Shown in pieces: positions 1 to 35,942 of a DNA stretch of 35,942 nt; the stretch's first letter is position 1, and every line of letters begins with the position of its first letter. Source of the stretch: Verrucomicrobiaceae bacterium. Lineage in GTDB: Bacteria > Verrucomicrobiota > Verrucomicrobiia > Chthoniobacterales > JAATET01. The stretch spans positions 1 to 35,942 of the forward strand of contig JAIYAZ010000053.1 in NCBI GenBank assembly GCA_027488755.1, read 5' to 3'. A model generated the notes under the pieces. That model was not told the DNA's origin and did no database searches. It saw only the letters and a list, made by a program, of their open reading frames with translations. Made by a program: the position numbers and the translations under genes.

Positions 1-360
1 AGCGACCTGCGCAAGAAGCACGGCGCGCCGTGGATCCTGCTCGCCCATGAACCGCCCGTCGATACGCCCTTGGCCGTCGACTACTTTTCCGGGGAGGCCA
101 TGCAAACCCGGCAAGTCATTGAATCCGCCCAACCGGATTTCTCGCTTCACGGGCACCTCCACGAATCCCCCACCCACGATCGCGGAGCTTGGCGAACGCA
201 GATCGGATCAACCTGCTGCTTAAACGCGGGCCAAACTCGTCGCGGTGAACTCCCTCAGTGCATCCTGCTCGACTGGGAATCCCCGCTCAAGATTACTGCC
301 CGATGGATCGCCGAGGAGTCCGGCAAACGCGGGCGGTGGGAAGACCCGGAGTGGGAGTAA
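1..360 (+). CDS. Metallophosphoesterase, C-terminal fragment (5' end outside window)
   Basis: The frame is open from base 1 and ends at a TAA at 358-360, so only the last 119 residues are seen. The fragment holds two late motifs of calcineurin-like metallophosphoesterases: LLAHEPP near the start and HGHLHES in the middle (the GHxH metal-binding motif). These enzymes bind two metal ions and hydrolyse phosphomonoesters, phosphodiesters or nucleotides; the substrate cannot be told from this part. The TTG at 70 is not needed as a start, because the homologous sequence continues upstream of it. The gene is followed by the higA-like gene after 57 bases. A second, complete member of the superfamily lies at 2427-3317 on the other strand, and the two are not close copies. 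Confidence 0.8.
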   Translation, partial: SDLRKKHGAPWILLAHEPPVDTPLAVDYFSGEAMQTRQVIESAQPDFSLHGHLHESPTHDRGAWRTQIGSTCCLNAGQTRRGELPQCILLDWESPLKITARWIAEESGKRGRWEDPEWE

Positions 361-417
361 CCGCCACTCCGCGAAAAATCTCGAATTCCCGTTCCAAGGT
401 GGCATTGGTAAAGACGC

Positions 418-684
418 ATGAGCGCGCCTGCCCGCACCCACATTCCTTTGATTAGTCCCGGGGACATTCTTCTGGAGGAGTTCATGCGCCCCCTCAAGTT
501 GAGCGTCGAGAAAGTCGCTCAAGCGATCGGCGTACCTCCACTCGAGATCCGTCAGGTCATCAAGGGCACGCGGGCAATCACTCCCGAAATGGCCCTCCGG
601 CTCGGCGCTTGTTTCAACACGTCCGCGCGTTTTTGGGTCAACCTTCAGTCCAATTTCGCGCTCCGCAAAATCGAGATCGCCTAG
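418..684 (+). CDS. higA: HigA-family addiction module antitoxin (XRE-type HTH), orphan
   Basis: An 88-residue protein that follows the HigA/VapI pattern from end to end: an SPGDILLEEFMRPL start, a helix-turn-helix around residues 30-55 (VAQAIGVPPLEIRQVIKG), then ITPEMALRLG and the typical ending FWVNLQSNFAL. HigA proteins bind the HigB mRNA-interferase toxin and repress their own promoter. HigB normally lies directly upstream, but only 57 bases separate this gene from the metallophosphoesterase, and no HigB-like frame follows it either. It is therefore an orphan antitoxin, perhaps acting as an anti-addiction factor or simple regulator. No clear Shine-Dalgarno site precedes the ATG. Family assignment is firm; function as an antitoxin here is inferred. 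Confidence 0.85.
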   Translation: MSAPARTHIPLISPGDILLEEFMRPLKLSVEKVAQAIGVPPLEIRQVIKGTRAITPEMALRLGACFNTSARFWVNLQSNFALRKIEIA

Positions 685-838
685 GCGCGTATCGGCGCCT
701 GGCAGTCTTTAGACAAGCGCCCAGCGCCAACTTTTTGATTCGAGGGATTTCAGGGGGGGCCGACTTCCAGAAGGCTACGCACCAAATCTCCAGCGCGTGC
801 GCCCCGATCGTGTATTGCCTCTCGCCGCGCGGGCTTAA

Positions 839-870
839 AATCTATTCACGGAGCCGCATCAGAATAGAAA
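839..870 (+). promoter_or_regulatory. Upstream operator-like half-sites of the HipA-like gene
   Basis: AATCTATTC at 839-847 and GAATAGAAA at 862-870 repeat, in everted orientation with 14 bases between them, the half-sites of the perfect palindrome at 903-924 (9/9 and 7/9 matches). This looks like a second, weaker binding site for the same regulator. The 242 bases between higA and the kinase gene hold no convincing gene. Confidence 0.5.
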
Positions 871-902
871 TAGCTGGATTCCTTCAGATAAGTTGACCGA
901 TT

Positions 903-924
903 GAATAGATTCTCTAATCTATTC
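903..924 (+). promoter_or_regulatory. Perfect palindromic operator abutting the HipA-like start codon
   Basis: GAATAGATT (903-911) and AATCTATTC (916-924) form a perfect 9-bp inverted repeat with a CTCT centre, ending two bases before the ATG at 927. A TTGACC at 893-898 could serve as a -35 element, in which case a regulator bound to the palindrome would cover the -10 region and the start. No Shine-Dalgarno site fits between the palindrome and the ATG, so the mRNA may be leaderless. The HTH at the N-terminus of the encoded protein is the obvious candidate to bind here. Confidence 0.7.
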
Positions 925-926
925 AT

Positions 927-2282
927 ATGGATCCTGCAGCCAGTCTCCGTCTCGAGTTTCTCCGCCACGGCGTGAGGAGCGCGAAGGAACTAGCGAGTGG
1001 ACTCGGCGTGAGTCAGCCGACCATCTCCCGATACCTGACCGAACTCGAAACGTCCCAACCGGGCCAGCTCATCCGACTCGGAGAAGGGAGAGCTACCCGC
1101 TACGGCCTCGCCAATCCCATCTCCGATCTCGGTTTCGAATGGCCACTTTACCTGATCACGGAGGACGGCTCCCCCGACCAGCTTGGCCGTCTCCAGTATC
1201 TCGCGGGCGGAGCCTGGCATTTCGAAAGTTCGGGACACCGAATCAACGCCGTGCTTTGCGCGGAAGATTTCCGGTCGGGCATTTTTCCCGGCCTGCCGTG
1301 GTTTCTTGACGACCTGAGGCCCCAGGGATTTTTGGGACGATCCTTCGCGCGCATTTACGGAAAGGAACTGGGACAAGGCCCGGATCCCACGACGTGGACT
1401 TCCCCGGCCGTCGCGGAAGCGCTCGTCCGATACGGGCATGATTTACCCGGGGCTTTCGTGATCGGCACTCGCTCTCTCGGCGCGGCCCTGACGGAAATGG
1501 GACTGCGGCAACTTGTTCCAGAGCAGCGCGGCGGGCTCTATCCCCAGCTCGCTGAGGCAGCGATCGCCGGCCAACTGCTCGGCTCTTCCGCTGGCGGAGA
1601 GCAGCCGAAATTTGGAGCGATGCTGCTTGATAACGGCACTTCGAAAAATGTCCTGGTGAAGTTCTCGGGCGCGATGGATCAGCCCGAACATCGGCGCTGG
1701 GCCGATCTTCTCGCCGCGGAGCACATCGCGGCGGAAACGCTTCGGGCGCACGGGGTTCCCGCCAGTCTCAGCACGCTTCATGACTTTGACGGACGCCGAT
1801 TTCTGGAGGTGGTTCGCTTCGACCGGCACGGAGCGAACGGCCGCATTCCGCTCGTTTCTCTGCGGGCTTTGGACGCTGCCTACTATGGAGCACTCCACAC
1901 CCCGTGGGCAGCGGCCGCCAATCGACTGGAAAATGACGGCTGGCTCAGCGCCACCGATGCCGCCACGCTTCGGTTGCTCGGTGCGTTCGGGCAGCTCATT
2001 GCCAACACGGACATGCACTACGGAAACGTGAGTCTGATTCTCGAGGGGCGACGCCCCGTGAAGCTCGCCCCGTCCTACGACATGCTGCCAATGGCCTACC
2101 GGCCCGCCGTCGACGGCACGCTTCCGACGCGCTCCGAGCTTCCTCGCTTAGAGCGCACTCCCGCCGTGGCGAGAGCCACGGATCTGGCGGCCAACTTCTG
2201 GGGGCACGTCGCGGAGAGCGCGAAGGTGTCTGCTGGGTTCCGGGAAATCGCCGCGCGGCATGCGCGGGAACTGCGCGGCTAG
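927..2282 (+). CDS. yjjJ: HipA-family Ser/Thr kinase with N-terminal HTH (YjjJ type)
   Basis: A 451-residue protein with the architecture of E. coli YjjJ: a winged helix-turn-helix at residues 15-45 (SAKELASGLGVSQPTISRYL) fused to a HipA-like kinase. Kinase landmarks are SAGGEQPKFG (about 218-227), the lysine of VLVKFSG, the catalytic loop IANTDMHYGN (about 357-366; Asp, His and Asn present) and the metal-binding APSYDM. HipA kinases phosphorylate translation-related proteins such as aminoacyl-tRNA synthetases; the target of this one is unknown. In classic hipBA the DNA-binding antitoxin is a separate protein, whereas here it sits on the kinase, so autoregulation through the palindrome beside its start is likely. 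The neighbouring higA is a different family and not an obvious partner. Confidence 0.85.
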   Translation: MDPAASLRLEFLRHGVRSAKELASGLGVSQPTISRYLTELETSQPGQLIRLGEGRATRYGLANPISDLGFEWPLYLITEDGSPDQLGRLQYLAGGAWHFESSGHRINAVLCAEDFRSGIFPGLPWFLDDLRPQGFLGRSFARIYGKELGQGPDPTTWTSPAVAEALVRYGHDLPGAFVIGTRSLGAALTEMGLRQLVPEQRGGLYPQLAEAAIAGQLLGSSAGGEQPKFGAMLLDNGTSKNVLVKFSGAMDQPEHRRWADLLAAEHIAAETLRAHGVPASLSTLHDFDGRRFLEVVRFDRHGANGRIPLVSLRALDAAYYGALHTPWAAAANRLENDGWLSATDAATLRLLGAFGQLIANTDMHYGNVSLILEGRRPVKLAPSYDMLPMAYRPAVDGTLPTRSELPRLERTPAVARATDLAANFWGHVAESAKVSAGFREIAARHARELRG

Positions 2283-2366
2283 AGGTCTTGCGCAAAGGCC
2301 ACCGCTTGCCGGTCTCGAACCGCCGGAATTTGGCCTCGAGCTGGATCAGTTCCTCGCGTCTGCCGC

Positions 2367-2389
2367 GGGGGGAGAAGGTCGCTCCCCCC
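2367..2389. terminator. Strong hairpin between convergent genes
   Basis: GGGGGGAG (2367-2374) pairs perfectly with CTCCCCCC (2382-2389) across a 7-base loop. It lies in the 144 bases between the converging HipA-like kinase and metallophosphoesterase genes. No T-run follows on either strand, so it is only a plausible bidirectional transcription end or mRNA 3' stabiliser. Confidence 0.45.
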
Positions 2390-2426
2390 CTGAGCACCGA
2401 GGAGTTGGAGCGGGAGGCTTTGGTTT

Positions 2427-3317
2427 CTACTCGTCCGCTCCGAGGCCGCACCATTTGAGGGCCCGGGAATCGGTGTCGAATATCACGCCAGAGAACAATC
2501 CGTAATGTGTTCCAACGTTGAACGACCTGACTCCCTGGCAATCCCGCTCGGGAACCAGGTAATGAGTGTGCCCGCACATGGCGAGGTCAATCGATGCGGC
2601 CCGCTCTTCGAGAACTTTGCCGACGAGGGTGTTGCCGGAATATGCGGAGAGCATGTCAAGAGCTCCGCGTCCGAGGGGATGGCCGCGCAGTTCCGCCCAC
2701 GGGCACGTGTGCGTGGCGACGAGGATCCGGCGACCACTCGCGATTGCCGCATCGAGACGCTCACGGATTGCTCGCGCTTCGTGGCGGGCATCCTCGAGGA
2801 GATTTGCCGCGCAGTTGGGCAGCGCCGCAAAGTCATTCCAGAAAAGGCGGCCGATTCCGCCGGACAGGTAGTTCTCGCGGGTGATCCGGACGCCCTCGAC
2901 CTCCAGATCCGGAACCGCCATTCCAAGATCAAAATGCCCGTAGCCTCCGACGATCGTGATCTCGCCCCATTCGGCGTTCTGGCTATCGAGCAGAACGGCA
3001 TCGATCTGCGCCGCTTGGGGAATCCAAAAATGCTCTCGGACGTCGGAGAGCCTCGGGTAGTGCGCGTGGAGGTCAGGATCCATCCAGTGGTCGTGATTGC
3101 CGAGGCAAAATGCGAGAGGGCGGTTCCCGACTAGCTTGCGCAGGACGGGGAGATAATCCTGGGCAGTGCGCGCTGTCGCCAAATCTCCGGCCACCACGAC
3201 CGCATCAGGATTTTCGGAAGCAACGACGAGGCGGAACTGCTCCGCACAAGTCAGCCCGGATGCCCGGTCACGAGTGGGGATGTTGAGATGCAGGTCAGCG
3301 GTGAGCAAGATTCGCAT
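2427..3317 (-). CDS. Metallophosphoesterase (calcineurin-like)
   Basis: A complete 296-residue calcineurin-like phosphoesterase. The five metal-binding blocks occur in order: ADLHLN (residues 7-12), VVAGDLA (about 41-47), CLGNHDHW (about 71-78), ATHTCPW (about 199-205) and MCGHTHYL (about 248-255). It should hydrolyse a phosphoester with a dinuclear metal centre, probably in the cytoplasm since no signal peptide is seen. The ATG has a good ribosome site, AGGAG six bases upstream. It is the last of a row of minus-strand genes (AAA+ ATPase, HAD phosphatase, this gene), but 258 bases separate it from the HAD gene, so it may have its own promoter. The substrate could be nucleotides, protein or DNA ends; the sequence does not decide. 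Confidence 0.9.
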   Translation of the reverse strand: MRILLTADLHLNIPTRDRASGLTCAEQFRLVVASENPDAVVVAGDLATARTAQDYLPVLRKLVGNRPLAFCLGNHDHWMDPDLHAHYPRLSDVREHFWIPQAAQIDAVLLDSQNAEWGEITIVGGYGHFDLGMAVPDLEVEGVRITRENYLSGGIGRLFWNDFAALPNCAANLLEDARHEARAIRERLDAAIASGRRILVATHTCPWAELRGHPLGRGALDMLSAYSGNTLVGKVLEERAASIDLAMCGHTHYLVPERDCQGVRSFNVGTHYGLFSGVIFDTDSRALKWCGLGADE

Positions 3318-3352
3318 GGGAGGCTCCTGAGATAGAAAGTTTAGGATAGCAC

Positions 3353-3367
3353 GCGGGAGAATCCCGC
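3353..3367 (-). promoter_or_regulatory. Short inverted repeat upstream of the metallophosphoesterase
   Basis: GCGGGA and TCCCGC flank a GAA centre, 36-50 bases upstream of the gene's ATG. It may be an operator or a 5' hairpin. The rest of the 258-base gap (3318-3575) shows no gene, only GC-rich and purine-rich stretches and another short repeat, CCCCG-AATAAA-CGGGG, near 3501-3516. Confidence 0.3.
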
Positions 3368-3530
3368 CGGGAATCCTTCCCCTCCCCGCCCCGCGACCCG
3401 CCGCAAAGTAAGGCGAAGGGGAACGCTACAGAGTAAAAAGAGGGAAAAATGACCCTGGAGAGGGGGCAAAAACATGTCGCCCGGAAACCGGCCAAATGGG
3501 CCCCGAATAAACGGGGGTCGGTCCACTTTG

Positions 3531-3548
3531 AAAAAAGACGGAGTCGTC
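3531..3548 (-). terminator. Possible weak intrinsic terminator after the HAD gene
   Basis: Read on the minus strand, GACG-ACTC-CGTC forms a 4-bp stem followed at once by six Ts, 27-45 bases past the HAD stop codon. The stem is short, so this is a weak candidate. Confidence 0.25.
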
Positions 3549-3575
3549 GGGATTAAGACCCCAACCCCGCATTGG

Positions 3576-4049
3576 CTAACGAATCCCCTCCCCGAACCGG
3601 TCCGCGCATGCCCGAACCTTGACCGCCCAGTCAGGGTCGTCGCGGGCGATCAGGCAAACGCAAAACCCCGCGGCTCCTCCGGCCGCCGCGATTTGCTCGG
3701 AGTCGTCCACGTGAAGGTCGATCCCGAACCAGGGCGGCATCTTAGCCGCCACCTCCAGAGGCAACACCCCACGTTCCGCACACGCATTCTCATGAATCTG
3801 CTGGTTGATGACTCCGGCGACCGGCAAACCGGCCCGGTGAGCCCACGCAAGCAGGCTGCTCCGGGAGTAGAGCGCGTTGGTGTAGAACCAGATCTCCCAA
3901 CCCCGTTCGCTGAGTTCACGCAGAAGCGCCGGAACTCCGTCCCGGAGCCGAAGCACCTTGCGCGGCTCGACGTAGTTGTAGATCGGCGGCCCGGCAAGGC
4001 CGGGGTCGGAAACAAAGAGCGTCCCGTCTAAATCAAATGAGATTTTCAC
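3576..4049 (-). CDS. HAD-superfamily phosphatase-like protein
   Basis: A 157-residue protein starting at GTG, chosen because GGAGGAG lies eight bases upstream. HAD motif I is FDLDGTL (residues 5-11, with the nucleophile and acid/base Asp residues), motif II is the FYTNAL segment (about 55-60), and the late motif is LHVDDSE (about 112-118). Proteins of this size and pattern are small phosphatases of the NIF/NagD-like or polynucleotide-phosphatase-like branches; the substrate is unknown. No typical motif III lysine stands out, although KMPPWFGIDL is in the right place. It sits between the AAA+ ATPase gene (195 bases upstream) and the metallophosphoesterase gene, both on the same strand. Confidence 0.8.
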   Translation of the reverse strand: MKISFDLDGTLFVSDPGLAGPPIYNYVEPRKVLRLRDGVPALLRELSERGWEIWFYTNALYSRSSLLAWAHRAGLPVAGVINQQIHENACAERGVLPLEVAAKMPPWFGIDLHVDDSEQIAAAGGAAGFCVCLIARDDPDWAVKVRACADRFGEGIR

Positions 4050-4244
4050 CGGCTGAACTCCTCCATGTAATAGTTTTTAGATGCTCCTTTGATAAGCGGC
4101 CTCTGGGGTTCTTCTCCATTTTCCAAGGGGACACGGGCAGCAAACAATTCGGGAGATACGGGAAACGCACCGCAGCCGCCGAGCCGATCGGCTTTCTCGG
4201 ATTGGCCCGCGCGGATTGCGCATTCGCCGACTCGAATCCGCCGA

Positions 4245-5273
4245 CTACACCATCATTTCCTGATCCGCAGTCACTTCGAGCCCAACCGGCGAACGGACCG
4301 CTTTCCTCTCCGCTATCAATAGGTCAACGAGCAACTCTTCCAGGAACCGTGGACCTTTTCGGTTACGCATCGCCAGAGGAATTGCGTCCTTCCCCATCGA
4401 GAGGAAACGCTTCCGGAAGTTCGCCGGAACCTGTTCCGCACACCGCTGAAGCATTTCATGATAATGGCATTCTGTGAGAGGAGGGAGGATAAGCACCTCG
4501 GACCGGAAACGATTGGCAAGCTCGGGAGGAATCGACTCCGCCAGCTTCTTCAAACTGGTTATCTCGGCAGAGGCGGAGCCTTGGCGAAAACCGATTGGAG
4601 TCGTCTGCTGTGCCTCCCAGAGGTCTTGGAAGGCTCCCATTCCGATTAACATTGTGCGCGTAGACAGGACCTCCCTCGCCGATTCAATCGTGCTGGAGCC
4701 AATAACCTCATCTTCATCTTGATCTCGAAGGTTGTTCGGGATCCGCAGGTCCAAGAGGGAGAACACCTCGGTCAGCAAGAAGACCTCCCAGGAACTATTG
4801 CGACTGAGCTTGTCAATTTCGTCGACGGCAATGATGACACCTTCCGCGCTCTTGTGTTTCGCGAGGAAGTCGACGATGGCCGGCCAGGTGGTGGATGCAC
4901 CACGGGTTGAGCACCCTATGAGGACCCATTCTGAGAGGGAGATCAGAAAAATGGGGATGTTGAGAGCCTTCGCAACCGCCGTTGCGAGATAGGTTTTTCC
5001 ACCTCCGGTAGGCCCGACAATGAGCGAGTTCGTCCGCAACCGGACGGGAAAGCACTGGCGTTGGGTAAAGAGCGCGACCCGAGTGAGATCGAGAAGTTGC
5101 TCAAAGGCCTTTTGCTGGTGGGGAAGGACGAGCGCGGCGGTGGCCTCGGGCGAGGCCTCCAGCGCGGGAGTGACCACGTCCTCCGCCCGGGGGGCAGAAT
5201 CTGATTCTTGCATGGTGGGGTTTGAACCTGCGGGGACCGCGTAGGTGCTGACTTGCTGGTTTATCATAGGCAT
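4245..5273 (-). CDS. AAA+ ATPase, ClpX/AAA_2-like
   Basis: A 342-residue AAA+ protein with Walker A GPTGGGKT (residues 87-94), Walker B IIAVDEID (147-154), and a later RTMLIGMGAFQDLW segment resembling the sensor region of ClpX/HslU ATPases. The C-terminal third (LPPLTECHYHEMLQRC onward) looks like an AAA lid. The first 45 residues are low-complexity and acidic, with no zinc-binding domain as in true ClpX. It probably remodels a protein or nucleoprotein partner; the small upstream protein (5391-5735) is a candidate partner. Start choice is uncertain: no ribosome site precedes 5273, and in-frame ATGs at 5267 and 5213 are alternatives. Confidence 0.8.
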   Translation of the reverse strand: MPMINQQVSTYAVPAGSNPTMQESDSAPRAEDVVTPALEASPEATAALVLPHQQKAFEQLLDLTRVALFTQRQCFPVRLRTNSLIVGPTGGGKTYLATAVAKALNIPIFLISLSEWVLIGCSTRGASTTWPAIVDFLAKHKSAEGVIIAVDEIDKLSRNSSWEVFLLTEVFSLLDLRIPNNLRDQDEDEVIGSSTIESAREVLSTRTMLIGMGAFQDLWEAQQTTPIGFRQGSASAEITSLKKLAESIPPELANRFRSEVLILPPLTECHYHEMLQRCAEQVPANFRKRFLSMGKDAIPLAMRNRKGPRFLEELLVDLLIAERKAVRSPVGLEVTADQEMMV

Positions 5274-5390
5274 CGACCCAATAGGCTCGACGGGAACTGG
5301 CGCGCCAAATTCGCCAAAGATTTTTCGTCCTCTCGATGAGGTCGAGAAAACCCACTTAAGCTATTCGAGCCGAGATGGGTTCGCCGCAGG

Positions 5391-5735
5391 CTAATCAGCG
5401 CTGGAGCAAATCGGATCACCTCGGTTTTCAATCTCGAGATCGATGATCCGATGATCCAGTCCGAGGTCGGAAGGCAGCGGATCCAAAGGAAGCGCGCCCC
5501 GGCCAAGTGACTCCAGGTACGCAATCGACCAAGCGGGGCGCCCGCTCCTCCGGAGGAAATCAACCCAGCATGCCGCATCGATCCTCGCCCACCTGAGACA
5601 ATCTCGGAGACGATCAATCAACTCTTGGTCGGGATCCTCCCTGAGGACTTCCCGGGCGAGTCTCCTTTCCAGGTAGTCCTTGATCTGTGCGGGAGCGAAT
5701 TTGGCAATAAGCTCGAACTTTGATTTCAACTTCAT
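5391..5735 (-). CDS. Hypothetical protein, 114 aa
   Basis: I do not recognise this family. The protein is mostly helical and charged, with a basic N-terminal half (KLKSKFELIAKFAPAQIK, then LERRLAREVLRED) and a middle with W, C and R residues (RWARIDAACWVDFLRRSGRPAW). No signal peptide or membrane segment is visible. It lies 117 bases upstream of the AAA+ ATPase on the same strand and could be co-transcribed with it. Translation from the ATG at 5735 has no clear Shine-Dalgarno site. The coding nature rests on length, composition and operon position, so confidence is moderate. Confidence 0.55.
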   Translation of the reverse strand: MKLKSKFELIAKFAPAQIKDYLERRLAREVLREDPDQELIDRLRDCLRWARIDAACWVDFLRRSGRPAWSIAYLESLGRGALPLDPLPSDLGLDHRIIDLEIENRGDPICSSAD

Positions 5736-5944
5736 GTTTAAGGATGGCTTTTGTGGTTAATGGGGGTGATCGAGATTTCGGCGAACCGTTAAGAAGAAAT
5801 GTCCACGCGCAAACAGACTGGTCGCGCAAGACTGCAGCACTGGAGCACTTGGCGAACGGGTTCACGGTCGGCCGTCAAGGCCTTCAAACCGACCTGCGAG
5901 GGTTGACGGGGGGTGGTAAGCTCCATTCTCGATTTCCGTCTCAA

Positions 5945-6496
5945 ATGGACGCCAAAGATCCCATTCTCTTCCTCGATATTGACGGGGTCCTTAATACAAC
6001 TCGGAGCTGCAGCGCGCCCGGAGGGCGTGAGCACTTCTCAAGCGAAGCGGTTATCGCCCTGAAGCAGATTCTCGAGTTGAGCGGCACCCATATCGTGATC
6101 TCGAGTTCCTGGAGAGAGGACCACGCCCGCCTTCGCATCGTTCCCACCTTCGTGAAAAACGGACTCGAAGCGTTCGTTCATCGGATTCATGGCGCTACGC
6201 CGATTATCCCTGACGCTCCGGAATCGACCCGACGCGCAGACGAGATCGGCGCTTGGCTTGCGGGCGCCCAGATGTTTGACGGGCCTTGGCTTGTCATCGA
6301 CGACGATGTTGCCGTTCGCGAGTTTAGAGGAAGGCATATCCTTACCGATCACGATAAGGGCCTGACAATTGCCCACGTCTCCGAAGCGATAAAGATCCTG
6401 AAGCGACCACGCGGCAATGGTGACGCAGCGAGTAGTACGGCCTCGCGTACTTCCAAGTCCAAGCCGACCCGCGGGGGAACGCCCCGCGGATCGTGA
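5945..6496 (+). CDS. HAD-like phosphatase (Swiss Army Knife RNA-repair HAD type)
   Basis: A 183-residue protein with ILFLDIDGVLNT (residues 7-18), the HAD motif I form that occurs in the 'HAD domain in Swiss Army Knife RNA repair proteins' family. Motif II is VISSSWRED (about 46-54), and a late acidic WLVIDDDVA (about 116-124) is motif IV-like. Such domains are thought to remove phosphates from nucleic-acid ends, alone or inside RNA repair proteins; that role here is inferred from the family. The open frame extends upstream to 5720, but the homologous part begins at the ATG at 5945, so I chose that start. The last 30 residues are basic, S/T/K/R-rich and probably disordered. It converges with the sigma-like gene with 13 bases between the stops. 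Confidence 0.75.
   Translation: MDAKDPILFLDIDGVLNTTRSCSAPGGREHFSSEAVIALKQILELSGTHIVISSSWREDHARLRIVPTFVKNGLEAFVHRIHGATPIIPDAPESTRRADEIGAWLAGAQMFDGPWLVIDDDVAVREFRGRHILTDHDKGLTIAHVSEAIKILKRPRGNGDAASSTASRTSKSKPTRGGTPRGS
6469..6489 (+). terminator. Perfect hairpin at the 3' end of the HAD gene
   Basis: CCGCGGGG (6469-6476) pairs perfectly with CCCCGCGG (6482-6489) around GAACG, just before the TGA of the HAD gene and 21 bases from the end of the converging sigma-like gene. There is no T-run. It may act as a bidirectional barrier or 3' stabiliser. Confidence 0.4.
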
Positions 6497-6509
6497 ACCC
6501 GGATTCCCC

Positions 6510-7250
6510 TTACGCAAAGTCACGACGGATTTCTTCGAGCCGGCTTCGCCGCGCCCGGTTTTCCGTTCCGGTCAGCTTTCTTTTGTCGACCCCATTTAGC
6601 TCTTCCAACTGTTTCCCCGCCGCCGCACCGTCGCCCTGAAACTCCAGGCACTCAGCGAGAGCCATCGCAAGCTTCGTTGAAACCTCAGCGGGCCTGAGTG
6701 CCCCGAGACGGGTCATTCGCTTCATCTCCTCTCTCAAAACAATCGGAGACAAGCGCCCAAACGGTTCCGAACCGAGGTTTTCGAACCAGTTTACCTCATG
6801 CCCTTCGGAATCAAAAGTCGGAGCGGGCGGCTCGATAATCTGCGCAAACAGCCAACCTTCACGCTGCGCTGCCTGCCACCGCTGGCCGACCGACTTAGCG
6901 ATCACGCCCGCCAGATGGCCACACCCCTCAAATTCCGTCCTTCCGAGAACATATTTGTAAAGATTGAGCAGGCAATCCTGCACGAGATCCTCCGACTCGA
7001 TCCCACGGGGCAGCCCCCACTTGCCGACGACCCATCCGACCTTCATTTTGAACAGCCGCGTCAGGTCTTCCGCGAGCCCCTCATCGTTGCAGGCTCCTGC
7101 TTGATTGATCCGCTCGGTCGCACGCGCCAGACAGGCCCGCCAGGATTTTTCTTGACAGCCCCCGACAGATTTTTCTTGACACGGACCCTCCTCCGGCCCT
7201 TTATTAACAAACTGACGAAGGAAGTTTGAATTACTGTTATTCTTAATCAT
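6510..7250 (-). CDS. Sigma-70 region-2-like protein
   Basis: A 246-residue protein. Around residues 84-100, IESEDLVQDCLLNLYKYV strongly resembles region 2.1/2.2 of ECF sigma factors (the core-polymerase-binding 'EDLVQ..FL.LY' signature), and the following basic segment (HLAGVIAKSVGQRWQAAQREG) is in the place of region 2.3/2.4. The C-terminal part is helical and basic (KQLEELNGVDKRKLTGTENRARRSRLEEI) but shows no standard region 4 HTH. It may be a divergent sigma factor or a DNA-binding regulator derived from one. The ATG has a GAGGGA site seven bases upstream. The N-terminus carries a duplicated CQEKS motif encoded by a 24-bp tandem repeat. A second sigma-like gene lies at 29887-30642. Confidence 0.6.
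   Translation of the reverse strand: MIKNNSNSNFLRQFVNKGPEEGPCQEKSVGGCQEKSWRACLARATERINQAGACNDEGLAEDLTRLFKMKVGWVVGKWGLPRGIESEDLVQDCLLNLYKYVLGRTEFEGCGHLAGVIAKSVGQRWQAAQREGWLFAQIIEPPAPTFDSEGHEVNWFENLGSEPFGRLSPIVLREEMKRMTRLGALRPAEVSTKLAMALAECLEFQGDGAAAGKQLEELNGVDKRKLTGTENRARRSRLEEIRRDFA
7144..7181 (-). repeat. 24-bp tandem duplication in the sigma-like gene
   Basis: GATTTTTCTTGACA occurs at 7144-7157 and again at 7168-7181 (plus-strand reading), a period of 24 bp or eight codons. It encodes the repeated CQEKS(V/W) in the protein's N-terminus. The reading frame is kept, so it is a tolerated in-frame duplication. Confidence 0.8.
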
Positions 7251-7325
7251 AACAGAATCCCTCTTTCCTTCCCACGGACGGGCCGAAAGGCACCGTCAGA
7301 GGAAGTCCACTGCCCCCTCTGCGAC

Positions 7326-7344
7326 GGCTAGCTGCTAGCTAGCC
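7326..7344. repeat. Perfect hairpin over the ankyrin gene stop codon
   Basis: GGCTAGC (7326-7332) and GCTAGCC (7338-7344) form a perfect 7-bp stem with loop TGCTA, which contains the stop codon of the minus-strand ankyrin gene (7335-7337). There is no T-run, so it is at most a weak terminator; it may instead be a regulator site between the ankyrin and sigma-like genes. Confidence 0.5.
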
Positions 7345-9662
7345 CCACTTCTCGCATCGGCCTCGCTCAGCAGGCTTTTCCAGTTCGCCTTGAGCATACG
7401 AATGAAGTTTTCTGCGACCGAAGCTAGTCGTCGGAGCTGAAGGCTCGCGGTGTCTGGAACGGGCGTTTCCCTGACTAGGGCGATGAGCATCTCAAAGCCG
7501 TAGATCGAAGTTTCCAGCTTGTTCAGAAGGGCGTCTGCCATTCCCGCGCCGAACTCCACTGCCACGATTTCGACGAGGCCCGCGAATAGGATTCGATCAG
7601 GGGGAGTCAGACCAAGCATCCGAAGACGGGCCAGATTCAACGTCCGCTCACAGTTCCGAATCGGCCAGGCCAGCGATGTCAGAGAGACCTCAGGGTTGGG
7701 TCCATCGAGCTCCTTTCGGAAGTCAGCGCAACCATCCCACGCTTCCACGATCTGGCCCTGCGCAATGCAAAGAATTTCGCCCACCGTCAAACACCGCTCC
7801 TTCTCAAAAAGCTGATAGATCAGTTCCCCTACCCCGGCGCTTTTTGCGACGACGGCAAGGTCCAATTCTTCAAAAAGACCGGGATACGCGAACGGGCTTA
7901 CGTCGCCCTTGAGGGCCCGGCGAATAATTCTCAAAGAATCTCCCTCATCTGCAGACCACAAGTGTCTGAACGTGTTCTCGGGTTGGAGTCGCACCCCCGG
8001 CTCCTTGCTAGTTTCCGGTACCGGAACACCATCCTCATCAAGTTGGCGACGCACCGAAGAAAGCTCAATGGAATCGGGCTTAAAGAATCGGTTGATGCGC
8101 GTAACCGATGACGTGCAACGCGCATTCCGCGCGATCAAAAGATCGAGGACCAACGGGTTTCCACCCAGCAGAGCTGCCTGAGCCGGAGTCAAAAGCAGCG
8201 GAAACTCCACGACGCTGTCCCAGGAGATCATAAAAATCGATTCTCCACCGAAGCCCCAACGCCACACGATTCCTGGTTGGTTGGGGTCTGCACCCAGATC
8301 AAGCAAAAGCTCAACCCGCTCGATGTCGCCACCTTTGATTGCCTCAAGAAGCGGAAGCTTTCCCGAGTTGTCGGGGTGATTCACCAAATCTGGCGTGATC
8401 CACTGGCGGCAGAGATACAGGTCGGCCGTCTCAAGATGGTGGAGTCCAGTTGCTCCATAGGCACTGCGAATCTCGCCAAAACCACATCGGCTAAACACCG
8501 CTTCCGCAGCGTCACCTGAGCGCAGAGATCCCGAGAATACGACCGGGGTGCAATCGCTGTCGTTGCAAGGCATCGCGGGATCCGCGCCGGCATCAAGCAG
8601 CAGAGCCGAAATGCGGGCATTACCCAACGCGAGTTGAAGCGGAAACGTCGAACCACCCCACGTCATCTCTGCCACGTAGGGAATCGGCAGATTGGGACTC
8701 GCGCCCCGCTGCAGAAGCAGCCGACAGATCTCCAGTTGCCCGTATCGCACCGCCTCGGTCAAAGCCGTGGCGTGCCCGTAGACCGCAAAGTTCGGGGGGA
8801 ACCCCGCATCAAGCATCCGCGCGACTTCTTCCCCATTCCCGTCTCGGCAGGCTTTAAGTAAGGGGCTGTAATCGATCGCACCCGCAGACCTGAGAAGATC
8901 GGCGATCCGCCGGGCTCGCGCCACCCACGTCGCGGAATCCTCCGCCATGCAGAAGTCATCCTGTCGAAAACTGCGATGACACCCCCCCGCAAATCCCAGT
9001 TCGTCGGGCAGGTCATCCGCATTCTCCATCGCGATGCCGAGCGGGGTTTCGGTGATGTGCGCAACCGGCACAGACTCACGATAAATGTTGCCGATGTAGG
9101 ACAGGATTGTTCGGACGAACTGCTCGTCATTGTCCACCACGGCACGTTGGAGAAGATGGCCGTGGCTTGGATGCGTCACCTCCGGGTAGATTTCTCCGAT
9201 CCAGAAGAGGTAAAAAATTATCAAAAGCTCATTGTTGCGATGGGGACCAGGGACCGGAAACCTTGCCCGCATCCATTCCCGGAACCCCATCTGGTCGGGA
9301 AACGGAGCCTGCGAAGTGAACTTCAGAATCGGGCTGCCAGCTTTACCCTCCAACCACCAAAACAATTCCAGCATTCCCGGACCGCCGAGTCCATTGAGGG
9401 AATCCACCAAAAGAACTTCGCCCGCAGCAAGCCGAACAGCGGCGTCATCGGAGAGATTGAGAAACGCGGATCGCCAAATGCTCGCGACCCACGTCGATTC
9501 TGCAGTCGAATCGTCGAGGGTATGGAATTTCAGCGTTTCCTCCGGCGGGTAGTTCTCCAGTAGCGACTCGCTCTTAACCTCCACCCGAGTCGGAAACTCC
9601 CGGGCGGGAATGAGCTTGGCAGGGGAAGTGGCGGGACGATCTGACGATGAGGACTGGTTCAT
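7335..9662 (-). CDS. Ankyrin-repeat protein, 775 aa
   Basis: A large protein whose middle holds ankyrin repeats: SPLLKACRDGNGEEVARMLDAG, ATALTEAVRYGQLEICRLLLQRGASPN, FPLQLALGNARISALLLDAGADP and LPLLEAIKGGDIERVELLLDLGADPNQP, roughly residues 265-480, with a further degenerate unit after LLLTPAQAALLGGNPLVLDLLIARNA. The first 250 residues and the last 250 have no domain I recognise. Ankyrin repeats are protein-binding scaffolds; the partner is unknown. No signal peptide is visible, so it is probably cytoplasmic. The gene is on the same strand as the sigma-like gene, 84 bases downstream of it, and diverges from the nuclease-helicase pair. A GAGG lies four bases before the ATG. Confidence 0.85.
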   Translation of the reverse strand: MNQSSSSDRPATSPAKLIPAREFPTRVEVKSESLLENYPPEETLKFHTLDDSTAESTWVASIWRSAFLNLSDDAAVRLAAGEVLLVDSLNGLGGPGMLELFWWLEGKAGSPILKFTSQAPFPDQMGFREWMRARFPVPGPHRNNELLIIFYLFWIGEIYPEVTHPSHGHLLQRAVVDNDEQFVRTILSYIGNIYRESVPVAHITETPLGIAMENADDLPDELGFAGGCHRSFRQDDFCMAEDSATWVARARRIADLLRSAGAIDYSPLLKACRDGNGEEVARMLDAGFPPNFAVYGHATALTEAVRYGQLEICRLLLQRGASPNLPIPYVAEMTWGGSTFPLQLALGNARISALLLDAGADPAMPCNDSDCTPVVFSGSLRSGDAAEAVFSRCGFGEIRSAYGATGLHHLETADLYLCRQWITPDLVNHPDNSGKLPLLEAIKGGDIERVELLLDLGADPNQPGIVWRWGFGGESIFMISWDSVVEFPLLLTPAQAALLGGNPLVLDLLIARNARCTSSVTRINRFFKPDSIELSSVRRQLDEDGVPVPETSKEPGVRLQPENTFRHLWSADEGDSLRIIRRALKGDVSPFAYPGLFEELDLAVVAKSAGVGELIYQLFEKERCLTVGEILCIAQGQIVEAWDGCADFRKELDGPNPEVSLTSLAWPIRNCERTLNLARLRMLGLTPPDRILFAGLVEIVAVEFGAGMADALLNKLETSIYGFEMLIALVRETPVPDTASLQLRRLASVAENFIRMLKANWKSLLSEADARSGAS

Positions 9663-9778
9663 GCCGCCTCATAGTCATCACCGACAGAACTGCGCCAAAG
9701 TTTTCTCGGCCTTTAGTTTGGCAAGTCGGGAAATCTTGTCGCTTTATTCACGGCAACATAACTTCGGTCCTTCCCGAC

Positions 9779-11377
9779 ATGCCCGACGCATCTCTTCCCT
9801 CAAGTTACCGAAGGCCTTCGACCGAGGAGCTTGATCGCGAGCCTGCCGTCTGGGAGTCGGAGGATCACGAGTCTCCAGTGCCGACGGCAGGCGATGATAC
9901 TGGGAAAAAGATCTCCCCAACCGCGCTCGCCCGCACCAGCCAGTGTCTGCTGCGAGGACTCTGGGCCGTTCAGGGCGTTGCGGGGATCGGGCCGTCTCCG
10001 TTTACTCAAGCGACATTCCAGGATGGCAAGGAATTCGAGAGGTTGCTCCTTGAACCTAAAGCGAAAGAAATTTGGATCCGCGCGCTGCATCTTTCTCTGC
10101 GCATCGAACTTCCGTCGGACCTCCCGATCCACAAGGGAAAGGAGCTGAAAATCACCTCCGGTGAGTCAGCTCAGACATTTTTCGAGCGGGCCGCGAAAGA
10201 CTTTTCGGATACCATCAAAGACAAGAGCGCCCCCTTTGCGATCCACGAACCGACGCTTGCCTGCAATGAGGCTGGAGCCGCCTTGCGTGGAAAACCCGAC
10301 CTGCTTATCTGGACGGGAGCCCAGTGGCTAATCGCGGACATCAAGTGCTCCGAGGAAGCACGGCGCACCCACGGCATCCAGATCGCCGCCTATGCGCGCA
10401 TGCTCAAGGCGATGCGCCCAAATGAGCCGATTGACCCGCGCGGTGTCGTTATCCACTGCGCAGGCGGCTATCGATTCACAGCGGATTCGTCCCCTTCAGA
10501 CCGAGCCACGACTCTTTCGCATACCCAAGCCACGCCGTTCCCGATCGCCGCTCTCACCCCATTTGTCGAAGAGGAAATCTCTTTCCTCCTCGATGCCCAT
10601 GGGAAATCCGAAGCGAGAGCTGTCGCCGAAGCAGTCTTCTCGTCCGTCTGCAACGAATGCGAATTCCGTTACCGTTGCTACCCGCGCTTCCTCGAGTCGA
10701 AGCATGTCTCCCTTGTTCCACTCCTGAAGGCCGAGCTGGATGTCATCATCGGCGTGGGGATCACCACAATTGACGATCTCACCGATTCCATCGGGTCGCT
10801 TGAGAGTAAAGAATATGAGACCCTGCTCGAACTCAAAGAGGGCTCCACCCTGCAACTCCGTTTCCTCCGTGAAAAAGCGGAGAAAGTGTTGGCGAGCGGT
10901 CTGTATTCAGCCTGGCGCGCGGCCCCGGATGCGACCCAAACCCCCCTCTTTTTCGTGTCCATCGGTGACGAATACCTATTCGAACCCGCTTTGACGCCTG
11001 AGACGCAACCGACCTGTCTCGTGGTCTACTCCGAGGCCGAGCGCCGCCGCGCCTGGGCGGAAATGAAGAATGTTCGGGAAGGCTGGGGCATCCCGGAATT
11101 CGTCCTCAGCAAGGAAATCCAGCAGACCCTCCACGGCCCGATCCCCAGCCTCACCCTCCGCCCACTTGCGGGCTTTCTCGAATGGGCCAAGGGCCGGCAA
11201 TCGCTCGCGAATTTACAAGACTGGCTTTTGCGGAACCACTCGGACAGCCCCGAGAATTACGAGAAATCCCTCCAGGAATCCACCGACCTCAAACCGCGAC
11301 TCAAAGAACTCATGATCGTCTGGGACTACCTCCAATCCGCAGACATCACGTTTTCCATTACCCCCTTGGTCCGATGA
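9779..11377 (+). CDS. PD-(D/E)XK nuclease with Cas4/AddB-like Fe-S cysteines
   Basis: A RecB-family nuclease of 532 residues from the ATG at 9779. The catalytic motifs are GKPD (171-174), ADIKC (D187-x-K189) and HGIQIAAYARML (Q201, Y205). Four cysteines are spaced as in Cas4 and AddB iron-sulphur nucleases: C56, then C291-x2-C294-x5-C300. The C-terminal 230 residues have no clear known domain. Such enzymes degrade or resect DNA ends, usually with a helicase, and here a Dna2-like helicase gene overlaps the stop codon (ATGA). Together they resemble a eukaryotic Dna2 or an AddAB split differently. The open frame starts at 9647, but that start would overlap the divergent ankyrin gene's start, so 9779 is preferred; no ribosome site decides it. 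Confidence 0.85.
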   Translation: MPDASLPSSYRRPSTEELDREPAVWESEDHESPVPTAGDDTGKKISPTALARTSQCLLRGLWAVQGVAGIGPSPFTQATFQDGKEFERLLLEPKAKEIWIRALHLSLRIELPSDLPIHKGKELKITSGESAQTFFERAAKDFSDTIKDKSAPFAIHEPTLACNEAGAALRGKPDLLIWTGAQWLIADIKCSEEARRTHGIQIAAYARMLKAMRPNEPIDPRGVVIHCAGGYRFTADSSPSDRATTLSHTQATPFPIAALTPFVEEEISFLLDAHGKSEARAVAEAVFSSVCNECEFRYRCYPRFLESKHVSLVPLLKAELDVIIGVGITTIDDLTDSIGSLESKEYETLLELKEGSTLQLRFLREKAEKVLASGLYSAWRAAPDATQTPLFFVSIGDEYLFEPALTPETQPTCLVVYSEAERRRAWAEMKNVREGWGIPEFVLSKEIQQTLHGPIPSLTLRPLAGFLEWAKGRQSLANLQDWLLRNHSDSPENYEKSLQESTDLKPRLKELMIVWDYLQSADITFSITPLVR

Positions 11378-13527
11378 AAAAACCCTTCGCCGACTTCCTT
11401 GCTGCTGCGAGGATTGAGCATGCAGCCTGGCTCGAAAAGCTCGATGCGGAAGCGCGTCAGCCACTCGATGAGCTTCTCCGTCTCGGTAAAGTCGCTGGTC
11501 CGCTGGTTTGCGAGACCTGCTCGGGGCGCCAGGCCAGTTTCAAACCTCTGCCGGAGACCCCCTTCGACTGGGGAAAGGTGAATCCGGACGGATCTTTCCA
11601 TGTGATTTTACCGGATGAGAATTACTCCGCGAAATCGGCTCCGCCGAAAGGCGACCTTACACCTGAGGATCACCCAAAAAACTTCAAAGCGGGTAAAGAT
11701 TTGCAACTGACAGTTGGGGCAACCTACCTCTTCGCTCCTAGTGGTATCGATTCGACTACGCAGACAATCAAAATCCTGAAGACATCCCCCCAGGAAGAAC
11801 TTTGGCCCGACGCGGCAGCCGCAGTTCCTCCCACCGAGGCCGAAACCTCATCAACAGCTTACAATCGGGCCTTTGACGCTTGCATGGCCGAGAATATACT
11901 GATTTTTGCCATCAAAGGGCCGCCTGGCACGGGCAAAACCGACCTCCTTGCCGACGTGGCTCTCGCTCTGGCCGCTAGAGGAAAAAATGTCGGCATAGTC
12001 ACGGTAAGCCATGCTGCCGTAAACAACGCGTTAGGCCGAATAGCCGAGAAGTCATCTGGTAAAGGCCTAAAAATTTACAAGCATAGCGGCAAGGATCCCA
12101 AGTTAGCCGGGGTGACTCACAAGAAGATCACTTTTACTGATCGCCCTAATATCTGGGGGGCCGTGATCCTCTCCGCCTCTCACATGTATGGAGAGCAGAA
12201 GCATGCTGGAGGCAAACTCGGCTTCAAACACGGAGACTGCGACGTCCTACTCGTCGACGAAGCTGGCCAAGTACCCGCATTCGAAGCCGCCGCGTTGAGC
12301 AAGCTAGCCAAGCGCGTGATCCTCTTCGGCGACGAGGACCAACTCCCGAATATCTGCCACGGGCAGCACCCGCCCGGGTCCCACGGCGATTCCTCAGCCA
12401 TGCGCTACCTGCGCGATGCGCTCCCCGGCCTAACGATTCCACTCGAGATCTCTCACCGGATGAACAGAGACATCTGCGGGATCATCCGGGGCCACGTTTA
12501 TCCGCTCATTAAACTCCAGCCCGGGAAAAATGCGGACGCCCACTTGCTGGAAGAAGGGATTAGCTTTCCCTCGCTCGTCAAGGATGCCTTCTCCCCTCCA
12601 CACCCGCGCCTCTCCCGATCGGAGAAGGAAGCCGAGCGTGTCGTGGAATGGGTCCAGCGCCTGCTGAAAATGCAGGTTTTAGTTGAGGGCCTGCCTGCTC
12701 GTCCAATGACCACAGAGGACATCGCCATCCTCACCCCGTTCCGTGCTCACGCAGCCGCCATCAAATCCGCTCTAGTCAAAGCCGAAATCCCTGCCCTCGA
12801 CAAACTCCGCATCGGCACGGTTGATAAAATGCAGGGCCAGGGAGCAGCCGTCGTCATCTACTCCCTCGCCTCCTCGAGCAAGGACTACATCGCCGCACAA
12901 ACCGAGTGGCTCATGTCAACTAACCGCTGGAACGTCGCTATTTCCCGAGCCGTGGCCTGCGCGATCGTGGTCGGTGACATCGACGCCCACCTCTCCGCCA
13001 TCCCGAAAGCGCTAAACGGCATAGCGGCTCAGCAGAAAATCCGAAGCCTGTTGGACGATAAGAATTGGAAAGTCTTGGAGCCCACCCAAGCCCTTGCACC
13101 CAACCCGTCACCACTTGGCTGTACGCCTGCGCCTCCCTTGTACACACCTCCCGCGTCAGCATCTCGGCCAGCCCCACGCCCGGCGAGAATCCCCCTTCAC
13201 GGCGGGCTTTCGATTCAGGTCAACCCGCATGCGAAGAGCAAAACGGTCTATCTCAAACTCCGCCAAAAAGTGGCGCAAAACGAGATCACCCGAGCGGAAT
13301 TGGCCGTTCCCTTCGACGAGTGGCCGCAGCTTGTGGCCGCCTTGGAGGCCGCTGCCAAATCGGGAGCGATAGCGAACCAGATTCCATCGCTCGAAATCCA
13401 ACTCGCCGATGGGATCATTTCGCTGAAGGGACAACATGCGGGCAGGCCCAAGGGCCCAGTCGCTCTGGAGATCCCAATCAACGTCCTGCTCAGTCACTTG
13501 CATTTAATTGTCGCTGACCACGCTTGA
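11374..13527 (+). CDS. Superfamily 1 helicase, Dna2/UPF1-like
   Basis: A 717-residue SF1 helicase. Motifs are I GPPGTGKTD (182-190), Ia IVTVSHAAVNN (about 208-218), II LLVDEAGQ (292-299), III FGDEDQLP (318-325), IV EISHRMN, V GTVDKMQGQGA and VI NVAISRA. The DEAGQ form and the GTVDKMQGQ motif place it near the SF1B Dna2/UPF1/SMUBP group rather than UvrD. An N-terminal CETC may be a lone zinc knuckle, and about 150 C-terminal residues after VI, including a proline-rich linker, are not recognised. The start at 11374 was chosen because its ATGA overlaps the nuclease stop, implying coupled translation. A four-gene reverse-transcriptase cluster follows on the same strand after 50 bases. Confidence 0.9.
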   Translation: MKKPFADFLAAARIEHAAWLEKLDAEARQPLDELLRLGKVAGPLVCETCSGRQASFKPLPETPFDWGKVNPDGSFHVILPDENYSAKSAPPKGDLTPEDHPKNFKAGKDLQLTVGATYLFAPSGIDSTTQTIKILKTSPQEELWPDAAAAVPPTEAETSSTAYNRAFDACMAENILIFAIKGPPGTGKTDLLADVALALAARGKNVGIVTVSHAAVNNALGRIAEKSSGKGLKIYKHSGKDPKLAGVTHKKITFTDRPNIWGAVILSASHMYGEQKHAGGKLGFKHGDCDVLLVDEAGQVPAFEAAALSKLAKRVILFGDEDQLPNICHGQHPPGSHGDSSAMRYLRDALPGLTIPLEISHRMNRDICGIIRGHVYPLIKLQPGKNADAHLLEEGISFPSLVKDAFSPPHPRLSRSEKEAERVVEWVQRLLKMQVLVEGLPARPMTTEDIAILTPFRAHAAAIKSALVKAEIPALDKLRIGTVDKMQGQGAAVVIYSLASSSKDYIAAQTEWLMSTNRWNVAISRAVACAIVVGDIDAHLSAIPKALNGIAAQQKIRSLLDDKNWKVLEPTQALAPNPSPLGCTPAPPLYTPPASASRPAPRPARIPLHGGLSIQVNPHAKSKTVYLKLRQKVAQNEITRAELAVPFDEWPQLVAALEAAAKSGAIANQIPSLEIQLADGIISLKGQHAGRPKGPVALEIPINVLLSHLHLIVADHA

Positions 13528-13555
13528 TCTCGGAAAACTAGCAAACTGCATAAAA
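13524..13555 (+). promoter_or_regulatory. Possible promoter of the RT cluster
   Basis: In the AT-rich 50-base gap after the helicase gene, TTGATC (13524-13529) is followed 19 bases later by CATAAA (13549-13554). Spacing is slightly long and the -10 match is modest. If real, the RT cluster can be transcribed independently of the nuclease-helicase pair. Confidence 0.25.
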
Positions 13556-13577
13556 GACAAAACGCTTATAACCATCT

Positions 13578-14387
13578 ATGACAATACTAAGCTGGAATGT
13601 TGGAACAATCTATCACGGCTCGCGCCAGTCATTTTTTTTTGATGTATTTAACAAACATGTTCGCTATGGGGAAAATTCACATGACATCTACTGCCTCCAA
13701 GAAGTCCCCTTAGCACCTCCGAGTCATCACGGGAAATATGTCCATGCAGGATGCTTTGCCGAAGGCAGGCAGAATGGTTTTTTAAATGACTATTATATAG
13801 TGCATTCTGTCGGAAATGAATACTGCATGATCACCTTGTTGCGAAAGAGTCTTTTTTCGCGCCCTTCTTGTGAGACCATTAGCATTAATCATAACTTTCC
13901 TTTTGCTCAGAAGATTTTACTGAAGCCGGAAAAAGAAAACGGGTTTGCGGAGTTTTCCCTCTTCAACGTTCACCTAATATCTTTCAAAAAGGGAAGCAAA
14001 GATGAGCCTGAAGTAGAATTAGTTAAAGTCACAAAAGATCGTAATAACCAAATACGCGTTCTTGAAGAGCTTTCAAAAGACGGCGACTATTTCTGCGGGG
14101 ATTTTAATATGATCCGAAAAGCTAACGATAATCGACCTGGAATGAATAATTCAGTTGAGTGGCTCAAAATAGCGGGGAAACCGGGCGAGACTTACTTCAA
14201 ATTCGAAAAGGGAAATTACACTCCCGAAAAGGGAAATTACACCCCTAAGGAGTATGATTACATTGGTGTTCGCTGCGCTGATCAAACCCCGCCCCCATTT
14301 GATAGAGAAGTGTCAACTCCGGGAAGGTCGGGAAGTATTGGTTCATGGCGGCACCATCCGATTGTCGCAGACATTAGCATCGCTTAA
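13578..14387 (+). CDS. Endonuclease/exonuclease/phosphatase (EEP) superfamily protein
   Basis: A 269-residue protein with all catalytic blocks of the DNase I/APE1-like EEP fold: LSWNVG (N7), IYCLQEV (E42), LFNVHL (H132), CGDFNM (D175, N177), EYDYIG (D227) and WRHHPIVAD (H260). The last block usually reads SDH; here His replaces the Asp. Members cleave DNA or RNA phosphodiesters or phosphoinositides; beside a reverse transcriptase a nucleic-acid substrate is the natural guess. The gene is visibly AT-richer than the helicase gene before it, suggesting separate acquisition. A 21-bp tandem duplication lies directly before the DYI block. The stop is three bases from the next gene's ATG, so the two are surely one operon. 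Confidence 0.85.
   Translation: MTILSWNVGTIYHGSRQSFFFDVFNKHVRYGENSHDIYCLQEVPLAPPSHHGKYVHAGCFAEGRQNGFLNDYYIVHSVGNEYCMITLLRKSLFSRPSCETISINHNFPFAQKILLKPEKENGFAEFSLFNVHLISFKKGSKDEPEVELVKVTKDRNNQIRVLEELSKDGDYFCGDFNMIRKANDNRPGMNNSVEWLKIAGKPGETYFKFEKGNYTPEKGNYTPKEYDYIGVRCADQTPPPFDREVSTPGRSGSIGSWRHHPIVADISIA
14205..14246 (+). repeat. 21-bp tandem duplication in the EEP gene
   Basis: Two 21-bp copies (14205-14225 and 14226-14246), 19 of 21 bases identical, encode EKGNYTP twice. The copies lie directly before the catalytic YDYIG block and keep the frame. Confidence 0.9.
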
Positions 14388-14390
14388 AAA

Positions 14391-14954
14391 ATGAACGCCA
14401 AGAAGATCACCATTTACGGAGAAGCCACCCAACCTGGTGTTTGGGTTTACGTAGCAAAGATATCACGCTTCGGATCCTATTTTCTATATGTGGGTAAGAC
14501 TGGGGTTCAGCACGAGGGCATACCCACGTCGCCGCTCCAAAGGCTGGCTGCTCACATCAATCAAGATGAGTTCTTCAACGGTATTTCCACACACATCGAA
14601 AGACGTGGTTGGATCCTTTCGCAGTGCCACCTAGAATTCTGGTGCTACGGTCCGCTTGAAGAACTCAAATCCTGCGCGGGAAAGAACTGGGATGAATTGA
14701 ATGCAATCGCACTTCAGGTGGAGAGTAGCCTAGCCTCGATTGTCAAAGGCGCAGGCTATGAAGTACTTGGCCAGCACGGCGACTCCGCACTAGTTGCGGA
14801 TTCTGAAGAGCCGCGTTTCTCTGCCAACAATGTCTTGGCTCAGATCATCCCTGATCTCAACAGCAGACTCAGGGTTATAGGGGAAGCCGACGACTCTCCC
14901 GAAGACGACTCTCCCGAGGACGACTCTCCCGAGGACGAAACGCCTAAATCATAA
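14391..14954 (+). CDS. GIY-YIG-like nuclease domain protein
   Basis: A 187-residue protein. The first 120 residues match a divergent GIY-YIG fold: GVWVYVAKI (16-24, the 'GIY' strand), FLYVGKTG (31-38, the 'YIG' strand), SPLQRLAAH (48-55, with the catalytic-position Arg 51 and a His), and LQVESSLASIV (109-118, with Glu 111 at the metal-binding position). GIY-YIG enzymes cut one DNA strand, as in homing endonucleases, UvrC and Penelope-like retroelements. The C-terminus is a very acidic tail made of a repeated DDSPE pentapeptide. The start three bases after the EEP stop, and the RT start 24 bases past its own stop, indicate one transcript. The fold call rests on these motifs only; a structure prediction would settle it. 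Confidence 0.65.
   Translation: MNAKKITIYGEATQPGVWVYVAKISRFGSYFLYVGKTGVQHEGIPTSPLQRLAAHINQDEFFNGISTHIERRGWILSQCHLEFWCYGPLEELKSCAGKNWDELNAIALQVESSLASIVKGAGYEVLGQHGDSALVADSEEPRFSANNVLAQIIPDLNSRLRVIGEADDSPEDDSPEDDSPEDETPKS
14889..14933 (+). repeat. 15-bp tandem repeat, three copies
   Basis: Three 15-bp units (14889-14903, 14904-14918, 14919-14933), identical except for the last base of the first, encode DDSPE three times at the acidic C-terminus of the GIY-YIG-like protein. A partial fourth unit follows. Copy number could vary by slippage. Confidence 0.9.
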
Positions 14955-14978
14955 TCTTTGCTATGGCGGAGTCGCTCT

Positions 14979-15842
14979 ATGAGCGTAGAAGAAAAACAAG
15001 CGGATTACATGAGGCAGGCCATTTATCGAGCGATTTATGATCGGCGTAACTCATGGCATGCCAAGTCTTTGCCAGAGGAGGCAATTTCGACTGGAGACAT
15101 TGAATCGGCACTTTCCGACTTCAACAGGTGGTCGGCGATTCTCGGGCAGGACGTAGCAAAGGAAATCGAGGCCAAAGCAAGTAACGGTCGCGGGTATTGG
15201 CTCTCGATCCTACCCCTCCGGCATTTCGCGATCCGTTACTATGCCGTGATGTGTTTCGCTCCGCATGCGGCCGGCCTTTGGCATTCACGCCTTGGCAGAG
15301 ACTATCTCTCTTGTTCGGGCATCCACTCTCTTTTCCTAGGCCGGGTGAGGGAAAACACCGACTCCTACAAGGCATGGCAGATAAACCAGAGAAGTAGGTT
15401 TGTTCTAAAATTCGATATCCGGGGCTTCTACCAATCGATCCGGCATGATTTTCTTGTCGAGCAGTTAACCGCGCTCTGTAGCGTCGGGAATGCGGAAACC
15501 CAGCGAATGCTCCGGCTCCTTCCGACAATTTTACGATACCCCTATCGCAGCACCAGCGAACAGCAAATCAAGCACTGCGAGATTGGGCTACCGATCGGAA
15601 ACACCACCGAGCGTTTTTTTTCAAACCTATACCTCTCGTCCGTTGACGTTTACTTGCTAGATCAACGCAAGGTTACCTCCTGCCGCCGCCTTGATGATAT
15701 TCGTGTCTTCGCAGATGATGCTACTCACCTTCAGGATATCCGTGAAGGATTGGCAGACAAACTTGAGCGCTTGGGTATGTCTGTCAACGTGGAGAAAACC
15801 AAGATATTGAGAAGGAGTACAACCAATCCATCGTTGACATAA
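14979..15842 (+). CDS. Reverse transcriptase, short palm-only form
   Basis: A 287-residue reverse transcriptase, started at the ATG at 14979 because GGCGGAG lies seven bases upstream. RT motifs: A, FVLKFDIRGFYQSI (catalytic D146); B, GLPIGN (203-208) leading to NLYLSSVD; C, RVFADD (F244-A-D-D247, FADD where most bacterial RTs have YADD); D, LERLGMSVNVEKTK ending near 275. The protein stops about 12 residues past motif D, so no motif E or thumb is seen. The GLPIGN form resembles diversity-generating-retroelement and unknown-group RTs more than group II intron maturases (QG form). No maturase X domain or HNH domain is present. It is the third gene of a cluster with EEP and GIY-YIG proteins. The N-terminal 80 residues are not recognised. 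Confidence 0.85.
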   Translation: MSVEEKQADYMRQAIYRAIYDRRNSWHAKSLPEEAISTGDIESALSDFNRWSAILGQDVAKEIEAKASNGRGYWLSILPLRHFAIRYYAVMCFAPHAAGLWHSRLGRDYLSCSGIHSLFLGRVRENTDSYKAWQINQRSRFVLKFDIRGFYQSIRHDFLVEQLTALCSVGNAETQRMLRLLPTILRYPYRSTSEQQIKHCEIGLPIGNTTERFFSNLYLSSVDVYLLDQRKVTSCRRLDDIRVFADDATHLQDIREGLADKLERLGMSVNVEKTKILRRSTTNPSLT

Positions 15843-15900
15843 AGCTGGATCTCGTCATTTGCTTGATGACCAAGTCTTTGCCTGCTACCAGAATATCCCC

Positions 15901-16653
15901 ATGCCAACTCTTGCCAACCTCCAAAGATACCGACAATTACGGAGTGAGCCACGCACCAACTCCAACGGCGACAAGTATCTTGCCCTTGAAAGCCTCTGGA
16001 GGAAGCCAGATTCGAAGTTAGAACCGATGGGCTGGTTTGTTCTCTATCCCAATTCGGCGGAACAAATTTTGAAGCAACTTGAGGAGTTTCAGGTCTCGTT
16101 CTCTTCTTCCGGTGCGGCTCTCGGAACCTTGGCTGGAAAGACCGCTGCCGAGGGCTGGCGCAAGGGACCACGCCGCGGTGGCTTGTTCCTCCATGCGGAG
16201 GAGTTCTATGGACGGAAGCACGTCGTCATTACATTCCAACCACCCAAGGCTAATCAATATTCCTCGGTCAGGATCGATGCCGCAGACATCCCTGCCGTTG
16301 TCTCCTTCATCCGAAGCGAACTCGCTGCCCTCGCCGCGCCAGTGCCTCCGGCGACTCCAGTGGGTTCTTCCGTGCCCGTGCCTTCGTCCTTATTCCTCGA
16401 CCCTTCAGAGACGGAGGATCGGTGCTATGGAGACAATCCGGAAGCAGAGGCGGAACTAGAGCGAGAGGAGCAGGAGAGAGCTCTGCAGGAGGAGCGAGAG
16501 TCAGAAGAAATCGCCGACAAGGCTGAAGAGTGGTCGGAGAGAGAAGCGGAAGCCGAGGAAATCTTCCGGGAAAAGAAAGAGGATTACTCAAGGTCAATAG
16601 AGGAGGCCTTCAGATCCGGAGAAGAAGGGTGGGCTTACTCAGATGATGAATAA
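15901..16653 (+). CDS. Unknown protein with acidic coiled-coil tail
   Basis: I do not recognise this 250-residue protein. The first 155 residues look globular, with aromatic clusters (PMGWFVLYPNSAEQILKQL, then GRKHVVITFQPPKANQY). A proline/valine-rich linker follows (about 155-180), then an almost uninterrupted E/R/K-rich helix (residues about 185-245) that should form a coiled coil. It begins 58 bases after the RT stop, or 16 bases if the in-frame TTG at 15859 is used; neither has a good ribosome site. Operon position suggests a partner of the RT, perhaps supplying a nucleic-acid- or protein-binding surface the short RT lacks, but that is a guess. Upstream of 15859 the frame is closed by a TGA at 15835. 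Confidence 0.65.
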   Translation: MPTLANLQRYRQLRSEPRTNSNGDKYLALESLWRKPDSKLEPMGWFVLYPNSAEQILKQLEEFQVSFSSSGAALGTLAGKTAAEGWRKGPRRGGLFLHAEEFYGRKHVVITFQPPKANQYSSVRIDAADIPAVVSFIRSELAALAAPVPPATPVGSSVPVPSSLFLDPSETEDRCYGDNPEAEAELEREEQERALQEERESEEIADKAEEWSEREAEAEEIFREKKEDYSRSIEEAFRSGEEGWAYSDDE

Positions 16654-16687
16654 GCCGAATGAATTTGCAGCGCATTGCGCGGCACTA

Positions 16688-16763
16688 CGCTCGATTTAAA
16701 GAACACCCACCTCTTTACAACGGCCGCTGGCTCATCGATACGAGCGCACCGAAAAGTTTATCG
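16688..16763 (+). pseudogene. Decayed fragment of an aspartyl-protease-like gene
   Basis: This stretch aligns by eye with 17606-17696 inside the intact aspartyl-protease-like gene: shared blocks are CGCTCGA..TTTA, CCACCTCTTT, CGCTGGCTC and TCGATAC, with a net loss of about 11 bases that breaks the frame. Translated across the break it reads LDLKNTHLFT then NGRWLIDTSAPKS, against LEFINGHLFL then GSRWLVDTGAPTS. It lies in the 236-base gap before vapB and so flanks vapBC opposite the intact copy. The remaining gap holds no other gene. Confidence 0.7.
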
Positions 16764-16854
16764 GAGTGGAACGCCGGGGCAGATCCGGGGCAGGCATACT
16801 GATCCGTTCAGCACCACCCGGCTCCGGGCTACTTCTTTGGGGATACACCCTCCC

Positions 16855-16877
16855 TTGACACGCGGCGCGGGTAAAAT
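16855..16877 (+). promoter_or_regulatory. Promoter-like boxes before vapB (bad spacing)
   Basis: A perfect TTGACA (16855-16860) and a TAAAAT (16872-16877) lie just before the vapB start at 16890, but are only 11 bases apart, too close to act together as a sigma-70 promoter. One of them is probably used with an unseen partner box. Transcripts would be nearly leaderless. Confidence 0.25.
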
Positions 16878-16889
16878 GGATCTTACTTC

Positions 16890-17147
16890 ATGCTTACCAA
16901 GGTATCAAGTAGGGGGCAGACCGTGATTCCTGTGGCGATTCGGGAACAGGCGCAAGTCGACACCGGAGACGAACTGGAGGTGGGGTATTACGGGGGAATG
17001 ATCATCATGCGCAAGCGTGAGGCATTGACCCCGAAACGCGTTCGTTCGTTGTTGCTGGCGGGTGCGCGTCTGCCAGAGATGAAGCCTGCGGATGAGCAGG
17101 CGGTTGAGGGTGCTCTCGAGCGAGTAAGGCGTAGCGCGCGCCGGTGA
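16890..17147 (+). CDS. vapB: AbrB/MazE-type antitoxin (VapB-like)
   Basis: An 85-residue protein with the swapped-hairpin AbrB DNA-binding domain in the first 45 residues: TKVSSRGQTVIPVAIREQAQVDTGDELEV, then the GMIIMRK strand. The C-terminal half (EMKPADEQAVEGALERVRRSARR) is the likely toxin-binding helix. It should neutralise the PIN toxin encoded next and repress their joint promoter. Its TGA overlaps the GTG start of the toxin gene (GTGA), typical of a co-regulated toxin-antitoxin pair. No Shine-Dalgarno site is visible before the ATG. Confidence 0.85.
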   Translation: MLTKVSSRGQTVIPVAIREQAQVDTGDELEVGYYGGMIIMRKREALTPKRVRSLLLAGARLPEMKPADEQAVEGALERVRRSARR

Positions 17148-17548
17148 AGGTCGTCTTCGATACAATCGTGGTGGCGAGCGCCTGCCTCTGGCGTGGAGCG
17201 CCGTTTGATTGTCTGGCCGCCTGGGCCGATGGGAGTGTCGAAGCGTTTATCAGCCCGCCTTTGCTGGCGGAGTATGAGGAGACCTTCGAGGAATTGAGAG
17301 AGGATTACCCCACGCGCCCCTGCGTGGACTGGGTCGCCGCGCTGAGATCCTCGGCTGGTTTGGTTTTTCCGGTCGAGCGGGCCACCGGGGCGGTTGCCGA
17401 TCCGTTTGACGAAATGGATCTGGAATGCGCCCTAGCCGCTCATGCAAGCATCATCATCAGCGGCGATAAAAAACACCTCTTGCCGCTCGGAAACTTCCGA
17501 AACATCCCGATCATGAGCCCGTCCGATTTTCTCCGGCACCTTGGCTGA
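17144..17548 (+). CDS. vapC: PIN-domain toxin (VapC-like, COG1569 type)
   Basis: A 134-residue PIN-domain protein from a GTG that overlaps the antitoxin stop. Residues that would make the metal site are D6 (VVFDTIVV), the glutamate in LLAEYEETF (about residue 43), D94 in DEMDLECALAAHA, and D107 in IISGDKKHLLPL. The ending IPIMSPSDFLRHL is typical of the 'putative toxin-antitoxin system toxin component, PIN family' group. VapC-type toxins are ribonucleases that cut tRNA or rRNA; this one's target is unknown. In most family members position 7 is Asn (DTN); here it is followed by T-I, so residue 8 is Ile in place of the Asn, which might weaken activity. Confidence 0.85.
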   Translation: MKVVFDTIVVASACLWRGAPFDCLAAWADGSVEAFISPPLLAEYEETFEELREDYPTRPCVDWVAALRSSAGLVFPVERATGAVADPFDEMDLECALAAHASIIISGDKKHLLPLGNFRNIPIMSPSDFLRHLG

Positions 17549-17591
17549 TTCGGAGTTCGTAATCGCTTCAACCCGTAGCCTCCCCTACCCC

Positions 17592-18260
17592 ATGCCCGAC
17601 CTTCCGCTCGAGTTTATCAACGGCCACCTCTTTCTGATCCTCGACGGCAGCCGCTGGCTCGTCGATACCGGCGCGCCGACGAGTTTCGGCGAGGGTTCGT
17701 GCCACCTTATTGACAACGGGCAGCGCGCGATGCCGAAAGGCTACATGGGCCTGACAGCCGCCGCTCTTTCCGGGTTTGTCGGGGAGGAATGCCAGGGACT
17801 GATCGGAGCAGACGTATTGAACGGCTTTGACCACGTGATCGACGTTCCGGCTGGGATCTGGACGGTCTCCGACCAAAGTCTCGAACACCCGGGCAAAAAC
17901 CTGGTTCTAGACTACTTCATGGGCATTCCGATCGTGACAGCGACGATCGCTGGAGCGGAGCGGCGTCTCTTTTTCGATACCGGCGCGCAGGTGTCGTATT
18001 TCCAGGACGAGGCGCTGGCGGATTTTCCCACGTCGGGCGTGGTCGATGACTTTTATCCCGGTTTCGGCAGTTTCCAGACGGCGACGCATGCCTTGCCGGT
18101 CATGCTGGCCGGCGAGACCGTGACGCTCCGCTGCGGATCCCTGCCCGGAATGCTCGGCATGTCGTTAATGATGGCGGATGTGAAGGGAATCCTCGGGAAC
18201 GAGATCCTGCGCGAGCGGATCGTCGGGTTTTTCCCGAAAAGGCGGATCCTCCGCGTTTGA
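17592..18260 (+). CDS. Retropepsin/pepsin-like aspartyl protease-like protein
   Basis: A 222-residue protein with two aspartyl-protease signatures: WLVDTGAPTS (D-T-G near residue 24) and LFFDTGAQVSYF (near residue 127), each followed by a hydrophobic strand pattern and a later ILGNEILR/GLIGADVLN (G-x-x-x-L) element. The two similar halves suggest a bilobal enzyme made by internal duplication, like a compact pepsin, rather than a retropepsin homodimer. No signal peptide is seen, so it may act in the cytoplasm. The ATG at 17592 was preferred to the upstream TTG at 17541, which would overlap vapC; neither has a ribosome site. A broken copy of its 5' part lies at 16688-16763. Confidence 0.65.
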   Translation: MPDLPLEFINGHLFLILDGSRWLVDTGAPTSFGEGSCHLIDNGQRAMPKGYMGLTAAALSGFVGEECQGLIGADVLNGFDHVIDVPAGIWTVSDQSLEHPGKNLVLDYFMGIPIVTATIAGAERRLFFDTGAQVSYFQDEALADFPTSGVVDDFYPGFGSFQTATHALPVMLAGETVTLRCGSLPGMLGMSLMMADVKGILGNEILRERIVGFFPKRRILRV

Positions 18261-18448
18261 CCGGGTGTGGTGGGGCCAATGCCTGCCGTGGCCTGATCAC
18301 TCCCCTCCCCACTCCTCCGATTCTTGGTCTGAGTGGCAGAGAGTTTTGCTCGAAAGATTTTCCAACGCGCACATGAGCACTTTCCGCATCGAGCGGTAAG
18401 ATATCGATTTTCACAAAACACCAAAAAGGCTAGATTCTACATTCCCCG

Positions 18449-19207
18449 ATGAAGACTTCCCCGCTGTATCCGCCCATGCTCGCTGCCTTGGAGGCCGTTT
18501 ATCCGACTCGCTATCTGGTTGAAGCCGAGGCGGGCGTCGAAGGCGTCGATTTCGTGTTCAAGCAGAAGATCGAGCGACCGGACAATGGAACCACAAGGAC
18601 GTCCTACAGGGTCTTTGGGATAACGACCGGCGACTGGGTGAAAGTGAAGAAGAATTCGTATTATAAAGTATCGAACTTATGGTTCGGGTATAATCGCCTA
18701 ATTGATTCCGCTACCGTCTTTGTGGAAAAAAAATACCCATCCCAATCCGCTGAGATCATTAGGAAAGAAGCGCAAAAGATGGTCAGCGATCGGCTCAATA
18801 AGGAGTTTCCAATACAATATTCCACCATGAACAACTGCGCGAACTACTTGGTCACGGAAAAAGATCAAGGTGTCCCGGACTGGAAGAAGATGGACAATTT
18901 AGCCGGGTCTTTGGCGGGCCGATTCGGAATGGCCCCTGGGGCGGTCACGCTGATCGTGGTGACAGATGGTGACCACGCCCCCAGTCCTTCCAAGCAGGGG
19001 CTCTACGTTAATGACATCCAGTTCGAGCATGTCGACAGCCTTGTCAAAATGCTCAATTCGCTTGAGTGCGTCAAAGATCTGAGTGTCGGAGTTACCGACC
19101 GTCCTCCCGGGGCAAAAGTAACCCAACTCACGAAAATGCTAGAACAAAATCGCATGGGCACAAGCACCTCGATCGTTGCGAAGGCCGATATCGACCGCGA
19201 GGTCTGA
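18449..19207 (+). CDS. Hypothetical protein, 252 aa
   Basis: I do not recognise this protein. The N-terminal third (LVEAEAGVEGVDFVFKQKIERPD) and the middle (YYKVSNLWFGYNRLIDSATVFVEKKYPSQSAEII) look like an alpha/beta domain. A central VTLIVVTDGDHAPSPS segment at about 170-185 resembles a beta-strand ending in an acidic TDGD loop, as in von Willebrand A-type or Toprim-like folds, but other motifs for those are missing. It has no signal peptide or membrane helix. The middle of the gene is AT-richer than its ends. Its TGA (19205-19207) directly touches the stop codon of the converging gene at 19208. The 188 bases before it contain no gene or clear promoter. Confidence 0.6.
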   Translation: MKTSPLYPPMLAALEAVYPTRYLVEAEAGVEGVDFVFKQKIERPDNGTTRTSYRVFGITTGDWVKVKKNSYYKVSNLWFGYNRLIDSATVFVEKKYPSQSAEIIRKEAQKMVSDRLNKEFPIQYSTMNNCANYLVTEKDQGVPDWKKMDNLAGSLAGRFGMAPGAVTLIVVTDGDHAPSPSKQGLYVNDIQFEHVDSLVKMLNSLECVKDLSVGVTDRPPGAKVTQLTKMLEQNRMGTSTSIVAKADIDREV

Positions 19208-19729
19208 TCAAACCGGGTCGGTTGGTGTTTTGGAACCCGCGGATGCTTTTGCGACTGCTGGTTTGTCGTCTTTGGGCGGCGTGGCATTGAGCCATTGATG
19301 GCCATTTACATCCGGTTTTATCTTAACCGAAAGGCGGTGTTTCTGGACGAAGCCGGCGATCGTATCGGTGTATCCTTCGTTACTCTTGAGTCCTTTGGAT
19401 TTGAGATGCTCGAAGATGGCGGCCTGATCCGCGCCGAACTCCAAACCAAGTTCAGCGAGTTTAATTGCGTAGTTGCCAAATTTGTTCAGTTCAGTGTCCT
19501 CACATCGGGCCAGAGCGTAGTCGAGAGTCAGGGCGGAAAGCGGCCGACACGGGCGGAACGAGCGCGAGGCTGTGTCCCAGAACTCAAGCGTCCGCTTCAG
19601 CACGCAGACCATTTCGCTCGTCCCCTCTGGCCAGCAATTGAGCGCCGTCCAGCCTTCGGCCCCGAGGCGATTAAGTTCTTCTTCGATTCCGGAGGTCGCG
19701 CTACGCAGGAGTTTGAATTCTTCGCTCAT
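19208..19729 (-). CDS. DUF4177-like N-terminal domain protein
   Basis: A 173-residue protein. Residues 1-47 (EEFKLLRSATSGIEEELNRLGAEGWTALNCWPEG, then MVCVLKR) match the pattern of DUF4177 domains: a strand, a helix with 'LN.LG.EGW', and a final strand ending in LKR. The remainder, with an LDYALARCEDTELNKFGNYAIKLAELGLEFGADQAAIFEHLKSKGLK stretch, is helical and unrecognised, and the last 25 residues are K/P/A-rich and probably disordered. It lies 25 bases downstream of the next gene on the same strand, so the two are likely one operon. Function is unknown. Confidence 0.6.
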   Translation of the reverse strand: MSEEFKLLRSATSGIEEELNRLGAEGWTALNCWPEGTSEMVCVLKRTLEFWDTASRSFRPCRPLSALTLDYALARCEDTELNKFGNYAIKLAELGLEFGADQAAIFEHLKSKGLKSNEGYTDTIAGFVQKHRLSVKIKPDVNGHQWLNATPPKDDKPAVAKASAGSKTPTDPV

Positions 19730-19754
19730 GGGTCGATGGGGCAGGTAAGTTTGT

Positions 19755-20330
19755 TTAGTAAAGTTCGTCCGGTTTACGCTTATCCTGACGTTTGGCGTAA
19801 AGGCTCCAGGGATCCCCTAGCTTCCCCCGCTTGATCCAAAATGTGAACCCATAGCCAAAGGCGGATTTCCCGGTTCCGAAGGGCTTAAGATCGGGCTCAC
19901 CAAGGCCTGCTGCCAGTAGAAGTGCCCTCGTCTGGTCTTCGCGCATCCCGAACTTCCCGGCGAGCCAAGGAAGGGTGATGCAGTTGACGGAACCTCCGAT
20001 CCAGGCAAGCGCGAGCTTTAGGATGTTGTGCTTGCCGGGAGCCTCAGGCATGGCATGGGAGAGAGTCAAGCAGACCGAGGAGGATGTCCGGCCGGGAAAT
20101 GACGGACCGTAAGAGTCGATCTTCCAGCCGTCCGGCGGAGAAAAAAGAAACGCCTCTGGCGCGGGCAAGACGATCCGGCGAAAGATCCGTCCGACACGAG
20201 ACAGCGACCGGTCTACGAGAGCAAGATTCCGCGCCCGATTTATCGTTTCCTCATAGCCGTTCTCTGCTTCAGAGATGCGCCCGATTGCCATCGACTTCAT
20301 GCTCGCCAGAACGAGCGGGAACGCGAGCAT
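19755..20330 (-). CDS. Hypothetical protein, 191 aa (has a relic at the window's right end)
   Basis: I do not recognise the family. The protein begins MLAFPLVLASMKSMAIGRISEAENGYEETINRAR; the first ten residues are hydrophobic but too short for a clear signal peptide. The C-terminal half has LPWLAGKFGMREDQTRALLLAAGL, which has a helix-turn-helix-like rhythm, then a basic, aromatic end. The ATG at 20330 is chosen because a GGGA lies just upstream and because the relic at 35613-35728 keeps an ATG at the same place. It is followed on the same strand by the DUF4177-like gene. The 210 bases between its start and the plus-strand gene at 20541 show no gene. Confidence 0.6.
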   Translation of the reverse strand: MLAFPLVLASMKSMAIGRISEAENGYEETINRARNLALVDRSLSRVGRIFRRIVLPAPEAFLFSPPDGWKIDSYGPSFPGRTSSSVCLTLSHAMPEAPGKHNILKLALAWIGGSVNCITLPWLAGKFGMREDQTRALLLAAGLGEPDLKPFGTGKSAFGYGFTFWIKRGKLGDPWSLYAKRQDKRKPDELY

Positions 20331-20540
20331 AAATCCCGGCAAGAATCTTCATTTTCCGTCGTGTCATCACGCCCTCTGAGCCAGATAAGACCATTTTTTA
20401 TAACAACTTTAAGGTCCTTGTGTCCGGCGCGTAGCGGCTCCGGTAGGTTTTCTTTAGAGTCAGTTGTGGCCGGGCCTCGTGGCTCAATTGGACCGCCGCG
20501 AGCGGAAAACTTTCCTCTCTCCACAATTCCACCGCATAAA

Positions 20541-21149
20541 ATGACGGGTCTGCGCGTTGGGAAGACAATGGAATCACTCTATTCCCCGCCCCAAAATCGT
20601 CGTTGCTGGTTTTTGATTCGCCCCGAAGCGTTCTTTGCCGAACCCGAGGCCGTTGTTCAGGCCCTGCGCACGCATCCCTTGGTCCATCGTGTGAAATGGA
20701 GCAGTTTCGCTCCGACCGCTGTTGTTCATATGAAGGGGCCGGCCTTGGACCGCTTCCGTTCCCACGTTTCCTTGCTCGCGGCCTTGCTCGAACGATTGAT
20801 GCCGCGGAGCGACACCGGGGGGTTGCTTCTTGCGTTGGCCCTACACGACTTTCACCCTGAACCCGAGCTGCTTTCCAGCCTTGCCGTCTGCCCCATGCAC
20901 CGCCTCCCCATCTACCTCCGCATTCAAAAGGGAAATGACCCCGATCATTCCTTTGTGGTTGCCATCCATCGTCCGAATCCCCACACGGACCTCGTTTTCC
21001 AGGTCCGCCCGGATTGCCCCGCCGGCGAATGGGCGGGACTGCCAACAGAAACCCTCGAGGCCGGAACCCCCATCGGTCCATCGGAATTTTTTGCAGCCTT
21101 TCCCGACCCGAGGGAATTCGCCGACTCACTGCACTTATTGAACGGATGA
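20541..21149 (+). CDS. Hypothetical protein, 202 aa
   Basis: I do not recognise this protein. From the ATG at 20541 it has a compact, aromatic- and proline-rich sequence (CWFLIRPEAFFAEPEAVVQALRTHPLVHRVKWSSF), a strongly hydrophobic helix GGLLLALALHDFHPEPELLSSLAV at about 91-114, and an AGEWAGLPTETLEAGTPIG stretch near the C-terminus. There are no membrane anchors and no catalytic signature I can name. The frame is open upstream to 20361, but that part is basic and of poor quality; 20541 or 20568 (GGGAAG three bases upstream) are likelier starts. The metallopeptidase gene follows 79 bases later on the same strand. Confidence 0.5.
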   Translation: MTGLRVGKTMESLYSPPQNRRCWFLIRPEAFFAEPEAVVQALRTHPLVHRVKWSSFAPTAVVHMKGPALDRFRSHVSLLAALLERLMPRSDTGGLLLALALHDFHPEPELLSSLAVCPMHRLPIYLRIQKGNDPDHSFVVAIHRPNPHTDLVFQVRPDCPAGEWAGLPTETLEAGTPIGPSEFFAAFPDPREFADSLHLLNG

Positions 21150-21228
21150 AACGCAACTCCAAGCAAGCAATGACCTCGATAAAACCGGCTACTTGTGGTG
21201 AAGTGGTGCTTTCCATAAAGGAGGCGTC

Positions 21229-22104
21229 ATGAGTAATCGCACACTTCACGCCCCCAAGGATGTCCTTGCTGCGGCCAAGCGGGCGATGGAATTAACCTTG
21301 CCGTGTGAGGACAATGGAATCCGTTGGACCCGGAGAGAGCGATTGGATGCCATCGCCTCTGCGCTGAATGGCACGGCCTATTCTCTTCTTGGGAAGAGCG
21401 AACTGGCCTTCGTTTACCGTCACAGCGGGTATTCGAGAAAGAAGCCGACGATTCTCGTTTCGACCCACGTGGATTCCCTCTACGGGCAATACTTCGCTAG
21501 GAAGGTCGGTGCCGAAATTCACGGAACCTTTGACAATTCCGCAACCAATGGGGTGGTTGTAGAGCTAATGAGGCAGGGTAGTCTTCCCCCACAGGTGCTC
21601 GTGGCTTTTACCGGTGATGAGGAAGAAAATTCCCGGGGAGCCGACCAAACTGTGGAAATCCTTTCGCAGGGCGGCTTATTCAGCATGCTCGAACTCGTGA
21701 TGGTTCTAGACCTCACTGAGGAAGCCTATGGGCAGGCTGCCTTCACGCTGGAGAACTTGTTTGTTGAATCAAATCAGGCCGAGGCCCTTCTGCGGTTCTC
21801 TGGAAAGCGGGATCTGAAGTCCTATCTCACCACCATCTTGAAGGACGATGCTTGCCCCGGGATCAAAAAAACCACATCTTCGAAACCATCCTCGCATGAC
21901 TTGGTAGTTGTCATGAACGCTGCTCCCGATGAGTCCTGGCAATACGACGAGCATGATCTGAATTGCTTTTCCCTCTGCCTGCCCTGCCGGCCTCTTGATG
22001 GCGACATGCACAGCGATCTGGGCGTCGCCATACAATGCACCGCCTTTGAGCAGTATGCACTCGCGCTGAAACAGTTAGCCTCTGGAATCGCGAAATTTCG
22101 TTAA
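21229..22104 (+). CDS. M20/M28-like zinc metallopeptidase
   Basis: A 291-residue protein with the metal site of co-catalytic zinc peptidases: STHVDSLYG (H80, D82), GTFDNSATNGVV (D102, the bridging Asp), FTGDEEEN (E131 as likely base, E132 as ligand), VMVLDLTEE (Asp ligand) and a late GDMHSDLG (H ligand). The length and lack of a lid-dimerisation domain suit M28 or M42 better than classic M20. It probably removes amino acids or cleaves small peptides; no signal peptide is seen, so it is cytoplasmic. The start is well defined by AAAGGAGG five bases upstream, the best ribosome site in the window. Nothing in the neighbourhood points to a pathway. Confidence 0.75.
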   Translation: MSNRTLHAPKDVLAAAKRAMELTLPCEDNGIRWTRRERLDAIASALNGTAYSLLGKSELAFVYRHSGYSRKKPTILVSTHVDSLYGQYFARKVGAEIHGTFDNSATNGVVVELMRQGSLPPQVLVAFTGDEEENSRGADQTVEILSQGGLFSMLELVMVLDLTEEAYGQAAFTLENLFVESNQAEALLRFSGKRDLKSYLTTILKDDACPGIKKTTSSKPSSHDLVVVMNAAPDESWQYDEHDLNCFSLCLPCRPLDGDMHSDLGVAIQCTAFEQYALALKQLASGIAKFR

Positions 22105-22155
22105 CCCATCTGCATTCTCTGCCTAGCCTGCGAAAGGAATTTCCAAAACTTACAT

Positions 22156-23175
22156 ATGAAAAAAAACGAGTTAATAGATACGTATACGAAGGACGCAGTT
22201 AAGGAACTGCTAAGGGATTGTGACGAATTAAAAATAGTCATGCTCACTGAAGACGCATTCTTTGATAAAAAGAATGGACTTTTGCGAGCTGTATATTCAT
22301 ATACTCATGAAGGCAATTTTATCTTAGGATACCTGTGGCTAGGTTATATGCAACGTGAAGTTTACATTGGTGATTTTGTGGAAGATCACGTACCGCTGTA
22401 TAAATCCAAAAATCTCGAAAATCCGTTTACACGCACTGATATTCAATCCCGCGTAAATCCGGATGCCGCTTGTCTAGATACCAATGGGCCGTCAGAGACG
22501 CTAACTCCTACCCCTGCTCAGAATTGCGAAATTACAGCACCCGTCTATCTGTCACCTGAGACAAATGCACCCGTCGCGCAGGCACCTACTCCAATACGGC
22601 TAGACACTGATGAAATAGGTAAGCTTATTGAGATGCACGTAATGAAGGTACTTATTGATAAAGGTTGGAATGTAGTTTCAGCTTCAGAGATTGCAGGAAA
22701 GGAGAGTCCAAATCAAAGCGCCAAAAACGCACTCATAAAGGAGCTGGAAGAAAGAGTAGACAATACATGTACTTGGGAAGAAATCCTTTCAGAGAATAGC
22801 TTTGATTTAATTATTTCCAAAGTTGACAAAACTGATTTTCCTTGGTTCGCCCTTGAAATCAAGGGCAGCGCTAAAGGTCGAAAAGGTCGATGGGAGTTAA
22901 CGGTGAAACAAACTAAATCTTGTCTTGAATTGGATAATTATCGAATTGCTATTTTGACTTACGGTGGGATCGAGCGTGAAAATAAAAATGAATTTAAGCT
23001 AGACGATCCAAAGCCGTTAAAGGTCGTCAAAGTCGACAAGGAGATCAATGATGGCATCAAGGTGCCGATCGCTGTGGACTGTGATATCGAAACTATGGTA
23101 ACCGGCAGCGATAGAGCTTTTCAAATTAAACCGGAATTAGTTTATGTGGTAGAAAGATTAAGCCTAAGTAACTAG
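22156..23175 (+). CDS. AT-rich protein with C-terminal PD-(D/E)XK-like domain
   Basis: A 339-residue protein, far AT-richer than both neighbours. The N-terminal 95 residues form an unknown alpha/beta domain, then about 45 residues of T/P/S-rich linker. The C-terminal part carries a nuclease-like core: FDLIIS (D217), FALEIKGSAKG (E234-x-K236) and a following WELTVKQTKSCLEL that fits the usual Q-containing helix of Mrr/DUF3883-type restriction nucleases. I infer a DNA nuclease but the family is uncertain. Its stop is four bases before the ATG of the DUF2779 nuclease, so the two are cotranscribed despite very different base composition. This looks like a recent acquisition and possibly a defence gene. 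Confidence 0.6.
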   Translation: MKKNELIDTYTKDAVKELLRDCDELKIVMLTEDAFFDKKNGLLRAVYSYTHEGNFILGYLWLGYMQREVYIGDFVEDHVPLYKSKNLENPFTRTDIQSRVNPDAACLDTNGPSETLTPTPAQNCEITAPVYLSPETNAPVAQAPTPIRLDTDEIGKLIEMHVMKVLIDKGWNVVSASEIAGKESPNQSAKNALIKELEERVDNTCTWEEILSENSFDLIISKVDKTDFPWFALEIKGSAKGRKGRWELTVKQTKSCLELDNYRIAILTYGGIERENKNEFKLDDPKPLKVVKVDKEINDGIKVPIAVDCDIETMVTGSDRAFQIKPELVYVVERLSLSN

Positions 23176-23179
23176 TTTC

Positions 23180-24949
23180 ATGTCTCACCTCTCCAAATCC
23201 ACCTTCATTCTCGGACTAACCTGTCCACGAAAGGTAGCCTATGCGGCAGGTGGCTATCCGACGCCTTCCGGCGGGGACTTTGCGGAATTACTGGCCGAGG
23301 GTGGGGATCGGATTGGGGAAGTGGCGCGGATGCGGTATCCGGACGGGCGGATGGTTTCCGAGCGAGATCCCGACGCGGCGGTGCAAGCCACGGCGGAGGC
23401 GCTACGGGACGAATCGGTGACGATTTTCGAAGGCGCGATTCGGAGCGGACGCTTGTTTGCGCGAGCGGATATTCTGATCAAGGCCGGAAATCGATTCGAT
23501 CTCATTGAGGTGAAGTCAGCATCCATGGATCGGCTGGATCCCAAGACGTATCCGCTCACAACCAAGGCGGGGGGAGTGCGGAGTTGCTGGAAGACGATTC
23601 TTTCCGACATTGCATTTCAGCGGTTGATTTTGTCGCGGGCCTACCCGGATGCGGAGATTGCGTGTTACCTGCTGTGCCCCGATACCCGGGCGGTGGCGAC
23701 GATGGATGGTTTGCCGGGATGTTTGGTCGAGGATGCTTCCTTAGGGCCACGCTTTGCGGGAACGGACTTCCAAGCGACCGCGCTCACCTCACTTCTCACG
23801 CTGGAGCCGGTGGATGCGGCGGTGTCGATTCTGACCCCGGAAATCGAGGCGGCAGCGGATCGAATGGCCGCGCTTTTTCTCGACGATGGGTCGGTGACCA
23901 AACCGGATGTGACGCTGGGGTATCATTGCCGGAGTTGCGAATTCCGACTTCCGGCGGGGCACACCGGACCGGATGGCTTCCGCGAATGCTGGGGCTCCCT
24001 CGCTGATCCCGACCCACATCTTTTTGATTTGTATCAGCTCTACAGTCTGGGGAGTGGCCGGTTGGCCGATGAGTGCATCGCTGCTGGTCGAACGAGCTTA
24101 GTTGATTTACTCATCGATCGGATCGATGGGCCGTATGCCGAGCGTCAGCGCATTCAGATCGAACATCAACTCGCCGGAACCGAGTGGGTCAGCGATCGGC
24201 TGGCAGAAGCGATGGCGGCGATGCCGCGTCCCCTGCATTTCATCGACTTCGAGACCTGCACGCCGGCGCTACCCGAATATCGCGGAATGCGACCGAACGA
24301 GACGGTGGCTTTCCAATGGAGCTGCCACACGCTGGATGACCGCGCGGAGGCGCCAGGGACCCTGCGTCATTCCGAATGGCTGCATGATCCGAATACGCAT
24401 CCCGGCAGTCCGAATCATGAATTTGTCAGAACCTTGATTGAGGCCACGCGAGGCGGCACCGTTCTCACCTGGACCGGTCACGAAGCCAGCGTGCTCGCCC
24501 AGATCGCCCGCTCGATCCGCGAAGAATGTCCGGAGAAACTTGCGCTAGTGGACGATCTGGATTCCTTGCGGGAGCGGTTGGTGGACCAATGCGAGATGTG
24601 CCGACAGCATTATTTTCATCCGGCGATGGGCGGATCGAATTCCTTGAAGGCGGTTCTTCCGGCGGTGTGGGGAGCGGCGGCGGAATTGCGGGTGCATCCA
24701 TGGTTTGCATCGTGTGCGAGAACAACAGGTTCCCCACCCGGTGATCCCTACAAGAGCCTTCCTCCCCTTGCGGTGGATGGCGAAGAAACGACCGTGCAAG
24801 AGGGCACCGGGGCCATCCGCGCCTATCAGGCAATTCTTCACGGACCGATCAAGGATCGCCCGACCTGGCGCAGTCTACTCCTGCAATATTGTCATCTCGA
24901 CACGCTGGCGATGGTCATCGTGTGGGAGTATTGGCGGATTAAAGCGTGA
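23180..24949 (+). CDS. DUF2779 protein: Fe-S PD-(D/E)XK nuclease with DEDD-like domain
   Basis: A 589-residue protein of the DUF2779 type. The N-terminal half is a Cas4/RecB-like nuclease: ARADILIKAG (D97), FDLIEVKSAS (E110-x-K112) and four cysteines placed as an Fe-S cluster (C15, C250, C253, C270). The C-terminal half starts LHFIDFETCTPALPEYRG (about residues 352-369), the first Asp-Glu motif of DEDD-type 3'-5' exonucleases, with later LTWTGHEASVLAQI and a final CHLDTLAMVIVWEYW supplying the other acidic positions. It should trim nucleic acid with two active sites. It is GC-rich like the host region, unlike its AT-rich operon partner. Its role could be defence or repair; the sequence does not tell. 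Confidence 0.85.
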   Translation: MSHLSKSTFILGLTCPRKVAYAAGGYPTPSGGDFAELLAEGGDRIGEVARMRYPDGRMVSERDPDAAVQATAEALRDESVTIFEGAIRSGRLFARADILIKAGNRFDLIEVKSASMDRLDPKTYPLTTKAGGVRSCWKTILSDIAFQRLILSRAYPDAEIACYLLCPDTRAVATMDGLPGCLVEDASLGPRFAGTDFQATALTSLLTLEPVDAAVSILTPEIEAAADRMAALFLDDGSVTKPDVTLGYHCRSCEFRLPAGHTGPDGFRECWGSLADPDPHLFDLYQLYSLGSGRLADECIAAGRTSLVDLLIDRIDGPYAERQRIQIEHQLAGTEWVSDRLAEAMAAMPRPLHFIDFETCTPALPEYRGMRPNETVAFQWSCHTLDDRAEAPGTLRHSEWLHDPNTHPGSPNHEFVRTLIEATRGGTVLTWTGHEASVLAQIARSIREECPEKLALVDDLDSLRERLVDQCEMCRQHYFHPAMGGSNSLKAVLPAVWGAAAELRVHPWFASCARTTGSPPGDPYKSLPPLAVDGEETTVQEGTGAIRAYQAILHGPIKDRPTWRSLLLQYCHLDTLAMVIVWEYWRIKA

Positions 24950-24959
24950 CGCTCACGCC

Positions 24960-24976
24960 CCAAGCATGCCGCTTGG
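24960..24976. terminator. Hairpin between convergent genes
   Basis: CCAAGC (24960-24965) pairs with GCTTGG (24971-24976) across ATGCC in the 81-base gap between the converging DUF2779 and hipA genes. There is no T-run, so termination activity is only suggested by position. Confidence 0.3.
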
Positions 24977-25030
24977 CGGTTCTCAACCAGGCATCCATCC
25001 GCCACTCCCGCGCCGAAGAGGAATTTCACC

Positions 25031-26269
25031 TTACTTCCATCGCAGAGCCTGCAATTGTTCGTGGTGACGTCGAATGACTGGGATTACGGCCGTTGCGCCC
25101 GGGCAGTCTTCATCCAAGAGCTCTTCAGCCGCGGCCAGCGCACGCCTCGCAGTTAAACGCAGCCGCTGTTGAGCCTCGGCGAGGTCAATCCCCGATTCAT
25201 CAAAGAATCGACGCCAATTTTCGACGGCCAGTTTTTCAGGATTTCGCTCCCCGCCGAGCTTCATGGCCAATTCGGCATCCAGTTGGGGATAGGCTTGCGT
25301 GCAGACCAAGTCATAGAGGGGAGCGAGTTCAACGGATCCGGGCTCGCGGAGAAGAGAAAAGTTTTTCCCGTGAGCATCGCAGTTGCCGATGAGCGCGTTA
25401 AAAACGACCGCGTCAAAAAGTCGAAGCGGGTCGAACTCCGGTTGAATTGAGGCCTGGCGCAGAACTCCGAAGCATCTCTTGATGTTAGGGCCGCCATCCT
25501 GTTGGTACTTGCTTTCGGGCGCGATTCCGAGCGCTTGGCAAAGGTCCTCTTGGTGGACCTGCTCAAGCCGACCATCAAGCTGCAGTCGGCGGTCGTATCG
25601 CTCAATCTGGAGAAAACGGTGTTCTCCGGCGGTGCCAATCTCCACTTTGGCGGCCGGAAGCCCCGCGGCCCTTGCCAGTTGCATACAAAAGAATTCATTC
25701 TCGACCAAGCCGGGGTAGCTTTGGTTCTGCGGCTTTAGAATGTGGCTTGTCGCAGCACCCGCAAGTGGCAGCAGATACATTCCGTCGACGATCCGGATCG
25801 CCACCTTGAGCTGTGCGCCGGCCAAAGAAAACTGGATGCCATTTTCGCCGGCAAGTAATGGCCGACGAGGCAAAATAGCCAATTTTCCCGCCAAATCCGC
25901 CGAACTAATCTCCTGATAACTTGGCTCAACGGTGGCGGCATGTTCGCTAGGTGGCAGGAGGCGAACCGCTCCCGCGCACTCCGCCCCGAGGCGCGCCAGA
26001 AGTTCGAAGTCGTTCTTCTCGCTTACGCCGAGCGTCTTCGCAATCACACTCCGGCTTTTGGCCTCGGGCAACAGTCCCGCGAAAAACGGACGGGTTTCGC
26101 GGCGATTGAATAGCCCGGCGCGGAGCGGGAGCGACTCCGAGAGCGGCACGGGTTCTGCAGAATCAAGCCACGCCTGATGGTAGTGAAACTGGCTGTTCCC
26201 GTAGCTATCTTGGACAAGCTCTCCCACTAAATCCCCGCCAAGGAATACGTTTAGAGATTTCTCCGCCAT
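25031..26269 (-). CDS. hipA: HipA-family serine/threonine kinase toxin
   Basis: A 412-residue HipA of normal length and layout. The N-subdomain (LNVFLGGDLVGELVQD, then PLSESLPLRAG) is followed by kinase motifs FSLAGAQLKVAI, SHILKPQN, FLQIERYDR, HQEDLCQALG, the catalytic loop IGNCDAHGKNFSLL and the metal-binding LAPLYDLV. HipA kinases phosphorylate glutamyl- or tryptophanyl-tRNA synthetase and trigger growth arrest; the target here is unknown. A HipB antitoxin with an HTH is normally encoded directly upstream. Instead an 81-residue ORF without an evident HTH ends two bases before this ATG. It converges with the DUF2779 gene. Confidence 0.9.
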   Translation of the reverse strand: MAEKSLNVFLGGDLVGELVQDSYGNSQFHYHQAWLDSAEPVPLSESLPLRAGLFNRRETRPFFAGLLPEAKSRSVIAKTLGVSEKNDFELLARLGAECAGAVRLLPPSEHAATVEPSYQEISSADLAGKLAILPRRPLLAGENGIQFSLAGAQLKVAIRIVDGMYLLPLAGAATSHILKPQNQSYPGLVENEFFCMQLARAAGLPAAKVEIGTAGEHRFLQIERYDRRLQLDGRLEQVHQEDLCQALGIAPESKYQQDGGPNIKRCFGVLRQASIQPEFDPLRLFDAVVFNALIGNCDAHGKNFSLLREPGSVELAPLYDLVCTQAYPQLDAELAMKLGGERNPEKLAVENWRRFFDESGIDLAEAQQRLRLTARRALAAAEELLDEDCPGATAVIPVIRRHHEQLQALRWK

Positions 26270-26271
26270 GG

Positions 26272-26517
26272 CTACCGCTGAGTTCGAACGGGAAGATTCA
26301 GATCAATCGCAAGCTCACGAAGCGCCGTCATACCTTTTCCCCAAGTCTGGAAATATTCTTTTTCTTGAAGTCCGATGGATAACGGAAGGCCGGGGCACAG
26401 GGGCAAGGCCGGACGCGACTGGATTTCAAGCCGCCAACGTTTCGCCTGCCATCCCAGTGTGCCGGCCATGTGGCTGAGTGTAAATGTGGAAGCTGGCGCA
26501 CCGCTGAAATTTTGCAT
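26272..26517 (-). CDS. Small ORF in the hipB position, no HTH seen
   Basis: An 81-residue frame whose TAG lies two bases before the hipA ATG, with AAGAGG three bases upstream of its own ATG at 26517. This is exactly where hipB would be expected, and the tight spacing supports translation. Yet the sequence (for example ALPLCPGLPLSIGLQEKEYF and TWGKGMTALRELAIDLNLPV) shows no XRE helix-turn-helix. It may be an atypical antitoxin, a decayed hipB or a chance frame. The divergent recD2 start is only 29 bases away, which leaves little room for two separate promoters. Confidence 0.4.
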   Translation of the reverse strand: MQNFSGAPASTFTLSHMAGTLGWQAKRWRLEIQSRPALPLCPGLPLSIGLQEKEYFQTWGKGMTALRELAIDLNLPVRTQR

Positions 26518-26546
26518 AATCCTCTTCCGTCCGGCGATAAGATTGG

Positions 26547-28763
26547 ATGAAACCGAACCGAACGCCCCCCACCCCACGCCCGCCGACATTGGAGCTTACT
26601 GGGTCAGTCCTCAGAGTCCGTTTTTTGAAACGCAACCCAGCGGATGGTAAGAATTTCGTGATTCTGGAGTTCCAGCCGGATCGCTCCTGTGCGAGTTCCT
26701 TGAAAAGTGAGGCTATCCGAAACCCCAAGGGCGAGGGAAAGGAGGATCCCCTGCTCTACTTCATTCTGGTGAAGCTCGATACGACGTTGACCATTGCCGC
26801 AAGCATGCGGCTCAAACTGCGGGGATTTTTTCTCAAGGACGATAAGTATGGTTGGCAATTCAAGGCGCTCGCGGCGAACGCGTCGAATGAAAAAAACAAG
26901 GACGATCAGACGCTTGGAGCCTTGGCTGCGGTGCGCGGCAATAATGGAGCACCACTGATCGGGCGCGAGCGCTTGAAAAGACTGAAGAAGGCTCTCGCCG
27001 CGACGCTTCCAGAGGTTCTCAAGGATAACCCGTCGAAGCTGTGTGAGGTTCTGCCCGATCTGACCGAGCAAGATGCCCTTCGATTGGGGAAGGCTTGGAC
27101 GGAAACCCAGGTCGTGAACGACGACGCCGCTGCGAAGAAACTTCAGGAACTTCCGGAAATTGGACCAGTCCTAGCGCGGGCAATCATCACCGAGTTTGGC
27201 GATCAAGCACTGAATACGATGCTCCGCGATCCTTACGAAGTCGCCCATAGGGTCCGCGGCATCGGCTTCGTTACGGCCGAAAAGATTGCCGAGCTGCAAA
27301 ACCTCCCCCCCATGGTGCGTGCGCGCGGCCGCATCGACCACCTGTTGCGATCGGCCGCGGAAGAAAATGGGGACTGCGGAGTGCGAAAGGCTGATCTTGT
27401 TCAGAAAGTCGCCGATGCGACCAAATTGGAACCGAAGCACGTGGAGGGCATTCTCGCCGGCCTCGTTGCGGGCAAGCACGCTCCCTATTTCGAGGAGGAC
27501 GACGTGATCTGGCACCGGAGCTTTGTTCATGCGGAGCAGAAGGTTGCGACTTGGATTGAGAAAACCTTAAGCAAACCAGCAGTCCATGAGCACCGCGGGG
27601 CCCCGTCGCTAGAACTGTCGAAGGAACAGGGCGCGGCTATGCAGGCAATCCTCGAGGCCCCAGTATCCATCCTCACCGGCGGCCCGGGCACCGGTAAGAC
27701 CACGCTGCTAAGCGAAATTGCGTCGCGAACGTCTTGCTTATTGTGCGCCCCGACCGGCCGCGCCGCAAAACGACTTACCGAGGTGACCGGTGCCGATGCC
27801 ATGACGCTCCATCGTCTCATTCTGCAGAAATCCAACCCCGTGAGGTCTGAACACCTCCTCATCGTGGACGAATGCTCAATGGCCGACATCATGGTCATGA
27901 GTGCCCTTGCGGAACGATGCGCCGAACGATTGCCGCGGCTTCTGTTTGTGGGCGACGCGAATCAACTCCCTTCCGTCGCCGCCGGGCAGGTGTTCCGCGA
28001 CCTGATCGCGTGCGGGCGCATTCCGGTCCATCGTCTCACGGAAAACTTCCGCACCGTCGGCGCCGGCGGTGGAATCGTCGCCGCCGCCGAGGCCGTGCTT
28101 CGCGGTAAAATGCCGAGGCCGACGGAATTTGATGCCGCCAAGGGCTTTTGCTTCGTCGAAACAGCGAGCGCGGCCGAGGCCGCCGCCAAAGCCGTCGAGT
28201 TTGCGACCGAGATTCTCCCGCAGCACTGCAAACTCGACCCGGTTGGCGATCTGCAGGTGCTCACGCCCATGCGGGGCGGCCCAGCCGGCGTGCAGGCGCT
28301 GAACGCGGAGCTTCGCCCCCGGCTGAATCCATCATCCCCCGGAACGCCTTTTCCATTCAGCCCCGGGGAGCGAGTCATCAATCTCCAGAACCAGCCAGAC
28401 CGAGGGATCTTCAACGGCGATCTCGGCGTCATTGAAAGCATCAACCAGGATCGGAAGGAGGCGACGGTGCGGTTTCAGGATTTGACAGTGCTTTTCGACG
28501 AGAAACGTTTGTGCTTGCTGGAACTCGCCTACGCAATCACCGCCCACAAGGCCCAGGGCTCCGAATATCCCGCCGTCATTGTCGTGCTGGCCAAAGGGCA
28601 TTACGTCCTCTTGGATCGGAACCTTCTCTACACCGCCATGACCCGGGCCCAAAAACAGCTTATCATCGTGGCCGAACGCGGCGCCCTCGCCATCGCCCTT
28701 AAAAATGCCACCCGAGATCGACGCACCCGCTTAGCGAAGGTGATTGCCGATGGTCAGGCTTAA
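26547..28763 (+). CDS. recD2: RecD2-like ATP-dependent DNA helicase
   Basis: A 738-residue SF1 helicase of the RecD2 type. An N-terminal OB-like domain (ELTGSVLRVRFLKR, then VILEFQPD) is followed by helix-hairpin-helix units (LQELPEIGPVLARAI and VRGIGFVTAEKIAEL), then the helicase: motif I GGPGTGKTT (about 377-385), II LLIVDECSM, III FVGDANQLPSVAAG, IV LTENFRT, V YAITAHKAQGSEYP and VI NLLYTAMTRAQKQLIIV. RecD2 unwinds DNA 5'-3' in repair, independent of RecBC. The extra copy on an accessory element may serve replication or transfer. The start at 26547 has only a weak ribosome site. It stands alone on its strand with no downstream operon partner. Confidence 0.9.
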   Translation: MKPNRTPPTPRPPTLELTGSVLRVRFLKRNPADGKNFVILEFQPDRSCASSLKSEAIRNPKGEGKEDPLLYFILVKLDTTLTIAASMRLKLRGFFLKDDKYGWQFKALAANASNEKNKDDQTLGALAAVRGNNGAPLIGRERLKRLKKALAATLPEVLKDNPSKLCEVLPDLTEQDALRLGKAWTETQVVNDDAAAKKLQELPEIGPVLARAIITEFGDQALNTMLRDPYEVAHRVRGIGFVTAEKIAELQNLPPMVRARGRIDHLLRSAAEENGDCGVRKADLVQKVADATKLEPKHVEGILAGLVAGKHAPYFEEDDVIWHRSFVHAEQKVATWIEKTLSKPAVHEHRGAPSLELSKEQGAAMQAILEAPVSILTGGPGTGKTTLLSEIASRTSCLLCAPTGRAAKRLTEVTGADAMTLHRLILQKSNPVRSEHLLIVDECSMADIMVMSALAERCAERLPRLLFVGDANQLPSVAAGQVFRDLIACGRIPVHRLTENFRTVGAGGGIVAAAEAVLRGKMPRPTEFDAAKGFCFVETASAAEAAAKAVEFATEILPQHCKLDPVGDLQVLTPMRGGPAGVQALNAELRPRLNPSSPGTPFPFSPGERVINLQNQPDRGIFNGDLGVIESINQDRKEATVRFQDLTVLFDEKRLCLLELAYAITAHKAQGSEYPAVIVVLAKGHYVLLDRNLLYTAMTRAQKQLIIVAERGALAIALKNATRDRRTRLAKVIADGQA

Positions 28764-28890
28764 CTGGCGACCCTCCCAGTGCCCGCATTGCGCTAAGGCT
28801 AAACTTACAAGCTTTTATCGAACGCGACCGATACTCCGTAGCGGATTCGCTGGTCAATCCAATCAAGTCTGTCTTGAGGCTTTAGTCCCT

Positions 28891-29211
28891 TTACTTCGCG
28901 TTCTTATCCAACCATTCGGCGAGATCTTGAAGCGGATCTAGAGCGACCACGCTATTAAATGTGAGGTCCCCCAAAACAATGGGCTCCGTCACCAAGTGCG
29001 GCTTACACGGATCATAAAGGTGCTCTTTGCGAATCTGAAGGATCGTCCTGTCGATGCCATCTTTCTCGGAAACCGTTGATAGCGCGGCTGAAAACAGATC
29101 GTTCTTTATACGCACCATCTCCAAGGCGCTTTTGAGATTCGAAGCTGAGCGCGTGATCTCAACGCAATAGCTGGAGATCCCGATGTACACGTGAAGCCGA
29201 AATTTACTCAC
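28891..29211 (-). CDS. Hypothetical protein, 106 aa
   Basis: I do not recognise this small protein. From the GTG at 29211 it reads as alternating strands and helices (FRLHVYIGISSYCVEITRSA, then LKSALEMVRIKNDLFSAALS), ending with an amphipathic helix LQDLAEWLDKNAK. There is no signal peptide, membrane segment or named motif. Base composition is lower in GC than in the recD2 gene before it, like the next gene at 29280-29687. The two small genes are on the same strand 68 bases apart and were probably acquired together. The 127 bases between recD2 and this gene show nothing clear. Confidence 0.5.
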   Translation of the reverse strand: MSKFRLHVYIGISSYCVEITRSASNLKSALEMVRIKNDLFSAALSTVSEKDGIDRTILQIRKEHLYDPCKPHLVTEPIVLGDLTFNSVVALDPLQDLAEWLDKNAK

Positions 29212-29279
29212 AAGTCTGAATTATTGCACTGACCACTATAGTCTGAGGAAGCAAAAATCTCGGTAAAGACCGAGTGCCC

Positions 29280-29687
29280 TTAATGCTTAGGCAAGCGCTT
29301 TAGAAGTCCACCAAGCGTAGTCTCCTCCCCGCCAGGTGTGCAGACCCTTACGGTCACACCTGGAACTGCCTCCTGAATTCCTGTTCTCGCATTTTGATTG
29401 TTCGTAATGATTTGTGCACTACTTAGATCAAGAACATCCTTATAACTCTGAAAAACGGCAAGAGCTGCCTCTGCGAGAGCCTGGTATTGAGTGTTGGACG
29501 CTTCAAATTCCACAGGCACTCCCGATTCAATCGCATCAGGGGGGTTTGCCGGTTTTGGAAGTGTCTTACCATCTGGCATCTGAATCTCGAAAATCCAATT
29601 TCCCTGTCTAGCAGATCCCCCGTCTATGGAATTTCCGTCATCGTCAGCACCACTTAAATTAGCCTGTATAAATATTTTTACCGCCAT
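29280..29687 (-). CDS. Small protein, possibly an inactive RNase H-like fold
   Basis: A 135-residue protein. Its order of elements recalls RNase HI: an N-terminal strand KIFIQANLSG, GNWIFEIQMPDGK (as in 'G.WG..i...dg'), SNTQYQALAEAALAVFQSY (as in 'TNN..E..A...AL') and AQIITNNQNARTGIQEA (as in 'v.i.tDSq.v..gi'). At the usual catalytic positions the acidic residues are replaced by Q, Q and N, so if the fold is right the protein is a non-catalytic nucleic-acid binder. This rests on pattern reading alone and could be wrong. It precedes the other small gene (28891-29211) on the same strand. No Shine-Dalgarno site is visible. Confidence 0.5.
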   Translation of the reverse strand: MAVKIFIQANLSGADDDGNSIDGGSARQGNWIFEIQMPDGKTLPKPANPPDAIESGVPVEFEASNTQYQALAEAALAVFQSYKDVLDLSSAQIITNNQNARTGIQEAVPGVTVRVCTPGGEETTLGGLLKRLPKH

Positions 29688-29849
29688 AGAAAATGTTTGC
29701 CCAAAATTTCAGTGGGTCTCAAGGAAGATCGCGTTATTTGCTTGGTCCGGTTCTCGTAACGACACTTGGTCGACTACCTTTTAGTCACTTAATTATATTG
29801 TTTTGCGCGGCCGTCTCCCGAAGTTTCTGAACCACAAAACCGGTGGTCC

Positions 29850-29884
29850 AAAAACTCCTGGGAGCGCGCACCGCGGAGGCTCCC
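29850..29884 (-). terminator. Probable terminator after the sigma-like gene
   Basis: On the minus strand, directly after the sigma-like gene's TGA (29887-29889), GGGAGC (29884-29879) pairs with GCTCCC (29865-29860), and five Ts follow at 29854-29850 after AGGAG. A second stem, ACCAC with GTGGT, lies just beyond (about 29831-29847). The 199-base gap 29688-29886 holds no gene. Confidence 0.5.
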
Positions 29885-29886
29885 GA

Positions 29887-30642
29887 TCACAGATTCGGCT
29901 CCTCCGGGAGAATATCCATTTCTTGATCAGCCGCCCGAGCCCTTTTTAAGGCTTCGCATTTCCTAATAAGGTGACGGCTGACCGTGGCTTGATTGACGCG
30001 AAATTCGGCCGCCAATTCCGCCTGCGTGATGGTGCCCTCCATCTCGATGTGGCGGGCAAATATCCGGTCCCCGAGCTTTCGAGACGCGGGGCGCACGGCA
30101 ACATTCAGAATTGCCTTCATCTGATCGAGAGCAGCCTGATTGGCGGGCGAGCTCATCGAGGAGAAAATTTGAGCGGAATGGAGAAAGTTCTCCGTTTCTC
30201 CGGCCGGCGAAACGTCTGCAAGGCCAACCATGCGCCACTTCTGGCGCACGCAGTCAAGCGCCCGGTACCGCGCCACCTTCCACAACCATCGGTTGAGGTG
30301 AATGCCATTTGCCAAAAACAAGGGTTTCTCGAACCACGCCAGGGAAATCCGGTTAAACGCATCGGCCGAATCCACGCCGAAGCGAGAGGAGAAATACTCG
30401 AGGCGGCGAAGGAGGTGCGCCATTCCCAAGCCATTTCCCGCATGCAGCCATTCCAGTGTGCTGGCCTCGTCTCTCGCGGCGAGCCCGGAAACCTCCGCGT
30501 GAGCTCGATTAAACGCCTCCCGTTCGGTCGTGTGATCCCAGTCTAGGTGCCACGCAGCGAGAATCGCGGGATGCGGATCGCTCGAGGTGCGGTTGATGTT
30601 GAGGCGGCGGGTGAATTCGTCATTGACATGATTCGTGATCAT
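29887..30642 (-). CDS. Sigma-70-family-like factor with region 4 HTH
   Basis: A 251-residue protein with sigma-like blocks: DSADAFNRISLAWFEKP (about 90-106, region 2.2-like), NRWLWKVARYRALDCVRQKWR (about 117-137, like the DNA-melting/-10-reading region 2.4), and a C-terminal HTH ITQAELAAEFRVNQATVSRHLIRKCEALKR (about 204-233) in the place of region 4.2. It may direct RNA polymerase to element-specific promoters or be a regulator derived from a sigma factor. AAGGGG seven bases before the ATG supports the start. It is probably a single-gene unit ended by the hairpin at 29850-29884. The second sigma-like protein (6510-7250) differs clearly in sequence. Confidence 0.65.
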   Translation of the reverse strand: MITNHVNDEFTRRLNINRTSSDPHPAILAAWHLDWDHTTEREAFNRAHAEVSGLAARDEASTLEWLHAGNGLGMAHLLRRLEYFSSRFGVDSADAFNRISLAWFEKPLFLANGIHLNRWLWKVARYRALDCVRQKWRMVGLADVSPAGETENFLHSAQIFSSMSSPANQAALDQMKAILNVAVRPASRKLGDRIFARHIEMEGTITQAELAAEFRVNQATVSRHLIRKCEALKRARAADQEMDILPEEPNL

Positions 30643-30815
30643 GTCTATACCCCTTGGGTATTCCCGGCGTAGCCGCCCCGGAGGGGTTGGGTTTTTGTCG
30701 TGCCATGGTTTGGCGGCAGGTGGCCTTGATCAGTCCCGCCGGCGCTTGGAACATGCAGACCAGAAGAGCCCGCGTCAGTCTTGGGCGACTTCGTTCGTGT
30801 GAGTTCGAGTTCCGA

Positions 30816-31493
30816 CTACGCCTCCAGAAACTGCGGGGTCACCCCAGTCACTAGGGCTGACTTACTACGCGGCGACTTCGCTGTTTGAAGTGGCCAATCC
30901 TTATTCTGAAGTGGCCACAGGCCCGCGAGGCGAAGAGGTTCCCGGGACTCGCCATCGGCCGGATTTTCTGAGCCGGGAACCCATACAATGGGAAGACTGT
31001 TCGCGTTGGGAAGCATTCCAGGCAGTCGGCTCGAAGTCCCCAACGGGTGGAGGCGGCGAAGACCTTCCAAGGCACTGCTTAGCAGCGGGAGAAGGCTTGG
31101 TGCAGAATGGTGGGGCCGCCAGTTGGTCTTTCGGGCATTCCAACCCCAAACCCCCCGGCAGTGATGCACCACAACCTGGCTGTCGCCTTGGAAAAGCACG
31201 GCCCGATCCGCAGCGTTGGCGCAGATCCAGTCAATCGCGGCCAGGAGGGCCAAATACTCCGCCGCATTGTTTGATTGGCACTGCGCGGGCGGGAGAAGCA
31301 TCGACGCGCGATGAAGTTCGCTCCCTTTCGGGTCGGTGATCACAACGCCCAAAGATCCCACTGCACGGGACGTGCCTCGGGGCTCAAATGCCCCGTCAAA
31401 CGAGGCAAGAACTTCGTATTCGTCCTCTGCGAAAGCCGGGAGTCGGGAGTCGGGCGGCAAAAAATCAAACTGCGGTTGCGTAGGGCGCTTCAT
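30816..31493 (-). CDS. RNase HI-like protein, 225 aa
   Basis: A ribonuclease H-fold protein. The catalytic carboxylates fall in FDGAFEPRGTSRAVGSLGVVI (first Asp, about residue 33), SNNAAEYLALLAAID (Glu, about 78), LFQGDSQVVVHHCRG (Asp, about 102) and WVPGSENPADGESRE (last Asp, about 180). All four are present, so it should cut the RNA strand of RNA-DNA hybrids. It is longer than E. coli RnhA (155) because of an N-terminal proline-rich piece and about 40 extra C-terminal residues. GAAGAG lies just before the ATG. It diverges from the coupling-protein gene. On a conjugative element it could remove replication primers or R-loops; no link to the RT at 15 kb is shown by position. The 173 bases beyond its stop hold no gene. 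Confidence 0.8.
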   Translation of the reverse strand: MKRPTQPQFDFLPPDSRLPAFAEDEYEVLASFDGAFEPRGTSRAVGSLGVVITDPKGSELHRASMLLPPAQCQSNNAAEYLALLAAIDWICANAADRAVLFQGDSQVVVHHCRGVWGWNARKTNWRPHHSAPSLLPLLSSALEGLRRLHPLGTSSRLPGMLPNANSLPIVWVPGSENPADGESREPLRLAGLWPLQNKDWPLQTAKSPRSKSALVTGVTPQFLEA

Positions 31494-31625
31494 GTCTCTT
31501 CAACGCACGATGCTCGCAAATTATGCGAAAAAGTCTCGTACGCGGAAGTATTCCCTCCTCCTCGCCCGTGGAGATTCCGTAAAAATTATTCTGCATAATC
31601 GGCGGGGGCTGCGCGTTGGGCTGGC
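31494..31625. promoter_or_regulatory. Divergent promoter region with a long inverted repeat
   Basis: These 132 bases separate the divergent RNase H and coupling-protein starts. ATTATGC at 31520-31526 and GCATAAT at 31593-31599 form a perfect 7-bp inverted repeat 66 bases apart, in the most AT-rich parts of the gap, as might be seen for a regulator acting on both promoters. I do not see convincing -35/-10 pairs. Confidence 0.3.
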
Positions 31626-34052
31626 ATGGACATTCCACACCGCTCATTCCCGAAGGAGGCTCTGAACCTCTCGGAAATCAACCCGTCGGCACCTTCCCCG
31701 CGGCCTCCGCTCCTTGACGAAACCGTCGCCGTGCTTCGCACCGCGGATCCATGCGAGGAACTCCCCCTGACAGGTCGGCATCTGTGCCGGAATCTGCTCG
31801 CGATTGGTGGCGTCGGCTCGGGCAAGACCAGCTCAATCATTTTCCCATTGCTGCGCCAAACGATCGAATTTCAGGCTGGCGATACCGAAAGAAAGTGCGG
31901 GCTATTTATCATCGACTCGAAGTTGGACGGTACCGCTGAGCGAGTTAAGCAGTGGGCAAAGGACTGCGGACGTGAAGCTGATATTCGCGAAATCGGTGCA
32001 GACGATGGATGGGGATACGATCCTTTCACCGGCGTCGATTCGTTCATCGATATCGAACGTTTAACTGAAAAGATGTGCTGCTGTTACTCCGATTTATCTG
32101 CCGAAAATGCCTATTGGCGCGAGACCGCTACAATGATACTCAACGGCGTGTTGAAAGTGGCTTACGTCATTTATCGACGGTTCGACCTTTGGCCAACCAT
32201 TAATCTACTCGGTGATATCTTTAACAATTCCCCGTCCGATGGATTTCGAGAGTCGATCACACGAATTTCAAGAATCGTGAATTCGTTGGAAGATCCAGAA
32301 GAACAAAAGGTTGGCTCTATGATCGCAGCCGCAATTCGTGCGGTCGAAGTATATTTCCGCCTCGACACGAGGACGCGGGGAATCCTGCAATCCATCCTTC
32401 TTGGGATCATTCGTCCTCTAAGCAGCCTAGAGGTTAGTCGATACTATCCTCGGCCGGGACTTTCATCCGTCGACCTTCGGGAGGTTGTAGACCAAGGTCG
32501 GATCCTAGTCATTCGAGCTCCCGCACATGAGCCTGGCGTCGTAGAGACCATGGGACGCATGATCAAATGTGACCTTTACGGACTTATTCGCTCACGAACA
32601 CACTCACCGGGGAAAGACGATCGACTCTTCGGAATGTTCTTCGATGAGTATCCCTTGGTTGCGACCGGATCGAGTCCGCTCTTTGGGGATGTCCAAGCAC
32701 TACAAACGATGAGGGAAAAACGTGGGTTTATTGTTGCCGCAACCCAAGGGCTCGTCTCAATGCGGAATGCGGTAGGTGGGAGAATCTGGGAGGCTTTAGC
32801 CTTGAACTTCACCAGTAAAGTTTTTCTCGCCAGTCAGGAACCGGAGGTGGAGGACTTTGCTCGAACCGTAATCGGAACCGAAGATCAAGGAGGTCCGACA
32901 ATTGGAGGAGGCAAGAAGATCACTCCCGTGGGAGAGCGCAATGACGAGTCGAATACGCTGCTTGATCATGAGACAGTGTTTAGTCGCGACGTAGAAAACA
33001 TTATCCAACCGGGGGATATTGCGCGCCTTGAGGAACACACCGGTTACTTCTACCTAGCAAGCGGTATGAGATCTGCCGGCCCAGTGTTTTTTGTGCCGGA
33101 GTTTAGCGACTATCAGCCCGTCTTGCAAAGCACGCACATGGAATCTTTAGCCGACAGCGTTGTTGAACTCCTCCATGAGTCAGTTAAACCCAAGCATTCG
33201 CCGAGCGGCGTCGACGAGGCAAACGAACAAACGAAAGAATCGGAGAAAGAGGTAAAGCCGGATACAAAGCCTCACCAGGCAGCGCATACCACCCATTCTT
33301 TAGCTTGGGCTTGGACGTCGAAGGCTCCGCCAATCGAGGACTATCTCGCGGCGAACCAAACCCCGAGCGAGATCTGCTTTCCATTCTATCGAAATGTGAC
33401 ACCTAATTGGATCGGTCTCGCATTTCTTACGGACGTTAATAGGGGCAGTCAGGGGTTGTGTGACGATTTAAGCCCTGGGCGGCGAGTGCCTCACATTTTG
33501 AAATTGCTAAAGTCGTCAGTAAAAACTCGAGAACTGGCGCTTAAGCTTCCTTCGACGCGGAGGATGATCTACAACGCCCTTGAGGCTACCGAACGGTTTT
33601 TGCAAACCTGCCAACCGTATTGGCATAAGGCTTTGGTCCGACCGAGCAAAAGACCGAGTTGCGTAAGAGCCCGGCGCGTTTTAACGAACGCAGCACACGC
33701 TTGGTTGGAACAACTCGGCCTCCCGGTGAAACAGCTCGCATTGTGGCAAAAGCGCGAAGGTTTCAAAAACACTTGCGATGCGGATGTGGTCCTTAAGCAG
33801 TTGCTTAACACCCATTCATGTTTTTCCGAGATCCCGCAGGAGTTCATCAGTCCTCAGTTTATTGAGTTTTTGAAAGCTTGGAATGACTGCAATTCGACAA
33901 TAAAGGCGAGGGCGCCAATCATCTGCTGGCTTAACGGGATTCCTGTAGTCTATTCTTTGGATTTGGAAACCTCGCGGAAGTTTGCGCCGCTATCGCTTGC
34001 GACAACTCTTTCCGCATTGACGTCGATCTACAAGGTTCCGAGCTTGCTATGA
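31626..34052 (+). CDS. Type IV coupling protein (TraD/TraG/VirD4-like ATPase)
   Basis: An 808-residue ATPase. Walker A is IGGVGSGKTSS (about 60-70), followed by the coupling-protein SKLDGTAERVKQWA segment; Walker B is FGMFFDEYPLVAT (about 335-347), then the TraD/TraG segment REKRGFIVAATQGLVSM. Such proteins recruit relaxosome DNA to the type IV secretion channel and help pump it. No transmembrane helices are visible at the N-terminus, unlike TraD/VirD4, so it belongs with the soluble, TraM-recognition-domain-only type. The C-terminal 280 residues after a charged linker are unrecognised. The DnaB-like gene overlaps its stop by ATGA. No relaxase or VirB-type genes lie in the window. Confidence 0.85.
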   Translation: MDIPHRSFPKEALNLSEINPSAPSPRPPLLDETVAVLRTADPCEELPLTGRHLCRNLLAIGGVGSGKTSSIIFPLLRQTIEFQAGDTERKCGLFIIDSKLDGTAERVKQWAKDCGREADIREIGADDGWGYDPFTGVDSFIDIERLTEKMCCCYSDLSAENAYWRETATMILNGVLKVAYVIYRRFDLWPTINLLGDIFNNSPSDGFRESITRISRIVNSLEDPEEQKVGSMIAAAIRAVEVYFRLDTRTRGILQSILLGIIRPLSSLEVSRYYPRPGLSSVDLREVVDQGRILVIRAPAHEPGVVETMGRMIKCDLYGLIRSRTHSPGKDDRLFGMFFDEYPLVATGSSPLFGDVQALQTMREKRGFIVAATQGLVSMRNAVGGRIWEALALNFTSKVFLASQEPEVEDFARTVIGTEDQGGPTIGGGKKITPVGERNDESNTLLDHETVFSRDVENIIQPGDIARLEEHTGYFYLASGMRSAGPVFFVPEFSDYQPVLQSTHMESLADSVVELLHESVKPKHSPSGVDEANEQTKESEKEVKPDTKPHQAAHTTHSLAWAWTSKAPPIEDYLAANQTPSEICFPFYRNVTPNWIGLAFLTDVNRGSQGLCDDLSPGRRVPHILKLLKSSVKTRELALKLPSTRRMIYNALEATERFLQTCQPYWHKALVRPSKRPSCVRARRVLTNAAHAWLEQLGLPVKQLALWQKREGFKNTCDADVVLKQLLNTHSCFSEIPQEFISPQFIEFLKAWNDCNSTIKARAPIICWLNGIPVVYSLDLETSRKFAPLSLATTLSALTSIYKVPSLL

Positions 34053-35521
34053 ATAAACGAGTAGCAGCGATCGTCGGAACTCAGTTGTCATTTCAGACCA
34101 ATCCAGACGACCACCCCACTCACAAAAAAGATATGAGTCAAAAGCATTCCCCCTCGCCCCTCTTCGACAAATGCAGCCCGATGCCACACAACCTCGATGC
34201 TGAAAAGGCATTACTCTGTTGTCTCCTCCGTGCACCGCGGAGCATTCTTTCAAAAGCAGCTTACGGTGTTTCCGAAAAACACTTTCACGATCCGGCTCAC
34301 CGAATCATTTTTCATGAAATCGCTGCGCTCGAAGCGGCAAATTGTCCAATCGATATCGCTAGCCTGACGGAATGCCTAGAGAACAACGGCGATCTGGAAG
34401 ACGTGGGGGGGCCGCAGGCGCTGTTCGAGTTGATGAATTTCCTCAAGCCCGACGAAACGGCCGATCCTTATATCGATATCTTAAAGGAGATGCAAATCCT
34501 CCGCGAGATCAAAGATATTGGCTCCGAGGTGGTTGCCATGGCGTCCAGTGGGACTGAGGACGCGCACGAGCTGCTCGAACATATTAGGGAACGGATTCAC
34601 GCCCTTGGAACAATGTCCGTCAACCACAATGCGGTCTCAGTCAAAGAAATTCTATTCAAGGCTATCGAACTGGCGGAGCGCCAGCACAACAAGGGAGGTG
34701 GGGTTTCTGGACTGTCCACGGGATTCGCGGGGCTTGACACGATGACCGGAGGCCTACGGCCGAGCGAAATGATACTCATTGCCGGCCAAGCTTCGATCGG
34801 AAAGTCCGCGCTCGCGATGAACATCGCCGAACACGTCGCGGTAACAATCGGCAAGCCTGTGGGGGTATTCAGTCTCCAAATGTCCGGACTCCAGCTTGGA
34901 CAACGATTGCTTTGCTCCCACTCACGGGTCAGCCTGAACCGGTTGCGTGACGGCGGCCTTTCGCGCGCCGAAGTCGCTCGTATCACGAAAAGTAACGCAG
35001 TTTTGAGCAAGTGTGAGATCCTCATCGACGATACCACTGAGCTAACGCTTACCGAGCTGCGCCGCAGGGCTCGCCAGATGAAGCAAATATCTTCCGTCAG
35101 CCTCATCATCATCGACGACATTCACCTTCTTCGAGACTTTTCGCATAAGGGCAGAGAAAAGCGCCAACGGGAACTCGCAGCCATATCCCGAGGAATTAAG
35201 GCGATGACCAAGGAACTGAAGGTTCCTGTGATAGTTGTCGCCCAACTCAACCGGGAGCCGGAGTCATTTACGATTCGCTGTAGGGACAGACCGAGTCTAG
35301 GTGAATTTCGCAAGTTCGGCGGAATCGAACGGGACGCTGACGTCGTGGCGTTACTCATGCGCAATGAACTCTCGGCTGACGATCCCAAGGAACAGATAGA
35401 CTTCGCTATGCGGGCAGACCTTATGGTCGCCAAGCAGCGCAACGGCACCCTCGGCAGCGTTCCGCTAAACTATCTTAAGGAAGTTTTGCGCTTTGAAGAC
35501 CGAGTGACAGCAGGGAGTTAA
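34049..35521 (+). CDS. dnaB: DnaB-type replicative helicase with altered active site
   Basis: A 490-residue hexameric helicase. The N-domain (PHNLDAEKALLCCLL, then FHDPAHRIIFHEIAAL) and a RecA-like C-domain are both complete: Walker A GQASIGKSA (about 247-255), IIIDDIHLL in place of the usual Walker B 'DYLQLM', VVAQLNREPE, GGIERDADVV and the ending KQRNGTLGSVPLNY. The H1a motif reads FSLQMSG, with Q277 where DnaB proteins have the Glu proposed as the catalytic base. It should load at an element origin and unwind DNA, unless the change weakens ATP hydrolysis. Translation starts inside the coupling-protein stop (ATGA), tying the two products together. The first 45 residues before MPHNLDAEK are extra and unrecognised. 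Confidence 0.9.
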   Translation: MNKRVAAIVGTQLSFQTNPDDHPTHKKDMSQKHSPSPLFDKCSPMPHNLDAEKALLCCLLRAPRSILSKAAYGVSEKHFHDPAHRIIFHEIAALEAANCPIDIASLTECLENNGDLEDVGGPQALFELMNFLKPDETADPYIDILKEMQILREIKDIGSEVVAMASSGTEDAHELLEHIRERIHALGTMSVNHNAVSVKEILFKAIELAERQHNKGGGVSGLSTGFAGLDTMTGGLRPSEMILIAGQASIGKSALAMNIAEHVAVTIGKPVGVFSLQMSGLQLGQRLLCSHSRVSLNRLRDGGLSRAEVARITKSNAVLSKCEILIDDTTELTLTELRRRARQMKQISSVSLIIIDDIHLLRDFSHKGREKRQRELAAISRGIKAMTKELKVPVIVVAQLNREPESFTIRCRDRPSLGEFRKFGGIERDADVVALLMRNELSADDPKEQIDFAMRADLMVAKQRNGTLGSVPLNYLKEVLRFEDRVTAGS

Positions 35522-35612
35522 CGACGCGCGGCTTGGCGATAAAGAGAGGCCAATATAGCCATCGGAATCAGGCATAGATCGCACTCCTCGCTGGTCACCT
35601 CAGGATCTCGGA

Positions 35613-35728
35613 TAACTCGGCGCCCGCTTTATCGTTTCCGCAAAACCTTCTCTGCTTAGAGATCCGCGCGATTGCCTTCGAGACGACGTTCGCTAGACAG
35701 AAGGGGAATGCGAGCATTCCGTCCTGCA
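35613..35728 (-). pseudogene. Frameshifted relic of the 19755-20330 gene
   Basis: The roughly 100 bases aligned with 20230-20330 share blocks such as TTTATCGTTTCC, TCTCTGCTT, AGAGAT and GATTGCC, and both encode MLAFP at the start. The relic lacks one base after TCTCTGCTT (35651-35659), which breaks the frame; restoring it gives an EGFAETIKRAG-like match to NGYEETINRAR. Similarity fades after about 35 codons, so only the 5' end remains. Confidence 0.65.
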
Positions 35729-35846
35729 TGGACATCTCCTGAGGCCCGGCCAACTCCGCGTATAGAACGCAAAATGAGCGATTTTTTGGCGCGAAAGGCG
35801 GGATTCCGACTACTGGAAGATATTGGCCTGCCCCCGAAGGTGGGAC

Positions 35847-35909
35847 AGTTTGTAAGTAGAGGTTAAGCGGGGATTGGTTGTGATGTTTGGTTGGTTTGTG
35901 GGTTTGAAG
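35847..35909 (+). other. G/T-rich, nearly C-free stretch
   Basis: The plus strand has one C (35868) in 63 bases, with TTGGTTG- and GGTTTG-like short repeats. Strand asymmetry of this kind is seen at some origins and transfer regions, and the coupling protein and DnaB genes are close by. No stem-loop or nick-site motif that I know is present. Confidence 0.3.
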
Positions 35910-35942
35910 CAAGTCCCGACGGAAGGAGCCCGGAGGGCGACT

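What the first reader, a model, noticed from the sequence alone, without database searches (positions are those of the whole stretch)
13578..16653. RT cluster that pairs one bacterial reverse transcriptase with both an EEP and a GIY-YIG nuclease
Seen: four same-strand genes with gaps of 3, 24 and 16-58 bases encode an EEP nuclease with all catalytic blocks, a GIY-YIG-like protein, an RT with motifs A-D, and an acidic coiled-coil protein; the block starts with an abrupt drop in GC. Known: LINE elements carry EEP (APE) endonucleases and Penelope-like elements carry GIY-YIG endonucleases to prime reverse transcription, while many bacterial unknown-group RTs act in phage defence. Inference: this is a defence or mobile system in which one or both nucleases nick DNA or process the RT product. 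I do not know of a described bacterial system with this gene set.
Basis: partly seen in the sequence, partly recalled or inferred. Interest (0 to 1): 0.85.

Follow-up and report, generated by a model that had tools for sequence, protein, structure and literature searches.

The report
Orphan reverse transcriptase beside two nucleases
One bacterium carries four tightly packed genes for a short, unclassifiable reverse transcriptase, two unrelated nuclease-like proteins and an acidic protein; the genes are real, but no second copy of the set was found in any genome searched, so it may be a rare new defence cassette or a chance neighbourhood of mobile genes.

Summary
The four same-strand ORFs are real. 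Protein 1 is an EEP-fold protein (profile-profile score 69.8; best of 60 shuffles 20.6), but the Asp of its last motif (SDH) is Arg. Protein 2 has a GIY-YIG fold (AlphaFold pLDDT 83.8; the 12 best VIA-align matches are all GIY-YIG nucleases, I-TevI Z 7.0) with the catalytic residues kept. Protein 3 is an RT with motifs A-D and the catalytic Asp residues. It fits no known RT group, scoring alike against UG and DGR profiles, and it stops just after motif D, with no thumb and no alpha-repeat domain. Protein 4, acidic, has no relatives.

None of 103 loci with related RTs has a GIY or EEP neighbour, and none of 90 loci of this GIY family has an RT or EEP neighbour. About 40% of the 84 scanned GIY loci lie in type I restriction-modification operons. 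No relative of the EEP or acidic protein turned up in about 800 related genomes. The GC drop covers the EEP gene only.

So it is a single-genome accessory gene cluster. A defence role is plausible but not demonstrated, and chance assembly is about as likely.

The parts
13578..14387 (+). EEP-fold protein, 269 aa; divergent; blocks SWNV, DIYCLQEV, NVHL, CGDFN, DYIGV kept, SDHxP reads WRHHP
   Evidence: hhalign against 29 EEP proteins from related genomes: probability 96.5, score 69.8, full length; 60 shuffles at most 20.6. EEP profile finds it at 4.3e-10 in the window. No Pfam match.
14391..14954 (+). GIY-YIG-fold protein, 187 aa, divergent member of a widespread solo GIY-YIG family; acidic repeat tail DDSPE
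   Evidence: Alignment with 62 relatives: G16, W18, Y33, G35, R51 invariant, Y20, H55 and E111 at least 90%. AlphaFold pLDDT 83.8. VIA-align top 12 all GIY-YIG nucleases, I-TevI Z 7.0, rmsd 2.7 over 88 residues.
14958..15842 (+). Reverse transcriptase core, 294 aa, motifs A-D, no thumb or C-terminal repeat domain
   Evidence: Pfam RVT_1 1.4e-13; PADLOC RT_UG34 7.8e-28 over residues 86-286; shortest tail after motif C of 81 RTs.
15859..16653 (+). Acidic protein, 264 aa, with a Glu-rich, probably helical C-terminus; no recognised family
   Evidence: ORF; codon-position GC typical of coding; no match in Pfam, PADLOC, NCBIfam, PHROGs, plasmids or PDB sequences.
9647..13527 (+). Upstream pair: PD-(D/E)XK (Cas4/RecB-like) nuclease and SF1 helicase, whose probable start at 11371 overlaps the nuclease stop; 50 bases before the EEP gene on the same strand. 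Possibly co-transcribed, membership of the cluster not shown
   Evidence: PDDEXK_1 1.2e-6; AAA_12 7.3e-19; plasmid relatives of the helicase are mostly TM0106-type RecB-nuclease/helicase proteins.

Best explanation
A rare accessory operon acting in conflict with phages or other mobile DNA. The RT would make a DNA product from an RNA or without a template. The GIY-YIG and EEP proteins would cut or trim nucleic acid (incoming DNA or the RT product). The acidic protein would be a partner or regulator, possibly standing in for the missing thumb. Shown: the genes, their folds, most catalytic residues and the operon-like spacing. Inferred: co-expression, enzymatic activity, joint function and defence.
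For: Same strand with gaps of 3 to 58 bases and little room for promoters between genes. Three nucleic-acid enzymes with catalytic residues largely intact. The RT core scores best with PADLOC defence-RT models (UG34, 7.8e-28). The GIY family sits in type I R-M operons in roughly 40% of 84 loci (hsdM in 35, hsdS in 36, hsdR in 35). The region is accessory: 19 kb around it has no DNA match in three genomes of the same genus, and the contig is rich in HipA, PIN/AbrB, helicase and nuclease genes. A thumb-less RT is possible: DRT3b lacks an alpha-helical thumb and uses its repeat domain instead (PMC13174585).
Against: No second instance anywhere. No RT-GIY or RT-EEP neighbourhood in 103 RT loci or 90 GIY loci. 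The EEP gene differs in composition from the other three. The RT has neither a thumb nor the alpha-repeat domain, so it may be inactive. No structured RNA signal in the only sizeable flank (fold z-score -0.17).
Confidence: 0.35

Rival explanations
1. Chance assembly in an accessory island. A solo GIY-YIG gene of a mobile family, a separately acquired EEP gene and a decaying, C-terminally truncated RT happen to lie together and have no joint function.
For: GIY relatives occur solo in many contexts. The EEP gene is compositionally distinct. The RT has the shortest C-terminus of 81 compared and a very long branch. No co-occurrence. A 54-base stretch resembling an aspartyl-protease gene lies just downstream, suggesting rearrangement.
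Against: Tight same-strand spacing of four uninterrupted ORFs with coding composition. Catalytic Asp residues of the RT and the GIY-YIG active-site residues are kept.
Confidence: 0.4
2. A retroelement in which one of the nucleases nicks target DNA to prime reverse transcription, in the way LINE (EEP) and Penelope-like (GIY-YIG) elements do.
For: The same enzyme pairings exist in eukaryotic retroelements (PMC1564403 for Penelope; LINE from general knowledge).
Against: One copy of the RT and of the EEP in the genome. Separate ORFs, not fusions. No repeats or RNA element at the edges. The GIY protein belongs to an R-M-associated family, not to a Penelope-linked one.
Confidence: 0.07
3. A relic of a diversity-generating retroelement whose RT remains.
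For: The RT core scores as well with a DGR profile (85.2 bits) as with a UG profile (86.4), shares the GLPIGN motif B, and falls loosely among DGR RTs in a tree (unsupported).
Against: No template/variable repeat pair within 13 kb and no Avd gene recognised. The branch is too long to place.
Confidence: 0.08

Closest known systems
UG/DRT reverse transcriptases (PADLOC RT_UG34 and others)
   Same: RT core and motifs; accessory location next to nuclease and helicase genes
   Different: Score at the level seen between different UG groups (5.8e-26 for a UG9 RT and 2.3e-24 for a Drt8 RT on the same model), whereas the RTs tested here score 1e-105 or better with their own group model; no alpha-repeat domain; nuclease neighbours of kinds I found described for no UG group in the papers searched
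Diversity-generating retroelement RTs
   Same: Core similarity of equal strength; GLPIGN motif
   Different: No TR/VR repeats and no Avd; thumb absent
Solo GIY-YIG family found in type I R-M operons (this work) and other defence GIY-YIG nucleases such as PD-T4-3
   Same: GIY protein aligned over its length with the core residues; PD-T4-3 is the third structural match (Z 5.5)
   Different: Only 18-29% identical to its family; TGDSSS motif replaced by TGVQHEG; lies next to an RT, not hsd genes
LINE and Penelope-like retroelements
   Same: Pair an RT with an EEP or a GIY-YIG nuclease
   Different: There the domains are fused, in eukaryotes, one nuclease per element, in mobile multi-copy elements; here separate single-copy genes in a bacterium

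Membership tests
GIY-YIG nuclease superfamily | GIY-YIG fold | tested here: met
   Model pLDDT 83.8; 12 best VIA-align matches are GIY-YIG nucleases, Z 3.8-7.0. Foldseek alone gave nothing; hhalign to UvrC sequences only was negative.
GIY-YIG nuclease superfamily | Catalytic Tyr, Tyr, Arg, Glu | tested here: met
   Y20, Y33, R51, E111 kept across the family; Y33 and R51 invariant in 63 sequences.
EEP superfamily | Profile similarity across all blocks | tested here: met
   hhalign 96.5%, score 69.8 against at most 20.6 in shuffles.
EEP superfamily | Complete active site including SDH | tested here: not met
   N, E, D, N, D and H are kept; the Asp of SDH is Arg.
EEP superfamily | EEP fold by structure prediction | tested here: inconclusive
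   Single-sequence model failed, pLDDT 33.
UG/DRT RT group UG34 | Score typical of group members | tested here: not met
   7.8e-28, at cross-group level.
UG/DRT RTs | C-terminal alpha-repeat domain | tested here: not met
   Protein ends 47 residues after motif C; no continuation in any frame.
Diversity-generating retroelement | Template/variable repeats and accessory protein | tested here: not met
   No such repeat in 9000-22000; no accessory gene recognised.
Group II intron | Intron RNA and maturase domain | tested here: not met
   No Rfam match; no sequence left after motif D for a maturase domain; TIGR04416 63.6 bits against cut-off 300.
Retron | Retron RT family and msr-msd RNA | tested here: not met
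   Retron model 32.4 bits against cut-off 235; no Rfam match. Many retron RNAs are not in Rfam, so the RNA part is weak.
Penelope-like or LINE element | Nuclease fused to RT in a mobile element | tested here: not met
   Separate ORFs, single copy.

The most novel reading that the evidence does not exclude
A new bacterial RT system in which a minimal RT without thumb works with an EEP protein, a GIY-YIG nuclease and an acidic partner, unlike any described retron, DRT or DGR.
Probability: 0.2. Interest if true: 0.85.

Novelty: new variant of a known kind. Interest (0 to 1): 0.42.

Why it matters
If the four genes work together, they would be, to my knowledge, the first bacterial RT system found to use both nuclease types that eukaryotic retroelements recruited separately, and a test of how short a working RT can be. 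If not, the case shows that a striking gene set in a defence-rich island can be accidental. The solo GIY-YIG family in type I R-M operons is a testable by-product of its own.

Tried and rejected
RT relatives by single-protein scans of viral and genome contigs: none confirmed. RT alignment scan of viral contigs: generic RTs only. EEP in phages and plasmids up to E 10: none. Foldseek on the GIY model: no significant match, yet VIA-align on the same candidates ranked GIY-YIG nucleases first. hhalign of the GIY family against UvrC N-domains: negative, so the fold claim rests on structure and residues. EEP single-sequence fold: useless. Idea that the acidic protein holds PC4/PUR-like ssDNA-binding repeats (e.g. 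GLFLHAEEFYGRKHVVITF): no support in Pfam or PDB sequences, and no PC4 profile could be built from relatives; kept as a lead only. Frameshift hiding the RT thumb: no signal in other frames. RNA in the 236-base downstream flank: z-score -0.17. Papers: no hit describing an RT with both nucleases, but the main UG/Abi classification paper is not held.

Full report
What is there. Four uninterrupted same-strand ORFs lie at 13578-14387, 14391-14954, 14958-15842 and 15859-16653, with gaps of 3, 3 (or 24) and 16 (or 58) bases. Their GC by codon position looks like coding sequence. The window is contig C91 (positions 1-35942) of a 3.5 Mb draft genome in 169 contigs. Genomes of the same class that turned up in the searches carry Verrucomicrobia titles in the named collection, so the host is most likely one too (inference).

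Protein 1 (EEP). No Pfam, PADLOC or PHROGs family is assigned (the one Pfam line, SspO at 0.17, is noise), and NCBIfam gives only a weak exodeoxyribonuclease III match, E 0.07. I built an alignment of 29 EEP proteins found with PF03372 in related genomes and compared it with the window protein: probability 96.5, score 69.8, aligned over the full length. The reversed sequence scored 11.8, 60 shuffles at most 20.6, and the other three proteins of the cluster at most 14.5. Motifs with the conserved N, E, D/N, D and H are in place; the Asp of the SDH motif is replaced by Arg. No relative was found in 388 genomes of the phylum, 384 of the class, 202 of the order (overlapping samples), or in phage and plasmid records.

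Protein 2 (GIY-YIG). Plasmid and class searches gave the first relatives. An alignment-based scan of species genomes gave 80 loci and viral contigs gave 4. The aligned family keeps G-x-W-x-Y, YVG-[RK]-TG, Arg51, His55 and Glu111. The AlphaFold model from 63 sequences has pLDDT 83.8 and the order strand, strand, helix, helix, strand, helix. VIA-align ranks I-TevI, a 5hmC-specific restriction endonuclease (PD-T4-3), UvrC, T4 EndoII and Slx1 in the first 12 places, Z 3.8 to 7.0; ribosomal proteins follow at 3.7, so the margin at the lower end is small and it is the consistency of the list that carries the claim. Nine of 63 members give weak Pfam GIY-YIG matches, best 0.015.

The family's usual company. 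In 84 scanned loci hsdM is found in 35, hsdS in 36 and hsdR in 35, often with the GIY gene between hsdS and hsdR. The rest sit in varied places: prophage-like genes, HNH-like genes, housekeeping operons. A GIY-YIG domain inserted in a type I HsdR was reported earlier (PMC1564403).

Protein 3 (RT). RVT_1 matches at 1.4e-13. Among PADLOC models UG34 is best at 7.8e-28, but RTs of other UG groups score about the same against UG34 (5.8e-26, 2.3e-24, 1.7e-22) while hitting their own model at 1e-105 or better. With profiles built here it scores 86.4 bits with UG, 85.2 with DGR and 61.4 with group II. In an 88-row tree its branch is 3.88 long and its place is unsupported. It is the only RVT_1 match in the genome. 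It ends 47 residues after motif C; 80 other RTs have at least 77, median 135, and no downstream frame resembles a thumb or repeat domain. Thumb-less RTs exist in DRT3b, but there the repeat domain takes the place (PMC13174585); here both are missing.

Protein 4. Acidic, with a Glu-rich C-terminus. No match in any library.

Is it a system? Profiles of the GIY family and of EEP proteins were run over the neighbourhoods of 103 RT loci, and profiles of RT and EEP over 90 GIY loci. Both gave zero, while in the window all three profiles hit. The neighbourhoods of the phylum RT loci reach only about 1.5 kb, others 6 to 8 kb, and all these RTs are distant relatives, so the test is fair for the families but says nothing about unsampled close kin. 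The EEP gene's composition sets it apart from the other three. Against pure chance stand the tight spacing and the intact ORFs.

Setting. 19 kb around the cluster has no DNA match in three congeneric genomes. The contig holds two HipA-type genes, a PIN/AbrB-like pair, a RecD2 helicase, a TrwB-like protein and a DnaB helicase. Directly upstream is a PD-(D/E)XK nuclease and SF1 helicase pair, related to TM0106-type proteins. No Rfam family, tRNA, terminal overlap or TR/VR repeat was found.

Verdict. The genes and folds are real; the partnership is unproven. I rate joint function in defence at 0.35, chance assembly at 0.40, a retroelement at 0.07 and a DGR relic at 0.08. The set is unlike any described system I could find, but a single genome and a possibly truncated RT keep the interest moderate.

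Noticed in passing
L125, L136, L140, L146, L156, L165, L185, L202 and others: A widespread solo GIY-YIG family lies inside type I restriction-modification operons in roughly 40% of 84 loci, often between hsdS and hsdR: a candidate accessory nuclease of type I R-M.
   Followed up: partly
9647-13527: PD-(D/E)XK (Cas4/RecB-like) nuclease overlapping an SF1 helicase, related to TM0106-type nuclease-helicase proteins; a split two-gene version 50 bases upstream of the EEP gene.
   Followed up: partly
20228-20330 and 35617-35717: A 103-base stretch repeated at 79% identity, once mid-contig and once near the right end.
   Followed up: no
16713-16766: Short stretch resembling the aspartyl-protease-like ORF at 17541-18260 (RWLIDTSAPKS against RWLVDTGAPTS), perhaps a gene remnant just downstream of the cluster.
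   Followed up: partly
22156-23175: A second AT-rich gene (GC at codon position 3 of 0.37) without a Pfam family, next to a DUF2779 gene.
   Followed up: no
5720-6496: Protein with a HAD domain of the Swiss Army Knife RNA repair type (5e-25).
   Followed up: no
7335-9662: Large ankyrin-repeat protein on the minus strand, divergent from the nuclease-helicase pair.
   Followed up: no
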